Below, in pieces: positions 1 to 64,000 of a stretch of 64,000 bases of DNA. The translations under genes were made by a program, and so were the position numbers. How positions within the stretch are numbered: the first letter of the stretch is position 1; each line of letters starts with the position of its first letter. A model generated the notes under the pieces. That model was not told the origin of the DNA. It was given only the letters and a program-made list of their open reading frames with translations, and did not search any database. The stretch is taken from the NCBI GenBank assembly GCA_017643495.1, contig JAEPNK010000001.1:1407623-1471622 (forward strand), in the 5' to 3' direction. The DNA is from Rhizobiaceae bacterium. Its GTDB lineage: Bacteria; Pseudomonadota; Alphaproteobacteria; Rhizobiales; Rhizobiaceae.

Positions 1-1
1 G

Positions 2-304
2 GGTGAAACCGATTTCGATGGTGAGGCCGCGCTTGCTGCCTTCGTTGCCATGAAAGAAGCTGCAGACGGTTTTGAGGAGCTTTTCCCGGAAGGAAGCGAA
101 ACTGGGGGTGATACCGAAGCATCTCCCAAAATCTTTTCGGACAGGGAAGGATTTGAGAAAACGCACGCCGATTTCGAGGCTGATCTGGAAACCGTAACAT
201 CCGGGGAAGCTCCCGCTGATGTAGCTGCCCTTCGGGCAAGCGTCGGCATGGTGGGAGAAAATTGTGGAACCTGCCACAAGGCGTATCGCGTCAAGAAAAA
301 CTGA
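2..304 (+). CDS. Cytochrome c'/c556-type protein, 5' end outside window
   Basis: The frame is open from base 2, so the gene starts outside the window and only about the last 100 residues are present. The piece ends in a heme-binding CGTCH motif nine residues before the stop (ENCGTCHKAYRVKKN). A single C-terminal CxxCH after a helical stretch is the hallmark of class II cytochromes c (c' and c556), periplasmic four-helix-bundle proteins that carry electrons or bind gases. The next gene, another c-type cytochrome, begins 27 bp downstream on the same strand, so the two probably share an operon and may work as a redox pair. An internal ATG at base 50 exists but need not be the start. The family is fairly sure; the partner is not. 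Confidence 0.75.
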   Translation, partial: GETDFDGEAALAAFVAMKEAADGFEELFPEGSETGGDTEASPKIFSDREGFEKTHADFEADLETVTSGEAPADVAALRASVGMVGENCGTCHKAYRVKKN

Positions 305-331
305 GAATACCGGTTCGGGGGGCAATGATCC

Positions 332-1243
332 ATGAAGAAGTGGTTGGCTGCAAGCTTCGTGACCATTGCCCTTGCCGGAATTGCATTCTTCTGGTTTCTC
401 AGCAAGCCGCAGACGGTTGATGCTGAACTGCTGTCAGGGCTTGATCCTGACCTGGCAAACGGGGAACTCGTCTTCTGGGCAGGAGGCTGCGCTTCCTGTC
501 ATGCGGCCGAGGGAGCGGAGGGAGCAGACAAACTCTTGCTCGGCGGTGGGCATCGGCTTGAAACACCGTTCGGAACATTTGTCACGCCAAACATCTCACC
601 GGATGCCGAGACAGGTATCGGTGGCTGGAACCGGAACGAGTTTCTAAACGCAATGGTGAATGGCGTTTCACCTGGCGGGAAACACTATTATCCTTCATTT
701 CCCTATGCCTCTTACGCGAGGATGACGCCACAGGATGTGCTGGATCTTTTTGCTTATATCAGGACATTGCCGGCAGTTGAGCAGAATAATGAAGATCACG
801 AACTGCCATTGCCATTCCGGTGGCGGCGCACATTGGGCATTTGGAAGGCCCTTTTCGTTTCTGACCAGCCAATGATTGCGGTGGACCCGGATGACGCGAT
901 CATCAAACGGGGACAATACCTGGTTGAAGGTTTGGGCCATTGTGGCGAGTGCCACACACCTCGCAATTTGCTTGGTGGGCCTGAAAAAGGCTTTTGGCTG
1001 GCGGGTGGCCCGGCGCCAGAAGGCGATGGCAAAATTCCAAACATTACGCCGCATCCAGATGGCATAGAAAGCTGGTCGGAAGGTGATATCGTCTATTATC
1101 TGGAAAGTGGCTTCACGCCGGATTACGATTCTGTTGGCGGCTCGATGGTTGATGTCCAGCACAACATGGCAAAGCTTTCTCCCATAGACCTGGAGGCGAT
1201 CGCTGCTTATTTGAAGGCGGTGCCGGCGGCTAAGACCCCCTGA
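332..1243 (+). CDS. Membrane-anchored diheme cytochrome c
   Basis: The 303-residue protein begins with a short basic end and one hydrophobic helix (about residues 4-23), which serves as a Sec signal or an N-terminal anchor to the periplasmic face. There are two heme c sites: CASCH at residues 53-57 and CGECH at 204-208. Each is followed by the usual Met-rich or Pro-rich context (TPNISPD after heme 1, IPNITPH after heme 2). This two-domain layout matches the diheme cytochrome subunits that accept electrons from alcohol, aldehyde or gluconate dehydrogenases, but no dehydrogenase gene lies next to it here. The class II cytochrome c upstream is the likely operon mate. The electron donor is unknown. 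Confidence 0.82.
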   Translation: MKKWLAASFVTIALAGIAFFWFLSKPQTVDAELLSGLDPDLANGELVFWAGGCASCHAAEGAEGADKLLLGGGHRLETPFGTFVTPNISPDAETGIGGWNRNEFLNAMVNGVSPGGKHYYPSFPYASYARMTPQDVLDLFAYIRTLPAVEQNNEDHELPLPFRWRRTLGIWKALFVSDQPMIAVDPDDAIIKRGQYLVEGLGHCGECHTPRNLLGGPEKGFWLAGGPAPEGDGKIPNITPHPDGIESWSEGDIVYYLESGFTPDYDSVGGSMVDVQHNMAKLSPIDLEAIAAYLKAVPAAKTP

Positions 1244-1273
1244 TCCAAGACGCCGGCCAGTTTCCTGAATGCA

Positions 1274-3358
1274 TCAGGCCTTGCCAACACACTTCATCGC
1301 AAATGCATAGGAGCGCGCAGCATCTTCAAGTGCTGCAAACCGTCCGGATTTTCCGAAATGGCCGGAAGTCATGTTCGTACGGAGAAGCAATGCATTGCTG
1401 TCCGTTTTCATTGTGCGCAGTTTGGCAACCCATTTGGCCGGTTCCCAATATGTTACCCGCGGATCAGACACCCCGGCGGTTACCAGCATTGGGGGGTAAT
1501 CGGTCTTGCGAACATTGTCATATGGCGAATAGGAAGCGATGTCATTGTAAGCATCTACGCTTTCAATAGGATTGCCCCATTGTGACCATTCCCCGGGTGT
1601 GAGCGGCAATGTGTCATCGAGAATGGTATTCAGCACATCGACAAAGGGCACATCTGCAATCGCCCCGGCCAGGAGTTCCGGAGCCATGTTTACGGTAGCT
1701 CCAACCAGAAGTCCCCCGGCTGAACCACCCATGATCACAATATTCCCTTCACTGGTGAACCGGCTTTGTGCCAGGGTTTTTCCGGCTGCTATGAAATCGT
1801 GAAATGTGTTCGGCTTTTTCCCGAACTTGGCTGCTTCATACCAAGCCCGTCCTTTTTCCTCCCCGCCACGCACATGGGCCACGGCATAGACGAAGCCACG
1901 GTCGACCAGCGACAGGCGGTTGGTTGAAAAGGCTGCCGGCATGGACATGCCGTATGAACCATATCCATACAGCAGGCATGGGGCAGAGCCATCTAGCGGA
2001 GTGTCTTTGTGGTAAAGCAGAGTGACCGGCACATCTTCGCCGTCATGTGACCGGGCCTCTATGCGTCTGGTAACGTAATTGTCGCTGTCATGACCTGAAG
2101 GAATTTCGACTTCCTTCAGCAGGTTCCGGTTTCCCGTTGCAAGGTCAAAATCATGTATCTGGGGAGGTGTGGTGGGTGAAGAATAAGTGTAACGGAAAAT
2201 GCTGGTTTCAAATTCAGGGCTTGGAGAAACCCCGAGCGAGTAAGCCTCTTCAGCCATGGAAATCTCCTGACGTTTCCCGTCAGTACCCATGAAGCAGATT
2301 CGTGGAAGGGCGTTTTCCCGTTCCATCCAGATCAGCCAGTCCTTGTAGGTGTCTACGGAAAGAACCATGCGGCCCGGCACGTGGGCGACAACATCCTTCC
2401 AGTTTTCCATCGAAGGCTTGCCGGTTGGCGTTTCAACAATCTTGAAATCCACCGCACCACAGGCATTCGTCAAAATGAAAAACCGGTCATCACGATGATC
2501 AATCGAGTATTCCAGTCCGTCTTGACGTTCCTGAATGAGAATTGGCTCGCCAGTAAGGTCAGTCACCGGCAAGACACGGATTTCGTCCTGATCGTTCATC
2601 CCTGCTGCCAGTATTATGTAGGCTTTTGAGCGCGTCTTGCCCACGCCGCAATAAAAGCGGGGATCTGCTTCCTCATAAACGAGCACATCGCCGTCAGGCT
2701 CGTTCAGCGTATGCCGGAAGATTTTTGATGGACGATGGTTTTCATCGACCCTTGTATAGAACAGGGTTTTCTCGTCAGCCCATGTCACCGAGCCGACATC
2801 CTTGATCTCGTACTCGCTGTCCTCGCCGGTATTCAGGCTTCGGAAGACAAGCGCATAGTATTCGGAGCCGTTCGTGTCCCGGCTCCAGGCCATGACAGAA
2901 TGGGACGGGTCGGTTGTGACTGCCCCGATCTCGAAATATTCGTGTCCCTCGGCTTCCTTGTTGACATCCAGCAGGATTTCCTCTGCCCCGCCGTCGCGTG
3001 GTGTGCGGACATGAATGGGGTGTTCTCCGCCTTCTTCATAGCGAATGGAATAGGCGTATGGGCCATCCTTGACCGGAACCGAGCTGTCTTTCTCTTTTAT
3101 GCGCCCGCGCATTTCACTGATTAGTTCTTGCTGAAGCGCTTCAGTATCCTTCATCGAGGCTTCGTAATACGCATTCTCCGCATTGAGATAGTCCTTGATG
3201 GGCTGGGGAAGCTTGTCGGGTTCCCGCATGGCCTCTTGCCAGTTTTCTGCGCGCAACCAGTCATAAGGGTCGCTTCGTTCCATGCCGTGAAAACTGGACT
3301 TGACGGGGCGGGTTTCCGCTACCGGGGCCCCGGCAGCGGCTGCAAAATGTCTGTGCAT
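1274..3358 (-). CDS. ptrB: Oligopeptidase B (S9 family serine peptidase)
   Basis: The 694-residue protein has the prolyl oligopeptidase layout: an N-terminal beta-propeller (about residues 20-420) that filters substrate size, followed by an alpha/beta hydrolase domain. The nucleophile sits in the motif GGSAGGLL, with Ser at residue 546; downstream DPRVTYWEP and SGHFGKSGR carry the expected acid and His regions. Length fits PtrB (about 690). Oligopeptidase B cleaves short peptides after Arg or Lys in the cytoplasm. The gene converges on the diheme cytochrome gene (30 bp between stops) and is read in the same direction as msrB, which lies 32 bp upstream, so the two could be cotranscribed. Confidence 0.9.
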   Translation of the reverse strand: MHRHFAAAAGAPVAETRPVKSSFHGMERSDPYDWLRAENWQEAMREPDKLPQPIKDYLNAENAYYEASMKDTEALQQELISEMRGRIKEKDSSVPVKDGPYAYSIRYEEGGEHPIHVRTPRDGGAEEILLDVNKEAEGHEYFEIGAVTTDPSHSVMAWSRDTNGSEYYALVFRSLNTGEDSEYEIKDVGSVTWADEKTLFYTRVDENHRPSKIFRHTLNEPDGDVLVYEEADPRFYCGVGKTRSKAYIILAAGMNDQDEIRVLPVTDLTGEPILIQERQDGLEYSIDHRDDRFFILTNACGAVDFKIVETPTGKPSMENWKDVVAHVPGRMVLSVDTYKDWLIWMERENALPRICFMGTDGKRQEISMAEEAYSLGVSPSPEFETSIFRYTYSSPTTPPQIHDFDLATGNRNLLKEVEIPSGHDSDNYVTRRIEARSHDGEDVPVTLLYHKDTPLDGSAPCLLYGYGSYGMSMPAAFSTNRLSLVDRGFVYAVAHVRGGEEKGRAWYEAAKFGKKPNTFHDFIAAGKTLAQSRFTSEGNIVIMGGSAGGLLVGATVNMAPELLAGAIADVPFVDVLNTILDDTLPLTPGEWSQWGNPIESVDAYNDIASYSPYDNVRKTDYPPMLVTAGVSDPRVTYWEPAKWVAKLRTMKTDSNALLLRTNMTSGHFGKSGRFAALEDAARSYAFAMKCVGKA

Positions 3359-3390
3359 CTGTGTTAATCTCTTTTTGTTGGGCAGGAACG

Positions 3391-3786
3391 TTATTCGTCC
3401 GCATCAAACGTCATGGCGTGACCATTCATGCAATAACGCAAGCCTGTCGGTTGCGGTCCGTCAGGGAATACATGACCCAGGTGGGCCTCGCAATCGGCGC
3501 AGCGGATTTCTGTACGGGTCATGAAAAAGGAGCGATCCTTGTGCTCTGTTACCGCCGTCTCATCTGCAGGCTCATAAAAGCTTGGCCAGCCCGTGCCTGA
3601 ATCATACTTGGCGGCTGTCCGGAACAAGTCATTGCCGCAACATACGCATTGAAAAGTGCCGTCACGTTTTTCATCCTGGTGAGGGCCGGTAAACGCACGT
3701 TCGGTTCCGTGTTTGCGGGTGACATTGAATTGTTCGTCAGTCAGCAATTCACGCCATTCGGCATCAGTTTTTTCGATCTTAGCCAT
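3391..3786 (-). CDS. msrB: Peptide-methionine (R)-S-oxide reductase MsrB
   Basis: The 131-residue protein is a full-length MsrB. It has the two zinc-binding CxxC pairs (CVCC near residue 48 and CADC near 98), the substrate motif GTGWPSF, the [10 protein letters not shown] block and the catalytic Cys119 in RYCMNG. Many homologues read RYCINS, so the MNG variant is a small deviation next to the nucleophile. The enzyme reduces the R-form of methionine sulfoxide in proteins, using thioredoxin, and repairs oxidative damage. There is no signal peptide, so it acts in the cytoplasm. The gene lies directly upstream of ptrB on the same strand. Confidence 0.95.
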
Positions 3787-4127
3787 GGATAACCCTTTCC
3801 TGCTTTCTGAAATGTAGGAATTTCCACATAAGTAGACATGAATTGCGGATTATCCAGTAAAAACAACTTCAGGTCGAAAAAACTTGCCAGGTTTTAATGT
3901 TTGGCAAATAGAGATCACCAAATAGTGCCTTGACTTCAATCAAAATGGTACATAAATGGGCCATTAGGTGAATTTTCGGGGCTTTATTTGAGTTTTCACA
4001 GCCTTTTGGCTGTTGATACCCGCTTGAAAGACTTGGCTGTCTAAAACATCCCAGTGTATTTATTCCAGTCTTTCTGCTCCGGTCATCCTGAACAACAATA
4101 TAATTCAGACCGTCTAGAGGGCTTGGC
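3787..4127. other. 341-bp AT-rich intergenic region upstream of mucR
   Basis: This gap separates msrB and mucR, which are divergent, and holds no convincing gene; an antisense frame across 3869-4144 has no recognisable motif. Visible elements are a weak promoter-like pair for mucR (TTGACT at 3930-3935, then TAAATG at 3953-3958 with 17 bp between), a 6-bp stem hairpin with TTTT loop at 3998-4013 (ACAGCC/GGCTGT), and an ATTTATTCC element at 4058-4066 resembling the palindrome upstream of the gafY-like gene. MucR proteins repress their own genes by binding AT-rich DNA, so autoregulation here is plausible but unproven. Confidence 0.5.
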
Positions 4128-4577
4128 ATGGAGAACCCACACACTAAAAACGATTCTGGCCTGAACCAGTCAGAAATCTATCTTGAACTTACATCGGAAG
4201 TGATCGCGGCATATGTCGCGAACAATCCGGTATCCACCACTGAACTCCCTTCGCTTATCGGGGAGGTTCATGCAGCTCTGGCGAAAGCGGGCGGGCAGGA
4301 AGACAAGGCCAGCGAGGTAGCTGCAAAGCCCGCTGTTCCGGTAAAAAAATCCGTCACTGATGATTACATTGTCTGCCTTGAGGATGGCAAAAAATTCAAG
4401 TCCCTGAAACGCCATCTTCGCAGTCACTACGATCTGTCACCGGAAGAGTACCGCGAGAAATGGGGGCTTCCGGTCGACTATCCCATGGTAGCACCAAACT
4501 ACGCAAAGGCCCGCTCTGCACTCGCCCGGAAAATGGGCCTTGGCAGAAAACCGGGAACAAAAATCAAGAAGAAGTGA
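4128..4577 (+). CDS. mucR: MucR/Ros-family zinc-finger transcriptional regulator
   Basis: The 149-residue protein ends in the family's signature: a prokaryotic zinc finger starting VCLEDGKKFKSLKRHLRSH, with one Cys and paired His, followed by the MTPEEYR-type helix (LSPEEYREKWGL) and a strongly basic tail rich in Lys. MucR and Ros are nucleoid-associated-like regulators that bind AT-rich, T-A-step DNA and control exopolysaccharide, motility, virulence and cell-cycle genes in Rhizobiales. Length and architecture are normal. The N-terminal half carries the oligomerisation region. The upstream gap is long and AT-rich, consistent with self-repression. MucR can also silence acquired DNA, which is relevant with a GTA regulator pair next door. 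Confidence 0.92.
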   Translation: MENPHTKNDSGLNQSEIYLELTSEVIAAYVANNPVSTTELPSLIGEVHAALAKAGGQEDKASEVAAKPAVPVKKSVTDDYIVCLEDGKKFKSLKRHLRSHYDLSPEEYREKWGLPVDYPMVAPNYAKARSALARKMGLGRKPGTKIKKK

Positions 4578-4610
4578 TTTAGGCATTTCCGTACCCTGAT
4601 ATGAAAGGCA

Positions 4611-4937
4611 TCAACCCTTGCTGGTTGGTGCCTTTTCCTTTCCGCTTTCCGGTTCAAGTGAAACGAGTAACTGAAGCAGTGCCAGATGGCGGTTGCTGTC
4701 ATAGAATGGTGACCTCCGGCGCGCTTTCCTCCGCTCATTGACAAGTGTTTTGTGCAGCAATGCTTGTGCCATTTCCTTGTCAAAAGGATCCAAGCCGGCT
4801 CTCAAGCCCGTCAGCGCCTCCAGCCGTGCTTCCATTTGCCAGAAACCGGACGGTGTACTGAAACTGATACCGAAGCCGGTTTTGGTGGCAGGGCCCGGAT
4901 TGTTGTCGTGCGCTTCCATCTCGTTTCCCCATTTCAT
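4611..4937 (-). CDS. Small protein of unknown function beside the gafYZ-like pair
   Basis: I do not recognise this protein. From the ATG at 4937 it has 108 residues; a second ATG at 4919 follows a GGGG-rich ribosome site and is also possible, and the frame stays open to 5015. It is hydrophilic, with no signal peptide or membrane helix. The middle is helical and basic (LHKTLVNERRKARRRSPFYD) and the end is charged. It converges on mucR and diverges from the DnaA-like HTH gene, sharing that 0.2-kb control region. Position suggests regulation in common with the HTH/DUF6456 pair, but nothing in the sequence proves it. It could be a chance frame, though its basic, helical composition argues for a gene. 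Confidence 0.5.
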   Translation of the reverse strand: MKWGNEMEAHDNNPGPATKTGFGISFSTPSGFWQMEARLEALTGLRAGLDPFDKEMAQALLHKTLVNERRKARRRSPFYDSNRHLALLQLLVSLEPESGKEKAPTSKG

Positions 4938-5101
4938 GAACCTGAAGAGAACAGTCGCCCTTTCAGCTGCGGGGTGGATTGGTGTGCGCCGAATTAATTT
5001 CTGAGTGATGCACAAGGCATTGAAATAATTGCATAATAATCGGGATGTAGGTACGTCTCAGAAAAATAGATTTCCACATGTACTTCCATATTTTCTAAAC
5101 T

Positions 5102-5115
5102 AGGAATAAATTCCT
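5102..5115. promoter_or_regulatory. 14-bp palindrome upstream of the gafY-like gene
   Basis: AGGAATAAATTCCT has perfect 6-bp arms (AGGAAT/ATTCCT) around AA. It lies 21 bp before the preferred start of the HTH gene. The reverse complement, AGGAATTTATTCCT, matches 15573-15586 at 13 of 14 positions, where the copy overlaps the -35 box of the GTA promoter. A shared operator for the GTA regulator and its target is an inference. Confidence 0.45.
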
Positions 5116-5136
5116 TTAATGTGTGGGAGGTCAGGA

Positions 5137-5598
5137 ATGCTCGCTAACCGAAGTTGCAGGATAAATCATGCCGGGGAAAACACCCGGAACCGAAATGCGA
5201 AGAACCTGAAAGACGGTATTTCGCCGACACGTCCGACCGGCATTTGTTCCCTGAACAGCGCTTCAAAAAGACTGTTGGCAAAATTCGTCAACCAGATGGT
5301 GGCATCCGCTTTCCAACTTTCCGGTGAGAGGTTGTTGCGACATGACCGGGGGAATGCAAAGGCTGCGCGTGCCCGGCAAGTTTCGGTTTATCTGATGCAC
5401 ACCTGTCTCTCACTCACACTGACCGAAATTGCTCGTGTCTATGGGAAGGACAGGACCACCATCGGTCATGGTTGCCGAGTGGTTGAGGATCTCCGGGATA
5501 CACCGGCCTTTGATGATCGCATCATCGAACTCGAGCAGATGGTTCAAACCGTCCTGGCCTTGACCGGCCACCACAAAATGCCGGGAGAAGTCAAATGA
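5137..5598 (+). CDS. gafY: DnaA-domain-IV-like HTH protein, probable GTA activator GafY
   Basis: From ATG 5137, preceded by a strong GGGAGG ribosome site, the protein has 153 residues; an in-frame ATG at 5119 has no such site. The second half resembles the DNA-binding domain IV of DnaA: a helix VSVYLMH, then LTEIARVYGKDRTTIGHGCR, where DRTTIGHG parallels the DnaA signature DHTTVLHA. There is no AAA+ ATPase domain, so it is not an initiator. The stop overlaps the start of the next gene (ATGA), which encodes a DUF6456 protein. In Rhodobacter the GTA activator GafA joins such a DnaA-like part to a DUF6456-like part, and in Caulobacter the two parts are separate proteins, GafY and GafZ. I infer this is GafY, the DNA-binding activator of the cluster at 15.6-30 kb. 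Confidence 0.68.
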   Translation: MLANRSCRINHAGENTRNRNAKNLKDGISPTRPTGICSLNSASKRLLAKFVNQMVASAFQLSGERLLRHDRGNAKAARARQVSVYLMHTCLSLTLTEIARVYGKDRTTIGHGCRVVEDLRDTPAFDDRIIELEQMVQTVLALTGHHKMPGEVK

Positions 5599-6428
5599 CC
5601 GACCGGCATGAAGCGATGGAATTTCTGCGACACAAAAAACGCTTGTTGAAACTGCTCAACCGGCATTCGGTGGATGGTGTTGAGTTTGAAATGCAAGCAA
5701 ACAAGCTGAACCTGAATGACGGCACGCAGAGCCACAGCTTTGATGAGGATCTTTTACGCCAACTCCAGTCATCCAATGCCGTACTTGTATGCAAAAACCG
5801 CTTGCGCATACTTCCGCGTGGTTTGGCAGAGTTGAAGAAACTGCTGCAACCAGAATACGAAGCGTCTCTTAGAAAAACCGTACCTGAGCGCAAGTTGATG
5901 ACATCTGCGGCGAAACATTCGGGTGCAGATCAGAATGTCATGAAGAATGTAAACGAGTCCCCGTTATCGAGGCTGTTCCACCGCAGGCATCGTGATGGAA
6001 CAACGTATATTACCTTGTCACAATTCGAAGCCGGTGAACGCATTCGCAAGGACTTTGAAAAGGGTGGCTTGCAACCCAGAATATCGGCAATGCTGGAAAC
6101 TTCTGTCGGGTCAATCGGTGGCAAAGGAGGGCATGGCGCATGCGACATTACCGATTTTACGCTTGATGCGCGTAACAGGGTACGGCAGGCAATTGAGCGA
6201 CTGGGGCCGGAGCTTTCCGGAGTCGTGCTCGATGTATGCTGTTTTCTCAAAGGTCTGGAGCTTGTTGAGCGCGAACGCAGTTGGCCACCGAGGTCGGCTA
6301 AACTTATGCTTCGAACCGGTTTGTCGATACTGGCGCGTCACTACGGCCTGGAAGCAACTTCAGACAACCGGAATTCAAAATCCCGTCATTGGGGCACGGA
6401 TGATTATCGGCCGGTCCTTCCTGCCTGA
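5595..6428 (+). CDS. gafZ: DUF6456 protein, probable GTA regulator/anti-terminator GafZ
   Basis: The 277-residue protein is translationally coupled to the HTH gene by a 4-bp ATGA overlap. The N-terminal third is basic and looks like a winged-helix region (DLLRQLQSSNAVLVCKNRLR, then a GLAELKKLL helix). The C-terminal part (about residues 125-265) is the DUF6456 domain, with SQFEAGERIRKDFEKGGLQP and the conserved VCCFLKGLELVERERSWPPR segment followed by a tyrosine-ending helix (LSILARHYG). This matches the C-terminal half of Rhodobacter GafA. In Caulobacter the corresponding protein, GafZ, is reported to ride with RNA polymerase and Nus factors and let it pass terminators in the GTA cluster. 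The two intrinsic terminators in the cluster here would give such an activity something to do. Confidence 0.7.
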   Translation: MTDRHEAMEFLRHKKRLLKLLNRHSVDGVEFEMQANKLNLNDGTQSHSFDEDLLRQLQSSNAVLVCKNRLRILPRGLAELKKLLQPEYEASLRKTVPERKLMTSAAKHSGADQNVMKNVNESPLSRLFHRRHRDGTTYITLSQFEAGERIRKDFEKGGLQPRISAMLETSVGSIGGKGGHGACDITDFTLDARNRVRQAIERLGPELSGVVLDVCCFLKGLELVERERSWPPRSAKLMLRTGLSILARHYGLEATSDNRNSKSRHWGTDDYRPVLPA

Positions 6429-6433
6429 TATTC

Positions 6434-6850
6434 TTAGGCAGCAAGGGCACTGCGTGCGTCGGACTTGATACGTTCAACCAGGGCCTTGAGCCCGTTGGAG
6501 CGTTGTGGAGTTATGTGTTCGGAAAGGTCGATCTGGTCGAATATCGCCTTTTCGTCCTGTTTGAGGATGCTTGAGGCGGTTTTCCCGGAGAATATGGCAA
6601 AGGCTACAGCAATCAGACCGCTAACAATGTGTGCATCCGATGCTCCGCGAAACGTCAGTACGGGATCGTCGCCTTCGCCCTTGCTGGAAATGACCCAGAC
6701 CTGGCTGACACAGCCCTGAACCTTGTTTTCGCGAGTCTGTGCTTCTGGAGGCAAGGGCTCCAGATCGTTTCCAAGTTCGATCAGGTACTTGTAACGGTCG
6801 TCCCAGTCTTCCAGAAACTGAAAATTTTCGATGATTTCGTCTATATCCAT
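6434..6850 (-). CDS. sufE: SufE family cysteine desulfurase activator
   Basis: The 138-residue protein is a full-length SufE. It begins with the IIENFQFLEDWDDRYKYLIELG helix pattern and carries the sulfur-accepting Cys47 in VQGCVSQVW, followed by the family's GASDAHIVSGLIAV segment. SufE takes persulfide sulfur from the desulfurase SufS and passes it to the SufBCD scaffold for Fe-S cluster assembly in the cytoplasm. No other suf gene is in the window, which is usual for this gene in Rhizobiales, where it sits apart from the main suf operon and next to a DUF5330 gene, as here. It converges on the gafZ-like gene with only 5 bp between stops. Confidence 0.93.
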   Translation of the reverse strand: MDIDEIIENFQFLEDWDDRYKYLIELGNDLEPLPPEAQTRENKVQGCVSQVWVISSKGEGDDPVLTFRGASDAHIVSGLIAVAFAIFSGKTASSILKQDEKAIFDQIDLSEHITPQRSNGLKALVERIKSDARSALAA

Positions 6851-6915
6851 GCTTCAACAGGCCTGTGGTGTGTCTTACCTAGGCTATACATGGGGCTGAG
6901 CGCGAAATGAACCGC

Positions 6916-7248
6916 TTATTGCGCGGTATTTTCAATTCCGGAGGTAACAACCGGGTCAGTTCCCTGGGAAGGAGGGTTGTTGCTGCTTTCGGCTGAAATG
7001 GCATTCAGCGTTGCACGAGCCTGGTTTGCCATGCGAGCAGCCAGTGCCTTGCCGGTTATGCATGCCTCTTCATTGCGTTGGCAGAAACCTGCCACATCTT
7101 CGTATACGGAATAGGCTGCACTGAAAGTGTCATGTGTGGACACCTGCATTTCCTGTGCAACTTCCGGCATTTCGCCAGCTACGTTCAAGCTGACATCTTC
7201 CGGCATCAGCACAGCAGCCACACCAAGAGCCATGATTAATCTGAGCAT
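6916..7248 (-). CDS. DUF5330 family protein, probably exported
   Basis: The 110-residue protein begins with a hydrophobic stretch (LRLIMALGVAAVLM) that could be a short signal peptide or anchor. The core is the DUF5330 pattern, with the conserved segment DTFSAAYSVYEDVAGFCQRN and a second Cys in EEACITGKAL; the two cysteines could form a disulfide in the periplasm. The last 35 residues are low-complexity and rich in Ser, Asn and Pro. Function is unknown. The gene lies 65 bp upstream of sufE on the same strand, a pairing that recurs in Rhizobiales, and diverges from a histidine kinase gene across a gap that holds a large dyad. Confidence 0.75.
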   Translation of the reverse strand: MLRLIMALGVAAVLMPEDVSLNVAGEMPEVAQEMQVSTHDTFSAAYSVYEDVAGFCQRNEEACITGKALAARMANQARATLNAISAESSNNPPSQGTDPVVTSGIENTAQ

Positions 7249-7320
7249 CGGTTCCCCGTCATGGTAATTGTTCCCGAACCCTTCCTAGCAGCATCGCTTT
7301 AAATCACGATTTCACATCGC

Positions 7321-7356
7321 AATGGCATTTGATTAAAATTTTAATGATCTGCCATT
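7321..7356. repeat. 36-bp nested dyad between DUF5330 and kinase genes
   Basis: A perfect 14-bp palindrome, ATTAAAATTTTAAT (7332-7345), is flanked at equal 4-bp distances by AATGGCA (7321-7327) and its reverse complement TGCCATT (7350-7356). The whole element is symmetric about one centre. It lies in the 283-bp divergent gap and could be an operator for a dimeric or tetrameric regulator; as RNA it would also fold. Confidence 0.6.
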
Positions 7357-7531
7357 TGCACCATTTCCGGGCTGTCCCCTTCAAATGGCAACAGATTGTT
7401 TACCATGGTCCCGGAAACCCCAACATTCTTCGCTCCCATGAGGCCCTTTTTCTTCTGGCCGATGACTGGCTTAGGAAACCATTAAATACGTTGTGTAACC
7501 TATTGGCGGAGTACAATCTGCGGGAACAGTT

Positions 7532-8860
7532 TTGAGTAACGCATTCACAAAACCCTTTGGCCGGTTCGGAAAAATCGCATCCGATCTGCGTATGCCTCAT
7601 CTGCAAGAGGCAGAGTCCACTTCTGGTCAACCATACCTGAATGAAAGCGAACTCGCACTGCTTGCATCGTTTCCCGATGCCGTATCCATGCACAGTGCAT
7701 CCGGGCATTGCGTCTGGACCTCTGCAGCAGCCCGGTCATGTTTCAATATAGAAGACAATCAGCATGGGAGCAGGGCACATGCCTTTGTGGATTGCGTCAA
7801 TCCGCAGGACCGTGTCTCGCTGTTGAAACTGATCAGTGATTGTGCTGACGGGAAAACCCTTTCGTCTCTACAGGTCAGAACAATGGCTGGTGAAGCAGGC
7901 TTGCGTGTACTGGAATGCCGTGCCAGCCGGTTTGAGCGCGGGAACGAGAAAAGCGGCAAGCGACTGGTAATGCTGGTCACGCGTGATGTCACGCGGGAGT
8001 TGGAACGGCTGGACGAAGCACGGAGCCGTGTTGACAGCGCAGAAAGCTCAAATCGCCTTAAAAGCCAATTCATATCAAATGTCAGCCATGAGCTGAGAAC
8101 TCCGCTTAATGCGATTATCGGATTTTCCGAGATGCTGGAGGGTAAGTCCGGGTTGCAATTCAGTGAAGCTGCGAAACTCGAGTATGCCGGATTGATCAGC
8201 CAGTCGGCGAAACACCTTCTCAATGTCATCAATGACATACTGGATGTATCAAAAATCGAGGCAGGCAGGTTCGAAATCACGCCGGAATACTTTGACCCTG
8301 CTGAAGCAACAAATGAGACATTGAAACTGCTACAGCCTGTTGCTCAGCAATCAGGGGTCATTGTGAACTTGTCGATTGACGATGACCTTCCCGATCTCAA
8401 TGCGGACAAACGGGCCTTGAGACAAATCATTATCAATCTGGTCGCCAACGCCATCAAGTTTTCCAGCCATGGCGATGAGATAAATGTACGTCTCTCCCGT
8501 TCAGCCAGAAAAATTCGTCTGGAAATTTCAGACCAGGGCATAGGCATGGACGCGGCGACGGTCGAGAAACTTGGCTCGATGTTTTTTCAGGCACAACAAT
8601 CTTCTGACCGTGAATACGAGGGGACCGGACTTGGCTTGTCTATTGTGAAAGGTCTGGTTGACCTGCATCAGGGTACGGTCCGTTTCGATAGCGCTCCGGG
8701 CAGAGGCACGACTGTGAGGGTTGAATTGCCAATGCAGGCAAGCAGCGGAAAACCGGTTCCTGCTGATCCGGATACCTCTCTCGTCTTTCTGAATGCAAAG
8801 ACAGAAAAGGCTCCGGTTCGCCTTGCACCGTCTCAAAACGAACTGGACAAGACAGGATAA
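7532..8860 (+). CDS. PAS-domain sensor histidine kinase
   Basis: The 442-residue protein has no membrane helix. A PAS-like region spans about residues 40-150 (FPDAVSMHSASGHCVWTSAAA, ending in a PAC-like VTRDVTRELERLDEAR). A coiled linker leads to the HisKA domain with phosphorylatable His186 in NVSHELRTPLNAIIGFSEML. The HATPase_c domain follows: N box IIINLVANAIKFS, G1 DQGIGMD and G2 GTGLGLSIVKGLV. It is a soluble hybrid-less kinase; no response regulator gene is adjacent, so it probably feeds a phosphorelay elsewhere. The best start is TTG at 7532 after a GGGAACAG ribosome site; an ATG at 7592 would trim 20 residues. Four bases separate it from the next gene. Confidence 0.87.
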   Translation: MSNAFTKPFGRFGKIASDLRMPHLQEAESTSGQPYLNESELALLASFPDAVSMHSASGHCVWTSAAARSCFNIEDNQHGSRAHAFVDCVNPQDRVSLLKLISDCADGKTLSSLQVRTMAGEAGLRVLECRASRFERGNEKSGKRLVMLVTRDVTRELERLDEARSRVDSAESSNRLKSQFISNVSHELRTPLNAIIGFSEMLEGKSGLQFSEAAKLEYAGLISQSAKHLLNVINDILDVSKIEAGRFEITPEYFDPAEATNETLKLLQPVAQQSGVIVNLSIDDDLPDLNADKRALRQIIINLVANAIKFSSHGDEINVRLSRSARKIRLEISDQGIGMDAATVEKLGSMFFQAQQSSDREYEGTGLGLSIVKGLVDLHQGTVRFDSAPGRGTTVRVELPMQASSGKPVPADPDTSLVFLNAKTEKAPVRLAPSQNELDKTG

Positions 8861-8863
8861 AGC

Positions 8864-9667
8864 ATGAGTATTCCGCAAAAATTGCTGGCTGCTGCCGTGT
8901 CAATCATTCTCGCCAACCCGTCGGCCGCTGGCGGGACGGTAATCTTCACAACCGGCTTTGCCTTTATCGCTTCCAATGCGATTTACGGACAGGCAGAAAA
9001 CCATCCCTCCCCAATCTACCAGGCACCGGAAAAAACTGCTCGGCGCGGGAACACGGAGAACCCGGTAAAGCCTGTGAGAGTGGAAAAGGCACCCGTTGCA
9101 ACTACCCACCGCGTACTCACGCAACGCATAAGCTTGAAAAACATCCCCGTACCAACGGCAAACCCTGCGCGGCAAGTGCCGGTTTCCAGCCATTCTTCGC
9201 TTGTACGCGATGTGCAGTCTGCATTGGCTGCTGTTGGTCTTTATGAAGGAAAGATCGACGGGATTTTCGGTTCCGGTACCCGGCAGGCAATCATCGATTT
9301 CCAGGAACGGGCAGGCATTCTTCCAACCGGAGAAGCAAGTTACGATCTTCTTTCCGGTATTCGTTCAGCAGGTGCTGTCGCACAGTTGCAGCAGGAAGTA
9401 AGCAGTGAAACGGTCTCTGCCGTTCAAACTGACAGCATTCGTCAGCCAAAGCTTTTGGTTTTTGACACGGAAACCGTGGCGCGGATCCAGACCGGATTGC
9501 GGGACAATTTTGCCGAAGACGGAATTAGCGTGGATGGTTTGCTGGGCAACCAGACAAAAAGCGCCATTCGCAGGTTCCAGGAACGTTTCAAGCTCGAAGC
9601 CAGTGGTGAATTGAACGAGGAAACCATGCAGAAGCTGGTGTCTGTTGGTATAATCAACAGCATCTGA
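8864..9667 (+). CDS. Exported protein with two peptidoglycan-binding domains
   Basis: The 267-residue protein starts with a hydrophobic region (residues 6-35, with alanine-rich stretches) that probably anchors or exports it. A Pro-rich linker follows (residues 45-105). Two PG_binding_1 domains come after it: one at about 110-165 (VQSALAAVGLYEGKIDGIFG, then TRQAIIDFQ) and one at about 203-262 (ISVDGLLGNQTKSAIRRFQ). The domain binds cell-wall peptidoglycan; there is no hydrolase domain, so the protein is likely a wall-binding structural or adaptor factor. It starts 3 bp after the histidine kinase stop and is probably cotranscribed with it, which suggests that the kinase may deal with envelope or division signals. 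Confidence 0.78.
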   Translation: MSIPQKLLAAAVSIILANPSAAGGTVIFTTGFAFIASNAIYGQAENHPSPIYQAPEKTARRGNTENPVKPVRVEKAPVATTHRVLTQRISLKNIPVPTANPARQVPVSSHSSLVRDVQSALAAVGLYEGKIDGIFGSGTRQAIIDFQERAGILPTGEASYDLLSGIRSAGAVAQLQQEVSSETVSAVQTDSIRQPKLLVFDTETVARIQTGLRDNFAEDGISVDGLLGNQTKSAIRRFQERFKLEASGELNEETMQKLVSVGIINSI

Positions 9668-9708
9668 CCTTTTAACGGCTGGTTTCAGGCAATGCGGATG
9701 GCATACAC

Positions 9709-10056
9709 ATGCGTTTGACAACGGCGATCTGGTTCGGCGTATTCATGAGAAATGAAAGCCAACGCGGGGCATTTGTCACGGCCGTGAAGACCGGAGCGCA
9801 GCAGGCCGGTGCAATTTTCGTAATCCATAACCACTTGGACGGCAGCTTCAGCCTGTATGGTCCTGCACCACAGGTTTTCACTATGGATGATGAAACGAGT
9901 GGTGACAGGGTGTTTGAAAAGGTTCTGGACAGGGTCGGGCAGGATGATGTTGATCGCTATCTGGAAAAGCAGAAGAACTTTGACCCCGACTTGTGGATTG
10001 TCGAAACGGAATCAGGCGAAGGCACTCCCAATCTCGTTCTTGCCGATCCTCTCTAG
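9709..10056 (+). CDS. DUF1491 family protein
   Basis: The 115-residue protein fits DUF1491, a family of small cytoplasmic proteins confined mostly to alphaproteobacteria. The start MRLTTAIWFGVFMRN, the central KTGAQQAGAIFVIHNHLDGS and the closing FDPDLWIVETE stretch are the family's conserved blocks. There is no signal peptide. Function is unknown. It lies 41 bp after the peptidoglycan-binding protein gene on the same strand, a neighbourhood conserved in Rhizobiales, and converges on the DUF2336 gene with 21 bp between stops. Confidence 0.83.
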   Translation: MRLTTAIWFGVFMRNESQRGAFVTAVKTGAQQAGAIFVIHNHLDGSFSLYGPAPQVFTMDDETSGDRVFEKVLDRVGQDDVDRYLEKQKNFDPDLWIVETESGEGTPNLVLADPL

Positions 10057-10077
10057 CACACAGAAACCGTGACCTGA

Positions 10078-11295
10078 TCAGGCAACGTTACGTTTGCCAA
10101 ATGCCGAATTGCGGCGGAATTCTTGGGCAGCACGGGTAAGGTTGCGTCGGCGTTCTGCAATGGCAGCACTGAAATGTCCCGCATGTTGAACCGGGCTGGA
10201 TTGGCCACTCCGCGAATTCTCGAAACTGGCACCCATCTGCTCGAAAAACTTGCGGCATTCAAGCTCGCTCAAACGGTCATATTTTTGCATCACAAGCCGG
10301 AACACTTGTGCGTTTCGCCCGATTGAACGGTTAAGCAATAGAAGCATCTTCGAGGCATTGACCTTGCTCAAGCCCAGGGCTCTGAACAGGGACGCCTGCA
10401 TTCCTGCATTGTCTTCTGTCAGAATGGACAGTGTCTGGTCCCGGGGAAGACCGGCTTCCCGGTGTATCACAGCAGCCAGGCCGTCCAGGTCAATTGCCCT
10501 TGCCCGGGTTAGCATTTGCGTTGCCAAAGAGCCTTCAAATGCGACCGTGCCGGCTTCTGGTGCGGATTGCCGTTTACGATCCAGACGGGCCAGCCCGACC
10601 AGTTCATGCGTCAGGTCCCTTGCTGGCGGTTTTGAAGGCATGGGCTCCTGTATTGCGACTGGTGACAGCGTTTCTGCCTGTGTTGCATTTTCAGCCGGCA
10701 CGTTTGCGTTGGTTGCGACGTTTTCCGGTTCGTTACTTTCGGGCATGACAGGCTGGTCAAGAATGGCAAGCAGCTGGTCATTGTTCGCCACACTCGAATT
10801 GCGCCGCAACAGCCTGGCCAGTTTTTTCTCCTCATTGTCGGCTTTCAGCAGACAGTGAAGGGTGGAAACATCCAGATCGTTGCGTCTGGCAATCGCAGAT
10901 GCATGCTGAATCTGCTTTTTCTCGATGATCCGGTTGAGGTCATACGATGTCAGGACAGGTGAAAAGAGCAGTACAGGGGCAGAAATATCAATTTCTTCCA
11001 TGCTGAAATAAATGGCGACTGCTCGCGGAGTGTATGGACTGCGCGACAGGATTTCTGCAACTTTCAGCCTGTCAGAGTGCCCGGTCTTCAGGATCATTAC
11101 ATAAAACATGTCCCGAAAGCGCGTAACTTCGTCACGATCAGGACGGGATTTGGCAGCAAATTCCCGTGAAACTTCCACCAGTGGACTTGTTCTTTGGGTC
11201 GAGCCTCTACGGGGCAATGACAACCTGTTTGGGGCGGATATAGCGGCTTGCGGCATGTAAGGATTCCGTGAAAGCGATTCTTTCACGAAAACCAT
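10078..11295 (-). CDS. DUF2336 domain protein
   Basis: The 405-residue, helix-rich soluble protein matches DUF2336, a family found in alphaproteobacteria. The N-terminal part (residues 30-185) holds helical repeats such as LSRSPYTPRAVAIYFSMEEIDISAPVLLFSP. A Pro/Glu/Ala-rich linker covers about 190-235, and the C-terminal part repeats the fold (IHREAGLPRDQTLSIL, then ALGLSKVNASKMLLLLN). The repeat pattern resembles HEAT-like arrays, suggesting a protein-binding scaffold; no catalytic motif is visible. The start is ATG 11293-11295 behind a GGGTGAG ribosome site. A canonical CtrA box lies 14-28 bp upstream, so cell-cycle control is plausible. Confidence 0.78.
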   Translation of the reverse strand: MVFVKESLSRNPYMPQAAISAPNRLSLPRRGSTQRTSPLVEVSREFAAKSRPDRDEVTRFRDMFYVMILKTGHSDRLKVAEILSRSPYTPRAVAIYFSMEEIDISAPVLLFSPVLTSYDLNRIIEKKQIQHASAIARRNDLDVSTLHCLLKADNEEKKLARLLRRNSSVANNDQLLAILDQPVMPESNEPENVATNANVPAENATQAETLSPVAIQEPMPSKPPARDLTHELVGLARLDRKRQSAPEAGTVAFEGSLATQMLTRARAIDLDGLAAVIHREAGLPRDQTLSILTEDNAGMQASLFRALGLSKVNASKMLLLLNRSIGRNAQVFRLVMQKYDRLSELECRKFFEQMGASFENSRSGQSSPVQHAGHFSAAIAERRRNLTRAAQEFRRNSAFGKRNVA

Positions 11296-11308
11296 CTCAC
11301 CCTATTGA

Positions 11309-11323
11309 TTAACATTCTGTTAA
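11309..11323. promoter_or_regulatory. CtrA box (TTAA-N7-TTAA)
   Basis: The sequence TTAACATTCTGTTAA fits the CtrA consensus exactly and is also a palindrome (TTAACA/TGTTAA). It lies 14 bp upstream of the DUF2336 start and 66 bp upstream of the divergent 59-residue gene, so it could serve either. CtrA is the alphaproteobacterial master cell-cycle and motility regulator. Confidence 0.6.
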
Positions 11324-11388
11324 CCATGTTATCATTTAAATGAAGCGCAGGAGCCTTTACGTGCCGGTCATAAGAACTGGAGTTCATC

Positions 11389-11568
11389 ATGGGCATTGTG
11401 TTGGAGTTTAGTACGAAAAGAAAAAAACCTGTCAAAACAAGTGACTGCGACAGGAAGAAAACCGCTGAGATACTTTTCTTCTCGGGCGTACGATATTCGC
11501 GTGACACAAGTGCCGAACTTGATCACGCGGACGCTGCATCGCAGGATACCGCGCTGGACATCCGGTAA
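11389..11568 (+). CDS. 59-residue conserved-type small protein
   Basis: A short frame with ATG at 11389 behind a GGAG ribosome site (7 bp away) encodes 59 residues. It opens MGIVLEFSTKRKKPVK, has a basic middle, then the hydrophobic-aromatic core AEILFFSGVRYSRD and an acidic tail. The pattern of a basic head, an AEI-L-FF-GVRY core and a polar tail recalls small hypothetical proteins that are widespread in Rhizobiales, though I cannot verify this by search. Function is unknown. It stands alone between the CtrA box and the convergent DUF1254-type gene, with 24 bp to that gene's stop. There is no membrane segment. Confidence 0.62.
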   Translation: MGIVLEFSTKRKKPVKTSDCDRKKTAEILFFSGVRYSRDTSAELDHADAASQDTALDIR

Positions 11569-11592
11569 CCGTCGAAAATTTCAGATTTTTAT

Positions 11593-12141
11593 TTAGCGGG
11601 TTTGGTAGGCAGTACAGCTTGCACTATCAAGGAATTCTTTGGCCTGGTTTTCCAGACTTTCATCCCTGACCAAAGCCCTCAAGACAATGTAGCCCCTGGA
11701 ATTCGTGGTTTCGACAAGGATGGAGGTTTCCACTTCCTCGGGCTGTATCTGGCGTATGTCAGCCATCTGGACCGGATTGACGATTATCAATTCGAGCTTC
11801 TGCTTGATCGCCGTGCGGTCGTTGAGGCTGTAGACAACACGTCCCTGCGCATCAAACACGGATGCCGACCAGAAGCCGGGAGTTGTGTTCCCGGAAATCC
11901 TGACTCCGGCCTCTGACAAATCGTAGCGACATACAGCCTTTCGGAAGAAAGGGTCATGATCCGATATGGTTATGCCCGATGCTGCGTTGAGCGTATCAAA
12001 TTGCAGGTTCGTACCGGAATTCATGATCTTCCGGGCAGCATCGCGTGAGCCGAAATGGGGTATCAGCAGGATCACCACAATGTGGATGATACCGGCCAGC
12101 AACAATCCGCATATTCCCAGATATACTGCGCGGCTCGTCAT
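11593..12141 (-). CDS. DUF1254-type membrane-anchored protein
   Basis: From ATG 12139-12141 the protein has 182 residues; a GTG three codons upstream is also possible. The ATG overlaps the stop of the preceding gene (TGATG), so translation is coupled. One N-terminal membrane helix (VYLGICGLLLAGIIHIVVILLI) anchors a periplasmic domain with the DPFFRKAVCRYDLSEAGVRI and FWSASVFDAQGRVVYSLNDR blocks seen in the DUF1254 members that pair with DUF1214 proteins. A Cys near the C-terminus may bond with that in VCRYD. The two families usually occur together and form a presumed complex of unknown role; fused forms exist in other bacteria. Confidence 0.72.
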   Translation of the reverse strand: MTSRAVYLGICGLLLAGIIHIVVILLIPHFGSRDAARKIMNSGTNLQFDTLNAASGITISDHDPFFRKAVCRYDLSEAGVRISGNTTPGFWSASVFDAQGRVVYSLNDRTAIKQKLELIIVNPVQMADIRQIQPEEVETSILVETTNSRGYIVLRALVRDESLENQAKEFLDSASCTAYQTR

Positions 12142-12719
12142 CACCTGCACCCCAGTCGTTCGATGTCGGGCATGGTCGGTGCAATGAGACCGGCATTGCT
12201 GGTAATCGGAGTATCATACAGGCGAAACACCAGCCGGAATTCACCTTTCTCTCCAAGCGGCACCCAGTTTCCAGCCTGTGGAATGCGGCTAATGTGTATG
12301 CTGAAGCTGCCATCCGGGAAACGGTTGGTCTGGCCGGAGAATATGGCCGGAACCAGCCGCTCTCCAGCATCTACGAGTTCGCCGTCCGGTCCATAGGCTG
12401 CCAGTGTCCACAGTCTTGCGGTCGAGGTTTTGCCACTGACGACATAATCGCATGCCTGCCTCAGCTTGCTGCCGGAACTGTCTGTCAGTGCTTCAAAAGT
12501 AAGGCCTTCAGCTGCACCCAGCGGAATGGACCCGTCTGCGGTTGTGCGGGCGATCGTATATGGATCGATTTCAGCGCCACCGACAAACGGCCATGCAGAC
12601 CAGGGCCCGACATTGATGGCACCCAGCCCGTAGGTTCGCTGGATAAGATAGGACGCACTCAAACCACCGAGTACAAAACCGATAACCAGAACGATCAGGA
12701 TTTTTGCAAGGATACGCAT
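12141..12719 (-). CDS. DUF1214 domain protein, membrane-anchored
   Basis: The 192-residue protein has an N-terminal membrane helix (ILAKILIVLVIGFVLGGLSASYLI) and a periplasmic DUF1214 domain. Diagnostic blocks are WPFVGGAEIDPYTIARTTADG, the DSSGSKLRQACDYVVSG segment and FRLVFRLYDTPITSNAGLI near the end. DUF1214 has a beta-rich fold; its biochemical role is not established. It is the first gene of a coupled pair with the DUF1254-type gene, whose ATG overlaps this stop. A class A penicillin-binding protein gene lies 62 bp upstream on the same strand, so an envelope role is reasonable but unproven. Confidence 0.82.
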   Translation of the reverse strand: MRILAKILIVLVIGFVLGGLSASYLIQRTYGLGAINVGPWSAWPFVGGAEIDPYTIARTTADGSIPLGAAEGLTFEALTDSSGSKLRQACDYVVSGKTSTARLWTLAAYGPDGELVDAGERLVPAIFSGQTNRFPDGSFSIHISRIPQAGNWVPLGEKGEFRLVFRLYDTPITSNAGLIAPTMPDIERLGCR

Positions 12720-12781
12720 TTTGGGGCCAGATCAGGACAGATGCCGGTTGGTGATAGCAAAGACTTGCATGGAATACAGGC

Positions 12782-14971
12782 TCATTGTGCAACTACATGG
12801 TCTGAGGGCGCGCCGGCAACCTGCTTGGATCTGGTAAGGGGTTTTGCGTTCCGCAACAACCGTTCGATTTCCTGAAGCTTTTGTTCAGCCTCCTTGCTCA
12901 GCAGCTTGGGGCGCACCGCGACCGTATCCGGATCATCCTCGATTTCCGGGCTGATCAACTGGCGGTCATCCTCACTGCCAGGCAGGGGATTGTCGATATA
13001 GGGAATCGGACGCAACTCGATATTGCGATGAGCATAACTCATGAAGCGTTGCCATGTCATGGCAGGCAGGCGGCCGCCTGTAAGACGGCGGGTTGACTGA
13101 TAATTGTCGTTTCCAAACCACACAGCAGATACGTAGTTTCCCGTGTATCCAATGAACCAGGCATCCCGGTAGGCTTGGGTCGTTCCGGTCTTGCCAGCCG
13201 AACGTATGCCGTCCAGTGCCGCCCGGCGCGCTGTTCCCCATTCGGGAATCTGAACCATCATCCGGTTCATCGCCGAGACCGTTGATTCCTTCAAAACTTG
13301 GGGGGAGGCGCTCTTCTCCTCGCGCCGGTCGTAGAGAACGTTGTCCTCCATGTCGAGAATCTGCGTAATGCCGAACTCGTCCATTCTTGTTCCGCCATTC
13401 ATGAAGGTTCCGTACCCTGCAGTCATTTCCATGACGGTCAGCCCATTGGCACCAAGGACCATTGGCGGGTTGACCACCATTTCGGATTCAACTCCCATGG
13501 AGCGAACGGTTTCCATCAGTCGGTCACCGCCAAGCTGTTGCAATCCGTCCCGTCCGAGATAGAGCTTGACCGGAACAGTATTGATGGATTTCACAAGAGC
13601 GGTTGTGAAATCCGTGCGTCCCCGGAAGCCGCCACTGTAGTTGCGGGGGCACCATGATTTTCCGAAGCGATTGACGCAGACACTGCCATCCGTCACCCGG
13701 GTTTTCTCGTCATATCCAAAGTTTTCTATGGATGACGCATATACAAAAGGTTTGAACGATGAGCCGGGCTGGCGCTTTGATTTGGTGGCGCGGTTGAACT
13801 GGCTCTGACCGTAGTCACGGCCACCTACCATGGCGCGAACGGCACCTTCATAATCCATGACAACCATCGCAGCTTCCCGAACACCGTACTGGTTTCCGAA
13901 TTGGCGCAGATGGGTTTCAATCGAATCCTCCGCCGCTTTCTGCAGGTCAAGGTCAACCGTCGTTTTGACAACCAGCACACGATCGGGAAACTTGGTGCCA
14001 AGGCGCTGTACTTCTTCATAGGCCCAATCCATGAAGTAGTTCGGACCTTCAAGGTCATTGCGTTCTACGACCTTGGCCGGTTCACGCCGTGCCCTTATGA
14101 CCTGGCCTTCGGTCATGAAGCCTGCCTGTACCATATTGGTAAGCACTTCATTCGCCCGGGCCCGGGCAGCCGGGAGATTGATGTGCGGGGCGTATTTGCC
14201 GGGTGCCTTGTACAATCCGGCAAGCATGGCAGCTTCCGCCAGGTTTACATCCTTGATGTTCTTGTCGAAATAATATTGGGAAGCCGCTGCAATCCCGAAA
14301 TTCCCCCCGCCCATATATGCCCTGTCGATATAGAGCTTGAGGATTTCCTTCTTTTCCAGGTTCGCTTCCAGCCACAGGGAAAGGAAGGCCTCCTTGATCT
14401 TGCGTTCCAGTGTTCTCTCGTTTGTGAGGAAAAGGTTCTTGGCCAATTGTTGCGTAATCGTGCTGCCACCCTGGACAACAGAGTTCGCGCGCACATTCTC
14501 TGCTAGTGCGCGGGATAGGCCGAAAAAGTCTATTCCGAAATGTTCAAAAAACCGCCGGTCTTCTGTTGCCAGCACGGCCTTGATGAAATGGTCTGGCAGG
14601 ACATCCAGTTCCTCGGCGGTATTTTGGCGTATTCCCCGCCGGCCGATTATCTTTCCGTTGCGATCGAGGAAGGTGACCGAATAATCACCCTGGTTGCGCC
14701 AGTCCTTGCGGGTTTCCTCAAAGGCGGGTAACGCCAGCGCCAGCATGGCAATTGCACCGACCAACGCCAGTGTTACAGCCTCATCGGCAATTTCCACCAG
14801 AAACTTCTTGAAGCCTGAAACCCTGAACCGGCGGAAAAAGATCGTTACGCTTTCCCACCATTCTCCGGTGCTGTTGAAAAAATCATAGATTGACGAATCG
14901 ATGAGGGAATCGAAGTCGAGGAGCTTGTTCCAGCCCTTTCCCTTTTTCGATCTGCCGAACGGATCCTTCAA
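12782..14971 (-). CDS. Class A penicillin-binding protein (transglycosylase/transpeptidase)
   Basis: The 729-residue bifunctional enzyme polymerises and cross-links peptidoglycan in the periplasm. A cytoplasmic head of about 65 residues precedes one membrane helix (VTLALVGAIAMLALALPAF). The GT51 transglycosylase domain shows EDRRFFEHFGID, GGSTITQQLAKNLFL, RKIKEAFLSLWLE and KKEILKLYIDRAYMGGG. The transpeptidase domain has catalytic Ser404 in SSFK, the SxN motif KSINTVP and KTGTTQAYRD. Length and layout fit the PBP1A-family proteins of Rhizobiales that carry a long N-terminal cytoplasmic part. The C-terminal tail is charged and disordered. It may supply septal or lateral wall synthesis; the sequence does not say which. 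Confidence 0.92.
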   Translation of the reverse strand: MKDPFGRSKKGKGWNKLLDFDSLIDSSIYDFFNSTGEWWESVTIFFRRFRVSGFKKFLVEIADEAVTLALVGAIAMLALALPAFEETRKDWRNQGDYSVTFLDRNGKIIGRRGIRQNTAEELDVLPDHFIKAVLATEDRRFFEHFGIDFFGLSRALAENVRANSVVQGGSTITQQLAKNLFLTNERTLERKIKEAFLSLWLEANLEKKEILKLYIDRAYMGGGNFGIAAASQYYFDKNIKDVNLAEAAMLAGLYKAPGKYAPHINLPAARARANEVLTNMVQAGFMTEGQVIRARREPAKVVERNDLEGPNYFMDWAYEEVQRLGTKFPDRVLVVKTTVDLDLQKAAEDSIETHLRQFGNQYGVREAAMVVMDYEGAVRAMVGGRDYGQSQFNRATKSKRQPGSSFKPFVYASSIENFGYDEKTRVTDGSVCVNRFGKSWCPRNYSGGFRGRTDFTTALVKSINTVPVKLYLGRDGLQQLGGDRLMETVRSMGVESEMVVNPPMVLGANGLTVMEMTAGYGTFMNGGTRMDEFGITQILDMEDNVLYDRREEKSASPQVLKESTVSAMNRMMVQIPEWGTARRAALDGIRSAGKTGTTQAYRDAWFIGYTGNYVSAVWFGNDNYQSTRRLTGGRLPAMTWQRFMSYAHRNIELRPIPYIDNPLPGSEDDRQLISPEIEDDPDTVAVRPKLLSKEAEQKLQEIERLLRNAKPLTRSKQVAGAPSDHVVAQ

Positions 14972-15100
14972 TTGCCGGGTTCCTTTGTATGACTTGTGGT
15001 TTTTCAGCTATGTAATCTATACGAGAGTCCAGGGAATTTGAATGCTTTTTACTTCACCAGTTTGCAATCCGCTGCGTATCCGGACAGACAAAGTTACAAA

Positions 15101-15571
15101 ATGAAGAAAAAACCCTTCTGGGAAACCAAAACGCTCGAAGAGATGAGCGACACTGAATGGGAATCGTTGTGCGATGGCTGCGGACGATGCTGCCTGAACA
15201 AGCTTGAAGATTGGGAAACCGGCGAAATTTACTGGACGGATATTGGTTGCGAACTGCTTGATTGTGAAACTTGCCGGTGCCGTGATTATGCCAACCGTCA
15301 GGACATTGTGCCCGATTGCATAAGATTGACCCCTGAACAGGTGCGAACCATTACCTGGTTGCCGCCTACCTGTGCATACCGGCGGATAAGGGATGGGCAG
15401 GGGTTACATCCATGGCATCCACTGGTTTCAGGTGATCCGCAGAGCGTGCATCGCGCAGGCATAAGTGTGCGTGGCCGCGCGGTGCCTGATACAGGCATAA
15501 CTCCCGAAAACTATGAAGACCACCTTGTGGATTGGCCGGATGAGGGCTGGGAACCGGAAAATTCAAAATAA
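15101..15571 (+). CDS. YcgN family cysteine-cluster protein (UPF0260)
   Basis: The 156-residue protein is rich in conserved cysteines: CDGCGRCC near the start, then [21 protein letters not shown] and PTCAYRRI. This spacing is the CxxCxxCC family (YcgN/UPF0260), thought to bind a metal or Fe-S cluster; its role is unknown. [19 protein letters not shown] is the other conserved block. The start is ATG 15101 (MKKKPFW); an upstream in-frame ATG at 14996 adds an unlikely leader. It diverges from the penicillin-binding protein gene. It ends two bases before the AT-rich motif that precedes the GTA promoter, so it is the host flank of the cluster. Confidence 0.87.
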
Positions 15572-15572
15572 T

Positions 15573-15586
15573 AGGAATTTATTCTT
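15573..15586. promoter_or_regulatory. Copy of the gafY-upstream palindrome at the GTA promoter
   Basis: AGGAATTTATTCTT differs at one base from the reverse complement of the perfect palindrome at 5102-5115. Its last two bases are the first two of the -35 hexamer TTGACA. A protein bound here would touch RNA polymerase at the -35 region, either as activator or as repressor. Confidence 0.42.
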
Positions 15587-15613
15587 GACACCGAAACGGT
15601 CTTGAGGTAGGTT
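15585..15613 (+). promoter_or_regulatory. Sigma-70-type promoter of the GTA cluster
   Basis: A perfect -35 hexamer TTGACA (15585-15590) is separated by exactly 17 bp from TAGGTT (15608-15613), four of six matches to TATAAT. Transcription would start near 15620. It is the only good promoter between the YcgN-type gene and the first GTA gene. Confidence 0.6.
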
Positions 15614-15619
15614 CTTTAT

Positions 15620-15716
15620 ATGGTCGAAGAAGTGCGGCAAAACATGACGTGCTTTGACAGGCCTTCATGATATCTCAACAAACCCATTGTCGGCTTTGGT
15701 CGGCAGTGGGTTTTTT
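15620..15716 (+). ncRNA. Candidate GTA leader transcript / terminated small RNA
   Basis: A transcript begun at the promoter above would be about 97 nt before it reaches the intrinsic terminator. It holds a 16-codon frame (15620-15670) whose ATG sits at the predicted start site, so it would be leaderless. The RNA could be a stand-alone sRNA, an attenuated leader that needs anti-termination, or both. No known sRNA family was recognised. Confidence 0.4.
15681..15716 (+). terminator. Intrinsic terminator in the GTA leader
   Basis: The arm AACCCATTGTCGG (15681-15693) pairs with 15700-15712 through about 12-13 base pairs, including G-U wobbles, around a 6-nt loop. Six T residues (15711-15716) follow. 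It lies between the promoter and the first GTA gene, so the structural genes should be off unless polymerase reads through. Confidence 0.75.
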
Positions 15717-15743
15717 CATGCCGGTAATTGAATGGAGCCAGGT

Positions 15744-16082
15744 TTGAACGACAGGCTGGAAAACAGCAGCGAACGGGATTTTGAAAGGGCATTCAAGGCG
15801 CTTCGTGTTCGCTGTTTTTCTGAACTTGAACGGCTGGACAGCCAGATGGAACAGGAAAATGCAAATGGTGAACAGCGCCTCAAATATCTCGGCGGGTACC
15901 TGAAAACACTTCAGGGCATAGAAGAAATGGCAAAACGGCTGCGGGATGAGCGTGACGGCGAAAACGACAGGGGAATCGACGTGGTGGCTTTCCGCCAGCA
16001 GCTTGAGAGCCAGATTGCAAAACTTGTCGACAGTGACATTGCGTCGGCGGTTTCTGGAAGCCCAGGACCCGGCGACAATTGA
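15744..16082 (+). CDS. GTA gp1-like small terminase candidate
   Basis: The protein has 112 residues from TTG 15744, which follows a GGAGCCAGG ribosome site; an ATG at 15732 gives four more residues but lacks a site. It is hydrophilic, charged and almost wholly helical, with a probable coiled coil at residues 20-75 (RAFKALRVRCFSELERLDSQ onward). It has no match I recognise, but its place just before the large terminase is that of RcGTA orfg1, which encodes the small terminase TerS. In GTAs this subunit has lost specific packaging-site recognition, fitting random packaging. Its 3' end overlaps the large terminase gene. Confidence 0.62.
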   Translation: MNDRLENSSERDFERAFKALRVRCFSELERLDSQMEQENANGEQRLKYLGGYLKTLQGIEEMAKRLRDERDGENDRGIDVVAFRQQLESQIAKLVDSDIASAVSGSPGPGDN

Positions 16083-17316
16083 CCGGTTGTGGCGTGACTG
16101 GCCGCTTTGGGCAAGGCTTAACCAGCGACCACCGCTCAGCGATTGGCGAACCTGGCTTCTGCTTGGTGGCCGTGGCGCGGGCAAGACGCGAACCGGAGCG
16201 GAATGGCTGAAAGGCGTTGCTCTTGCTGACCCGCATCATCCCGGCAATGCCGCGGGCCGGATCGCGTTGATTGGCACGAATTATGATGATGCCCGCGACG
16301 TCATGGTCGAGGGCGAGTCGGGCTTGCTTGCCATACATGGTAAGGCGGAGCGACCAGCCTGGTATCCTTCGCGGCGGGAACTCGAGTGGTCGAATGGAAC
16401 GATTGGCAAGCTGTTTTCGTCAGGCGATCCGGAAGGTATCAGGGGAAGCCAGTTTGGTGCCGCATGGGCTGATGAACTTTGCAAATGGCGGTATCCGTCG
16501 GCGACCTGGGACATGCTTCAGTTTGCGTTGCGGCTGGGTGATAGCCCGAGGCAGGTGGTGACGACGACGCCGAAACCGCTGAAACTGTTGAAAACCCTGA
16601 TGGAAGACCCGGCAACCGTGACCGTGAAGGTAACAACGCGGGAGAACGCGGATAATCTGGCTGCCGGTTTTCTCGACTATGTTGAGGGCATTTATGGCGG
16701 CACCCGTCTTGGCCGGCAGGAACTGGATGGCGAAATAATCGAGGCTCGCGAAGATGCACTGTGGAACCATGATGCGATAGAGCAAGCCCGAACCCGTCAC
16801 CAGCCTGATATCGAAAGAATTGTGATTGCTGTCGACCCGCCTGCAGGTTCAAGCCGCAGTTCTGCTGCCTGTGGCATTATCGGTGCAGGGATCGCAGCCG
16901 ACGGGATCTGTTATGTATTGGCTGACCGTACCATATCGAAAGCAACACCCGACCGTTGGGGGAGGGAAGTGGTCAGTCTGTTCAAAACGCTGCAAGCCGA
17001 CTTGATTATCGCCGAGGTTAACCAGGGTGGTGACATGGTAACAAGCGTAATGCGCACGATAGAGCCAAACCTGCCTGTGCGTGCGGTGAGGGCATCGCGG
17101 GGCAAATGGACAAGAGCGGAACCGGTTGCGCTTTTGTATGAGCGTGGCCTTGTTCGCCATGCAGGGCATTTCGCCGAACTTGAAGACCAGATGTGTGCCA
17201 TGGGAGCGGATGGCAGCGCTGACGGCGTTTCGCCGGATCGTGTGGATGCACTGGTCTGGGCGATAACGGAACTGGCGCTGGTTCGCCGTGGAACACCACG
17301 CGTTCGCCAGCCCTAG
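16033..17316 (+). CDS. GTA large terminase (TerL, gp2)
   Basis: The protein motors DNA into the prohead and cuts it. The ATPase half has Walker A GGRGAGKT and a Walker B region AAWADELCKW. The nuclease half has the acidic residues of an RNase H fold in IAVDPPAGSS, IIAEVNQGGDMV and DRVDALVWAITEL. From GTG 16033 it has 427 residues; this start overlaps the gp1 gene by 50 bp. An ATG at 15946 would add 29 residues that mirror the gp1 frame, so I prefer the shorter form. The conserved part starts near RDWPLWARLNQRPP. The family is typical of HK97-like phages and RcGTA. A 24-bp gap separates it from the portal gene. Confidence 0.9.
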   Translation: MTLRRRFLEAQDPATIDRLWRDWPLWARLNQRPPLSDWRTWLLLGGRGAGKTRTGAEWLKGVALADPHHPGNAAGRIALIGTNYDDARDVMVEGESGLLAIHGKAERPAWYPSRRELEWSNGTIGKLFSSGDPEGIRGSQFGAAWADELCKWRYPSATWDMLQFALRLGDSPRQVVTTTPKPLKLLKTLMEDPATVTVKVTTRENADNLAAGFLDYVEGIYGGTRLGRQELDGEIIEAREDALWNHDAIEQARTRHQPDIERIVIAVDPPAGSSRSSAACGIIGAGIAADGICYVLADRTISKATPDRWGREVVSLFKTLQADLIIAEVNQGGDMVTSVMRTIEPNLPVRAVRASRGKWTRAEPVALLYERGLVRHAGHFAELEDQMCAMGADGSADGVSPDRVDALVWAITELALVRRGTPRVRQP

Positions 17317-17340
17317 ATCAACAGAAAACGGAAAGGGCAT

Positions 17341-18540
17341 ATGTACCCATTTTTTCAATGGCTGAGCCGATCAGCCAAACGATCGCCTGTTGCAGAAACG
17401 AAACAGGCCAATGCCGGGCTTGTCGCCTTCCACTCAGCCGGCACGGCAACCTGGTCCGATCTGGGCGGTGATGGCTATGCGCGCAACGGCTTCTGTCGAA
17501 ACCCGGTCGTTTACCGTTGTGTACGGATGATCAGTGAAGCGGCTGCCAGCCTCCCGATGCAGGTGCAGGAGGGTCGCATTCAATCCGATGAACACCCGGC
17601 GCTCGAATTGCTGGCCCGCCCGAATGAACGTCAGTCCGGACCGCAACTCATGGACGCGCTTTACGGCCATTTGCTGATCTCTGGGAATGCCTATCTGCAC
17701 CGAATCAGGATTGATGATGAAGACCGTGAATTGCACGTGCTGGACCCGGCGCGAACGTCTGCCGTTCTGGATGATCACGGCTGGCCGGTCGCTTATGAGT
17801 ACCGCTTCGGAAGCAGGCAGCACCGCTATGACGCGACGGGGCCGGCAGCTGAGGTCTTGCATCTCTCACTTTTCAATCCGGTCGGCGAGGTAAACGGACT
17901 TTCGCCGCTCGCTCCTGCCCACATGGCGCTTGACATTCACAACGCAGCGAGCGTCTGGAACAAGGCATTGCTGGATAATTCGGCCCGTCCTTCGGGTGCG
18001 CTCGTTTATGCCGCCAGCTCCGGCGACAACCTGACAGAAGAACAGTTCGACCGGCTGAAAAGCGAACTCGAGGATGGATACACGGGCGCGACCCGTGCCG
18101 GACGACCGATGCTGCTTGAAGGCGGGCTGGACTGGAAGGCGATGGGCTTCAGCCCGCGTGACATGGATTTTCTGCAGGCAAAGAACGGTGCCGCGCGCGA
18201 GATTGCGCTCGCCTTCGGTGTTCCCCCGATGCTGCTCGGCATACCCGGTGACAATACCTATTCGAACTACCAGGAGGCGAACCGTGCTTTCTGGCGACAG
18301 ACAGTTCTGCCGCTCGCAACCCGTATTGTCTGTGAAATCGGAAACTGGGTCTCGCCTCCGGTCAGAGATGCATTTTCACTCGCCATCAATACAGACCATG
18401 TCGAGGCGCTGGCTCCCGATCGCGAAGCACTTTGGGCTCGCATCGGTGCAGCTGACTTCCTGACTGAGGATGAAAAGCGTGAGGCACTCGGATTTACCCG
18501 CTTTGATGATGAAACCGGAAGAGGTGATTGCGATGTCTGA
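17341..18540 (+). CDS. GTA portal protein (gp3)
   Basis: The 399-residue protein is an HK97-family portal, the dodecameric ring at one capsid vertex through which DNA enters and to which the tail joins. Recognisable blocks are CVRMISEAAASLPMQVQEG near residue 60, ARPNERQSGPQLMDALYGHL, the stem region and the GVPPMLLGIPGDNTYSNYQEANRAFW stretch typical of the crown side; the C-terminal FLTEDEKREALGF also fits. Length is normal for RcGTA gp3. The stop overlaps the start of the DUF6107 gene by 8 bp. Confidence 0.93.
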   Translation: MYPFFQWLSRSAKRSPVAETKQANAGLVAFHSAGTATWSDLGGDGYARNGFCRNPVVYRCVRMISEAAASLPMQVQEGRIQSDEHPALELLARPNERQSGPQLMDALYGHLLISGNAYLHRIRIDDEDRELHVLDPARTSAVLDDHGWPVAYEYRFGSRQHRYDATGPAAEVLHLSLFNPVGEVNGLSPLAPAHMALDIHNAASVWNKALLDNSARPSGALVYAASSGDNLTEEQFDRLKSELEDGYTGATRAGRPMLLEGGLDWKAMGFSPRDMDFLQAKNGAAREIALAFGVPPMLLGIPGDNTYSNYQEANRAFWRQTVLPLATRIVCEIGNWVSPPVRDAFSLAINTDHVEALAPDREALWARIGAADFLTEDEKREALGFTRFDDETGRGDCDV

Positions 18541-18904
18541 TCCCGGCATGGGGCACATTCAGGAGGTGCCGGAAGCCGTCTGGCTTTTCGTCGCCAAGGC
18601 GATTGGCGCGGTTTCGGGGTCAGCCATCTCTCTTGCCTATCTGGTCCCCCGCAACGGTCGTGAAGCCTACCTGCGTTTTTGTGTGGGCATTACGGTCGGC
18701 ATGATCTTCGGCACGTCCGCAGGCTGGAAGATCGCCGACTATCTCGAAATTGGCCACCGTCTCTCAAATGTCGAGATCGCCCTTTCTGGAGGAGCTTTCG
18801 CGAGCCTTAGCGCCTGGTGGGCGCTTGGTGTGATTTCCCGCTTTGCCCAGCGCATTGGCTCTTTCGATGCGGCAACAAAAACTAAAGGAAAAGGCGACCA
18901 ATGA
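18533..18904 (+). CDS. DUF6107 family protein (GTA orfg3.5 position)
   Basis: From ATG 18533, behind an AGAGGTG ribosome site, the protein has 123 residues. It has two or three predicted membrane helices: LFVAKAIGAVSGSAISLAYL, then FCVGITVGMIFGTSAGWKI, then LSGGAFASLSAWWALGVI. The C-terminus is basic. DUF6107 proteins sit between portal and protease in GTAs of Rhizobiales, the slot of orfg3.5 in Rhodobacter. The role is unknown; a membrane protein inside a head gene block could be a holin-like factor or could tether assembling proheads to the membrane. Both ends overlap neighbours (8 bp with the portal gene, ATGA with the protease gene), so it is translated with them. Confidence 0.78.
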   Translation: MSDPGMGHIQEVPEAVWLFVAKAIGAVSGSAISLAYLVPRNGREAYLRFCVGITVGMIFGTSAGWKIADYLEIGHRLSNVEIALSGGAFASLSAWWALGVISRFAQRIGSFDAATKTKGKGDQ

Positions 18905-19596
18905 AGGCAAAACGCGATCCGTTCGAGCGTGAGACGAAATTTATGCCCGTCGATATCGCCGACGTGAAACTGGACGGCAGGTTTTCAGGTTATGCCAGCC
19001 TCTTTGGCAAGGTAGATCAGGGCAATGATGCAGTCATGAAAGGGGCATTCTCGGCCTCGCTCAGCGGCCGCAAGCCGTCCTCTGTCCGGATGCTCTTTCA
19101 GCACGATCCGGATCAGCCGATTGGCGTCTGGCATGAAATTCACGAAGATCAAAAAGGACTTTACGTATCGGGACAGATCACCCGGGGCGTACGCCGTAGC
19201 GAAGAAATACTGGAATTGATGCGCTCCGGGGCCATCGATGGCCTGTCGATAGGATTTCGCACCAAGCGGGCCCGGACCAACCCGGCAACCGGCGTAAGAC
19301 ACATTCTGGCGGCTGATCTCTGGGAAATATCAGTCGTCACGTTTCCGCTCCTCACAGAGGCACGGATCGAGACAGTCAAATCGACCAACATCAGCGACAG
19401 GATACCTTCCCTACGCCAATTCGAACGATGGCTCACGCGGGATGCGGGGCTTTCAAGGCGCGATGCACGCCGGTTTCTGACCGGTGGCTACGACGCCATG
19501 ACATGCAAGCAGGACGCTGCAGGTCTTGAACCAAACCACCTTGCGCAAACGATCCGCAAGGCAACCCGAACATTCAGGACAAGGAAATACGCATGA
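18901..19596 (+). CDS. HK97-family prohead protease (gp4)
   Basis: The 231-residue protein is a serine protease of the S78-type prohead family. The catalytic His lies in FQHDPDQPIGVW and the Ser in DGLSIGFRTKRA; the LWEISVVTFPLL strand is also diagnostic. It matures the capsid by removing the N-terminal delta domain of the major capsid protein before DNA packaging. The C-terminal 50 residues (RQFERWLTRDAGLSRRDARRF) are an extension common to alphaproteobacterial GTAs and phages. The gene overlaps both neighbours by ATGA, so protease, membrane protein and capsid are coupled. Confidence 0.93.
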   Translation: MKAKRDPFERETKFMPVDIADVKLDGRFSGYASLFGKVDQGNDAVMKGAFSASLSGRKPSSVRMLFQHDPDQPIGVWHEIHEDQKGLYVSGQITRGVRRSEEILELMRSGAIDGLSIGFRTKRARTNPATGVRHILAADLWEISVVTFPLLTEARIETVKSTNISDRIPSLRQFERWLTRDAGLSRRDARRFLTGGYDAMTCKQDAAGLEPNHLAQTIRKATRTFRTRKYA

Positions 19597-20861
19597 GAAA
19601 CAAGTCACATCAAACGGCCCGTGCGCCGGAGGCCAAGGCGGCGACCGGCAACGCACAGGAGGTTGCCGAATCCTTCGAGGAATTCATGGAAGCCTTCGAA
19701 GCTTTCAAGCAAGCCAATGACGAGCGGTTGGAACAGGTTGAATCCCGCATTGGTGCGGATACGGTCACCGTCGAAAAAATGAACCGGATCAGCCGGGCGC
19801 TCGATGAACAGAAATCCCGAATGGATGGCTTCGTTCTGAAGGGACAGCGCCCTGGCCTCACTGGAAGTGCTGCCCTTACTGTCGCAGGAATCGAGCACAA
19901 ACAGGCTTTCAATGCCTATGTACGCAGCGGCAACGAGCACGGTCTGCGCCAGCACGAACAAAAAGCGCTTTCCTACGGCTCCGATCCTGACGGCGGGTTT
20001 CTGGTGCCAGACGAAACGGCAGCCGAGATTGGCAGGCGGCTCTCACTTGCTTCCCCGATCCGCTCGATAGCCGGTGTGCAGACGGTATCGTCTGCCGTCT
20101 ACAAAAAGCCTTTCGCGGTATCCGGCCCGCAAACCGGTTGGGCTTCGGAAACGCAGGCGCGCCCGGAAACGGATTCTCCGACACTTGCCGAACTGTCCTT
20201 CCCGACCATGGAGCTCTACGCCATGCCCGCCGCGACATCCTCACTGCTTGAGGATGCGGCGATCGATATCGATGCCTGGATTGCGAGCGAAGTCGAGACC
20301 GCGTTCGCTGAGCAGGAAAGTACCGCCTTCGTCAATGGTGATGGCGTAAACAAGCCACGCGGCTTTCTCGATCACACTATAGTCGATGAAGATACCTGGT
20401 CGTGGGGCAATCTCGGCTATGTTGCGACCGGTGCAGATGGTGCATTCGCAGGAAGCGATCCGTCGGACACGCTGGTTGACACAATCTATGCGCTGAAGGC
20501 CGGTTATCGGCAGAATGCGAAATGGGTCATGAACCGCAAGACCCAGGCCGAAGTACGCAAACTCAAGGATGCTGACGGCAATTATCTCTGGCAACCGCCT
20601 GCTGGTGCGGGCCAGGCGGCGAGCCTGATGGGCTTCGGCGTCGTGGAAGCCGAGGACATGCCGGATATCGCTACCGACACGACCGCGGTTGCATTCGGTG
20701 ACTTTGCCCGTGGCTATCTGATCGTCGACCGGGCTGGGGTTCGCGTGCTCCGCGATCCGTACTCAGCGAAACCTTATGTTCTGTTCTACACGACCAAACG
20801 TGTTGGCGGTGGGGTGCAGGATTTTGACGCGATCAAACTGGTCAAGTTCGGCACCTCGTAG
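19593..20861 (+). CDS. GTA major capsid protein (gp5)
   Basis: The 422-residue protein is an HK97-fold capsid subunit. Residues 1 to about 100 form the charged, coiled-coil delta domain (FEEFMEAFEAFKQANDERLE) that acts as a scaffold and is cut off; the mature part probably begins near TGSAALTVAGIEH. The core has the expected SYGSDPDGGFLVPDETAAEI opening, the VNGDGVNKPRGFL loop and the DFARGYLIVDRAGVRVLRD strand near the end. It is translated by ATGA overlap from the protease gene. An intrinsic terminator stands 35 bp after the stop, which would raise capsid mRNA over the downstream genes. Confidence 0.95.
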   Translation: MRNKSHQTARAPEAKAATGNAQEVAESFEEFMEAFEAFKQANDERLEQVESRIGADTVTVEKMNRISRALDEQKSRMDGFVLKGQRPGLTGSAALTVAGIEHKQAFNAYVRSGNEHGLRQHEQKALSYGSDPDGGFLVPDETAAEIGRRLSLASPIRSIAGVQTVSSAVYKKPFAVSGPQTGWASETQARPETDSPTLAELSFPTMELYAMPAATSSLLEDAAIDIDAWIASEVETAFAEQESTAFVNGDGVNKPRGFLDHTIVDEDTWSWGNLGYVATGADGAFAGSDPSDTLVDTIYALKAGYRQNAKWVMNRKTQAEVRKLKDADGNYLWQPPAGAGQAASLMGFGVVEAEDMPDIATDTTAVAFGDFARGYLIVDRAGVRVLRDPYSAKPYVLFYTTKRVGGGVQDFDAIKLVKFGTS

Positions 20862-20895
20862 GATGCCCCTCCCTCGTTCTGACGCGGGTGCCAGT

Positions 20896-20935
20896 AACGG
20901 CTCCATCCATACCGGATGGGGCCGTTTTCTTTTTT
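20896..20935 (+). terminator. Strong intrinsic terminator inside the GTA cluster
   Basis: A 13-bp stem (AACGGCTCCATCC at 20896-20908 with GGATGGGGCCGTT at 20914-20926, one G-U pair) has a 5-nt loop and is followed by TTCTTTTTT. It lies between the capsid gene and the connector gene, the largest internal gap of the cluster. All downstream tail genes depend on read-through, since no promoter is seen after it. Confidence 0.88.
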
Positions 20936-20949
20936 GAAAAGGGACAGGA

Positions 20950-21522
20950 ATGACAGTTACCACTATCACACCTCCGGCAAGCTTGCCTGTAACGCTTGCA
21001 CAGATGAAGCAGCATTTGCGGATCGATCACGATGCAGATGACACTTATCTGACCGAACTTGCCGATGCGGCGACGCGCCATGTTGAGGCAACGTCTGGTC
21101 ATGCGCTCATCGACCGGACATTACGACAGTATGTCGATCAATCAGATGTCAACAACCGCTGTGTGCAGATCTCAGCATGGCCAGTTCGTGCGATTGTTGC
21201 CGTGACAGCCTATGACAGACTCGGTGACCCTCTGCTGCTTGACGCCGCTGATAGTTCACTGAAATTGCAAGGCGGCAAGGCTTGCATATTCTTCGATGCC
21301 GGCGTCTCCGTAATCGACATGACCAACGGTCTGGAAGTCGATTTTCTGGCGGGTCATGGCGAAAGCGGGATCGATGTTCCCGCCAACATCATCCGGGCGA
21401 TCCTCGTGCTCATCGCGCACTGGTATGAATTTCGCGGAGTAATGACTGCTGGTGACGTGACCGGATTGATCCCGCAGGGGCTCGACAGGTTGCTGGCTCC
21501 GGTTCGGAGGGTGGCAGTATGA
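20950..21522 (+). CDS. GTA head-tail connector (gp6)
   Basis: The 190-residue protein belongs to the gp6-like head-tail connector family of HK97-type phages. The N-terminal helix pair LAQMKQHLRIDHDADDTYLT and the ATRHVEATSGHALIDRTLRQ segment are its signature; the C-terminal ANIIRAILVLIAHWYEFRGV helix completes the fold. It forms a ring under the portal and prepares the head for the tail. It is the first gene after the internal terminator, begins with a GGGACAGG ribosome site, and overlaps gp7 by ATGA. Confidence 0.9.
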   Translation: MTVTTITPPASLPVTLAQMKQHLRIDHDADDTYLTELADAATRHVEATSGHALIDRTLRQYVDQSDVNNRCVQISAWPVRAIVAVTAYDRLGDPLLLDAADSSLKLQGGKACIFFDAGVSVIDMTNGLEVDFLAGHGESGIDVPANIIRAILVLIAHWYEFRGVMTAGDVTGLIPQGLDRLLAPVRRVAV

Positions 21523-21854
21523 GCCGGGTTCGAATGCTTGATGCAGGCCGTTTCAACCGGCAGCTAAGTGTTGAAAACCCGGTTGAAACTGCTGATGGAA
21601 GTGGCGGGTTTTACAAGACCTACCAGGCGACTGATGCGGTCTGGGCTCATGTCTGTCCGGTTTCTGCTGATGCAAAGCTGCGTGCCAATACGCAAGAAAC
21701 AGACATTACGCACAAGGTGATCCTGCGGTTTCGGTCAGGGATAGGACCAACGAGTCGCTTCGTAACCGGTACGCGACGGTTCCATGTCGATACGGTTCGC
21801 GATCCGGACGAGACCGGCAGATATCTGGAATGTCTGGTGGTGGAGCGGTCATGA
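21519..21854 (+). CDS. GTA head closure / head-tail adaptor protein (gp7)
   Basis: The 111-residue, beta-rich protein fits the head closure family (SPP1 gp16-like, HK97 gp7). Diagnostic features are the opening MLDAGRFNRQLSVENPVE, the WAHVCPVSADAKLRAN strand and HKVILRFRSGIGPTSRFV. It plugs the connector and offers the docking face for the tail. It is joined by ATGA overlaps to gp6 upstream and to a 42-residue frame downstream. Confidence 0.9.
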   Translation: MSRVRMLDAGRFNRQLSVENPVETADGSGGFYKTYQATDAVWAHVCPVSADAKLRANTQETDITHKVILRFRSGIGPTSRFVTGTRRFHVDTVRDPDETGRYLECLVVERS

Positions 21855-21979
21855 GTAGAGTGTCGGTCACAATCACGCGGCTCGATCTGACGCGGCTTCT
21901 TAAGACTTTCGCAAAACCGGGATCCCGACCAGTAAAACGATCCGCCAAATCCGAGACCAAGCGGAGGCTGCCCCGATGA
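21851..21979 (+). CDS. 42-residue basic protein between gp7 and gp8
   Basis: A short frame is locked between gp7 and gp8 by ATGA overlaps on both sides, which argues for real translation. The product, opening MSRVSVTITRLDLTRLL and ending KRSAKSETKRRLPR, is very basic, with about 14 Lys or Arg residues in 42. In HK97-like phages a gp10-type neck protein sits at this place; the N-terminus here (VSVTITRLDLTRLL) loosely resembles the start of that family (V-V-GLDEL---L), so this could be a much shortened neck protein. It could also bind DNA. RcGTA has no annotated gene at this spot as far as I recall. Function unknown. Confidence 0.6.
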   Translation: MSRVSVTITRLDLTRLLKTFAKPGSRPVKRSAKSETKRRLPR

Positions 21980-22398
21980 CCCACGCTGCTCTTGCCTTGC
22001 AACAGGCAGTCTACCAAACGCTGGTGGACGATGATGATCTCACAATTTTACTTGGTGGGGCGAACGTACATGATGATGTGCCAAGGCAGGATAAACCACC
22101 TTACATCGTCTTCGCCGAAGCCACGCACTCAGACTGGAGTACAGGCACAGAAAAGGGCCTTGAACATTCCCTCGCAGTCGAAATCTGGTCCAGGGAGCGT
22201 GGCCGGAAACAAGTGCTAGACATTGCCGAAGCTGTGCAGGACACGCTCGCCAGTTTGCCGCAGCTTCTCGATAGCCATCACCTTGTGAACTTCACACACG
22301 AATTCACGGAAGTAACCCGTGACGAAGAGACAGGGTATTTTGTCGCCAAGGCAAACTTTCGGGCAGTAACCGAACCACTGCCCGTTATCCCGCAATAA
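21976..22398 (+). CDS. DUF3168 tail terminator protein (gp8)
   Basis: The 140-residue protein matches DUF3168, the tail terminator family that ends tail tube growth and joins tail to head. It has the opening ALALQQAVYQTLVDDDDLT, the DVPRQDKPPYIVFAEATHSD block and the closing FTEVTRDEETGYFVAKANFR strand. It starts inside an ATGA overlap with the 42-residue frame. Gene order and length match RcGTA orfg8. Confidence 0.9.
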   Translation: MTHAALALQQAVYQTLVDDDDLTILLGGANVHDDVPRQDKPPYIVFAEATHSDWSTGTEKGLEHSLAVEIWSRERGRKQVLDIAEAVQDTLASLPQLLDSHHLVNFTHEFTEVTRDEETGYFVAKANFRAVTEPLPVIPQ

Positions 22399-22419
22399 AA
22401 ACCGTTGGAAGGAAACGCC

Positions 22420-22833
22420 ATGGTCGCCCAGAAAGGCAAGGACCTCCTGTTGAAGATTGATCCGGACGGGAGCGGCTTCGTCACCGTTGCCGGATTGCGC
22501 GCGCGCCAGATTGCGCTGAATGCTGCAAGCGTTGATGTGACCGATTCCGAATCCGCCGGTCGCTGGCGCGAATTGCTGGCAGGCGCAGGGCTGAGACGGG
22601 CATCCCTGAGTGGCAGCGGTCTTTTCAAGGACGCCGCAAGCGATGAACTCGTTCGTGCCAATTTCTTCTCGGGAGCCATTGTGAATTGGCAGGTCATCGT
22701 GCCGGATTTCGGTACGCTTGCAGGCCCGTTCCAGATCGTGGCACTGGAATATGCCGGTCAGCACGATGGCGAGATCACGTTTGAGATCGCGCTTGAGTCT
22801 GCCGGTGAAATCACATTCACAGGTGCCGCATGA
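22420..22833 (+). CDS. Major tail protein, TP901-1 family (gp9)
   Basis: From ATG 22420, behind a GGAAGGAAA ribosome site, the protein has 137 residues. It is the tail tube subunit: it opens MVAQKGKDLLLKIDPDG and carries SVDVTDSESAGRWRELLAGA and the closing HDGEITFEIALESAGEITFT, all features of the TP901-1 major tail family. Stacked hexamers make the non-contractile tube around the tape measure. Its end overlaps the gp10 start by ATGA. Confidence 0.92.
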   Translation: MVAQKGKDLLLKIDPDGSGFVTVAGLRARQIALNAASVDVTDSESAGRWRELLAGAGLRRASLSGSGLFKDAASDELVRANFFSGAIVNWQVIVPDFGTLAGPFQIVALEYAGQHDGEITFEIALESAGEITFTGAA

Positions 22834-23162
22834 TGGTCAATCCGCAACGTGGCGAAATAGCTGCGGAACTCGACGGCAAGACCTGGACGCTGTGCCTGAC
22901 GCTCGGGGCGCTCGCCCATCTCGAGCAGGCATTGAAAGCGGATACCCTGTGCGGGCTTTCGGCCAAGTTTGCAAGTGGCAATCTTTCGGCTTCCGAATTG
23001 ATCAAGATCATCCATGCTGGCCTTCTGGGTGGTGGACATGACCTGAGCGAGAGCGAGGTCTCGCAGATGCGGGTTGAGAACGGAATTGGTGGCTATGTCG
23101 ATATCGCCGCCCGGCTCTTGACTGCGACCTTCACCCCGACACCTGAAAGCGGACGTTCGTGA
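22830..23162 (+). CDS. GTA gp10 tail assembly chaperone
   Basis: The 110-residue protein is of the gp10-type GTA family. The opening NPQRGEIAAELDGKTWTLCL followed by LGALAHLEQAL is diagnostic, and it resembles the first tail assembly chaperone of phages, which keeps tape measure protein soluble. The C-terminus is YVDIAARLLTATFTP plus a short polar tail. It is coupled by ATGA to gp9, and its stop overlaps the GTG start of the next frame, the place where many phages use a frameshift to make a longer chaperone. Confidence 0.85.
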   Translation: MMVNPQRGEIAAELDGKTWTLCLTLGALAHLEQALKADTLCGLSAKFASGNLSASELIKIIHAGLLGGGHDLSESEVSQMRVENGIGGYVDIAARLLTATFTPTPESGRS

Positions 23163-23386
23163 GTGAGGCCGAAGCTTGTATTCCGTGGGAGCGTTTGATG
23201 GCATTTGGCTTCGGGCAATTGCGTCTTGCCCCGGAGCACTTCTGGTCGATGACGCTGCGGGAAGTGGAAGCGGCCATCGCCAACGTTTGTGACAACGCTC
23301 ATCGGATTGGCGCTCCGGCGCGTCAGCGGTTCGAGGCCTTGATGCAGTCACATCCGGATACAGGCACATCGCCTCAACAGAATTAA
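23159..23386 (+). CDS. Rcc01693-type second tail chaperone (gp10.1)
   Basis: The 75-residue protein begins with GTG (23159), overlapping the gp10 stop. IPWERLMAFGFGQLRLAPEHFWSMTLREVEAA is the signature of the rcc01693/DUF2376 family, a tail assembly chaperone just ahead of the tape measure gene in RcGTA-type clusters. It has no membrane segment. The overlap geometry (GTGAGTGAG) permits normal coupling, and I see no clear slippery heptamer to support a frameshifted gp10 fusion. Confidence 0.87.
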   Translation: MSEAEACIPWERLMAFGFGQLRLAPEHFWSMTLREVEAAIANVCDNAHRIGAPARQRFEALMQSHPDTGTSPQQN

Positions 23387-23395
23387 GGAAATCCC

Positions 23396-23971
23396 ATGTT
23401 GAATGAGAAGGTAGTTGTTGGTGTCTCCGCTGACACAACCGGGTTTGATGCGGCGATGGAAAGCCTGACGGACGCAACGGAGCGCTTTGGTGAGGTATTC
23501 GCCTCGACCATCAGCCGCTCAATCCAGTCCGGAAAGAGTTTCGAGGATACATTGCGTTCGATCGGTAAACGATTTTCCGATTTGGCGTTGAAGAAGGCGC
23601 TGGACCCGGTCGAGAATTTATTTTCCGGCCTGTTAGGTTCGTTTGTCGGTGGCGGCAGTTTTCCTTCAGCCGGGTCCGGTGCAACCGGTGGAAGTGTATT
23701 GCCATTTGCAAAGGGTGGCGTTGTTTCATCACCGACCATGTTTGGCTTCGGCGAGCGTCTCGGCGTGATGGGTGAAGCGGGTGCGGAAGCGATCATGCCG
23801 CTGGCCCGTGGCAGCGACGGCCGTCTGGGGGTCGCTGCATCCGAGGGGGCCGCACCCATAAACGTCAATTTCAATATAGCGACACGCGATGCGGCGAGCT
23901 TCCGGAAATCGGAAGGCCAGGTCACGGCCATGCTCGCCCGTGCCGTGAGACGCGGACAGCGGGGGCTTTGA
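23396..23971 (+). CDS. Short tail tape measure protein (gp11)
   Basis: The 191-residue protein starts at ATG 23396 after an AAGGAA site. The N-terminal half is helical (DAAMESLTDATERFGEVFAS), a small hydrophobic, Gly-rich middle holds FSGLLGSFVGGGSFPSAG, and the end has the tape measure hallmark FGERLGVMGEAGAEAIMPLARG. In siphoviruses tail length scales with this protein at about 0.15 nm per residue, so the expected tail is very short, near 30 nm of measured length. This is the typical GTA form, much shorter than phage tape measures of over 700 residues. Confidence 0.88.
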   Translation: MLNEKVVVGVSADTTGFDAAMESLTDATERFGEVFASTISRSIQSGKSFEDTLRSIGKRFSDLALKKALDPVENLFSGLLGSFVGGGSFPSAGSGATGGSVLPFAKGGVVSSPTMFGFGERLGVMGEAGAEAIMPLARGSDGRLGVAASEGAAPINVNFNIATRDAASFRKSEGQVTAMLARAVRRGQRGL

Positions 23972-23975
23972 AGTA

Positions 23976-24623
23976 ATGTCTGTAATCAATTCGTTTCATG
24001 AAGTACGGTTTCCTGCCGATCTTGCACTGGGTGCAACCGGGGGGCCAGAACGGCGTACAGAAATCGTCACGCTTGGTTCGGGACGGGAGCAACGCAACAC
24101 TCGCTGGGCTCATTCCCGCCGTCGCTTCAACGCCGGATACGGCGTCAAAACGGTCGATGACCTGCATGCAGTCATCGCCTTTTTCGAGGAACGGCGAGGC
24201 AGGCTTTTCGGTTTCCGCTTTCGCGATCCGTTCGACTGGAAATCCTGCCCGCCGGGCCAGATCGTAACGCCGACTGATCAGTCAATCGGAACCGGTGACG
24301 GACAAGAGGCTGTTTTCCGGATCACAAAGCGCTACGGCAGTGATGAAACCGGCTATCTTCGCAACATTTCGAAACCTGTTGACGGCACGGTCATCGTGGC
24401 GGTCGACGGGCTACCGGTGCCTTCAAGCGATTATTCAGTTGACGAAACAACCGGGACGATAACCTTTCAGCCGGCTTCCATTCCCCCGGACAGTGCGAGC
24501 ATCACCTGCGGTTTCGAGTTCGATATTCCGGTCCGGTTCGACACCGATGAAATTGCGATGAACATGGGCAACTTTGAAGCTGGTGACATTCCTTCAATAC
24601 CATTGGTGGAATTGTTGTCATGA
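23976..24623 (+). CDS. DUF2460 distal tail protein (gp12)
   Basis: The 215-residue protein matches DUF2460, the distal tail ring that links tail tube to baseplate. The signature lies in NSFHEVRFPADLALGATGGP, the WAHSRRRFNAGYGVKTVDDL block and GFRFRDPFDWKS. It starts 4 bp after the tape measure stop and overlaps gp13 by ATGA. Length is normal for RcGTA gp12. Confidence 0.92.
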   Translation: MSVINSFHEVRFPADLALGATGGPERRTEIVTLGSGREQRNTRWAHSRRRFNAGYGVKTVDDLHAVIAFFEERRGRLFGFRFRDPFDWKSCPPGQIVTPTDQSIGTGDGQEAVFRITKRYGSDETGYLRNISKPVDGTVIVAVDGLPVPSSDYSVDETTGTITFQPASIPPDSASITCGFEFDIPVRFDTDEIAMNMGNFEAGDIPSIPLVELLS

Positions 24624-25510
24624 AACAGGTTCCCCAAGCATTCCGGGATCACCTTGAAGGTGAGGTGACGACACTGTGCCGCTGCTGGATCATTGAAACA
24701 GTGGCCGGAGAAAGGCTTGGCTTTACCGACCATGACCAGGATGTCAGCCTGGATGGTATTGTCTGCCAGAAACATGCCGGTGTTGAGTCCGGCAGTATCG
24801 AAGAACGAACGGGCCTCGATGTGAATTCGTCAGACATTTCAGGCGCGCTTCAGTCGGAGGCGATTTCCGCTGCGGATATCGAGGCTGGCAATTATGACCG
24901 GGCACGAGTCACGACCTGTCTCGTCAACTGGAGCCATCCGGAGGAATATTTCGTTGATCGTGTTTCACTGGTTGGCGAAATTGTGCGCCGGGACGGACAT
25001 TACACAATGGAGTTGCAGGGGCTGGCTGCAGAGCTTGACCAGACCACAGGAAGGCATTTCGCCAATCGGTGCCAGGCTGATCTTGGAGATACAGAATGCG
25101 GGGTGTCGCTGGTTGGCGAGCCAATGCTAGCAAGCGGAACCGTACTGGAAGTATTTTCTGGCGTGGTCTTGTCTGTTGCCGGTCTTGAAAGCCATGCCGC
25201 AGGCTGGTTCGGCGGCGGCAGGCTTGTTTGGCAGACTGGTGAAAGTGCTGGCAGGGCGATTGAAGTTGCAGAACATGTTCATCAGGGAAGCAAAACCCTT
25301 TTGCATCTTTGGCAGCCAATGTCGGAAGCCATTCAACCCGGTCATGGTTTCATGCTTACGGCAGGTTGTGACAAGTGCTTTTCTACCTGCAAGACGAAAT
25401 TTTACAATCACTTGAATTTTCGGGGTTTCCCGCACGTCCCGGGTAGCGACAAGGCACTCGCCGTTGCATCGGGTATGCAACGCTTCGATGGTGAACCGAT
25501 GGTTCCCTAG
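24620..25510 (+). CDS. DUF2163 baseplate hub protein (gp13)
   Basis: The 296-residue protein belongs to DUF2163, the RcGTA hub. The N-terminal block HLEGEVTTLCRCWIIETVAG and the central RVTTCLVNWSHPEEYF are typical. Conserved cysteines occur at 151 and 160 (CQADLGDTECGV) and at 250, 253 and 257 (GCDKCFSTC). The last cluster is followed by FNNFRGFP-like sequence (YNHLNFRGFPHVPGSD). The RcGTA hub has been described as holding an Fe-S cluster; the same spacing here suggests a bound cluster or zinc. It follows gp12 by ATGA overlap and precedes gp14 by 2 bp. Confidence 0.92.
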   Translation: MKQVPQAFRDHLEGEVTTLCRCWIIETVAGERLGFTDHDQDVSLDGIVCQKHAGVESGSIEERTGLDVNSSDISGALQSEAISAADIEAGNYDRARVTTCLVNWSHPEEYFVDRVSLVGEIVRRDGHYTMELQGLAAELDQTTGRHFANRCQADLGDTECGVSLVGEPMLASGTVLEVFSGVVLSVAGLESHAAGWFGGGRLVWQTGESAGRAIEVAEHVHQGSKTLLHLWQPMSEAIQPGHGFMLTAGCDKCFSTCKTKFYNHLNFRGFPHVPGSDKALAVASGMQRFDGEPMVP

Positions 25511-25512
25511 CG

Positions 25513-25962
25513 ATGGACGCATTGCAACAAGCGGTCATTGATGAAGCAAGGCGATGGCTCGGTACCCCTTACATGCATCAGGCATCAATGATCGGGCAGG
25601 GAGCAGACTGTATCGGCCTTGTTCGGGGAGTATGGCGGGCATTGCTTGGTCCTGAACCGCAAACCCTTCCTGCTTACAGCCCGGACTGGGGAGAGATCTC
25701 GGCACGTGAAGAAATGTTGACTGCCGCCCAAAGGTGGTTGGAGCCCTTGAGTATTGATGATGCCACAGGCGGGGATGTTGTCCTGTTTCGCTGGAAACAT
25801 GCCGCGCCCATCAAGCATGCCGGAATTTTGACCGGGGTCGACCACTTCATTCATGCCTATGAAAAGGCAGGGGTGGTTGAGAGCACGCTTGGTAGTCAGT
25901 GGCGGTCCCGCGTCGCTGCTGCCTTCCGTTTTCCACCATTCAAGGATCAGCCTGAACCATGA
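25513..25962 (+). CDS. NlpC/P60 family cell-wall peptidase (gp14)
   Basis: The 149-residue enzyme has the NlpC/P60 papain-like fold: catalytic Cys in QGADCIGLVRGVW and His in KHAGILTGVDHFIHAYE. In RcGTA the equivalent sits at the tail tip and opens host peptidoglycan so that DNA can pass. It has no signal peptide. It is also the only obvious muralytic enzyme in this cluster, so it may double as the endolysin, or a separate endolysin may lie elsewhere. It overlaps the gp15 gene by ATGA. Confidence 0.92.
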   Translation: MDALQQAVIDEARRWLGTPYMHQASMIGQGADCIGLVRGVWRALLGPEPQTLPAYSPDWGEISAREEMLTAAQRWLEPLSIDDATGGDVVLFRWKHAAPIKHAGILTGVDHFIHAYEKAGVVESTLGSQWRSRVAAAFRFPPFKDQPEP

Positions 25963-28900
25963 CCACTGTTATCCTGCAAAATGTTGGTGCTGCGATCGGC
26001 GGGGCAGTTGCCGGTCCTGTTGGGGCGATGATCGGCCGGGCAGCAGGGGCTGTTGCGGGCAGTGCAGTCGACCAGCAGATTTTTTCAAAAGACCGTGTCA
26101 TCGAAGGCCCTAGACTTGATGCAACGCGTGTTCTTGCCTCGAATGAGGCGTCGCCAATTCCCAGGGTTTATGGTCGCAACCGCATCGGCGGAGAAATAAT
26201 CTGGGCAACCCGGTTTGAAGAACGTGTCAGTGAATCCGGTGGAGGCAAGGGAACAGGTGGATCCGCAACTTCGCGCACCTACAGTTATTTTGCGAATTTT
26301 GCAGTGGGTCTTTGCGAGGGGCCGGTGTCCTGTCTCCGTCGGGTTTGGGCGGATGGCAAGGAAATCGATCTCACCAGGATCGAATACCGCTTTTACCGAG
26401 GCACGGAAGATCAGAATCCTGATCCCCTAATCGAGGCGAAACAGGGGATTGGCAACGCGCCAGCGTATCGCGGCCTCGCCTATATCGTGTTCGAAAGCCT
26501 TCCACTGGGGGGTTATGGCAATCGTATCCCCCAACTTGCATTTGAAGTCATTCGAAGCATTGGGAAGCTGGAGAAAGACATCCGGGCGATTACGGTTATC
26601 CCCGGTTCGACAGAGTATGGTTATAGCCCGAAACTTGTTGGAAGTGGTGGTGGGGAAGCGGTTTTCAATGCCCATAACCGCCATACCTATCTGGCAAGAA
26701 CTGATTGGCAGGCTTCAATAGATGAATTGCAGGCACTATGCCCAAATCTGGAGTCGGTATCACTGGTTGTTGCATGGTTTGGCAATGATCTGAGGGCAGG
26801 CGAGTGTGAAATTCACCCCGGCGTCACCACACATTATGGCGCAAGCTGGAGTGTTGCAGGGCGCTTGCGACACCAGGCCCATCTCGTTTCCCAGATAGAC
26901 GGTTTGGGTGCTTACGGCGGAACACCGTCAGACACGAGCCTGTGTGATGCGATCCTTGACCTCAAGGCGCGCGGGTTGCGGGTCGTTCTTTACCCGTTCG
27001 TGATGATGGATGTGCCGGCAGAAAATACTCTTCCAGACCCCTATGGTGGCGTGAAGCAGTCTGTATATCCGTGGCGTGGAGAGATAACCTGTCATCCTGC
27101 CCCCGGAAAACCAGGCACAGTCGACAAGACTGTGGATGCCCGTAACCAGATTGATGCATTTGCAAACCGCGTCAGCGGTTCTTACAGATCGTTTGTCATG
27201 CACTATGCACAGCTATGTGCAGACCTTGGCGGGGTTGACGGTTTTCTGCTTGGTTCCGAAATGCGCGGAGTTACCCGCATTCGCGATCAAAATGGTGATT
27301 TTCCCTTTGTTGAGGAGCTTGTGGCCCTCGCAGCCGACATACGCCAGATACTGGGTTCTGGCCCTGTCATCACCTATGCGTCGGACTGGTCAGAATATTT
27401 CGGGTATCAGCCGGAGGATGGAAGCGGCGATGTGATTTTCAATCTTGATCCGCTTTGGGCATCTCCGGATATAGATGCAATCGGCATCGACAATTACATG
27501 CCGCTTTCGGACTGGCGGGATGCGGGTGATCCGGAAAGTGCAGTGCATTCACCTCATGAACCGGCTTATCTGCAGTCATCAATCGTCGGCAATGAAGGGT
27601 TCGACTGGTTTTACGCGTCTGATGAAGATCGCGAAAACGGAATGCGAACCCCGATTACAGACGGCCAGGGGGAGGCATGGATTTACCGTTACAAGGATTT
27701 GCTCTCGTGGTGGGAAAATACACACCATAACCGGTATGAAGGAGTGCGTTCCGCAACGTCTACGCCGTGGGTTCCGCAATCAAAGCCCTTTTTCTTTACC
27801 GAGATTGGCTGCCCGGCCGTTGACAAGGGAGCAAACCAGCCAAATGTGTTTCACGACCCCAAGTCAGAACAATCCGCATTGCCGTATTTTTCTTCTGGCG
27901 GACGCGATGACCTGATCCAGAGGCGCTTTCTCGAGGCACATTACGCCTACTGGAGTGAGCCGGAAAACAATCCTGTTTCCCCTGTTTATGGCGGACCGAT
28001 GGTCAGTGTTGGTGAGATTGCACCATGGTCATGGGATGCGCGCCCGTTTCCATGGTTTCCCCTCGATACGGCAACATGGAGTGATGGCGACAACTGGCAT
28101 GGGGGGCACTGGCTGAATGGCCGTCTGGGCAGTTGTCCGCTCGATGACCTGATAGCACAAGTCCTTGCAGACCACGGCCATGCCCCGGCGATCATTGATG
28201 TTGATGGATATGTAGACGGGTTTGTAACCCCCGCCCAGGCATCGGCCCGGGCAACCCTTGAACCGTTGTTGCGCCTGTTCAATGTCAACGTTTCAGAAGA
28301 CCGGGGGCAGCTTGTTTTTCGGAGCGCATGTCGCGGAGATGCATACGAACTGTCTTTGGACGAGCTTGTTAATGAAGATGATGATGTACTCAGAACGGAC
28401 CGGCGTTCTGCCGAACTTGAATTGCCCGGAGAGGTTGTGATCAACCATGCGTCCGTGTTTTCCGACTATGAGCCGGTTCTGGCCAAGTCCGGGCGCCTGG
28501 AGGGCGGCAGTGACCGGCAGATAACATTAAGTCTTCCTGTTACCATGCAGGAAGGCAATGCCATCGGTTTGGCGACAAGGTATTTGCGTGAGAACTGGTC
28601 CGGACGTGATGAATGCCGGATTGCATTGTCATCCATGCATCTGGGCCTTGCTGTTGGTGACATTGTCCGGCTTGGCAATGAAGAACAGCGCTGGATTGTT
28701 GAAAGCATCGATATTGGCGTGCGCCAGGATTTGCTTTTGAAAGCCGCACAAACATACCCCGCAGTTTCTGGCAGTCAGCGCCCCGGTAAAAGGTCCCGGG
28801 ACCGTGCAATAATACATGGTCCACCACAGGCGGTTTTGTTCGACCTGCCGATAATCGGAGAAACGGAAGAACAAAATCCCCGCGTCCATCTGGCAATTTC

Positions 28901-29762
28901 TGCCCGGCCGTGGGCCGGACAATATGCTGCTTTTTCATCGCCTTCAGATGACGGTTTCAATTTGCGTGCGGAAGTCAGTCGTATGGCAACTACAGGCAAA
29001 CTGTTGACCCCGTTGATGCCCGGTCCGGTTGGGCGAAAGGATCATTCTTCCCGGATCAGGCTTTCACTGAACACGGGTTTTCTTTCATCTGTTGAGACAT
29101 TGGCGATGCTCAACGGAGCCAATATGGCTCTGGTTGAGTCGGAAAGCGGTGCATATGAACTGATTGGTTATTCGAAGGCCGAATTGTTGCAGGATGGAAG
29201 CTGGAAAGTATCCGGCCTGTTGCGTGCACAGTACGGCACGGATGATGCAATGCTGGCTGGCGCATCGGTAGGTCGGCGTTTCATTCTTCTTGATAGTGCG
29301 GTGACCGCGATTGGGCTGGAGGCGCATGAGAATGGAGTAGAGCAAAATTGGCATATTGGGCCAGCGACAGAAGGCCTAGGCACGGAAAACTTTGTCACGC
29401 TCCAGCATCATCATTCCGCCAGGGCCAAGAGAATGTACAGCCCTGTCCATGTTCGTGTTTCTGCCATTGGTACGTCACTCAGGATTACCTGGATCAGACG
29501 GGGAAGACTTGATTCAGATAGTTGGATCAATGCTGAAATTCCGATGGATGCAGCAACCGAACGCTACACGGTGACGGTCCGCAACATGCAAGGTGATGTG
29601 GTCAGGACAGATGAAACTGCGCTGTCGGAATTTGCATATCTTGCAACTTACCGACTGGCTGATCTTGGTTCACAGGATGCAGCCTTTCATTTCGAGGTAG
29701 CCCAACTTGGCAGTAACGGCCTGCCGGGTGGCAGTGCTGCCCTGCATTGGCCGGGGATATGA
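25959..29762 (+). CDS. GTA megatron / host-interaction protein with TIM-barrel domain (gp15)
   Basis: The 1267-residue protein is the tail-tip megatron. The glycine-rich N-terminus (AAIGGAVAGPVGAMIGRAAG) can form membrane-inserting helices. A phage tail domain follows, then the GTA TIM-barrel domain (about residues 430-730) with WSEYFGYQPEDGSGDVIFN, AIGIDNYMPLSDWRD and PFFFTEIGCPAVDKG, a glycosidase-like barrel. A second domain near 790-1000 (GRDECRIALSSMHLGLAVGD) matches the putative phage tail protein region, and a fibronectin-like end (RITWIRRGRLDSDSW) closes it. It forms the conduit for DNA and contacts the recipient surface. Length is close to RcGTA gp15 (about 1300). Confidence 0.93.
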   Translation: MTTVILQNVGAAIGGAVAGPVGAMIGRAAGAVAGSAVDQQIFSKDRVIEGPRLDATRVLASNEASPIPRVYGRNRIGGEIIWATRFEERVSESGGGKGTGGSATSRTYSYFANFAVGLCEGPVSCLRRVWADGKEIDLTRIEYRFYRGTEDQNPDPLIEAKQGIGNAPAYRGLAYIVFESLPLGGYGNRIPQLAFEVIRSIGKLEKDIRAITVIPGSTEYGYSPKLVGSGGGEAVFNAHNRHTYLARTDWQASIDELQALCPNLESVSLVVAWFGNDLRAGECEIHPGVTTHYGASWSVAGRLRHQAHLVSQIDGLGAYGGTPSDTSLCDAILDLKARGLRVVLYPFVMMDVPAENTLPDPYGGVKQSVYPWRGEITCHPAPGKPGTVDKTVDARNQIDAFANRVSGSYRSFVMHYAQLCADLGGVDGFLLGSEMRGVTRIRDQNGDFPFVEELVALAADIRQILGSGPVITYASDWSEYFGYQPEDGSGDVIFNLDPLWASPDIDAIGIDNYMPLSDWRDAGDPESAVHSPHEPAYLQSSIVGNEGFDWFYASDEDRENGMRTPITDGQGEAWIYRYKDLLSWWENTHHNRYEGVRSATSTPWVPQSKPFFFTEIGCPAVDKGANQPNVFHDPKSEQSALPYFSSGGRDDLIQRRFLEAHYAYWSEPENNPVSPVYGGPMVSVGEIAPWSWDARPFPWFPLDTATWSDGDNWHGGHWLNGRLGSCPLDDLIAQVLADHGHAPAIIDVDGYVDGFVTPAQASARATLEPLLRLFNVNVSEDRGQLVFRSACRGDAYELSLDELVNEDDDVLRTDRRSAELELPGEVVINHASVFSDYEPVLAKSGRLEGGSDRQITLSLPVTMQEGNAIGLATRYLRENWSGRDECRIALSSMHLGLAVGDIVRLGNEEQRWIVESIDIGVRQDLLLKAAQTYPAVSGSQRPGKRSRDRAIIHGPPQAVLFDLPIIGETEEQNPRVHLAISARPWAGQYAAFSSPSDDGFNLRAEVSRMATTGKLLTPLMPGPVGRKDHSSRIRLSLNTGFLSSVETLAMLNGANMALVESESGAYELIGYSKAELLQDGSWKVSGLLRAQYGTDDAMLAGASVGRRFILLDSAVTAIGLEAHENGVEQNWHIGPATEGLGTENFVTLQHHHSARAKRMYSPVHVRVSAIGTSLRITWIRRGRLDSDSWINAEIPMDAATERYTVTVRNMQGDVVRTDETALSEFAYLATYRLADLGSQDAAFHFEVAQLGSNGLPGGSAALHWPGI

Positions 29763-29787
29763 ATTTTGATCAAGCAAGGAGACAGAA

Positions 29788-29994
29788 ATGGTTGATGAGA
29801 AAAACTGGTATGAATCACGGACCATATGGGGTGCACTCATGGCGGTAACTGCGTCATTTGCAGGAATGGCAGGAGTAACGATAGACACCATGACCCAGGG
29901 GGAGCTTGTTGAAGCGATAATTCAGTTGGTGGGCGGTGCAGGCGCCTTGTTGGCAGTTTACGGCCGGCTGGCAGCTACCAACATCATTCGCTGA
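29788..29994 (+). CDS. Holin-like small membrane protein
   Basis: The 68-residue protein has two hydrophobic helices: TIWGALMAVTASFAGMAGVTI (residues 12-32) and AIIQLVGGAGALLAVYGRLA (43-62), with a short polar loop between. The opening WYESRTIWGAL resembles small putative holins of alphaproteobacterial phages. Holins pierce the inner membrane so that cell-wall enzymes can act and particles escape. It has a good AAGGAGA ribosome site (29778-29784), lies 25 bp after gp15 and starts a three-gene block with the spanin-like frames. Known RcGTA keeps its holin elsewhere in the genome, so this placement is notable. Confidence 0.68.
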   Translation: MVDEKNWYESRTIWGALMAVTASFAGMAGVTIDTMTQGELVEAIIQLVGGAGALLAVYGRLAATNIIR

Positions 29995-29998
29995 CGCA

Positions 29999-30223
29999 AT
30001 GCTCAGCTTTCTGGAAAGCCTGTTTCGCTTGGCCGGTCTGCTGGTTCGCCGGCTTGGCAATTATCATCTCAGGCGCGAGCAGGAGCGGTTATCCGCCATT
30101 GAGAAAAAGGCTCGTCATTATGACAGAATGGAAAAAGGGCTTCGGGCGCGTCATCGCGCTCGCGATGCTGTGGCTTCCGGTCGCTTGTCAGACGACCGAT
30201 ACCGGCGTGGAAGAGGAGACTGA
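29999..30223 (+). CDS. Putative inner-membrane spanin (Rz-like)
   Basis: The 74-residue frame starts 4 bp after the holin-like gene. It has a weakly hydrophobic N-terminus (MLSFLESLFRLAGLLV), then a charged helix likely to form a coiled coil (RREQERLSAIEKKARHYDRMEKGL), and a basic, polar end. A membrane anchor plus a periplasmic coiled coil is the i-spanin plan, though the anchor is only about 15 residues. A lipoprotein frame is nested in it in another phase, the classic Rz/Rz1 arrangement. No sequence-level match is claimed; the case rests on layout. Confidence 0.5.
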   Translation: MLSFLESLFRLAGLLVRRLGNYHLRREQERLSAIEKKARHYDRMEKGLRARHRARDAVASGRLSDDRYRRGRGD

Positions 30224-30332
30224 CTATTCATGCATAATATTTTTGCCGATAGACTGGTCTGATAAGGATACTGTTCGGACACGGGAACGGATTCTCGAAC
30301 ACAATGCAGTCTGGGAGGAGTTGTGTGCATAA
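30120..30332 (+). CDS. Putative outer-membrane spanin lipoprotein (Rz1-like), nested
   Basis: The frame starts at ATG 30120 inside the preceding gene in a different phase and runs 109 bp past its end. The 70-residue product has a basic head, a hydrophobic core (VIALAMLWLPVAC) and a lipobox-like end with Cys; the -3 residue is Pro, which is unusual. The rest has the pattern C-x4-PIDWSDKDTVRTRERI, then HNAVWEELC, which I know from small lipoproteins of alphaproteobacterial phages. It would sit in the outer membrane and meet the i-spanin to break the envelope at lysis. The mature part is about 50 residues. Confidence 0.58.
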   Translation: MTEWKKGFGRVIALAMLWLPVACQTTDTGVEEETDYSCIIFLPIDWSDKDTVRTRERILEHNAVWEELCA

Positions 30333-30428
30333 AGGAAGTCCTGAGACCGCCGGAATCGAGGAATGGATGAACACAAGCTGCACAAATGTTCATTTATGGT
30401 TCAGAACAAAGGTGTTATTGCATTGTTC

Positions 30429-30665
30429 ATGAAAAAGACCGCTTTCCTGTTCGCTGCCCTTGCTTTGTTGGTGACCGTAGAGACACCGGCATTTGCTGAT
30501 GCGTGTAGTGCCCGTGCTCGTCAGGTTGCTGCAAGCCTGAATGCTGACGTGATTTCCGTGCAATCCTCGACCGGAGCCAACGGTCAGCTTGTTTGTGTGG
30601 CTCGTCTGAAAATAAACTCGCCGGGCAAACCTTCCCGTATCGTCACCAGAAGGTTCCGGCCATAA
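30429..30665 (+). CDS. feuN: Small periplasmic protein, FeuN-like
   Basis: From ATG 30429 the protein has 78 residues with a clear Sec signal peptide (MKKTAFLFAALALLVTVE, cut after AFA). The mature part, about 55 residues, has two cysteines likely to bond (DACSARARQ and QLVCVARLK) and a basic end. Upstream ATGs at 30363 and 30396 are in frame but would spoil the signal. It lies 12 bp before an OmpR-type regulator and its sensor. In Sinorhizobium the sensor FeuQ is restrained by a small essential periplasmic protein, FeuN, encoded with feuPQ; size, export and position fit, though I cannot compare sequences. Confidence 0.58.
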   Translation: MKKTAFLFAALALLVTVETPAFADACSARARQVAASLNADVISVQSSTGANGQLVCVARLKINSPGKPSRIVTRRFRP

Positions 30666-30677
30666 GCGGAGTTTCCC

Positions 30678-31340
30678 ATGCGCATTTTGATTGTTGAAGA
30701 TGATCCGGAGTTGAACAGGCAACTTGAGGAGGCATGCCTCGAGGCCGGGTATGTGGTCGACAAGGCAAGCGATGGGGAAGAAGGCCATTTCCTGGGTGAT
30801 ACGGAGCCTTATGATGCCGTGATCCTGGACATAGGCTTGCCAAAAATGGATGGCCTCACGGTTCTTGAAAACTGGCGGCAGGATGGTCGGAAAATGCCGG
30901 TGTTGATGCTGACCGCGCGCGATCGCTGGAGTGACAAGGTGTCGGGTATTGATGCCGGTGCTGATGATTATCTGGCAAAACCGTTTCACATCGAGGAAGT
31001 GCTTGCTCGCATCAGGGCTCTGATCAGGCGCTCTTCGGGGCATGCCTCATCTGAACTTGTGCATGGCAGTGTCACGTTTGATACACGTACCTCCAAGGTT
31101 TCAATGGAAGGCAAGTCAGTCAAGCTGACGTCCCATGAGTTGCGTCTGCTGTCATACATGCTGCATCATCCCGGCAAGATAATTTCACGTACCGAACTGA
31201 CTGAGCATCTTTATGACCAGGCTTTTGACAAGGACTCGAATACAATCGAGGTGTTTGTGGGCAGGCTGCGCAAAAAGCTCGGAAATGATTTCATAGAAAC
31301 CGTGCGGGGAATGGGATACCGGTTGCCGGAAGATGCTTGA
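30678..31340 (+). CDS. feuP: OmpR/PhoB-family response regulator, FeuP-like
   Basis: The 220-residue regulator has a receiver domain (residues 1-115) with the acidic pair in VEDDPE, phospho-acceptor Asp51 in LDIGLPKMDG and Lys in LAKPFHIEE. The C-terminal winged-helix DNA-binding domain (125-220) includes LTSHELRLLSYMLHHPGK and ends with VRGMGYRL. With the PhoQ-like sensor next to it, it most resembles FeuP, which in rhizobia activates the cyclic glucan exporter gene ndvA and osmoadaptation. Its stop overlaps the TTG start of the sensor gene. Confidence 0.82.
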   Translation: MRILIVEDDPELNRQLEEACLEAGYVVDKASDGEEGHFLGDTEPYDAVILDIGLPKMDGLTVLENWRQDGRKMPVLMLTARDRWSDKVSGIDAGADDYLAKPFHIEEVLARIRALIRRSSGHASSELVHGSVTFDTRTSKVSMEGKSVKLTSHELRLLSYMLHHPGKIISRTELTEHLYDQAFDKDSNTIEVFVGRLRKKLGNDFIETVRGMGYRLPEDA

Positions 31341-32707
31341 CCATGCGTCTTAGGTTTCCAAACACGCTTGCAGCAAGGCTGTTTCTTTATTCTTCCCTCA
31401 CTGCCATTGCTGGCGTGCTTGTCATCGCCTTTGTAATTTCGGCAGACTACCGCAGGACTGCCGAGGAACGGTTGCGTGAACTTCTGGTCGCCAATATCTT
31501 CAACCTGATGAGTACGTTTGACGTCAACCGGGATGGCAAGCTGATAGGCATGCCGGAACTGGGTGACGCGCGTTACAGCCTGTTTGATTCAGGCTGGTAC
31601 TGGTCCGTCCATGAGGTAGGCAACAGCGATAACCGGATCTCCAGCCTTTCACTTGTTGAGCGCAGAATTGAAGTGCCTGCTTCGGCAGAGTTCGATGCAT
31701 CTTTTCAGCGCATGTTTGAAAATACCGACGATGTCGGGCAAATGCTGCTTGGGATGGAAACCCAAGTGTTCCTTGGAGAAGGGGACAATCTCTACAGTTT
31801 CCGGATTACCGCAAACCGGAGCGCGATCAACGAAGAGATTGCAGCTTTCCGAAACCGCCTCTCACTGATACTGGCCATTTTTGCCTTTTCCATTGTGTTG
31901 GCCACATACGCCGCCGTAAAGCTGGGCCTGAAGCCGATCAACAACGCCATAAAAATACTGGCCGACATCAGGAACGGTAACGCAAGTACCATTGAAGGTA
32001 CATATCCTGACGAAATCCAGCCATTCATTACCGAGACCAACGCCCTGATTGATTCCAACAGGACGATTGTTGAGCGTGCCAGAACCCAGGTGGGCAATCT
32101 GGCCCATTCCCTCAAGACACCACTGGCTGTGATGCAGAATGAATTGCCCATGATCAAGGGCCGGAGAGGGCAGCTTTTTGGTGAGCAATTGAAAACAATG
32201 CGGCAGCAGGTTCAGGTCTATCTGGATCGGGCAAGGATTTCTGCAAGAAGCGCAACTGCTCTTGCCCGAACGCCAGTTGTTCCGGTTCTTGAAAAGCTGG
32301 TGGAGGTGATTGGCAAGCTTAGTCCGGATCTGGTTCTTGAGTTCCGTCATGAGGGGAAAGGTGTTCCGGTCTTTGAGGGAGAGGAACATGATTTTCAGGA
32401 GATAATGGGGAATTTGCTGGAAAATGCGTCAAAATATGCCAGTTCAAAGGTACTGATAGAACTTGTAGCGGATGAGGCCGCAATTACGGTTCGTGTGGAT
32501 GATGACGGACCTGGAATGTCTGCTGGTGACATGGAAAAGGCGCGGGAACGTGGCGCGCGCGTTGACGAGGCTCAAGCAGGTTGGGGGTTGGGCTTGTCAA
32601 TAATTCAGGACATCGTGGATGAGTATGATGGTTCTTTCGATCTGGACCGTTCTGAAATGGGCGGATTGCAGGCTCGCGTGATACTTCCCGGGCATATTCG
32701 CCACTAA
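31337..32707 (+). CDS. feuQ: PhoQ-like sensor histidine kinase, FeuQ-like
   Basis: The 456-residue kinase has two membrane helices (LFLYSSLTAIAGVLVIAFVI and LSLILAIFAFSIVLATYAAV) around a periplasmic sensor of about 135 residues, then a HAMP region. The phosphorylated His257 is in LAHSLKTPLAVM, the form found in PhoQ-type kinases. The ATPase domain has IMGNLLENASKYA, DDGPGMS and GWGLGLSII. Start TTG 31337 overlaps the regulator stop; ATG 31343 is the likely alternative. It would phosphorylate the regulator encoded just upstream and be modulated in the periplasm by the FeuN-like protein. Confidence 0.82.
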   Translation: MTMRLRFPNTLAARLFLYSSLTAIAGVLVIAFVISADYRRTAEERLRELLVANIFNLMSTFDVNRDGKLIGMPELGDARYSLFDSGWYWSVHEVGNSDNRISSLSLVERRIEVPASAEFDASFQRMFENTDDVGQMLLGMETQVFLGEGDNLYSFRITANRSAINEEIAAFRNRLSLILAIFAFSIVLATYAAVKLGLKPINNAIKILADIRNGNASTIEGTYPDEIQPFITETNALIDSNRTIVERARTQVGNLAHSLKTPLAVMQNELPMIKGRRGQLFGEQLKTMRQQVQVYLDRARISARSATALARTPVVPVLEKLVEVIGKLSPDLVLEFRHEGKGVPVFEGEEHDFQEIMGNLLENASKYASSKVLIELVADEAAITVRVDDDGPGMSAGDMEKARERGARVDEAQAGWGLGLSIIQDIVDEYDGSFDLDRSEMGGLQARVILPGHIRH

Positions 32708-32796
32708 CCTGCAGATAAAGAAAAATAGCCCCATTTTCTTCAAAGTTTGGACACCTTGTCCGAGATAATGTCGCCGACAGAATAGGGGTATTCAGA

Positions 32797-33267
32797 ATGC
32801 GGTTTTTCGGAAAAGTTATGCGTTTCGGTGCAGTTGTTGGAGCCTGTGCAGGCCTGGTTGCGTGCAGTGCAAGCAATGAGCAGATCGGTACGGCTACCGG
32901 TGCGGTAGCTGGTGGCCTGATTGGCAACCAGTTTGGTGGAGGTACGGGCCGGATTGCCGCAACTGCGGTTGGCGCAATCGCTGGTGGTCTTATCGGGCAG
33001 GGCATCGGACGGCAGTTGGATAATAACAGTCGGCGTGCTGCCCTTGGCGCTGAATATGCAGCGCTTGAACGCGGCAGGCCGGGAGAGCCTGTAAACTGGC
33101 AGGGCAATGACGGCACTTATGGCAGGGTTGTACCGCAGCAGACCTATCAGGTCGGTTCGCAAAACTGCCGGCGCTACAGCCACACAATCTACATTGATGG
33201 CGTCCCCCAAGAGGCCAGTGGTACGGCATGCCGCAATGCAGACGGAAGCTGGACGCCGCTTTCGTGA
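32797..33267 (+). CDS. Glycine-zipper outer membrane lipoprotein (17-kDa antigen type)
   Basis: The 156-residue protein has a lipoprotein signal ending in LVACS. The mature N-terminus is a glycine zipper, with TGAVAGGLIGNQFGGGTG and GAIAGGLIGQGIGRQLD, able to form a membrane-associated hairpin. The C-terminal domain (about 75-156) is beta-rich, with SQNCRRYSHTIYIDG and TACRNADGSW carrying two cysteines. It fits the 17-kDa surface antigen / RT0821 surface protein group, outer membrane lipoproteins of alphaproteobacteria linked to envelope integrity. It stands as a single gene between the sensor kinase and ccmI. Confidence 0.85.
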   Translation: MRFFGKVMRFGAVVGACAGLVACSASNEQIGTATGAVAGGLIGNQFGGGTGRIAATAVGAIAGGLIGQGIGRQLDNNSRRAALGAEYAALERGRPGEPVNWQGNDGTYGRVVPQQTYQVGSQNCRRYSHTIYIDGVPQEASGTACRNADGSWTPLS

Positions 33268-33377
33268 GCGTATCGACTGCAATTCCCACGACAAGTTGAT
33301 CGCAAAACGCTGCCTGCGGTAATTCATCCCGCCTGATGCAACTTCCGTTTGGTTCTTTCTGATTGTAAGTATCAGGG

Positions 33378-34481
33378 ATGTTGTTCTGGTCACTCATTGT
33401 ACTGTTTTCGCTCGCTGCCATGGCGGCCTTATCCTATCCGCTGATGCGGAGACCGGATCGCGAAGACGACCGTCTGGAGCGTGAACAGGCACTTTATCGC
33501 GAGCGAATATCCGAAATTGACAGGGATGTCGGCCTTGGGCGCATCAATGACAAGGACGCGATTGCTGCCAAAGCTGAAGTTGGCAGAAGTCTGATTAAAA
33601 GCCAGCGGACTGGCGAATTTGCTGCTGCGGGCAATGGTCGGGGCGGCAAAGCCCTGCTTCTGTCATCAATCTTGTTTGTTCCTCTTTCAACTGGATTGCT
33701 TTACCTGGCCTTGGGTACTCCGCCAGCTATGCAGTTTACCGGCGATGTCAGTGAAACGGCCGGGGAGGAACAACCCTCAATTCAGGCTTTGCTTGCTGCG
33801 GCGGAACAAAGGCTTGCCAAGAACCCTGATGATGGCCGCGGTTGGAAAGTGATTGCCCCTGTCTACAATCGTCTTGGACGGTTTGATGAGGCAATACAGG
33901 CTTTTCAAAACGCATTGAGACTTGAAGGGCGTGAGCCGGACCTGACATTTGGTCTGGGTGAGGCATTCATGGGCAAGGCAAACGGACAGGTAACGCCACA
34001 GGCCTTGGCACTGTTTGAGGAAACAGCAGAATTGATGCCCTCTCACCCGGTTGCGCGTTTTTATCTTGGTGTGCATGCAATGCAGCAGGGAGACAATGAC
34101 AAGGCGATGGCTACATGGGAGAACATCATCGCAGATGCGAAAGGGGATGAGAGCTGGCTTCCTGTCATACGCAGCTATATCTCCAGGCTGGAGGAACAGG
34201 ACCAGCTTGCCAAACAGGCATCACCAGATGATCCGGAACAGTTGGCAATGGTTTCCGGAATGGTGACCAGCCTTGAAGAAAAACTCAAAGACAATCCTCA
34301 AGACAAGGAAGGTTGGGAAATGCTCATCCGCTCCTACGTCGTTCTGGACCGCATAGAAGAGGCCAAGAATGCGATTTCCACAGCCCGGTCCAGCTTTCCG
34401 GAAGACAAACCGTTTCTCCAACAGCTTGACCAGACAGAAGCAGCCCTGCCTGATGTGGACGGGAAGGAATTGAACCAGTGA
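33378..34481 (+). CDS. ccmI: Cytochrome c maturation protein CcmI (CycH)
   Basis: The 367-residue protein has the CcmI layout: an N-terminal helix (LFWSLIVLFSLAAMAALSYPL), a cytoplasmic loop with the leucine-zipper-like EREQALYRERISEIDRDVGLG, a second helix (LLLSSILFVPLSTGLLYLAL) and a periplasmic TPR domain (from about residue 130, for example GRGWKVIAPVYNRLGRFDEA). It holds apocytochrome c by its C-terminus and hands it to the heme ligation complex. It is the first of four genes in the order ccmI-E-F-H (cycHJKL in rhizobia), and its stop overlaps the GTG start of ccmE. Confidence 0.93.
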   Translation: MLFWSLIVLFSLAAMAALSYPLMRRPDREDDRLEREQALYRERISEIDRDVGLGRINDKDAIAAKAEVGRSLIKSQRTGEFAAAGNGRGGKALLLSSILFVPLSTGLLYLALGTPPAMQFTGDVSETAGEEQPSIQALLAAAEQRLAKNPDDGRGWKVIAPVYNRLGRFDEAIQAFQNALRLEGREPDLTFGLGEAFMGKANGQVTPQALALFEETAELMPSHPVARFYLGVHAMQQGDNDKAMATWENIIADAKGDESWLPVIRSYISRLEEQDQLAKQASPDDPEQLAMVSGMVTSLEEKLKDNPQDKEGWEMLIRSYVVLDRIEEAKNAISTARSSFPEDKPFLQQLDQTEAALPDVDGKELNQ

Positions 34482-34921
34482 CGCGCAAACAGAAAAGACT
34501 TGTCGGAATAGCTGCAATCGGGTGCGTTCTGGGCCTTGCAGTGCTTCTCGTATCCATCGCTTTGCGCGATGAAATAGTTTTCTTTTACGATCCTTCCGAA
34601 GTGGTTGCCGGTAACAAGGTCCAGCCTGGGGAGCGGTTCCGTATAGGTGGACTGGTTGCCGAGGGCAGTGTTGAAAAACAGGATACTGCGGTGTCATTCA
34701 CGGTTACAGACGGAGCGGCAAGCGTACCGGTAAAATTCGTTGGCATTCTTCCTGACCTGTTTCGCGAAGGACAAGGCGTGATTGCAGAAGGCACCCTTGA
34801 TGCCAATGGCAGCTTCAAAGCGGATAACGTGCTCGCGAAACATGACGAAAATTACATCCCCAAGGAACTTGAGGGTGTGATGAAAGACAAGGGTGTCTGG
34901 AAAGGCGGGGACAAGTCATGA
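34478..34921 (+). CDS. ccmE: Heme chaperone CcmE (CycJ)
   Basis: The 147-residue protein has an N-terminal anchor (LVGIAAIGCVLGLAVLLVSI) and the OB-fold periplasmic domain of CcmE: FRIGGLVAEGSVEKQ, then VPVKFVGILPDLFREGQGVI. The heme-attaching His lies in LAKHDENYIPKE, with the following Tyr also conserved. It binds heme covalently for a time and carries it to CcmF/CcmH. It starts at GTG 34478 in a GTGA overlap with ccmI. Confidence 0.95.
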   Translation: MTRKQKRLVGIAAIGCVLGLAVLLVSIALRDEIVFFYDPSEVVAGNKVQPGERFRIGGLVAEGSVEKQDTAVSFTVTDGAASVPVKFVGILPDLFREGQGVIAEGTLDANGSFKADNVLAKHDENYIPKELEGVMKDKGVWKGGDKS

Positions 34922-34931
34922 GGAGTTGCAC

Positions 34932-36911
34932 ATGATAGCTGAACTCGGTCATTATGCTCTTGTTCTGGCGCTTTCCCTTTCATTGGTACAGTCGATTGTT
35001 CCCTTTTGGGGGGCAAGGACCGGCGACACTGCCCTGATGCAGGCAGGAACAACATGCGCAATAGCCGGTTTCTTGGCTACACTGATTGCGTTTGCAGCCC
35101 TCACATACTCTTACGTTACGTCTGATTTTTCATTACTCAACGTCTGGCAGAACTCACATACCTCCAAACCGCTTCTATACAAGTATACGGCTGTCTGGGG
35201 GAACCATGAAGGGTCCATGCTGCTTTGGGTATTGATGCTGACGCTGTTTTCGGCGCTTCTGGCGGCTTTTGCCACAGCCTTGCCTGCAAGGTTGAAGGCC
35301 AACACACTTTCAGTGCAAGGCTGGGTTACAGTGGCATTTTTGCTGTTCCTGCTGTTTACCTCAAACCCTTTTGAGCGCCTCCCGCAACCGGCCCTGCAAG
35401 GCAAGGATCTCAATCCCATTCTTCAGGATATCGGTCTCGCGATCCATCCGCCGTTACTCTATGTCGGCTATGTCGGCTTTTCCCTTACATTCTCGTTTGC
35501 CATGGCGGCAATGATCAGCGGGCATATTGATGCGGCTTGGGCGAAATATGTCCGGCCTTGGGCGTTGCTTGCATGGGTCTTTCTGACTGCAGGAATCGCG
35601 ATGGGCTCTTACTGGGCTTATTATGAATTGGGATGGGGTGGCTGGTGGTTCTGGGACCCGGTTGAAAATGCTTCTTTCATGCCGTGGCTGGTTGGTACCG
35701 CTTTCATACATTCAGCGCTTGTGATGGAGAAACGGGAAGCTCTCAAAATCTGGACCATCCTGCTGGCCCTGTTGACCTTTTCGCTGTCACTGCTGGGAAC
35801 ATTCATCGTTCGTTCCGGGGTGCTGACCTCCGTTCACAGCTTCGCCACCGACCCGACACGCGGTGTCTTCATTTTGACCATCCTGCTAATTTTCATTGGT
35901 GGATCGCTTTGCCTGTTTGCCGTGCGTGCAAATTCCCTACAACAAGGAGGCCTGTTTCAGCCGGTTTCACGCGAGGGCGCGCTAGTCTTCAACAACCTGT
36001 TCATGACAGTGGCGGCCGCCACCGTGGTCTTCGGAACACTGTATCCATTGGCAGTTGAAGCATGGGACGGCAGCAAGATTTCAGTAGGCCCGCCGTATTT
36101 CAACCTGACATTCGGACCCTTGATGATTCCGGTTTTGATGGCCATCCCCCTTGGCCCTCTCATGTCATGGAAACGTTCCGACCTGTTGCCGGTACTGACA
36201 CGGCTCTATTTTGTTGCAGGTGCTGCCCTGCTGACTGTGGTTTTGACGGCGGCATTTACGCGTGGCGGACCGGTTATTGCTTCCTTGATGATTGGTCTCG
36301 CAGTGTGGGTAATGCTGGGGGCAATGGCAGAAATTGTACAAAGGTCGGGGCTTCCGCGTGTCCCGCTGTCGACGGCTGTTGCAAGACTGCGGGGACTGCC
36401 CCGTTCTGTTTGGGGAACCATGTTTGCGCATTTCGGAATTGGTGTCATGGTTCTTGGCATCGTCGGGGCAACTGTTTTCAGCAGTGAAGAAGCTGCACTG
36501 GTCCGAAAAGGCGAGACGCTGGAGATTGCCGGATTTGAACTGGTACATGCTGGAAACCACAACCGGCAGGGCTCCAATTTCATAGAAGATGCCCTTGTTG
36601 TCGATGTCCGCAAGGGCGGGCGGAAGATTGCGGAACTTGCGCCTGCCAAACGCATGTACACAGCGCATGGTTCAGCCACGACGGAAGCTGCAATCAAGAG
36701 TTACGGGTTTTCCCAGCTTTATCTGTCTGTCGGTGATACGGATGAGGCGGGCCGAACCGTGCTGCGCGCATGGTGGAAATCACAAGTGATACTGGTTTGG
36801 CTCGGCCCCATCCTGATGGCTTTTGGTGGTTTGCTGTCCTTGTCAGACAGGAGACTGAGAATTGGCATTCCCAAGGCATCAAAAGCGGGAAAGAAACTTG
36901 CCAATGCTTGA
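34932..36911 (+). CDS. ccmF: Cytochrome c heme lyase CcmF (CycK)
   Basis: From ATG 34932, behind a GAGGAG ribosome site, the protein has 659 residues and about 14 or 15 membrane helices. The tryptophan-rich heme-handling signature WGGWWFWDPVENASFMPWL is complete, and conserved His residues lie in the flanking loops (LLYVGYVGFS, HSALVMEKRE). It joins heme from holo-CcmE to the CxxCH of apocytochromes in the periplasm. Two diheme-type and class II cytochromes at 0-1.2 kb would be among its clients. The end overlaps ccmH by 8 bp. Confidence 0.95.
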   Translation: MIAELGHYALVLALSLSLVQSIVPFWGARTGDTALMQAGTTCAIAGFLATLIAFAALTYSYVTSDFSLLNVWQNSHTSKPLLYKYTAVWGNHEGSMLLWVLMLTLFSALLAAFATALPARLKANTLSVQGWVTVAFLLFLLFTSNPFERLPQPALQGKDLNPILQDIGLAIHPPLLYVGYVGFSLTFSFAMAAMISGHIDAAWAKYVRPWALLAWVFLTAGIAMGSYWAYYELGWGGWWFWDPVENASFMPWLVGTAFIHSALVMEKREALKIWTILLALLTFSLSLLGTFIVRSGVLTSVHSFATDPTRGVFILTILLIFIGGSLCLFAVRANSLQQGGLFQPVSREGALVFNNLFMTVAAATVVFGTLYPLAVEAWDGSKISVGPPYFNLTFGPLMIPVLMAIPLGPLMSWKRSDLLPVLTRLYFVAGAALLTVVLTAAFTRGGPVIASLMIGLAVWVMLGAMAEIVQRSGLPRVPLSTAVARLRGLPRSVWGTMFAHFGIGVMVLGIVGATVFSSEEAALVRKGETLEIAGFELVHAGNHNRQGSNFIEDALVVDVRKGGRKIAELAPAKRMYTAHGSATTEAAIKSYGFSQLYLSVGDTDEAGRTVLRAWWKSQVILVWLGPILMAFGGLLSLSDRRLRIGIPKASKAGKKLANA

Positions 36912-37383
36912 ACTGTTTGCCCGCCTTGTAGTTGTAGGGGTTTTCCTGGTTGCAGGTTGCACAATGGCACTCGCGGTCAATCCGGATGAAGTGTTGAAAG
37001 ATCCGGCACTTGAAACACGGGCCCGCTCACTATCTGCAGAGATTCGCTGCCTCGTGTGTCAGAACCAGTCCATAGATGACAGTGATGCCCAGCTTGCAAA
37101 AGATCTGCGTCTGTTGGTGCGTGAGCAACTTGTTGAAGGTAAAACAGATCAACAAATCCTCGATTACCTGGTTGAGCGTTATGGAGAATTTGTACTCCTG
37201 AAGCCAAGGTTCTCAGTACGTAATCTTGCATTGTGGCTACTGCCCTTTCTGGCGCTTGTTGCAGGGATATGGCTGGTTCGGGGAATGTTCATCAAACGCA
37301 AGACAGCAGCGGCATCGTCTTCAGATGGACGTGACCTTAGCCCGGAAGAGCAGGCGGAATTACGCAAAATCCTGGAAAAGTGA
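36904..37383 (+). CDS. ccmH: Cytochrome c maturation thiol oxidoreductase CcmH (CycL)
   Basis: The 159-residue protein begins at ATG 36904 inside the ccmF 3' end. It has a signal peptide (FARLVVVGVFLVAGCTMALA), the thiol motif RCLVCQNQSIDDSDAQLAKD, helices REQLVEGKTDQQILDYLVERYG and one C-terminal membrane helix (LALWLLPFLALVAGIWLV) with a charged tail. CcmH reduces the disulfide of apocytochrome CxxCH motifs so that heme can be added. This is the short form, lacking the CcmI-like TPR part, as expected where ccmI is separate. Confidence 0.93.
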   Translation: MLELFARLVVVGVFLVAGCTMALAVNPDEVLKDPALETRARSLSAEIRCLVCQNQSIDDSDAQLAKDLRLLVREQLVEGKTDQQILDYLVERYGEFVLLKPRFSVRNLALWLLPFLALVAGIWLVRGMFIKRKTAAASSSDGRDLSPEEQAELRKILEK

Positions 37384-37386
37384 TCA

Positions 37387-37409
37387 CCACCCGTCTTGTG
37401 AGCGGGTGG
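37387..37409 (+). terminator. Hairpin at the end of the ccm operon
   Basis: CCACCCG (37387-37393) pairs perfectly with CGGGTGG (37403-37409) around a 9-nt loop, four bases after the ccmH stop. There is no T-run after it, so it may be a weak or Rho-assisted terminator or an mRNA-stabilising stem. Confidence 0.4.
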
Positions 37410-37450
37410 GCTTCGCAATAGCCTGAACATGTTATCAGGGAGTGCAGTTC

Positions 37451-38704
37451 ATGGGCATATCAAGCCAAAAAATTACATTTGACGGCAGTCGTGGTGCAGA
37501 ATTGTCTGCGCGTTTGGACATACCCGCAGGGCCGGTTCGCGCCTATGCGATTTTCGCCCATTGCTTCACATGCTCGAAAGATTTTCATGCCACGCGGCGA
37601 ATTTCCGGGGCGCTGGCTGAAAGGGGGATTGCGGTTCTGCGTTTCGATTTTACCGGCCTGGGGAAGAGTGAAGGCGATTTCGCCTCAACTAACTTTTCCT
37701 CAAACCGGGAAGATCTTCTGATTGCTGCTGACTATCTCAGGCAGAACTATCAGGCACCATCGCTGATCATCGGTCATTCTTTGGGCGGGGCCGCAGTGCT
37801 TTCAATTGCATCAGATATTCCCGAACTTGAAGGTGTGGTGACGATTGGTGCGCCGGCAGATGCCGAACATGTTGTTCATAATTTCGGGGCTAAGCTGGAT
37901 GAAATTAATAGTGCTGGAGAAGCTGAAGTTACCCTTGCAGGAAGAAAATTCAGCATACGCAGACAATTTCTCGAAGACCTTGCTGAAAGCAGGGTAGAAG
38001 AAAAGATTGGCAGTTTGCGTGTTCCACTGCTTGTGATGCATGCGCCATTGGACGACACGGTCGGCATCGAGAATGCAACACGTATATTCGTTGCCGCAAA
38101 ACATCCCAAGAGTTTCATATCACTTGATAAGGCCGACCATTTTGTATCGGGGGTGCGGGATGCGAATTTCGTGGCGGGAATGATTGCGCAATGGAGCGAC
38201 CGCTACCTTGATGCATCTCAAGGTTCTGCTGCGGCGCAGTCAGCAGAATCAGAACAGGAAGCGGATGTTGAAGGCACGCTTGTGCGTGAGACGTTGAACG
38301 GCAAATACCAGAACACCATGCGCAATGGCAAACATCTGGCCTTTGTTGACGAACCTGTATCGGTTGGTGGTCTTGATACGGGGCCAACACCTTACGGCCT
38401 TCTCGGTGGTGCACTTGGAGCCTGTACCTCAATCACCATGAGGATGTATGCCAACTTCAAGAAACTTGATGTTGGCCGTATTTCGGTTCGTGTTGTTCAC
38501 AACAAGAAACATGCCAAGGATTGCGAAACATGTACCCGGGAGCAGCGGGATAGCAATGCCAAGATTGATGTTTTCGAACGCATTATCACTGTCGAAGGAG
38601 ACGTGGATTCGCAACTTGAGGAGAAGTTGTTGGAGATTGCAGACAAATGTCCGGTGCACAAGACGCTCGAGAAGAGTTCGGTCGTCGAAACAAGAATTGA
38701 ATGA
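37451..38704 (+). CDS. Alpha/beta hydrolase - OsmC family fusion protein
   Basis: From ATG 37451, behind GGGAG, the protein has 417 residues. The first 255 are an alpha/beta hydrolase: oxyanion region AIFAHCFTCSKD, nucleophile Ser in IIGHSLGGAAVLS, later VMHAPLDDTV and DKADHFVS with the catalytic Asp and His. After a short linker, residues about 285-417 form an OsmC-type peroxiredoxin fold, with the first active Cys in LGACTSITMRMYA and the second in DKCPVHKTLEKS. OsmC proteins reduce organic hydroperoxides; the fusion is a known but little-studied bifunctional family. It has a CETC pair in the OsmC part. It seems to be a single-gene unit after the ccm operon. Confidence 0.9.
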   Translation: MGISSQKITFDGSRGAELSARLDIPAGPVRAYAIFAHCFTCSKDFHATRRISGALAERGIAVLRFDFTGLGKSEGDFASTNFSSNREDLLIAADYLRQNYQAPSLIIGHSLGGAAVLSIASDIPELEGVVTIGAPADAEHVVHNFGAKLDEINSAGEAEVTLAGRKFSIRRQFLEDLAESRVEEKIGSLRVPLLVMHAPLDDTVGIENATRIFVAAKHPKSFISLDKADHFVSGVRDANFVAGMIAQWSDRYLDASQGSAAAQSAESEQEADVEGTLVRETLNGKYQNTMRNGKHLAFVDEPVSVGGLDTGPTPYGLLGGALGACTSITMRMYANFKKLDVGRISVRVVHNKKHAKDCETCTREQRDSNAKIDVFERIITVEGDVDSQLEEKLLEIADKCPVHKTLEKSSVVETRIE

Positions 38705-38828
38705 ACAGGCAACTCCGGAACATTAACGAACTTTAATCTGGCCGTCATGTTGCGGCAATTCAGTCTTTCTTATGTTGGCTGCGAATTGAGCCGAAAAAGC
38801 CAATTTTCCCATGCAAAAGGAAGACACA

Positions 38829-40295
38829 ATGAACGTTATACAAAATTCAGCTCTTAAACGGACAACCCGTGCATTGCTTGCATCTGCCATAATCGCAGGT
38901 GGCGTTGGTTACGGACTTGGCCAATCAAACATTCTCTCGGTTACACCGTCACATGCGGAAACCATTTCGGTCGAGGCACCTGCGGTATTCAGCTTTGGTG
39001 ATGTGGTTGAAGCTGTATCCCCAGCAGTCGTCAGCGTTCGCGTTGAAATGAATACTCAACAGGTCAGCGACAGGCGTGAACTCCGCCGCGACTTCAAACG
39101 TAACTTTGGCTTTGACCTTCCCGGAAGAGGGGGCAAACACGGCTTCCGTAACGGCCCGCGCAAACGCAAGGGCTTTTCGCAAGGATCAGGCTTCTTCGTG
39201 TCCGAGGACGGTTATCTGGTAACCAACAATCATGTGATTGAAAATGGCGCCAAATACACAGTGGTCTTGTCGGATGGTGCCGAGCATGAGGCTTCACTCG
39301 TCGGAACTGATCCCCGTACCGATCTTGCAGTTCTGAAAGTCGATGCAGATGAAAAATTCAAGTATGTCGAGTTTGGCAGTGATTTGCCGCGTATCGGCGA
39401 TTGGGTAGTCGCAGTCGGTAACCCGTTCGGACTTGGTGGAACTGTTACAGCAGGTATCGTGTCCGGTCACAGCCGCAACATCGGTGCTGGTCGCTACGAT
39501 GATTTCATCCAGATTGACGCTGCCGTTAACCGCGGAAATTCCGGCGGTCCGGCTTTCAATCTCAAGGGCGAAGTCATTGGTGTCAATACAGCAATCTTCT
39601 CGCCTTCAGGTGGAAATGTCGGCATCGCATTTTCAATTCCGGCCGGAACAGCTTTTGAAATTGTTGATGACCTGATCCAGAATGGATCGGTTGTCCGGGG
39701 ATGGCTTGGTGTCCAGATTCAGCCTGTCACACCCGAGATTGCCGAATCGCTCGGTATCGATGATGTCGGTGGTGCCATCGTCTCTAACCCGCAGGAAGGA
39801 AGTCCCGCGGATGAGGCCGGTATAGAGGCTGGTGATGTCATCACTGCAGTTGACGGCAAGGAAGTAAAAGGGCCGCGCCAATTGTCCCGCGTGATCGCCG
39901 GATATGCACCTGATACCGAGATTAGCGTACAAGTGCTTCGCGATGGTGAGAGCCGTGACGTTACGGTCAAGCTGGGCGAACTTGCAACCGAGGAAGCAGC
40001 GCTTCGTGGCGGTCAATCAGACAAGCCTCGCAAGTTCGCAAGGCTTGGCATCGAGTTGCAGGGTTCGGAAGATGGTGTTGTTGTCATGGATGTTCGCCCG
40101 GGAAGCCGTGCTGAAGAACGTGGCATAAGAACCGGTGACATGATCCGTTCAGTCAACGGCAAGGAAGTGAAATCCGTCCGTGAACTTCGCCAGGGTTTGA
40201 AGGAAGCCCGTAAAATGGGCCGCAAGGCAGCGCTTCTGAAAATCGAGCGCCAAGGACAGATGAGCTTCATACCTGTTCCTGTCCGCCGCGGCTGA
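38829..40295 (+). CDS. degP: Do-family periplasmic serine protease (DegP/HtrA)
   Basis: From ATG 38829, behind an AAAGGAA site, the protein has 488 residues with a signal region ending near SHAETI. The trypsin-like domain shows His135 in TNNHVI, Asp165 in RTDLAVL and Ser238 in NRGNSGGPAFN. An Arg/Lys/Gly-rich loop before the protease core (RRDFKRNFGFDLPGRGGKHG) corresponds to the regulatory LA loop. Two PDZ domains follow (about 275-365 and 390-480). It degrades or refolds damaged envelope proteins. A two-component pair lies downstream, as in the degP1 region of Sinorhizobium, after a strongly structured gap. Confidence 0.94.
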   Translation: MNVIQNSALKRTTRALLASAIIAGGVGYGLGQSNILSVTPSHAETISVEAPAVFSFGDVVEAVSPAVVSVRVEMNTQQVSDRRELRRDFKRNFGFDLPGRGGKHGFRNGPRKRKGFSQGSGFFVSEDGYLVTNNHVIENGAKYTVVLSDGAEHEASLVGTDPRTDLAVLKVDADEKFKYVEFGSDLPRIGDWVVAVGNPFGLGGTVTAGIVSGHSRNIGAGRYDDFIQIDAAVNRGNSGGPAFNLKGEVIGVNTAIFSPSGGNVGIAFSIPAGTAFEIVDDLIQNGSVVRGWLGVQIQPVTPEIAESLGIDDVGGAIVSNPQEGSPADEAGIEAGDVITAVDGKEVKGPRQLSRVIAGYAPDTEISVQVLRDGESRDVTVKLGELATEEAALRGGQSDKPRKFARLGIELQGSEDGVVVMDVRPGSRAEERGIRTGDMIRSVNGKEVKSVRELRQGLKEARKMGRKAALLKIERQGQMSFIPVPVRRG

Positions 40296-40313
40296 AACCT
40301 ACAGCCGTGATAC

Positions 40314-40431
40314 ATGCCGGACTGTCCCCCCATCCCGGTCCGGCACGTCTGGTTGCAGGCTCCATGGGCGCCCCCTCCACGGAGCCTGCAGCAATCTCCT
40401 TGCTGTCCGGCATGCTTGCCATTATGCCGGA
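40314..40431. repeat. Three strong hairpins with exchangeable arms after degP
   Basis: Perfect stems are TGCCGGAC/GTCCGGCA (40315-40322 with 40338-40345), TGCAGGCTCC/GGAGCCTGCA (40354-40363 with 40381-40390) and TCCGGCAT/ATGCCGGA (40406-40413 with 40424-40431). ATGCCGGAC at 40314 can also pair over nine bases with GTCCGGCAT at 40405, enclosing the middle hairpin. No T-run follows any of them. Confidence 0.65.
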
Positions 40432-40469
40432 GCTGTTAATCGCTGATTTCTCTGTTTAATGTTCCGCCC

Positions 40470-41153
40470 ATGAAAATACTTGTTGTTGAAGATGATACTC
40501 AAGCTGCCGCGTTCCTTGTAAAGGCTTTTGGCGAAGCCGGGCATAACCCGATGCATGCCGCAGATGGGGAAACGGGCTTCGATCTGGCGATTGCTGAAGA
40601 ATTCGATGTTCTGGTTGTCGACAGGATGATGCCAAAGCTTGACGGCCTTTCAATGCTCAAACAATTGCGCGCCGAAGGACAAAGCACACCGGCAATCATC
40701 CTTTCTGCCCTGGGCGAAGTGGATGATCGTGTAGAAGGTTTGCGCTCTGGCGGAGACGATTACCTTCCCAAACCCTACGCCTTTTCCGAGCTTCTTGCCC
40801 GTGTTGAAATTCTGGGCAAGCGTTCTGGGTCCGGAGACAGCGATACGGTTCTCAAGGTGGCGGATCTTGAACTGGACCGGCTCTCTCACACGGTAACCCG
40901 CAACGGGAAGAAGATTCTTCTGCAACCGAGAGAGTTCAGGTTATTGGCCTATCTCATGCAGAATGCGGGCAAGGTGGTAACCCGTACGATGCTGCTGGAA
41001 AAGGTCTGGGATTATCACTTCGACCCGCAAACCAACGTGATCGATGTTCATATCTCCCGTTTACGCCGGAAAATCGACAAGGATTATGATGTTCAGCTTG
41101 TGCATACCGTAAGGGGTGCCGGATACAAGATTGACGCATCCGGAGATACCTGA
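40470..41153 (+). CDS. OmpR-family response regulator
   Basis: The 227-residue regulator has a receiver domain with VEDDTQ, phospho-acceptor Asp51 in VVDRMMPKLDG and Lys in LPKPYAFSE, then a winged-helix output domain (about 125-225) with LLQPREFRLLAYLMQNAGK and VRGAGYKI. It is paired with the kinase that follows; their stop and start share one base (TGATG). The location between degP and glnE is the same as for an unnamed two-component pair in Sinorhizobium. The regulon is unknown; envelope stress is a guess from the degP neighbour. Confidence 0.88.
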   Translation: MKILVVEDDTQAAAFLVKAFGEAGHNPMHAADGETGFDLAIAEEFDVLVVDRMMPKLDGLSMLKQLRAEGQSTPAIILSALGEVDDRVEGLRSGGDDYLPKPYAFSELLARVEILGKRSGSGDSDTVLKVADLELDRLSHTVTRNGKKILLQPREFRLLAYLMQNAGKVVTRTMLLEKVWDYHFDPQTNVIDVHISRLRRKIDKDYDVQLVHTVRGAGYKIDASGDT

Positions 41154-42574
41154 TGCTGGCAAAGCTGCGCGCCCTCCTGAGAATTACGGCCGTTCGTCTC
41201 TCTCTCATATATACGCTGGTATTCGGTCTCGCAGCGGTTGGAATTATTGCCTACATGACAGGTGCAACTGTCAATGTCCTGCGCCAGCAATATGAGGAAT
41301 CCATTGATCAGGAAGTGGATGCGCTCTCTCGCCTTTATCAGCGGGGAGGCCTCAATCTTGTGTTTCGTGTGCTGGAACGCCGGGCGAATGCTCCCGGCGC
41401 CAACCTCTATGCTGTTGCAAACCCTCAGGGCCAGATAATTGCCGGAAATGTGCCGGCCATCGAGCGCGGTGTCATGGCGAAGACGGGTTGGAAAAACAAG
41501 CCCTTTGCCTATGAACGGTATGACCAGCAGAATGAGGGCGATGAAGTTCAGACTTCAAAGGCAATTGCGCGTGTAATAGAGCTTCCCAGTGGTGTCCGTA
41601 TTCTGGTCGGACGTGATATTCGGGAATATGAGCAGGTTGGCGAAATTGTAGGTGACGCTTTCAAGATCGCCATTGGCATCATGCTTGGCCTTGGTCTTCT
41701 GACCTGGCTGTTTGTCGGTCGTCGGGCCCTTGCCCGGATTGACCAGGTCACACAGTCTTCCCGACGCATATTGAGCGGTGATCGCAGTGAGCGTCTTCCG
41801 GTAACGGGGAGCAAGGACGAGTTTGACCGCTTGTCACAAAACCTCAACCTCATGCTGGATCGCATCAATACTCTGGATGAAGGGTTAAAGCAGATTTCCG
41901 ACAATATCGCTCACGATTTGAAAACGCCGATTACCCGGTTGCGGAACAAGGCTTATGAGGCATTGCATACGGATCGGAATGTCGATGAGCAGCGCGAGGC
42001 AATTGGCGAAATCATCGTTGACTGTGACCAGATCGTGAAAACATTCGATGCCTTGATGATGATTTCACGGGTTGGCTCTGGTTCCGCTGTTGGAAAACTC
42101 GAAACGGCGGAATTGAACGGCATAGTTTCGGATGTACACGAACTGTATGAAGCTGTTGCCGATGAGGAAGGTATCAACCTTGACCTCACAATACATGCCA
42201 AGCAAACAGTAACACTTCAGGGCAACCGGGAGTTGCTGTCACAGGCAATTGCCAACCTGTTGGACAACGCGATCAAATACGGTCGTGGTTCGGACGAGAG
42301 TTCTGGCATTCTTCTTGAACTGGACGGTCAGAAGGATGTTGCACGGATTACTGTATCAGATCATGGGCCTGGCATAGGTGTGGATGATCGCGAACGTGTG
42401 AAGGACCGTTTCGTTCGCCTTGACAAGTCCCGTAACAAACCGGGTAATGGGCTTGGGTTAAGTCTTGTCAATGCAATAGCCGAGTTTCATGGCGGGTCGC
42501 TGGTGCTGGAAGACAACGACCCTGGCTTACGGGCCATCATGGTGTTGCCTCTTGGTTCAAAAAGGTCCGGATGA
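41153..42574 (+). CDS. Two-component sensor histidine kinase
   Basis: The 473-residue kinase has two membrane helices (LSLIYTLVFGLAAVGIIAYM and AIGIMLGLGLLTWLFVG) with a periplasmic sensor of about 130 residues, a HAMP domain (RRALARIDQVTQSSRRILSG) and a HisKA domain with His254 in NIAHDLKTPITRLR. The ATPase part has QAIANLLDNAIKYG, DHGPGIG and GNGLGLSLV. It should phosphorylate the response regulator encoded just before. It overlaps glnE by ATGA, an unusual tight link between a sensor and nitrogen control. Confidence 0.88.
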   Translation: MLAKLRALLRITAVRLSLIYTLVFGLAAVGIIAYMTGATVNVLRQQYEESIDQEVDALSRLYQRGGLNLVFRVLERRANAPGANLYAVANPQGQIIAGNVPAIERGVMAKTGWKNKPFAYERYDQQNEGDEVQTSKAIARVIELPSGVRILVGRDIREYEQVGEIVGDAFKIAIGIMLGLGLLTWLFVGRRALARIDQVTQSSRRILSGDRSERLPVTGSKDEFDRLSQNLNLMLDRINTLDEGLKQISDNIAHDLKTPITRLRNKAYEALHTDRNVDEQREAIGEIIVDCDQIVKTFDALMMISRVGSGSAVGKLETAELNGIVSDVHELYEAVADEEGINLDLTIHAKQTVTLQGNRELLSQAIANLLDNAIKYGRGSDESSGILLELDGQKDVARITVSDHGPGIGVDDRERVKDRFVRLDKSRNKPGNGLGLSLVNAIAEFHGGSLVLEDNDPGLRAIMVLPLGSKRSG

Positions 42575-45462
42575 AACTAGCAAGCGAGTTTGAAGAAGTT
42601 CCCCAGGCACTGCCTGAAGCCGGGACTGGTTGGGAGAAGCGGTTTGACGAGTTTTCATCCAGGAATGAATCTGCGCAGAACTGGCCTGAGCCACTAAGGC
42701 GGTTCTTTGGAACGGTATTCGAACTTTCACCCCATTTGCGATCGTCAGCCCTGAAAGAGACCGCTTTCTGCAACGAACTGCTCGAACACGGCTTTGAGCA
42801 GGTAGCTGAAGGCTTGCTGGAAGAAACCCGTTTGATGGGGCGTGAAACCGCGACTGAAAGCCAAATCATGGAGCAGTTGCGGATTGCAAAGCGTCGCACT
42901 TCCCTGCTTTGCGGGTTAGCAGATCTGGGCTGTTGGTGGTCCGGTGCCGAGGTTACCCGGGCTTTGTCTGCATTTGCGGATGCCAGCCTGACGGCTGCAA
43001 TTGATTTCATTTTGCTTCGCCAGCATGAGGCGGGAAAGCTGGAACTTGAAAATCCGGAACAGCCGCAGAAGGATTGTGGACTGGTTGTTCTTGGAATGGG
43101 CAAGCTGGGTGCATCCGAACTCAATTATTCCAGCGATATTGATATCATCCTTTTTTATGAGCCGGGCAGGGGAATGGACCTCAAGACAGATGATCCTGTC
43201 ACCCTGCTTTCCAGAATGGCGCGACAGCTGGTGAAAATCATGCAGGAGCGTACAGCGGATGGTTATGTATTCCGTACTGATCTGAGATTGCGCCCTGATC
43301 CGTCATCGACACCACTCGTCATACCGGTTGTGGCTGCCCTGAATTATTATGAAGGCCAGGGCCAGAACTGGGAGCGGGCGGCGATGATCAAGGCACGCGC
43401 GATCAGTGGCGATATTGCCTCGGGCGAGCAATTCCTCGCTGAACTGGCGCCGTTCGTCTGGCGGAAATATCTCGATTTTGCTGCAATCAATGACATTCAC
43501 TCAATCAAGCGGCAAATCCATACGCACAAGGGCCATGGGGAAATCCGGGTGCTTGGCCACAATGTAAAGCTCGGCAGGGGAGGTATCCGGGAGATAGAGT
43601 TTTTCGTCCAGACCCAGCAACTGATTGCCGGAGGGCGCAATCTGGCCCTGCGGACCAACAAGACGATAGAAGCATTGCACGAACTGGCTGAACTGGGCTG
43701 GATAGAGCATTCCGCAGCAAGCGAAATGGCTGAAGCCTACTGGTTTTTGCGCAATGTGGAACACCGCCTTCAAATGGTGTCTGATGAACAGACCCATACC
43801 TTGCCGGACAACGATAAGGAATTGCTGCGCATCGCCCGGATGAGCGGGTTTGACAGTGTCAAGAAATTCTCGAAGAAACTTGGAGACACCTTGCGCCGGG
43901 TGGCCGGGCATTACGGAGAATTGTTTGAAAGCTCGGAAGCCCTTGCCTCGGATGAAGGCAGTCTCGTGTTCACCGGCGATGAGCCTGATCCAGAAACAAT
44001 CAATACGCTTGAACGACTGGGCTACAAAAATCCCGAAGCTGCCATGCGCACGGTCAAGAATTGGCATGTAGCCAAAATTCCGGCATTGCGTACCACACGG
44101 GCACGGGAAATGCTGACCGAGCTTGTTCCGTCCCTGCTGAGTGCATTCTCCCGGACGGACCAGCCCGATGAAACGCTGATACTTTTTGACCGGTTCGTGT
44201 CGGGTTTGCCTGCCGGTATCCAGTTGTTTTCCATTCTTCAGAACAATCAGGGTCTTGCCACGCTTATCCTGAAACTTCTGACGTCCGCACCCCGCCTGGC
44301 CCGCCAGATTTCAAGTCAACCTCATGTGTTTGATGCGATGCTTGATCCCAGTTTTGTTAATGACAAGGCAGATCACGCAGACTTGCTGGAGAGAATATCC
44401 ATTCTCCTCGATCGCGCTCCTGACTATGAATCTGCACTTGATGCAGGGCGCAGGTTTTTTCAGGAAGCCTCGTTTCTCTATGGGAGCCAGTTTTTCAGCG
44501 GCATTCTATCGCTTGAACAGGTGAAGAATGCCTACTCGGTGCTGGGTGATGTCATGGTTTCGGCCATGTATGATTGTGTGATCAAGGAGTTCGCCAAGCG
44601 CCATGGCCGCGTGCAGGGGGCACGGGTTTGCATTCTCGGAATGGGTCGGCTGGGCAGCCGGGAGTTGACCGCAACCTCTGATCTCGATCTCATTTTCCTG
44701 TATGATTACGATCCGGAAAATGACACTTCCGATGGGCAAAAGCCTCTTCATGCACAACAGTATTTTACCCGTTTGATGCAGCGCTTCATTGCAGCAATGA
44801 GTTCGCCTACATCCGAAGGGATCATCTACAATCTGGACTTTCGTCTGCGCCCGTCAGGAAATGCGGGGCCGCTTGCAACGCCGGTTGAAGGTTTTCTGCG
44901 ATATCAGAAAGAGGAAGCTTGGGTCTGGGAAGCTCAATCCCTTACCCGGGGAAGGCCGGTTGCCGGGGATGCAGAGTTGATGGAGGCTATCGCCACTGAA
45001 ATCCCGCTGATACTCGGCTTGAAGACAAGCCGGCCTGATCTGGCAGTTGACATCCGGGACATGCGCGAGCGCATAGAAAGGGAAAAGGGGGACAAGGGTG
45101 TCTGGGATGTAAAAACAGCACCGGGTGGCCTTCTGGATATTGAATTTCTGGCTCAGTGGTTTGTCTTGCGAGGGCTTGCACCCAATTCTGTTACCACCCG
45201 TAAGGTGATTGAGTCTGTCCCTGATAGCGAATTGGGTGCCGAGGTGAGGGGAACGCTTTTGGAAGCTCTGGAAGCCTATGAAAAAGTCCTTCATTTTCAG
45301 CGAATTTGCCTTGGTGAAGATGCTGACCCGGAGGGTGCCCCAAGCGGCTATCTTAGCGCACTGTGTGTCATGTTCGACCAACCCGATATCAATACATGTA
45401 CGGCTTACCTTGCCGACAAGCAAAAGGAAGTGCGTTCGGCATTTTCCAAATTGTTGGGTTAG
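42571..45462 (+). CDS. glnE: Glutamine synthetase adenylyltransferase/deadenylylase GlnE
   Basis: The 963-residue enzyme has two nucleotidyltransferase domains joined by a helical region. The N-terminal one removes AMP from glutamine synthetase, with LGASELNYSSDIDIILFYE; the C-terminal one adds it, with LGSRELTATSDLDLIFLYDY. Both keep the paired acidic residues. Activity is set by PII protein and glutamine, so GlnE tunes nitrogen assimilation. Length is normal (about 950-990). The gene is translationally coupled to the upstream sensor kinase and converges on a PleC-like kinase gene with 5 bp between stops. Confidence 0.96.
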   Translation: MKLASEFEEVPQALPEAGTGWEKRFDEFSSRNESAQNWPEPLRRFFGTVFELSPHLRSSALKETAFCNELLEHGFEQVAEGLLEETRLMGRETATESQIMEQLRIAKRRTSLLCGLADLGCWWSGAEVTRALSAFADASLTAAIDFILLRQHEAGKLELENPEQPQKDCGLVVLGMGKLGASELNYSSDIDIILFYEPGRGMDLKTDDPVTLLSRMARQLVKIMQERTADGYVFRTDLRLRPDPSSTPLVIPVVAALNYYEGQGQNWERAAMIKARAISGDIASGEQFLAELAPFVWRKYLDFAAINDIHSIKRQIHTHKGHGEIRVLGHNVKLGRGGIREIEFFVQTQQLIAGGRNLALRTNKTIEALHELAELGWIEHSAASEMAEAYWFLRNVEHRLQMVSDEQTHTLPDNDKELLRIARMSGFDSVKKFSKKLGDTLRRVAGHYGELFESSEALASDEGSLVFTGDEPDPETINTLERLGYKNPEAAMRTVKNWHVAKIPALRTTRAREMLTELVPSLLSAFSRTDQPDETLILFDRFVSGLPAGIQLFSILQNNQGLATLILKLLTSAPRLARQISSQPHVFDAMLDPSFVNDKADHADLLERISILLDRAPDYESALDAGRRFFQEASFLYGSQFFSGILSLEQVKNAYSVLGDVMVSAMYDCVIKEFAKRHGRVQGARVCILGMGRLGSRELTATSDLDLIFLYDYDPENDTSDGQKPLHAQQYFTRLMQRFIAAMSSPTSEGIIYNLDFRLRPSGNAGPLATPVEGFLRYQKEEAWVWEAQSLTRGRPVAGDAELMEAIATEIPLILGLKTSRPDLAVDIRDMRERIEREKGDKGVWDVKTAPGGLLDIEFLAQWFVLRGLAPNSVTTRKVIESVPDSELGAEVRGTLLEALEAYEKVLHFQRICLGEDADPEGAPSGYLSALCVMFDQPDINTCTAYLADKQKEVRSAFSKLLG

Positions 45463-45467
45463 GTCGC

Positions 45468-47834
45468 TTATTCTGCTGCCATGTCTGTTTCATGACTAAT
45501 GCTGCTGCCGGACTGTTTGTTCAGGGGCAGGCGAAGTGAAACGATTGTTCCGATTCCTTCATTTGAGCGGATTTTCATTGCGCCGCCATGAAGTTCAGTA
45601 AGTGACCGTGAGATTGCAAGTCCGAGGCCGGAGCCTTTGTGACTCTTTGTGAACTGGTTTTGTACCTGTTCAAAGGGCTGTCCTAGCTTGCGAAGGTTTG
45701 GTGCTGAAATTCCGATGCCGTTATCTTCAATGGTAATGGTCACACAGCCATTTCGCTTGCGAGCCCTGATCTGTATCCGGCCACCATCGTTCGAGAATTT
45801 CACGGCATTTGAAAGAAGGTTGATCAGAATCTGCTTGATTGCCCGGCGGTCGGCCTGCAATTCAATCTTCGGCGAAACATTGTCTTCAATCTTCAGGTTC
45901 CGTTCCTGTGACTGATGGGAAACAATCCGCAACGTCTCTTCAAGCATCTCGTCAAGGTTGAACTGTTCGTACACCAGCGGGAAGCGTCCTGCCTCGATTT
46001 TTGACATGTCCAGCACATCATTGATCATGCCCAGCAGGTAGGAGCCGCTTTCGTGAATGTCTCGTGCATATTCTTCGTATTTGGTTGATCCCAGCGGCCC
46101 GAACATCGCTTCGTTCATGATTTCAGAAAAACCGATAATGGCGTTAAGGGGGGTGCGCAGCTCATGGGATATGTTCGCGAGGAACTGTGATTTTGCCCTG
46201 TTGGCGGCCTCGGCCCTGTGGGTTTCTGCGGCATATTTCTCGGCCATGACTGCAAGCTTCTGTTTTTGCTCTTCGAGCGTCTGGCGCGAAAGCTGCAAGT
46301 CGGAAATCGTCGCCATCAGGCGTTTTTCAGATTCCATCAACCGGGTTTCATGAACCTTGATTGGGGTAATGTCTGTGCCGACCGAGACGAAACCGCCATC
46401 CTTTGTATGGCGCTCGTTGATCTGTATCCAGCGCCCGTCCTCCAGCTGTGCCTCAAGGGTGCGGGTTGCTTCGTCATCATCTATGTTGCGTATCAACTGG
46501 CTTGCCACATGTGGCGAAGTGGCCATGTCCATGATGGCGTCATATCCCATGCCTGCTTGGACATTGTCGGGATCCAGCCGGTGCAATTGCTGATATTTTG
46601 AATTGCACAGCACCAGGCGCTTGTGCTCGTCCCACAACACGAATGCTTCCGGCAGGTTTTCAATCGCATCGCGCAGCCGCAGGTCCTTGCGTTCGCTGGC
46701 CTTTTCCATTTCCCGCTGTTCGGTAATGTCCTCGGCAATCCCAACCAGTCTCTGCCGTCCGGTTTCCGTGCCGATCATTTCCACTTTAAGGCGTATCCAC
46801 ATCCATTTGCCATTTGCATGGCGCATGCGGAACACCTGCTCAATATGGGTCAGCCGCTGCTCCAGCACCTTGCAGGCGATTTCATACAGATCGATATCAT
46901 CGGCATGTACCATGGAGGCTACTTCGGCGAAGCCAATGATTTCGTCCCGCGGATCAATGCCGAGCAGTTCGTACATGGATTTCGACCAGTAGAACTGCCC
47001 CCGTGAGAGATCCCAGTCCCACAGTCCGCACCCGCCTCTCATCAGCGCAGTGTCGAACCTGTTCTGGACTTCGAAGTAGATACCGTCGGCCTGGCGCGCA
47101 CGCATGCTTTGGGCAAAATACGCATACAGGATAACCAGCAGGATTGAGGAAGTGCCGACAAACAGGGTCACGTTCATGGAAACGGTATTGTTCCAGTCGG
47201 CATACAACTCTGCTTCAGGCTGGATGAGCGTGACGCCACCAAATGGCTCTTCCAATATCCTGTGAACGGCAAATGCCGGTTCACCATCCATTGTCAGGAT
47301 GTCACGGGTTTCCGCCTGTTCTCCAAAGGTTGTCAGCAGCAATATTCCACCGGTGACCGAGCTTAACGATTTTCCGGTCAGTTCGGGGGTGTAGGGAACG
47401 GTGGCGATGATTTTCTGGTTCTTGTCCGTCAGAACCATGTTCCGGCCGTCGACAAGATACTTGGCGGGAATTGTATCGGACATCAGGTTTTGAACCTGAT
47501 AATTGCCGGGTACATCGTCAATCCGGGATGCCGTGGCAAGGAGTTTTTGCTCGAGCAGTTCTGCAACGAAGTGCATTTCCGAGTCGACCTGCTCGCGTAT
47601 GAAATCCGCCTGGGACATCAGCGACATCCAGCGGGCTGCTCCGGCAATGGCCAGGAACAGGATGATCAGAACAGGAACGAGACGGCGCAGGAAAGTTTCG
47701 GAACGCAGCAGGCTGTCGTAGGCTGGATGGCTTAGCTGTCTGGCGTATCCGGCCACGATGTTCGGGGTCTGACTGCCTTTTAGTTGCAGTAAACCCTTAC
47801 GGGGTCGCACAAATTGCGCCTCCGCATTGGACAT
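45468..47834 (-). CDS. pleC: PAS sensor histidine kinase, PleC-like
   Basis: From ATG 47834, behind a perfect GGAGG, the protein has 788 residues. It has a membrane helix (LVPVLIILFLAIAGAARWM), a periplasmic sensor of about 170 residues, a second helix (VTLFVGTSSILLVILYAYFA), two PAS domains (about 270-395 and 400-515), a coiled linker and HisKA with His557 in NISHELRTPLNAIIGFSEIM. The block FGPLGSTKYEEYARDIHESG is the hallmark of the PleC/DivJ/PdhS group. The ATPase domain has NLLSNAVKFSNDGG. These kinases control DivK and through it CtrA and the cell cycle. In Sinorhizobium, pleC follows glnE as here. Confidence 0.78.
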   Translation of the reverse strand: MSNAEAQFVRPRKGLLQLKGSQTPNIVAGYARQLSHPAYDSLLRSETFLRRLVPVLIILFLAIAGAARWMSLMSQADFIREQVDSEMHFVAELLEQKLLATASRIDDVPGNYQVQNLMSDTIPAKYLVDGRNMVLTDKNQKIIATVPYTPELTGKSLSSVTGGILLLTTFGEQAETRDILTMDGEPAFAVHRILEEPFGGVTLIQPEAELYADWNNTVSMNVTLFVGTSSILLVILYAYFAQSMRARQADGIYFEVQNRFDTALMRGGCGLWDWDLSRGQFYWSKSMYELLGIDPRDEIIGFAEVASMVHADDIDLYEIACKVLEQRLTHIEQVFRMRHANGKWMWIRLKVEMIGTETGRQRLVGIAEDITEQREMEKASERKDLRLRDAIENLPEAFVLWDEHKRLVLCNSKYQQLHRLDPDNVQAGMGYDAIMDMATSPHVASQLIRNIDDDEATRTLEAQLEDGRWIQINERHTKDGGFVSVGTDITPIKVHETRLMESEKRLMATISDLQLSRQTLEEQKQKLAVMAEKYAAETHRAEAANRAKSQFLANISHELRTPLNAIIGFSEIMNEAMFGPLGSTKYEEYARDIHESGSYLLGMINDVLDMSKIEAGRFPLVYEQFNLDEMLEETLRIVSHQSQERNLKIEDNVSPKIELQADRRAIKQILINLLSNAVKFSNDGGRIQIRARKRNGCVTITIEDNGIGISAPNLRKLGQPFEQVQNQFTKSHKGSGLGLAISRSLTELHGGAMKIRSNEGIGTIVSLRLPLNKQSGSSISHETDMAAE

Positions 47835-48012
47835 TGCGGCCTCCTGGTCCATTTGTAGCCGGCTCCGCCACGGCGCCGAATCACTGTCACAATGAATCAT
47901 GCAGAATCTTCTTGTCCATAGCGGATCTGCATTTATTTGCCGGCTGGATGGAATTTTACCTATTCAGGCATGTGGATAGCCCTTGATAGTGCAAAAATGT
48001 GCTTGCAGGCCC

Positions 48013-50673
48013 TCAATCCTGTTTCGACAGGGTACGGTCAAGTATGTCGGATACATCACGTGACAGATCGTCATGTTCGGCTATCTTGCGCAATGCTCCT
48101 TCAGCGGTTTTGCGGCGTTTGTCTTCAAGCTGGCGCCATGACCGGAAACCGGTCAGGGTTCGTGCAGCAACCTGGGGGTTGATGCCGTCAAGCTTGATGA
48201 TTGTATCGGCAACCAGTTCATAGCCTGTACCGGAAACCTGATTGAACGCGGTCGGGTTACCCATGCAGAATGCAGCAACAAGCGAGCGCATGCGGTTCGG
48301 ATTGTCGAGGCTGAAATCACGATGCTTCATAAGACGCTTCACATCCTTGATGGTTGATGCACCCGGTCTGGTGGCCTGGACTGTGAACCATTTGTCGAGG
48401 ACGATGTGGTCAGTGTGGAACCGGTCGTAGAAATCTGCGAGCACCGCTTCACGCAATTCCTTGTCAGGATGGTGATGTACAACCAGCCGAAGCGCGTTTG
48501 CCCGGTCTGTCATGTTGTTGGCTTTGTCATACATGTCTTTTGCATTATCGAGCGCGGACTTCTGTCCGGCAATGACAGCGTAATGCATCAGCACGTTTTT
48601 GAGGCTTCTCTTCCCCGCCTGTTCGGCGTCTGGTGAGAAGCTGGTGACATTGTCAATCTGCTTTAGAAGCGTGCCCCGCCGGTCTTCGAAACGATTTCCC
48701 ATGGCAACCGACATGGCTTTGACCGCTTTGGAGATGGCATCGGGATCAACATTCTTGCCAATGGTTTGTGCCAGATCAGCTTCGCTTGGCAAAGTCAGAA
48801 AGGTTGCCCGGAAGGCCGGCTCAAGTTCTTCCGCATGCAATGTGCTTTCGGCAATATCAAGAAATCCTGCATTAAACTCTGCTTTCTCTCCTTTCCGGAT
48901 TTGTTTGGTTGCCGATATGATCAGGCGTGTTGCCAGGTTTTGGAATGCCTGCCAGCGTCCAAACAGATCAACATCATGCTGGCTGAGAAATTCCAGGTCC
49001 GCATCCTTGTGGCGATAGTTGACCTCAATTGGTGCGGTGAAATTGCGGTTGAGACTGATAACCGGGCGTTCTGATATTCCTTCAAAAACCAGTTTGTGTT
49101 TTCGTTTGTTGAAAATGATGATTTCACCCGACATGTCGGCACCGGTTATTGAGGCAGGTTTCATGTCAGATCCGTCCGGTCCGACCAGGCCGATAGCTTG
49201 CGGTATGACCATCGGTTTCTTTTTGGCTTGTCCGGGTGTCGCAGGCGTAAACTGTTCCACTTCAAGTGTTAGGCGGCCAGACTTTTTGTCATGTTTAGAA
49301 GCAATGTTCAGCAATGGTGTACCAGCCTGGGAATACCAAAGTGAGAATTGCGACAGGTCGGTATTACCGGCCTCCTCGAAACAGGAAAGAAACTGTTCCA
49401 CAGTGGCAGCTTCCCCGTCATGTCTGTCGAAGTAGATCTCCAGACCGCGCCGGAAATTTTCTTCGTCGAGCAGGGTGGCGATCATGCGAACAAGCTCTGC
49501 ACCCTTCTGGTAAACTGTTGCGGTGTAGAAATTGTTGATCTCGCGATAGGATTCAGGCCGCACCGGATGTGCCAGCGGACCTGAATCTTCCGGGAACTGT
49601 GCGGTTTTCAAACCCCGTACATCGCCAATCCGGATGACGGGACGTGATCTTTCGTCAGATGAAAACTCCTGGTCCCTGTAAACTGTGAGACCCTCTTTCA
49701 GGCATAGCTGAAACCAGTCCCGGCAGGTAATCCTGTTGCCGGTCCAGTTGTGAAAATACTCATGCGCAATGATCCGCTCAATATTGGCGTAGTCTGCATC
49801 CGTTGCCGTTTCCGGATCAGCAAGAACATATTTGTCATTGAAGATGTTCAGCCCCTTGTTTTCCATTGCCCCCATGTTGAAATCAGGCACGGCGACAATG
49901 TTGAAAACATCCAGGTCATACTCGCGGCCGAATTTCTGTTCGTCCCACTGCATGGAGCGGACAAGCGCATCCATCGCATAGTGCGCACGCTCCTCTTTTC
50001 TCTTTTGAACATAGATTCCCAGTGTTACCGGCTTGCCCGAGCGCGTGGTGAATTCCTGCGATATATGCCCCAAATCACCGGCCACCAGTGCAAAAAGGTA
50101 GGAAGGTTTCGGATGGGGATCGTGCCAGATTGCATAATGACGGTCATCATCACATGAACCACTCTCGACAGGGTTTCCATTACCCAGCAAAACAGGATTG
50201 GCGGCTTCGTCTGCTTCGATACGGGTTGTATAGACAGCGAGAACATCAGGGCGATCTAAAAAATACGTAATCCTGCGAAACCCTTCGGCTTCGCACTGCG
50301 TGCAATAATTTCCGCCGGACAGATACAGTCCGGAAAGTTGCTTGTTTGCTGCCGGATTGATGATCGTTTCAATCTCAAGATCAAAAGCTTTTGATGGAGG
50401 CAGTTTCCTGATGGTCAGGCCCGCTTCTGTTTCCCGGTAATCGCTTTCTTCAAGCTTCTTGCCGTCAAGAGACACCGAGACCAGTTTCAGGTCTTCTCCA
50501 TCGAGTTTTAGCGGCTCGTCCTGTTTCGTTTCTTTCTGGCGTTCGATTCTCAGTTTTGAACGCACCTGCGTCTGTTCAGGATCAAGCATGAAATCAAGCT
50601 CGACATGGGTAATGCGGTAGGCAGGCGGAGTGTAGTTCTTGAGTCGGATGGCCTTGCCCTGCTTAGTTTTCAT
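48013..50673 (-). CDS. pepN: Aminopeptidase N
   Basis: The 886-residue M1 metallopeptidase has the GAMENKGLN substrate motif and the zinc site HEYFHNW with His304, Glu305, His308 and Glu327. After the catalytic domain come the beta domain and the large helical C-terminal domain of the bacterial PepN type (DUF3458), seen in the LSRDVSDILDRTLSKQ end. Length fits E. coli PepN (870). It trims N-terminal residues from cytoplasmic peptides. It lies 178 bp downstream of the start of pleC on the same strand and diverges from pgi. Confidence 0.95.
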   Translation of the reverse strand: MKTKQGKAIRLKNYTPPAYRITHVELDFMLDPEQTQVRSKLRIERQKETKQDEPLKLDGEDLKLVSVSLDGKKLEESDYRETEAGLTIRKLPPSKAFDLEIETIINPAANKQLSGLYLSGGNYCTQCEAEGFRRITYFLDRPDVLAVYTTRIEADEAANPVLLGNGNPVESGSCDDDRHYAIWHDPHPKPSYLFALVAGDLGHISQEFTTRSGKPVTLGIYVQKRKEERAHYAMDALVRSMQWDEQKFGREYDLDVFNIVAVPDFNMGAMENKGLNIFNDKYVLADPETATDADYANIERIIAHEYFHNWTGNRITCRDWFQLCLKEGLTVYRDQEFSSDERSRPVIRIGDVRGLKTAQFPEDSGPLAHPVRPESYREINNFYTATVYQKGAELVRMIATLLDEENFRRGLEIYFDRHDGEAATVEQFLSCFEEAGNTDLSQFSLWYSQAGTPLLNIASKHDKKSGRLTLEVEQFTPATPGQAKKKPMVIPQAIGLVGPDGSDMKPASITGADMSGEIIIFNKRKHKLVFEGISERPVISLNRNFTAPIEVNYRHKDADLEFLSQHDVDLFGRWQAFQNLATRLIISATKQIRKGEKAEFNAGFLDIAESTLHAEELEPAFRATFLTLPSEADLAQTIGKNVDPDAISKAVKAMSVAMGNRFEDRRGTLLKQIDNVTSFSPDAEQAGKRSLKNVLMHYAVIAGQKSALDNAKDMYDKANNMTDRANALRLVVHHHPDKELREAVLADFYDRFHTDHIVLDKWFTVQATRPGASTIKDVKRLMKHRDFSLDNPNRMRSLVAAFCMGNPTAFNQVSGTGYELVADTIIKLDGINPQVAARTLTGFRSWRQLEDKRRKTAEGALRKIAEHDDLSRDVSDILDRTLSKQD

Positions 50674-50774
50674 GAATGTTCTCTTGTTGTTGAGGAATGT
50701 TGTGAATGCATTAGACTAGTGCTGATTTAGTCGAATTTGTGCTCCCCCACAAACTGAAAGCAGGCCTGACCGAA

Positions 50775-52370
50775 ATGCCCACGCCATTGCAAGAATTTTT
50801 GCCACGCCTCAATGCATTGCGAGACCGGCTGGCTTCCACTTCCACAACCGGTTTGTTCAATGATGATCCGGATCGTTTTACCCGGTTTTCTGTCAGTCTG
50901 GGCAGTCTGGTTTTTGATTATTCAAAGAACAGGGTGGATAGCGGGGCAATTGCAGTACTATTGGAACTGGCCGATGCGGCCGGGGTGGCCAAGGCACGGG
51001 ATGCAATGTTTGGTGGCCAGAAAATCAATTCGACAGAGGACAGGGCAGTTCTTCATACCGCCCTGCGTAACCGCGCTGACAAGCCGGTTGTGGTAGAGGG
51101 GCGTGATGTCATGCCCGATGTGCAGGATGTTCTGGGCCGGATGGGCGAATTCGCCAGCGAGGTCCGTTCCGGCCAGTTTCAGGTATCCGGCGGCAAGGTT
51201 CGCGATGTTGTCAACATCGGAATAGGCGGGTCGGATCTTGGCCCCCGCATGGTGGCAAAAGCCCTTGCCCCCTGGCAGGATGGTCCCCGACTGCATTTTG
51301 TTGCAAATATCGACGGCGCGGACATTTCTGACACCCTTGCTTCTCTTGATCCGGCAACAACCCTTTTTATCGTTGCCTCAAAATCCTTCACGACACAGGA
51401 AACCATGATCAATGCCCGTTCGGCTTTTTCATGGGTTGAAAAGGCAGTCGGCAGCGCAGCCGCAGAGCACTTTTGCGCGCTTTCCACCAATCTGGAAGCC
51501 ACCCGGGAGTTCGGGATTCCGGATGAAAGGACATTTGGATTCTGGAGTTGGGTCGGCGGTCGCTATTCGGTTTGGTCGGCAATCGGCTTGTCCGTCATGA
51601 TCGGCATTGGTCCGGAAAATTTCAGAACATTTTTGGAAGGTGCGCATCAGGCCGACCGCCATTTTCAGGAAGCTCCGTTTGAACAGAATATTCCGGTTCT
51701 CATGGCCATGCTCGGTATCTGGCACCGGAATGTATGTTCGTTGCCTGCTCATGCAGTGCTGCCTTATGACAACCGGCTGGCAAGGTTTCCGGCCTGGCTT
51801 CAGCAACTGGACATGGAATCAAACGGCAAGGCCGTAACCATTGCTGGTGATGCGGTGAACTATGAAACCGGCCCGATAATTTTCGGGGAACCCGGAACCA
51901 ATGGGCAGCACGCATTTTACCAGCTGATACACCAGGGTACGACCGTTGTGCCGTGTGATTTTCTAGTTGCTGCAAATCCCGTAGGAACAGATGTACCGGA
52001 AGAGCATCACCGTCTCATGCTAGCAAACTGCCTGGCACAGTCGGAAGCCTTGATGACAGGCAGAACGTTGGAAGAAGCGGGCGGCGACCCCCACAAGGTG
52101 TTTTCCGGAAACCGGCCAAGCAATACCCTGCTTTACGACAGGCTGGATCCGTTCATGCTGGGCACGCTGATGGCCCTCTATGAACACAAGGTGTTTGTTC
52201 AGGGTATTGTCTGGGGAATAAATTCGTTCGACCAGTGGGGCGTTGAACTGGGCAAGCAACTTGCTCAAGAAATCGAACCCATGCTGGCCAAACAGACCGT
52301 TTCAGAAGCTTCCAATTCATCAACCGGCGGGCTTGCCCGGACAATTCTCGGTTTTCGTGCGAGGGGCTGA
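50775..52370 (+). CDS. pgi: Glucose-6-phosphate isomerase
   Basis: The 531-residue enzyme interconverts glucose-6-phosphate and fructose-6-phosphate in the cytoplasm. The two PGI signatures are present: VNIGIGGSDLGPRMV with the FVANIDGADI block, and GRYSVWSAIGLSVMIGIG; the second signature at the end is GIVWGINSFDQWGVELGK. The catalytic Glu lies in AHQADRHF-type context and His in TNGQHAFYQLIHQGT. I prefer ATG 50775 (MPTPLQEFLPRL); GTG 50739 would add twelve residues without a better ribosome site. It diverges from pepN and converges on the DMT exporter gene with 12 bp between stops. Confidence 0.95.
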   Translation: MPTPLQEFLPRLNALRDRLASTSTTGLFNDDPDRFTRFSVSLGSLVFDYSKNRVDSGAIAVLLELADAAGVAKARDAMFGGQKINSTEDRAVLHTALRNRADKPVVVEGRDVMPDVQDVLGRMGEFASEVRSGQFQVSGGKVRDVVNIGIGGSDLGPRMVAKALAPWQDGPRLHFVANIDGADISDTLASLDPATTLFIVASKSFTTQETMINARSAFSWVEKAVGSAAAEHFCALSTNLEATREFGIPDERTFGFWSWVGGRYSVWSAIGLSVMIGIGPENFRTFLEGAHQADRHFQEAPFEQNIPVLMAMLGIWHRNVCSLPAHAVLPYDNRLARFPAWLQQLDMESNGKAVTIAGDAVNYETGPIIFGEPGTNGQHAFYQLIHQGTTVVPCDFLVAANPVGTDVPEEHHRLMLANCLAQSEALMTGRTLEEAGGDPHKVFSGNRPSNTLLYDRLDPFMLGTLMALYEHKVFVQGIVWGINSFDQWGVELGKQLAQEIEPMLAKQTVSEASNSSTGGLARTILGFRARG

Positions 52371-52382
52371 GAATACTTTGAA

Positions 52383-53312
52383 TTAGGGAGTTTTTCCCCG
52401 ACCTTCCGGAGAGCGAAGCAGCACCTGGTCTTTCTTGCCTTCCCGGTGAATTGTGTAGATCGAAGCGCCGATGATGATCATCGCCCCGACCCACGTCCAC
52501 ACGTCAGGCAAATTGTTGAATAGAAAATATCCGAAAATTACGGAATAGACCAACCGCACATAGTCCAGAGACGCCATTACCGATGCTTCGCCGTACTTGT
52601 AAGCCGTGATGTTGAACAATTGCGCCACATAGGAGATCAGGCCCATTGCAATAAGCAGGCCCCACTCGAAGGCGGTTGGCCATTGCCAGAAATAAAGGCC
52701 TGGCACCAGCATGGCCAGCCCGACCCCAAGCGCTTGGTAGGTCAGGATTGTGGTTGTGTTTTCTGTTCGTGTCAGGATGCGGATTACAACCATGACCGCA
52801 CCGGCTCCCGCCGCACCGATCAGGGCATACAGCCCGTAAATGTTGAAGCCTTCCATCCCCGGACGCAAAACCAGAAGAACACCTGCAAAGCCAATCAGGA
52901 CAGCCATCCAGCGACGCCATCCGATTATTTCATTGAGAAAGAAAATTGCGCAGATCGTAACAAAAAAGCTTTTGGCAAAGCCGATTGCTGTGGCATCGGC
53001 AAGAGGCATGTGCACAACCGCAGTAAAGCCGAATCCCATTGCAATCAGTGCCAGAATGATCCTCAGCACCTGCAATCCCGGCGCTTTTGTTTTCAGGCTT
53101 CCCGGAAAATTTCCGACTATCGCTGGAATAACCACGATGGTCATCACAAACTGCCGTACCAGAAGGATTTGCGTAACGTGCAAATGCTCGCCTACGAGCT
53201 TGATCAGGGCGATCATCACCCCGAAGCCGGCAGCCGCGAACATGAGAAAAATCCCGCCTTTTACATTGTTCGGAAGGCGGTTGAAGGATTCCCTTAGGGA
53301 GAAAATTGTCAT
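52383..53312 (-). CDS. DMT-superfamily EamA-type exporter
   Basis: From ATG 53310-53312, behind an AGGAA site, the protein has 309 residues and about ten membrane helices in two EamA halves (about 15-140 and 155-290). Examples are GGIFLMFAAAGFGVMIALIK and VLIGFAGVLLVLRPGMEGF. EamA proteins export small metabolites such as amino acids or their analogues, but the substrate here cannot be told. Upstream in-frame ATG (53381) gives a polar extension that is unlikely. It diverges from the molybdenum hydroxylase gene across a 211-bp gap in which I see no clear operator. Confidence 0.87.
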   Translation of the reverse strand: MTIFSLRESFNRLPNNVKGGIFLMFAAAGFGVMIALIKLVGEHLHVTQILLVRQFVMTIVVIPAIVGNFPGSLKTKAPGLQVLRIILALIAMGFGFTAVVHMPLADATAIGFAKSFFVTICAIFFLNEIIGWRRWMAVLIGFAGVLLVLRPGMEGFNIYGLYALIGAAGAGAVMVVIRILTRTENTTTILTYQALGVGLAMLVPGLYFWQWPTAFEWGLLIAMGLISYVAQLFNITAYKYGEASVMASLDYVRLVYSVIFGYFLFNNLPDVWTWVGAMIIIGASIYTIHREGKKDQVLLRSPEGRGKTP

Positions 53313-53523
53313 TCGGCGATTCCTGACTGCACAATGACAGGTAGCCATCACCAAGGCAAACCCAGATGAGGACTGGTCCACCCTTTTGCCCAGACTGGAT
53401 TTTTACAGGTCTTGTTTCGGTTACGGGGTCGACGCGCAGCGGTGTCATATCTATATGGGAACGGTGGTTATTGCCGGTGAATGACAGACGATTGCAACCG
53501 GTCTGCAGCAAAGGACCTTCAGG

Positions 53524-55824
53524 ATGAACGAGATATTGCCCCAGATGAAATTCGGCATAGGGGCTTCTGCCCTGAGAAAAGAGGATGATGCATTTGTCAC
53601 CGGCTCAGGTTGCTATACGGATGATGTCACTGGTGAAGGCGTACTTGCCGGATATGTGCTGCGCTCTTTTCATGCCCATGCAACGTTCAGGATCAATGAC
53701 GTTGCCGCTGCCCGTGATATGCCCGGCGTCCACGCCATCCTGACTGCACCAGACATACCTGAAGTAAAGCCGCTGCCGTGCCTTGCACCCGTCAAACAGG
53801 CTGATGGGAGTTCGGTGCCGGGCCGTGATATCCCGGTTCTGTGTACGGATCGTGTTCGCCATGTTGGCGATGCCATTGCATTCATTGTTGCCGGCTCTCT
53901 TGCCTTGGCCCGTGATGCTGCAGAAATGATTGATATTGATTTTCAAAGCCTGCCAGCAGCCAGCAACACGGCAGACGCCCTGAATGATGATGCGCCTGCC
54001 GTATATGATGACGGTTCCCGAAACCTCGCATTTATTCAGGAAATGGGGGACTTTGAGCGGACTGAAAAAGCATTCGCGAATGCTGACCGGATTACGGAAA
54101 TCAGGATCGTCAATAACCGCCTTGTGAGCAATTACATGGAGCCACGCTCCTGCTTTGCCTTCTGGGACGAGGAGACCGGGAAATTTGATGTGACGCTTGG
54201 CAGCCAGGGTGTGCACCGGATGCGCGACTGGCTTGCCTCGACCCTGGGAGTGGAGCCGGATCAGGTCCGCGTTCGCACGCCGGATGTCGGTGGCGGTTTT
54301 GGCACCAAGGTTTTCAATTACCGTGAATATGCACTTTGCATGGTCGCATCCCGCCTTACGGGAAAACCGGTGAAGTGGACAGGTGACCGGACTGAACACT
54401 TCATGTCCGATGCACATGGCCGCGACAATGTCGTTACAGCCCGAATGGCAATGGACAAGGACGGCAAATTCCTGGCAATCGACGTAGACATGATTGCAGC
54501 AATGGGAGCCTACTTGCACGGGTTCGGGCCATATATCCCGTATCTTGGTGCAACCATGACGACCGGCCTGTACGATATTCCGACAATGGCTGTCCGGATT
54601 CGTGGCGCTTATACCAACACCGTGCCGGTGGATGCATATCGTGGTGCCGGCCGGCCCGAAGCCTCGTATCTTGTTGAAAGACTGGTTGACCGCTGCGCCC
54701 GTGACACCGGTCTTGGAGCAGATGAAATCCGGCGGCGAAACTTTGTTTCACCCGAACAGTTGCCTTACACAACGCCGGGCGGGCGAATGTATGATACCGG
54801 CGAGTTTGCAGCCCACATGGAAGATTGCATGAAGCGGGCTGGGTGGGTGCAGTTTTCCGAACGCGCAGAACAAGCCAGACAGTCAGGCAAGGTGCGGGGC
54901 ATTGGCATTGCAACATACATTGAAGCGTGTGCCTTTGCCGGGTCTGAGCCTGCTTATGTTTCACTCAAACCGGACGGTGACATCGAGTTGCGTATCGGAA
55001 CCCAGTCAAACGGGCAGGGACATGCTACCGCATATGCACAGATGGCAGCAGACCAGCTTGGTATTGAATATACGCGCATAGATGTCCGGCAGGGTGATAC
55101 TGAAGAACTCTCGCGTGGTGGAGGGACGGGCGGCTCGCGTTCGATTCCTCTGGGCGGTGTTTCAGTGGTGAAGGCAAGCGAGGCACTGGCAGAAAAACTG
55201 CGAAAGATTGCTGCCGACGAACTGGAGGCATCTGCTGCCGATATAGAACTGGCAGACGGGCAGGCCCGAATTGTCGGTACCGACAGGGTAATCAGCTTTG
55301 CTGATATTGCCCGCTCTGCAGGAGATCCGGAAGATTTGAAAGCCGATGGAGAGTTCCGTCAAAAGGAAGCCACCTATCCGAACGGTACGCATGTCTGCGA
55401 GGTGGAAATCGACCCGCTCACCGGCAAGACGGAGATCGTCAAGTATACCATCACCGATGACTTTGGTGTCAGTGTAAACCCGCTTCTGCTGGAAGGGCAG
55501 GTTCACGGTGGTGTGGCCCAGGGAATTGGTCAATGCCTGAACGAGCACACTGTGTACGATGAAGACGGTCAGTTGTTGACGGCCTCCTTCATGGATTACG
55601 GAATGCCCCGTGCCGACAATGTTCCCGGGTTTGATTTTGCCACGCGCAATGTCCCTTCAACAACCAACGAACTGGGAATCAAGGGAGCGGGAGAAGCCGG
55701 GACGATCGGGGCTTGCCCAGCCGTCATGAATGCGGTTTGCGATGCGCTGTACAGGGAATACGGCATCGAGCATGCTGACATGCCGGCAACACCGTCAATT
55801 GTCTGGGAGTTGATCAACAAATGA
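53524..55824 (+). CDS. Molybdenum hydroxylase large subunit (xanthine dehydrogenase family), solitary
   Basis: The 766-residue protein is the molybdopterin-binding subunit of a xanthine dehydrogenase/CoxL-type enzyme. It has the small alpha/beta-hammerhead domain (residues 15-140), then [40 protein letters not shown], the [15 protein letters not shown] cofactor loop and the catalytic Glu in [11 protein letters not shown]. The CODH-specific AYRCSFR loop is absent, so it is not a form I carbon monoxide dehydrogenase. Normally the FAD and 2Fe-2S subunit genes lie beside it; none is in this window. The stop overlaps thiD by ATGA, an odd pairing. The substrate is unknown; aldehydes or N-heterocycles are typical. 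Confidence 0.88.
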
Positions 55825-56624
55825 ATGCCATACCCAACGTTTTGACAATTGCTGGCTCGGACTCGGGCGGAGGGGCAGGAATACAGGCTGACCTGAAGAG
55901 TTTTTCAGCCAACCATGTCTATGGCGCCAGCGTGATCACTGCGCTAACGGCACAAAATACAAAAGGGGTTACAGGTATTCATGACGTACCTCCCGGGTTC
56001 ATTGAGGAACAGATGAACGCCGTTTTCTCCGATATCCGGATAGACGCCGTGAAGATAGGTATGGTCTCGCAAATACCCGTCATTGAAACGATTGCGCAGG
56101 GGTTGCGGAAACATAAAGCCCGCAACATCGTTTTCGACCCTGTCATGGTCACCACTTCCGGAGACCTGCTGCTTGCTGAAGATGCTGTTGATGCCATTCG
56201 GTCGGTTCTCATGCCAATGTCAGACCTTCTGACACCAAACCTTCATGAAGCTGCCAAGCTTGTTAATTCCACGGTTGCCAAAGACCGCGATGGCATGTTG
56301 CACCAGGCAGAAATGCTGATGGAAGCAGGTGCGAAAGCCGTTCTGATAAAAGGCGGACACGGAGATGTCGCGGAATGTGCCGACTTGCTTGCCAGCCCGT
56401 CCGGAATTTCCTGGTTTGTGAGTCCCCGTGTTGACACCGAAAACACCCATGGAACCGGTTGTTCGCTGTCATCTGCAATTGCTGCTGGCCTGGCACATGG
56501 CCATGCCCTTGATGAAGCAGTGGAAAAGGCAAAAACCTGGCTTACGGGTGCAATCTCGGCATCGGGAAAACTCGATGTAGGCAAGGGAGCCGGGCCGGTG
56601 CACCACTTCCACGATCTTTGGTAA
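55821..56624 (+). CDS. thiD: Hydroxymethylpyrimidine/phosphomethylpyrimidine kinase
   Basis: The 267-residue ribokinase-like enzyme phosphorylates HMP and then HMP-phosphate on the way to thiamine. Signature parts are [62 protein letters not shown] and the anion-hole/catalytic [18 protein letters not shown]. Length is normal. It is coupled by ATGA to the molybdenum hydroxylase gene. No other thi gene and no TPP riboswitch is seen nearby, so expression follows the hydroxylase promoter. Confidence 0.95.
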
Positions 56625-56668
56625 CCGCTCAGGAAACTGCATTGCGGCAGATCGCTGAAACCGGTTTG

Positions 56669-57976
56669 TTACCGTTCTTTTTCTCCGGATCCCTCATTTT
56701 CATCCTCTTCTGGTGATGAAAGATAAGTGTCGGCATCAGACCGGGGATCAAGGCTGTAGGTTTCCGTTGTCTGTCCCACAGCAAACGGCATCGGTTGGTA
56801 ATCCATTGTCTGGTCATCAGTCTGTGGCGCTTCGCGTCGTGTAATGCGGTAGGTCAGGTATATGGCCAGCAGGAAATGCGTGGCACCGATTGTCTGGAAC
56901 AGGGCCTGGGAGCCGAAAAACTCCATTATCGGACCGGTAACCAAGGGACCGATAATGCTCCCTATGCCGTACAGGATCAAAAGGCTGGAAGAAATTTTCA
57001 CAAAGTCTTCCGGCTCTGCATGGTCATTCGCATAGGCAGTTACCAGCCCGTATAGCGGGTAGATGAAGCCGCCAAGCACGACCATCGTTGCAAAGAATGT
57101 GTAGGATGGCTGGCTGTCTGCCGAGGCAAACAGCGGTACTGAAAAGCCCGCCAAGGTTCCGCCAAGGCTCAGGCCGACCATTACGAAACGTCTGTCAACG
57201 AGGTCGGAAGCCTTGCCGAGCGGAAACTGGAAGATCACCGCGCCAAGCATCACACATGCCATCATGTTCGCGATATTCGTGCTGCTCATGCCCTGTGCGA
57301 CCCCGTAAACAGGTGCGAAACTCTGAAAGGAACCCGCAAGGGTTCCGATAACCAGAGCGCCAATGAACGCCGCGGGGGAATTGAAGAACATGCTTTTAAG
57401 GTCAATTTGGACTTGCGTCAGTGGAGCAGGCGACTGGGCCTTTGACAGGGCGGTTGGCAAAACGGCCAGACAATAAAGAATGGCCCCTACCATGAAGAGT
57501 GTCTCCCGTTCGGGGTTGGCAACCACAAGCAGGTACTGACCAGCCATGTAGGCCGCTTGGGATATTACCATGTATATGGAAAACATGGCGCCACGGCTTT
57601 CATTCGTGATGCGCTCGTTCAGCCAGCTTTCGATAATCATGTAGGACCCGGAAAAACAGAATCCGGCCAGTGCGCGCAAGACAATCCACGTATTTGCTTC
57701 AATGATCATGCCATTCAGCAGGACAACGGTCGCAAGTATTGCGGCAAGCGCCGAGAAGGTGCGCACATGACCCACACGGCGTACAAGGTGGGGTACAATG
57801 ATGCATCCGACTGTAAAGCCGATTGCCCATCCAGCGCCAATGAAGCCGATTTGCGAGGCAGAAAACCCTTCAATTTGTCCGCGAACCGGAAGCAGAACGG
57901 CTTGCATGCCACCGCCGGCAAGGAGAAAGGCAGTGCTCACAAACAGTGCAAAAACAGGCAATAATTGTCGGGTCAT
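56669..57976 (-). CDS. MFS transporter (YcaD/UMF-like)
   Basis: The 435-residue protein has twelve membrane helices in two bundles: LLPVFALFVSTAFLLAGGGM opens it and FLLAIYLTYRITRR ends the last. Motif A-like sequence PLGKASDLVDRRFVMVGLS lies in the middle, between the halves, and VPHLVRRVGHVRTFSALAAI in the first half. A polar acidic tail of about 50 residues follows (DQTMDYQPMPFAVG onward). It most resembles the YcaD-type subset of MFS proteins, whose substrate is unknown. It converges on thiD with 44 bp between stops. Confidence 0.87.
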   Translation of the reverse strand: MTRQLLPVFALFVSTAFLLAGGGMQAVLLPVRGQIEGFSASQIGFIGAGWAIGFTVGCIIVPHLVRRVGHVRTFSALAAILATVVLLNGMIIEANTWIVLRALAGFCFSGSYMIIESWLNERITNESRGAMFSIYMVISQAAYMAGQYLLVVANPERETLFMVGAILYCLAVLPTALSKAQSPAPLTQVQIDLKSMFFNSPAAFIGALVIGTLAGSFQSFAPVYGVAQGMSSTNIANMMACVMLGAVIFQFPLGKASDLVDRRFVMVGLSLGGTLAGFSVPLFASADSQPSYTFFATMVVLGGFIYPLYGLVTAYANDHAEPEDFVKISSSLLILYGIGSIIGPLVTGPIMEFFGSQALFQTIGATHFLLAIYLTYRITRREAPQTDDQTMDYQPMPFAVGQTTETYSLDPRSDADTYLSSPEEDENEGSGEKER

Positions 57977-58173
57977 CGAAGGCTGCTCGGAATCAGTATT
58001 TCAAAATGCGGATCGCGCAAACGCTTTGTCAGCAATTGCGTGTTGACGCAATCATAAATTCAGTTTGCGACTAACTTGCAAAATTGGGGACATTTGCGGC
58101 TCTCTCGACAGATATTATGTCCTTTGTGAGGCCAGCCAGATGAAGAAAGACGAAAGGATAGAGAAGCTTTGGT

Positions 58174-58455
58174 TCAGGCCTCTGCAGGTTCAGGTGGTAT
58201 AATGCTGAGAAGTTTGTTGCATACCTGTTTCTGGTTTTCTGTGCGTTCGGGTTCCGGCAGCAGGAAATCAAGTAGGCATTCGACTTGAAGCAGGCGGGTG
58301 TCGGAGTCCGCCGAAGCATGTGAAAGAATTTTCTTGAATGCGCCATCGAGCAGGGGATCGAGACGAAGTATTTCAGCTTCATCATCTTTCTCGATCGCCG
58401 TGACTATCTGTTGCGTGCGCAACTCGTAGTCTTCTATCAACTCAATAATGCTCAT
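58174..58455 (-). CDS. Small helical protein of unknown function
   Basis: The 93-residue protein starts at ATG 58453-58455 behind a GGAAAG site. It is acidic and helical throughout (IIELIEDYELRTQQIVTAIE, then DEAEILRLDPLLDGAFKKIL), with no signal peptide, membrane helix or cysteine motif except two lone Cys. I do not recognise it. The heptad-like spacing recalls small chaperones such as FlgN or FliT-type proteins, but no flagellar gene is near. It lies alone between the MFS gene and glpR, diverging from glpR. Confidence 0.55.
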   Translation of the reverse strand: MSIIELIEDYELRTQQIVTAIEKDDEAEILRLDPLLDGAFKKILSHASADSDTRLLQVECLLDFLLPEPERTENQKQVCNKLLSIIPPEPAEA

Positions 58456-58833
58456 TGTCTTTCCGGTGGTAATTCACGCAGACTCTCTGCAGCATTCATT
58501 GCCGGTATCAGTCAGGTCATGTGACTGTTCTGCGGAAATGTCAGTATTATACATATAAAATGCATATGGGAATCAGAGGCTTTGCTTAACCTTAATGCAT
58601 AAAGTTTTAGCAAATCCCCCGGTTCAAGATTGAGGAGCGGTGCTTTCTGTTGTGGTCAGGGCGATTGGGCATGCTCTCAGCAAGCTCATGACGTTTGGTA
58701 CAACAAACAGCCTTGCCGGAGCCTTGCGAAAGGTGGCTTTCTTCTCGCTTGGCATGGGCGCCTGATTTTTTCAAAACTTTCGTTTTGCTTTCGTTTTAAT
58801 AAAGTGCAATCCTTGGCGAAAAAGGTAAAGCAT
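58456..58833. other. 378-bp divergent control region upstream of glpR
   Basis: No gene is convincing here, although the glpR frame stays open to 58630. The left part is AT-rich and promoter-like (around 58545-58600, with TATAAAATGCATATG). The right part has the CTTTCGTTTT direct repeat and the glpR ribosome site AAAAAGGTAAAG just before ATG 58834. Confidence 0.55.
58777..58797 (+). promoter_or_regulatory. GlpR-like operator upstream of glpR
   Basis: CTTTCGTTTT occurs twice in a row (58777-58786 and 58788-58797) with one G between, an 11-bp direct repeat or one helical turn. Direct repeats with a TTTCG core suit DeoR-family regulators in Rhizobiales, and a related triple repeat precedes glpD. 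Autorepression is likely. Confidence 0.5.
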
Positions 58834-59610
58834 ATGCACTTGGGCAAGCGGCAAAAATCCATCCTCGATGAAATCCTGAAAACCGGTCACGTGACTGTGG
58901 ATGACCTGTCAGCGCGTTTTGGTGTTTCCCCGCAGACAATCAGAACGGATTTGCGCGAGCTGGGAGAAGCCGGAAAACTTGTCCGTGTACACGGGGGCGC
59001 CCATGCAGTGGATGGAAAGAAGAACGTTGAATATGAAGCGCGACGGCAGATTGCTGCCGCTGAGAAGATTGCAATCGGGAAGCGTGCTGCGCAACTGATT
59101 CCCAACAACGCCTCGCTTTTTGTGAATATCGGCACCACCACCGAAGCTTTCAGCGATGCAATCATTGGTCGCACCGGCTTGATGGTGATCACCAACAACA
59201 TAAACGTTGCCAGCAGGCTGCATGCCAATAGCGCGAATGAGATCATTCTTGCCGGAGGGGTTGTCAGGCCATCGGATGGCGGTGTTGTTGGTGAGGCAGC
59301 AATCGACTTTATCAACCAGTTCAAGGTTGATTATGCGGTAATCGGTGCTTCGGCAATCGACAATGATGGTTCGATCCTTGATTTTGACTTTCGCGAGGTC
59401 CGTGCCGCCCAGGCGATCATCGCCAATGCGCGGCATGTCATTCTTGTTGCCGATTCCACAAAGTTCGAGCGCAAGGCACCGGTGAGGATTGGCCATCTTT
59501 CCCAGGTGGATACCTTTGTTACCGACCGGGTTTCCAACACAGCCATTCGCGATATCTGCAGCGAAGCTGATGTGCGGCTCCTGGAGGTAGGGATTTCGGA
59601 CAGTGATTAA
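58834..59610 (+). CDS. glpR: DeoR-family glycerol regulator GlpR
   Basis: From ATG 58834 the protein has 258 residues. The N-terminal DeoR helix-turn-helix (residues 4-58) includes RQKSILDEILKTGHVTVDDL and FGVSPQTIRTDLRELGEAG, the family signature. The sugar-phosphate-binding domain follows, with FVNIGTTTEAFSDAI, LAGGVVRPSDGGVVGEAAI and VDYAVIGASAIDNDGSILDFD. The ligand is expected to be glycerol-3-phosphate because the next genes are glpD and a glycerol ABC transporter. It would repress glpD and its own gene through the TTTCG repeats. Confidence 0.9.
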   Translation: MHLGKRQKSILDEILKTGHVTVDDLSARFGVSPQTIRTDLRELGEAGKLVRVHGGAHAVDGKKNVEYEARRQIAAAEKIAIGKRAAQLIPNNASLFVNIGTTTEAFSDAIIGRTGLMVITNNINVASRLHANSANEIILAGGVVRPSDGGVVGEAAIDFINQFKVDYAVIGASAIDNDGSILDFDFREVRAAQAIIANARHVILVADSTKFERKAPVRIGHLSQVDTFVTDRVSNTAIRDICSEADVRLLEVGISDSD

Positions 59611-59612
59611 TC

Positions 59613-59647
59613 ATTTTCGTTTGACATTCGTATTGTTTTCATATTTT
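59613..59647 (+). promoter_or_regulatory. GlpR-like operator and promoter of glpD
   Basis: Three imperfect 11-bp units follow each other (TTTTCGTTTGA at 59615, CATTCGTATTG at 59626, TTTTCATATTT at 59637), matching the repeat upstream of glpR. A -35-like TTGACA (59621-59626) lies inside the repeats, with AT-rich DNA after it, so bound regulator would block polymerase. Confidence 0.48.
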
Positions 59648-59702
59648 TTTGAATGGCTTTCGGTTTTTTGGGATTATTGTGCCGAAAGTCTGGAGGATTT
59701 TC

Positions 59703-61223
59703 GTGTCGGAAACATTCGATATTTTCGTCATCGGTGGCGGGATAAACGGCTGCGGCATTGCACGTGATGCAGTAGGGCGCGGTTATTCTGTCTGTCTGGC
59801 GGAAATGAATGATCTGGCAAGCGGGACATCATCATGGTCTTCGAAGCTCATTCATGGCGGATTCCGGTATCTGGAATATTATGAATTTCGCCTTGTCAGG
59901 GAAGCGCTGAATGAGCGCGAAGTTTTGCTGAGAAATGCGCCGCACATCATTTGGCCGCTGCGTTTCGTCTTGCCGCATCACAAGGACATGAGGCCGGCAT
60001 GGCTGCTGCGTTTGGGCCTTTTCCTCTATGACCACATGGGCAGGCGAAAGCTCCTGCCGCCAACACGTGGCCTCAACTTGCGCAAGGACAAGGCAGGTGA
60101 GCCGTTAAAGCCGCTTTTCTCAAAGGGTTTTGAATATTCCGATTGCTGGGTGAATGATGCCCGTCTTGTGGTGCTGAATGCCCGGGATGCAGCCGAGCGT
60201 GGCGCCACTATAGAAACCCGGACCCGTTGCACGAGTGCGCGACGCGATGGTGACTTGTGGAATATCGAAACAGAAGATGTCTTGACAGGCGAGAAGCAGA
60301 CACGCTCGGCCCGCCTGATCGTCAATGCTGCTGGTCCCTGGGTGGACCGCGTCCTTGGCAATGCGTTGGGCAGCAACAAGGCTGACAATGTGCGTCTGGT
60401 TCAGGGCAGCCATATCGTGGTGCCCAAAATTCACGAACATGATCGCGCCTACATTTTCCAGAACTCTGATGACCGTATCATTTTCGCGCTTCCCTACGAA
60501 CGTGATTACACACTGATAGGAACGACAGACCAGGATTTTGAGGGTGATCCTGCCGCCGTTGAAATTACACCTGCGGAAGTGGATTATCTTTGCGAGGCGG
60601 CCAGCGAGTATTTCAAAAAGCCGGTCCTGAAAGATGACATTGTATGGACCTATTCGGGAGTACGCCCGCTATATGATGACGGTGCCAGCGCAGCCCAGGA
60701 AGCAACCAGGGATTATGTGTTGAGGGAAGACGGGCCAGAAGCTGGTCCGAAGGTAGTCAATATTTTTGGCGGCAAGATTACCACCTATCGCAAACTGGGT
60801 GAATCGATGCTCGAAAAGATAGAAAGCATCCTTGGTCGTCGGGGGAATGTTTGGACATCTGCCAAGCCATTGCCCGGTGGTGATTTCGCACCAGCACAGT
60901 TTGACCTCCTAGTATCCGACCTGATGGAACAGTTTCCGTTTCTGGCTGAATCGCATGCTTGGAGACTGTGCAGGGCATACGGGACCAAAGCCGGCGACCT
61001 GTTGGGGGAGGCTGTCGGGATCAAGGATCTCGGGCTTCATTTCGGAAAAGACCTTTACCAAAGGGAAGTCGAATACCTGATGGCCCATGAGTGGGCGATA
61101 ACAGCCGAGGATGTGCTTTGGCGACGATCAAAACTCGGAATTGGCCTTGAGAAAAAACACGTGAAGAAACTGGCGGACTGGATGAAAAAATGCCAGCCTT
61201 CGCAACAACGAGCTGCGGAGTAG
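59703..61223 (+). CDS. glpD: Aerobic glycerol-3-phosphate dehydrogenase GlpD
   Basis: From GTG 59703, behind a perfect GGAGG 8 bp upstream, the protein has 506 residues; an ATG at 59649 gives an unlikely leader. It is FAD-dependent: the dinucleotide site is FVIGGGINGCGIARDAVGRG, followed by LASGTSSWSSKLIHGGFRYLE and the VNAAGPWVDRVLG and NIFGGKITTYRKLGE blocks. It oxidises glycerol-3-phosphate to dihydroxyacetone phosphate and passes electrons to ubiquinone at the inner membrane. It leads the operon with glpS and glpT, 6 bp ahead of glpS. Confidence 0.95.
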   Translation: MSETFDIFVIGGGINGCGIARDAVGRGYSVCLAEMNDLASGTSSWSSKLIHGGFRYLEYYEFRLVREALNEREVLLRNAPHIIWPLRFVLPHHKDMRPAWLLRLGLFLYDHMGRRKLLPPTRGLNLRKDKAGEPLKPLFSKGFEYSDCWVNDARLVVLNARDAAERGATIETRTRCTSARRDGDLWNIETEDVLTGEKQTRSARLIVNAAGPWVDRVLGNALGSNKADNVRLVQGSHIVVPKIHEHDRAYIFQNSDDRIIFALPYERDYTLIGTTDQDFEGDPAAVEITPAEVDYLCEAASEYFKKPVLKDDIVWTYSGVRPLYDDGASAAQEATRDYVLREDGPEAGPKVVNIFGGKITTYRKLGESMLEKIESILGRRGNVWTSAKPLPGGDFAPAQFDLLVSDLMEQFPFLAESHAWRLCRAYGTKAGDLLGEAVGIKDLGLHFGKDLYQREVEYLMAHEWAITAEDVLWRRSKLGIGLEKKHVKKLADWMKKCQPSQQRAAE

Positions 61224-61229
61224 TGGCGA

Positions 61230-62318
61230 ATGCTTGAGCTGGTAAACGTTGGTAAGAAAGTTGGAAACATCGACCATATATCGAATGTTTCCATGAAGCT
61301 GGAGCGTGGTTCGCTGAATGTATTGCTGGGACCGACCCTTTCAGGCAAGACATCCTTGATGCGCTTGCTGGCAGGGCTTGATCGCCCGACCAGTGGAGAC
61401 ATTCTGATGGACGGCGAAAGCGTTGTTGGCGTGCCGGTCCAGAAGCGCAATGTCGCAATGGTTTACCAGCAGTTCATAAACTATCCGGCCATGACTGTTT
61501 ATGAAAACATTGCATCTCCGATGAGGGTGGCAAAACGTGATCGGGCAGAGGTGGATCGCCGGGTACTCGAGGCGGCGGAATTGATGAAGATGACGCCTTA
61601 TCTTGATCGTACCGTGCTCAATCTCTCCGGCGGACAGCAACAACGCACAGCACTGGCAAGGGCGCTGGTAAAGGATGCCGGGCTCGTGTTGCTCGACGAA
61701 CCGCTTGCAAATCTGGACTACAAACTGCGTGAAGAATTGCGGATCGAACTGCCGCGGATTTTTGCTGAGACAGGTGCCATTTTTGTCTATGCCACGACCG
61801 AGCCTCAAGAAGCCCTCCTTCTCGGCGGAGACACGGCAACCCTGCACGAGGGACGTGTCACCCAGTTCGGCAGGACGATTGATGTTTATAACCAGCCAGG
61901 CGACCTGTTGACCGCCCAGACATTTTCCGACCCACCCATGAATGTCGTTCCGGCAGAGATACGTAGCGGAAAATTGCACTTTCTTGATGCTGTAGCCCCT
62001 TTGCCCACACCAGCCTCTAATTTGCCGGAAGGCAGCTGCAAGATTGGTTTCAGACCGCATCATGCTGCTCTGACGCCGGGCAATGGCAATGAACTGAAAA
62101 TCGATCTTCCGGTTGCAGCAAGCGAGATCACCGGATCGGAGACTTTTGTCCATCTGGAAGACGGGCAAAGCAGGCTGGTTGTCCTGAGCCACGGCATTCA
62201 CAACATGAAGATCGGGAGTACTGTTTCAGTCTATCTCGATCCGCGGAAATTCTTTGTTTTTGACAGTGCTGATCAGCTTGTGGCTGCCCCTGTACTCAAC
62301 CAGGCGGAGGTTGCATAA
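61230..62318 (+). CDS. glpS: Glycerol ABC transporter ATP-binding protein GlpS
   Basis: The 362-residue protein is a carbohydrate-type ABC ATPase. Walker A is GPTLSGKT (residues 34-41), Q-loop YQQFIN, signature LSGGQ (132-136), Walker B LVLLDEP, and a C-terminal TOBE-type domain from about 235. The H-loop, normally VTHD, reads ATTE here, so the catalytic His is replaced by Thr190. With GlpT, whose signature is degenerate, it forms an unequal pair. In Rhizobium leguminosarum the GlpSTPQV system takes up glycerol with two different ATPases; gene order here is the same. Confidence 0.88.
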   Translation: MLELVNVGKKVGNIDHISNVSMKLERGSLNVLLGPTLSGKTSLMRLLAGLDRPTSGDILMDGESVVGVPVQKRNVAMVYQQFINYPAMTVYENIASPMRVAKRDRAEVDRRVLEAAELMKMTPYLDRTVLNLSGGQQQRTALARALVKDAGLVLLDEPLANLDYKLREELRIELPRIFAETGAIFVYATTEPQEALLLGGDTATLHEGRVTQFGRTIDVYNQPGDLLTAQTFSDPPMNVVPAEIRSGKLHFLDAVAPLPTPASNLPEGSCKIGFRPHHAALTPGNGNELKIDLPVAASEITGSETFVHLEDGQSRLVVLSHGIHNMKIGSTVSVYLDPRKFFVFDSADQLVAAPVLNQAEVA

Positions 62319-63392
62319 ATGGCCCGCATTACCCTGGACAAGATTGCCCATTCCTATCTGCCGTCACCCAAGTCGGATGCAGATTTTTCTCTCAAGGAAA
62401 TTGATCATGATTGGCATGATGGTGGTGCCTACGCGCTTCTGGGGCCTTCCGGTTGTGGCAAGACAACCCTGCTCAATATCATTTCCGGATTGCTCACACC
62501 TTCAAAGGGAAACATCCTGTTCGATGGTGAAAACGTAACAGACCTGCCAACCGAACTGCGCAATATTGCCCAGGTATTCCAGTTCCCGGTGATCTACGAC
62601 ACGATGACGGTTGCGCAAAACCTGGCCTTTCCTCTCGCAAACAGGCATGTCGCCAGAGACGAGATTGACCGGCGTGTTTCGGAAATGATCGAAATCCTTG
62701 ACCTGGGTGACAAGGCGGACCGCAAGGCAAGAGGGCTCACGGCTGATGAAAAACAGAAGATTTCACTCGGCCGTGGCCTTGTCCGGCATGATGTGAATGC
62801 GATCCTGTTTGATGAGCCCCTTACGGTTATTGATCCGCACATGAAATGGCAGTTGCGTACCAAGCTCAAGGAATTGCACCGCCAGCTTGGTCATACCATG
62901 ATTTATGTGACCCATGACCAGACTGAAGCGCTTACCTTCGCTGACAAGGTTGTGGTCATGTACGAAGGAGAGGTTGTCCAGATTGGCACCCCTGAGGATC
63001 TCTTCGACCGTCCGGCACATACTTTTGTGGGCTATTTCATCGGTTCTCCGGGGATGAATGTTATTTCCTGCGAACTGGACGGAAAAAAAGCCCGGATCGG
63101 TGAAAGCACCATCAGTCTGGGCAAGGCGTATGGCAAGGACACCGGAAAGATCGAACTGGGTATCAGGCCCGAGTTCGTGAAGTTCACGAACAAGAAATCC
63201 GGCTTGCCGTTCCAGGTCGAGGCCGTTGAGAACATCGGGCGGTTCCGCATTGCCCGCGGAAGTGTTGAAGGGCACGGAATAACTGCACTTTTACAGGAAG
63301 GTGAGGTTGTCCCGGATTCACCGCGTGTGGCCTTCGAGAAAGACCGCATCAACATATACAGCGACTCCCACATCGTTGAAGGGAAGGGGTGA
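62319..63392 (+). CDS. glpT: Glycerol ABC transporter ATP-binding protein GlpT
   Basis: The 357-residue ABC ATPase begins the base after the glpS stop. Walker A is canonical (GPSGCGKT, residues 42-49), as are Walker B (AILFDEP) and the H-loop VTHDQTEA with His199. The signature, normally LSGGQ, reads LTADE (140-144), so this subunit cannot complete the partner's ATP site in the usual way. A TOBE-type domain follows from about residue 235. It is the second ATPase of the glycerol importer and works with GlpS and the permeases encoded downstream. Confidence 0.88.
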   Translation: MARITLDKIAHSYLPSPKSDADFSLKEIDHDWHDGGAYALLGPSGCGKTTLLNIISGLLTPSKGNILFDGENVTDLPTELRNIAQVFQFPVIYDTMTVAQNLAFPLANRHVARDEIDRRVSEMIEILDLGDKADRKARGLTADEKQKISLGRGLVRHDVNAILFDEPLTVIDPHMKWQLRTKLKELHRQLGHTMIYVTHDQTEALTFADKVVVMYEGEVVQIGTPEDLFDRPAHTFVGYFIGSPGMNVISCELDGKKARIGESTISLGKAYGKDTGKIELGIRPEFVKFTNKKSGLPFQVEAVENIGRFRIARGSVEGHGITALLQEGEVVPDSPRVAFEKDRINIYSDSHIVEGKG

Positions 63393-63394
63393 GC

Positions 63395-64000
63395 ATGGAC
63401 AAAACCTACAACAACCGGGCCTGGTTGCTGGTCATTCCCGTCTTTGTACTTGTCGCACTCAGCGCAATCATTCCGATCATGACTGTGGTCAACTATTCCG
63501 TTCAGGACACGTTTGGCGGCAACCAGTTTTTCTGGGCCGGCACCGAATGGTTTCAGGATGTACTTCGCTCGGAGCGCTTCTGGAACGCCATGAGCCGCAA
63601 CCTCGTGTTCTCTGTCATCATTCTGGCAATTGAAATTCCGCTTGGAATAGCCATTGCCCTGGCCATGCCTCGCAAGGGAATATGGGTGCCGGTTTGTCTG
63701 GTGCTGATGGCCCTGCCACTACTTATTCCCTGGAATGTTGTGGGCACCATCTGGCAGATTTTCGGCCGGGCCGACATCGGGCTGATGGGCTATCTGCTTT
63801 CCGAGCTTGGCATTAATTACAACTACGCAAGCAATGTGCTTGATGCCTGGGTCACGATCATCATCATGGATGTATGGCATTGGACAAGTCTGGTTGTTTT
63901 GCTGTGCTACGCCGGTCTGGTTTCCATACCCGATGCATATTACCAGGCGGCCCGCATTGACGGCGCATCACGCTGGTCTGTGTTTCGCTATATTCAACTT
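63395..64000 (+). CDS. glpP: Sugar-type ABC permease (GlpP-like), 3' end outside window
   Basis: The frame begins at ATG 63395, two bases after glpT, and is open to the window end, giving the first 202 residues. It is a MalF/UgpA-type permease: opening helix AWLLVIPVFVLVALSAIIPI, a periplasmic loop with FWAGTEWFQDVL, then helices LVFSVIILAIEIPLGIAIAL and VCLVLMALPLLIPWNVVGTI. The EAA loop, which contacts the ATPases, is AYYQAARIDGASRWSVFRYI at the end. In the Rhizobium glp operon the first permease after glpT is GlpP, with GlpQ and the binding protein GlpV further on. Confidence 0.85.
   Translation, partial: MDKTYNNRAWLLVIPVFVLVALSAIIPIMTVVNYSVQDTFGGNQFFWAGTEWFQDVLRSERFWNAMSRNLVFSVIILAIEIPLGIAIALAMPRKGIWVPVCLVLMALPLLIPWNVVGTIWQIFGRADIGLMGYLLSELGINYNYASNVLDAWVTIIIMDVWHWTSLVVLLCYAGLVSIPDAYYQAARIDGASRWSVFRYIQL

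Follow-up and report, generated by a model that had tools for sequence, protein, structure and literature searches.

The stretch of DNA analysed here (the window, 64,000 nucleotides) contains two overlapping genes on the forward strand, gafY and gafZ. The gafY gene (5137-5598) encodes a lone DnaA domain IV helix-turn-helix (HTH) protein of 153 amino acids. Its longest open reading frame (ORF) starts at 5119 (5119-5598, forward strand), but 5137, with GGGAGG directly before it, is the better start. The gafZ gene (5595-6428) encodes a DUF6456 protein of 277 amino acids and overlaps gafY at the ATGA at 5595-5598. In Pfam, gafY matched Bac_DnaA_C (E 1.1e-12, 48.3 bits against a cut-off of 31.5) and no other family, leaving a DnaA domain IV HTH without the ATPase, while gafZ matched DUF6456 (PF20057; E 9e-40, 136.3 bits against a cut-off of 26.3). 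A profile of gafY made from 28 relatives found DnaA domain IV chains in the PDB (1j1v, E 3.3e-19). These results bear out the initial annotation, which had described a DnaA domain IV-like HTH gene lacking the ATPase and joined by an ATGA overlap to a DUF6456 gene.

A profile of gafZ made from 29 relatives had no match at E 1 among the PDB sequences. The AlphaFold2 model of gafZ had a mean pLDDT of 75.8 overall and of about 97 at residues 191-250, which form a C-terminal helical domain. The best Foldseek match to this model had an E of 0.18 and was not significant. Sigma-factor domain 4 chains recurred among the first 50 Foldseek matches (3hug: TMt 0.63-0.65, probability 0.47-0.72), with no match significant. 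A sigma-like HTH has been predicted for GafZ by Tran and Le (PMC11150451).

The 30 DUF6456 loci retrieved by our genome search all have a DnaA-type HTH ORF directly upstream, which in L007 is short. Two loci of the same order from a separate draw, L070 and L080, had no HTH ORF upstream of DUF6456. Given the 30 paired loci, and despite L070 and L080, we rejected the idea that the HTH and DUF6456 genes are neighbours by chance. In the window's own genome, DUF6456 and the window terminase gave a single match each. DUF6456 was detected in one of 14 control genomes, that of Caulobacter vibrioides, the species of GafZ. In the family phrog_31864 (316 positions), the HTH matches near the family start (E 1.4e-6) and the end of DUF6456 near the family end (E 5.5e-4); this is perhaps a fused GafA-like phage protein.

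The pair is flanked by mucR upstream (4128-4577, forward strand; ROS_MUCR, E 2.6e-51) and sufE downstream (6434-6850, reverse strand; SufE, E 5.4e-43). This arrangement is identical to that of the split gafA of Hyphomicrobiales, described by Sherlock and Fogg in 2022 as mucR - DnaA-like - gafA - sufE (PMC9638019). The pair itself is already known, as a member of this published split-gafA set, and the window is assigned to Hyphomicrobiales on the basis of this shared gene order. A split gafA was also described in Agrobacterium (Fogg 2019). Gozzi et al. (PMC9632790) counted 759 homologues of GafZ in 1,331 genomes, 494 of them next to a GafY, and Kogay and Zhaxybayeva (2022) reported gafA in 196 of 208 genomes. 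The earlier proposal that the two genes are likely a GafY/GafZ pair is supported by their domains, by the order of these domains and by the published neighbourhood; the likeness to GafA, GafY and GafZ is established by domain and not by sequence alignment to the named proteins. A sequence deposited as "Bacteriophage sp." (L218, MW462191.1) has a window-like series of genes, namely a transcriptional regulator, a DNA-binding protein, a DUF6456 match, a sulfur acceptor protein and a kinase. It looks like a fragment of a bacterial chromosome.

The GTA cluster and its linkage to gafYZ

The first ORF of the downstream cluster (15732-16082, forward strand, 116 amino acids) was denoted small terminase by position only; it has tblastn matches in sister genomes, and domain searches found no family above cut-off. 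It is followed by the large terminase (15946-17316, forward strand; Terminase_6N, E 1.1e-31) and by the remaining head-tail genes from portal to megatron (17341-29762, forward strand). The cluster contains terminase, portal, DUF6107, protease, capsid, connector, tail genes, NlpC/P60 and the megatron (25959-29762), which matched NCBIfam GTA_megatron at 1586.5 bits (cut-off 800). A head-tail cluster running from terminase to megatron is of the RcGTA type. This confirmed that such a cluster lies downstream of the pair on the same strand, with its predicted promoter about 9.2 kb past the end of gafZ. A small gene after the megatron (29936-30223) has a weak holin-like match (E 0.0089), below cut-off.

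We searched 61 genomes of the order to which the window's own genome belongs (hereafter, the order). DUF6456 was found in 50 of the 61 and the terminase, at E 1e-30, in 47, with both present in 45. With second, weaker places in a genome dropped, the two were on one contig in 32 of these 45 genomes, 28 of them within 34 kb. The cluster was downstream of gafYZ, co-directional and within 34 kb in at least 26 of the 45 genomes, a lower bound because in 13 of the 45 the two are split over different contigs, some of them short. The distance was 9.4-13.1 kb in 17 genomes. The initial annotation had suggested that such linkage in Hyphomicrobiales would provide a compact model of GTA control. The linkage does hold widely in the order, in 26 of the 45 genomes with both, but the claim was overstated, since the split genes and their immediate neighbourhood had been published before.

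We compared 20 stretches, mostly from linked genomes, with the window. Ten intervening genes keep their order and strand and are largely collinear: sufE, DUF5330, a histidine kinase, a peptidoglycan-binding gene, DUF1491, DUF2336, DUF1254, DUF1214, PBP1a and CxxCxxCC. Some of these, DUF5330 and DUF2336 foremost, were undetected in the more distant of the compared genomes. From the collinear ten-gene block, the linkage looks ancestral for the order. The linkage is not itself evidence of control, because the inherited block holds ten other genes. In a draw from the class, both genes were within about 30 kb on one contig in 14 genomes, one of which (G218) is of the same order; gafZ and terminase are 0.8 kb apart in G168, and G144 and G145 rest on weak DUF6456 matches. 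In 6 of 14 IMG/VR loci, genes for terminase, portal, protease and capsid follow gafZ at a distance of 0.2-2.2 kb. The openly accessible literature searched gave no prior description of the linkage of gafYZ to the GTA cluster. The accessible text on split gafA (PMC9638019) likewise held no mention of this linkage or of shared operators.

Two genomes, G007 and G009 (97 and 99% complete), have an intact gafYZ together with the palindrome and the S24 gene described below. Neither has a terminase match at E 1e-30 or an RcGTA-like capsid, although a 38% match to the capsid occurs elsewhere in G009. That gafYZ is kept without the cluster suggests that the pair may have other targets. In the stretches compared from these genomes (L035 and L036), no RcGTA genes follow CxxCxxCC. 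In three other genomes, each from a different genus, a single open ORF of 812-836 amino acids is all that is left of the GTA cluster (L031:676-3114, L033:14251-16761 and L034:6956-9436). This ORF joins the N-terminal part of the terminase in frame with the C-terminal half of the megatron at nearly the same junction, with the promoter kept, and the three genomes have no RcGTA capsid match. These fusions may represent a recurrent deletion, a kept fusion protein or an assembly error. In G010 (L032:12945-15030), terminase 9-231 runs into the portal and then, by eye, into a fragment of the C-terminal end of the megatron. G051 has two copies of the GTA promoter pattern beyond its terminase (G051:C13:354770 and 361096), one of them 274 nt ahead of the capsid gene, and its cluster appears to be split or rearranged.

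The predicted cluster promoter and its leader

Conservation places a predicted GTA promoter at 15585-15613 (forward strand), with a -35 of TTGACA (15585-15590), a 17-nt spacer and a -10 of TAGGTT (15608-15613). A generic sigma-70 promoter scan of the window did not flag it. We compared the regions upstream of the terminase by eye, in 8 and then 16 loci, and found a common core with fixed spacing. This core consists of TTGACA, an imperfect inverted repeat CACCG-N3-CGGTG, a -10 close to TAGGGT and, in the transcribed part, an element resembling GTCGGAAAAGTGCGG. In the window, the early-transcribed element is GTCGAAGAAGTGCGG (15623-15637, forward strand), which keeps its spacing in the compared loci and is part of the composite pattern.

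The composite pattern from the 16 loci was run on 80 genomes, of which 64 belong to the order and 16 do not. It matched exactly at 17 places: 16 were 307-1662 nt before a terminase on the same strand, and the remaining one was in G003, which has no terminase match. Among the 14 matches with one mismatch, 11 were 0.3-1.7 kb before a terminase; the rest were two in G051 and one in G183, which is outside the order. With two mismatches, 4 of 25 were near a terminase, and the reversed control gave 37 matches at up to two mismatches over the same 80 genomes. The promoter was thus found in 31 of the 47 genomes with a terminase, 16 of which had been used to build the pattern and 15 of which were new. 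No match was found within 2.5 kb in 19 of the 50 genomes of the order with a terminase (16 of the 47, plus G118, G218 and G298). None of six composite matches outside the order was near a terminase. A loose pattern, TTGACACCGNNACGGTG with two mismatches, was indistinct from its reversed control in many genomes, among the matches listed. Conservation of the predicted promoter extends across much of the order.

The Caulobacter GafZ-binding element (ZBE) maps between the -35 and the -10 (PMC11150451). At the same position, the window has an imperfect inverted repeat, CACCG-AAA-CGGTC (15589-15601, 4/5 pairs), a candidate GafZ-binding element. All five pairs are formed in 4 of 21 promoters and two of five in G027 and G024, in a set fetched with a pattern that already held part of the repeat. 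In G048 the repeat is CAGCG-CAA-CGCTG, with a change on both sides. No DnaA-like box common to the GTA promoters was found, 7-of-9 matches occurring only in G000 and G012 of 16.

A terminator-like leader hairpin with a T-run lies before the first ORF (15680-15716, forward strand; -23.6 kcal/mol, z -5.95). It has 15 pairs followed by T and was missed by a generic terminator scan. An Rfam search of the leader gave one chance-level match far below cut-off. We compared 16 leaders with 12 shuffles each, too few for a p-value. The hairpin with its T-run beat all 12 shuffles in six (G000, G011, G005, G010, G015 and G048) and all but one in G008 and G034, and it was weak or missing in the other 8 of the 16. 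The leader hairpin is a feature of the window genome and some relatives, not a rule.

The palindrome at both promoters and a candidate repressor

A RogA-type palindrome, TAGGAATAAATTCCTT (5101-5116), ends 20 nt before the gafY ATG and contains an exact GGAA-N4-TTCC at 5103-5114. A DnaA-box-like sequence, ATTTCCACA (5070-5078, forward strand), lies 31 nt before it, start to start, and is a candidate GafY or DnaA box. It agrees at 7 of 9 positions with the DnaA box TTATCCACA. By raw count, a similar box precedes the palindrome by 27-38 nt in 11 of 19 gafY promoters. The second RogA-type palindrome, TAGGAATTTATTCTTG (15572-15587, 10/12), overlaps the -35 of the GTA promoter. Gozzi et al. (PMC9632790) reported binding of Caulobacter RogA to fragments that span the gafYZ core promoter, which contains two GGAA-N4-TTCC inverted repeats; the window gafY promoter has one exact copy versus two in Caulobacter.

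We searched for the extended palindrome TAGGAA-N4-TTCCTA at 10/12 or more within 450 nt before the HTH, dropping one duplicate locus and one window copy and using first-order Markov resamplings as shuffles. It was found before gafY in 28 of 37 loci of the order (300 shuffles: mean 0.49, maximum 3), and in 21 of 29 when the window's own genus was counted once (shuffles 0.29, maximum 2). In other orders it was found in 3 of 17 loci and absent in 14 (shuffles 0.18, maximum 3). These shuffles overstate independence because the loci share ancestry. At the other end, the palindrome was in register at the -35 of 17 of 21 GTA promoters among 30 loci and in none of the 9 chance pattern matches; the pattern that fetched the 30 loci did not contain the palindrome. 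Ten of the 21 promoters were newly examined, and eight of these ten had it. Five more GTA promoters with the palindrome are those of G019, G025, G033, G018 and G048; it is missing at those of G054, G060, G037 and G056.

The window has three palindromes at 10/12 or more versus 0.55 in 20 shuffles, and we therefore set aside rarity of the word as an argument. What counts is where the palindrome lies and that it is conserved. A further palindrome, AAGGAATAAATTCTTA (L083:1499-1514), lies shortly before a Y-family DNA polymerase gene. The polymerase was rejected as a further repressor target since the site is not kept in G001.

The window's own genome encodes three S24 proteins, namely LexA (L091), L092 and L093. 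Relatives of L092 were found in 50 of the 61 genomes at E 1e-10 and in 48 at E 1e-31. The palindrome (at 10/12 or more) precedes the L092-type gene in 16 of 30 loci (shuffles 0.15, maximum 2), and in 5 of 19 outside the window's own genus (shuffles 0.10, maximum 1). The shorter core GGAA-N4-TTCC, at 7/8 or more, precedes it in 28 of 30 (shuffles 2.7, maximum 9). An Ala-Gly site, Ser146 and Lys183, presumably the cleavage residues by analogy with LexA, are present in all 30 best relatives of L092. Caulobacter RogA, an HTH and S24 protein, is reported to lack key cleavage residues, and because L092 keeps them we did not file it as RogA. L092 may be a counterpart of RogA that is still competent for cleavage, or else a distinct repressor that shares the site. 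L093, with a weaker, partial S24 match, could be a RogA-like protein.

Proposed control of the GTA cluster and comparison with known systems

We consider it probable (about 0.7) that these two genes are the GafY and GafZ of this order and that they control the RcGTA-type cluster, which lies 10 kb further downstream. The domains, the gene order, the conservation of the promoter and the shared palindrome form the sequence basis of a circuit whose binding events, repression, antitermination and direction of control we infer as follows. A RogA-type repressor would hold both gafYZ and the structural promoter shut, the latter directly, judging from the position of the palindrome over the consensus -35. 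When the repressor leaves, gafYZ would be made. By homology to Caulobacter, GafZ would load at the inverted repeat between the -35 and the -10, ride with RNA polymerase and carry it past terminators, among them the leader hairpin of the window genome. GafY, which in Caulobacter is known to bind RpoD and, with IHF, GTA promoters, would help initiation at gafYZ and at other GTA promoters.

The linkage could also be frozen synteny without regulatory meaning, with gafYZ and the GTA simply sharing one host block. This is compatible with the circuit above and is somewhat probable in its own right: the ten genes between are largely collinear in the compared loci, and G032, G053, G031, G020 and G027, in which gafYZ and the cluster are widely separated or lie on separate contigs, keep the GTA promoter. 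However, gafZ also lies close to the terminase in other lineages, where the surrounding genes differ, hinting at an older tie. It is unlikely that the pair mainly controls other genes and that the GTA is one losable target. The retention of gafYZ, palindrome and S24 gene in G007 and G009 would fit this, as would the 18 sites that Caulobacter GafY binds besides gafYZ and the GTA cluster, but recent GTA loss would give the same picture, and G005, G010, G015 and G019 appear to be caught part-way. A role of the HTH protein as a regulator of DnaA and replication agrees with the DnaA fold of gafY and with the earlier name hdaB for CCNA_01111. We regard it as very improbable given the regular pairing with DUF6456 and the linkage to the GTA, and Gozzi et al. 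(PMC9632790) re-assigned CCNA_01111.

The wiring could instead be that of Caulobacter, with the repressor only on gafYZ, while GafY, GafZ or some other activator would bind the palindrome at the structural promoter. Enrichment of RogA in C. crescentus was confined to gafYZ and CCNA_02002 (PMC9632790), and the window site at 15572 is imperfect (10/12). However, the palindrome matches the RogA operator, overlaps the -35 as operators do, and is also found before the S24 repressor gene in 16 of 30 loci against 0.15 in shuffles. In addition, the -35 here is consensus versus AATCAT in Caulobacter. We consider this arrangement rather unlikely. Direct repression of both promoters can be taken further, if only tentatively. 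A cleavage-competent LexA/cI-like repressor may double-lock the GTA by sitting on its own promoter, on gafYZ and on the structural -35. DNA damage, speculatively, would then free the activator and the structural genes together, with GafZ then required to get past the leader terminator, in a prophage-like, SOS-coupled manner. The Caulobacter RogA, reported to lack key cleavage residues, was found at gafYZ and not at the structural promoter, unlike in this double lock.

This is probably a known kind of system with new wiring. This analysis adds the inherited linkage, the conserved cluster promoter and the palindrome common to both promoters. It is the promoter code that deserves further attention. 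A conserved operator shared by the two promoters suggests a candidate repressor, and with it a testable GTA-trigger signal for a large bacterial order, and the conserved promoter offers an exact site at which GafZ loading and antitermination could be tested outside Caulobacter. The late promoter of lambda Q has a terminator in its leader, where the window has a terminator-like hairpin. The binding element of lambda Q lies between the -35 and the -10 (PMC11150451), where the window has its candidate GafZ element. The comparison concerns how the systems work only; according to the same source, GafZ resembles Q neither in sequence nor in structure. The GafA of Rhodobacter capsulatus (PMC6363796, PMC9638019) corresponds to the pair by domain in its two halves, which are fused in Rhodobacter and split in the window. 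GafY and GafZ of Caulobacter crescentus (PMC9632790, PMC11150451) likewise are two genes, DnaA domain IV and DUF6456, with a RogA operator at gafYZ; the window has a RogA-type operator there too, and a candidate GafZ element between the -35 and the -10. The window differs from Caulobacter in its consensus TTGACA, the RogA-type palindrome on the structural promoter, the terminator-like hairpin before the first gene and the linked loci.
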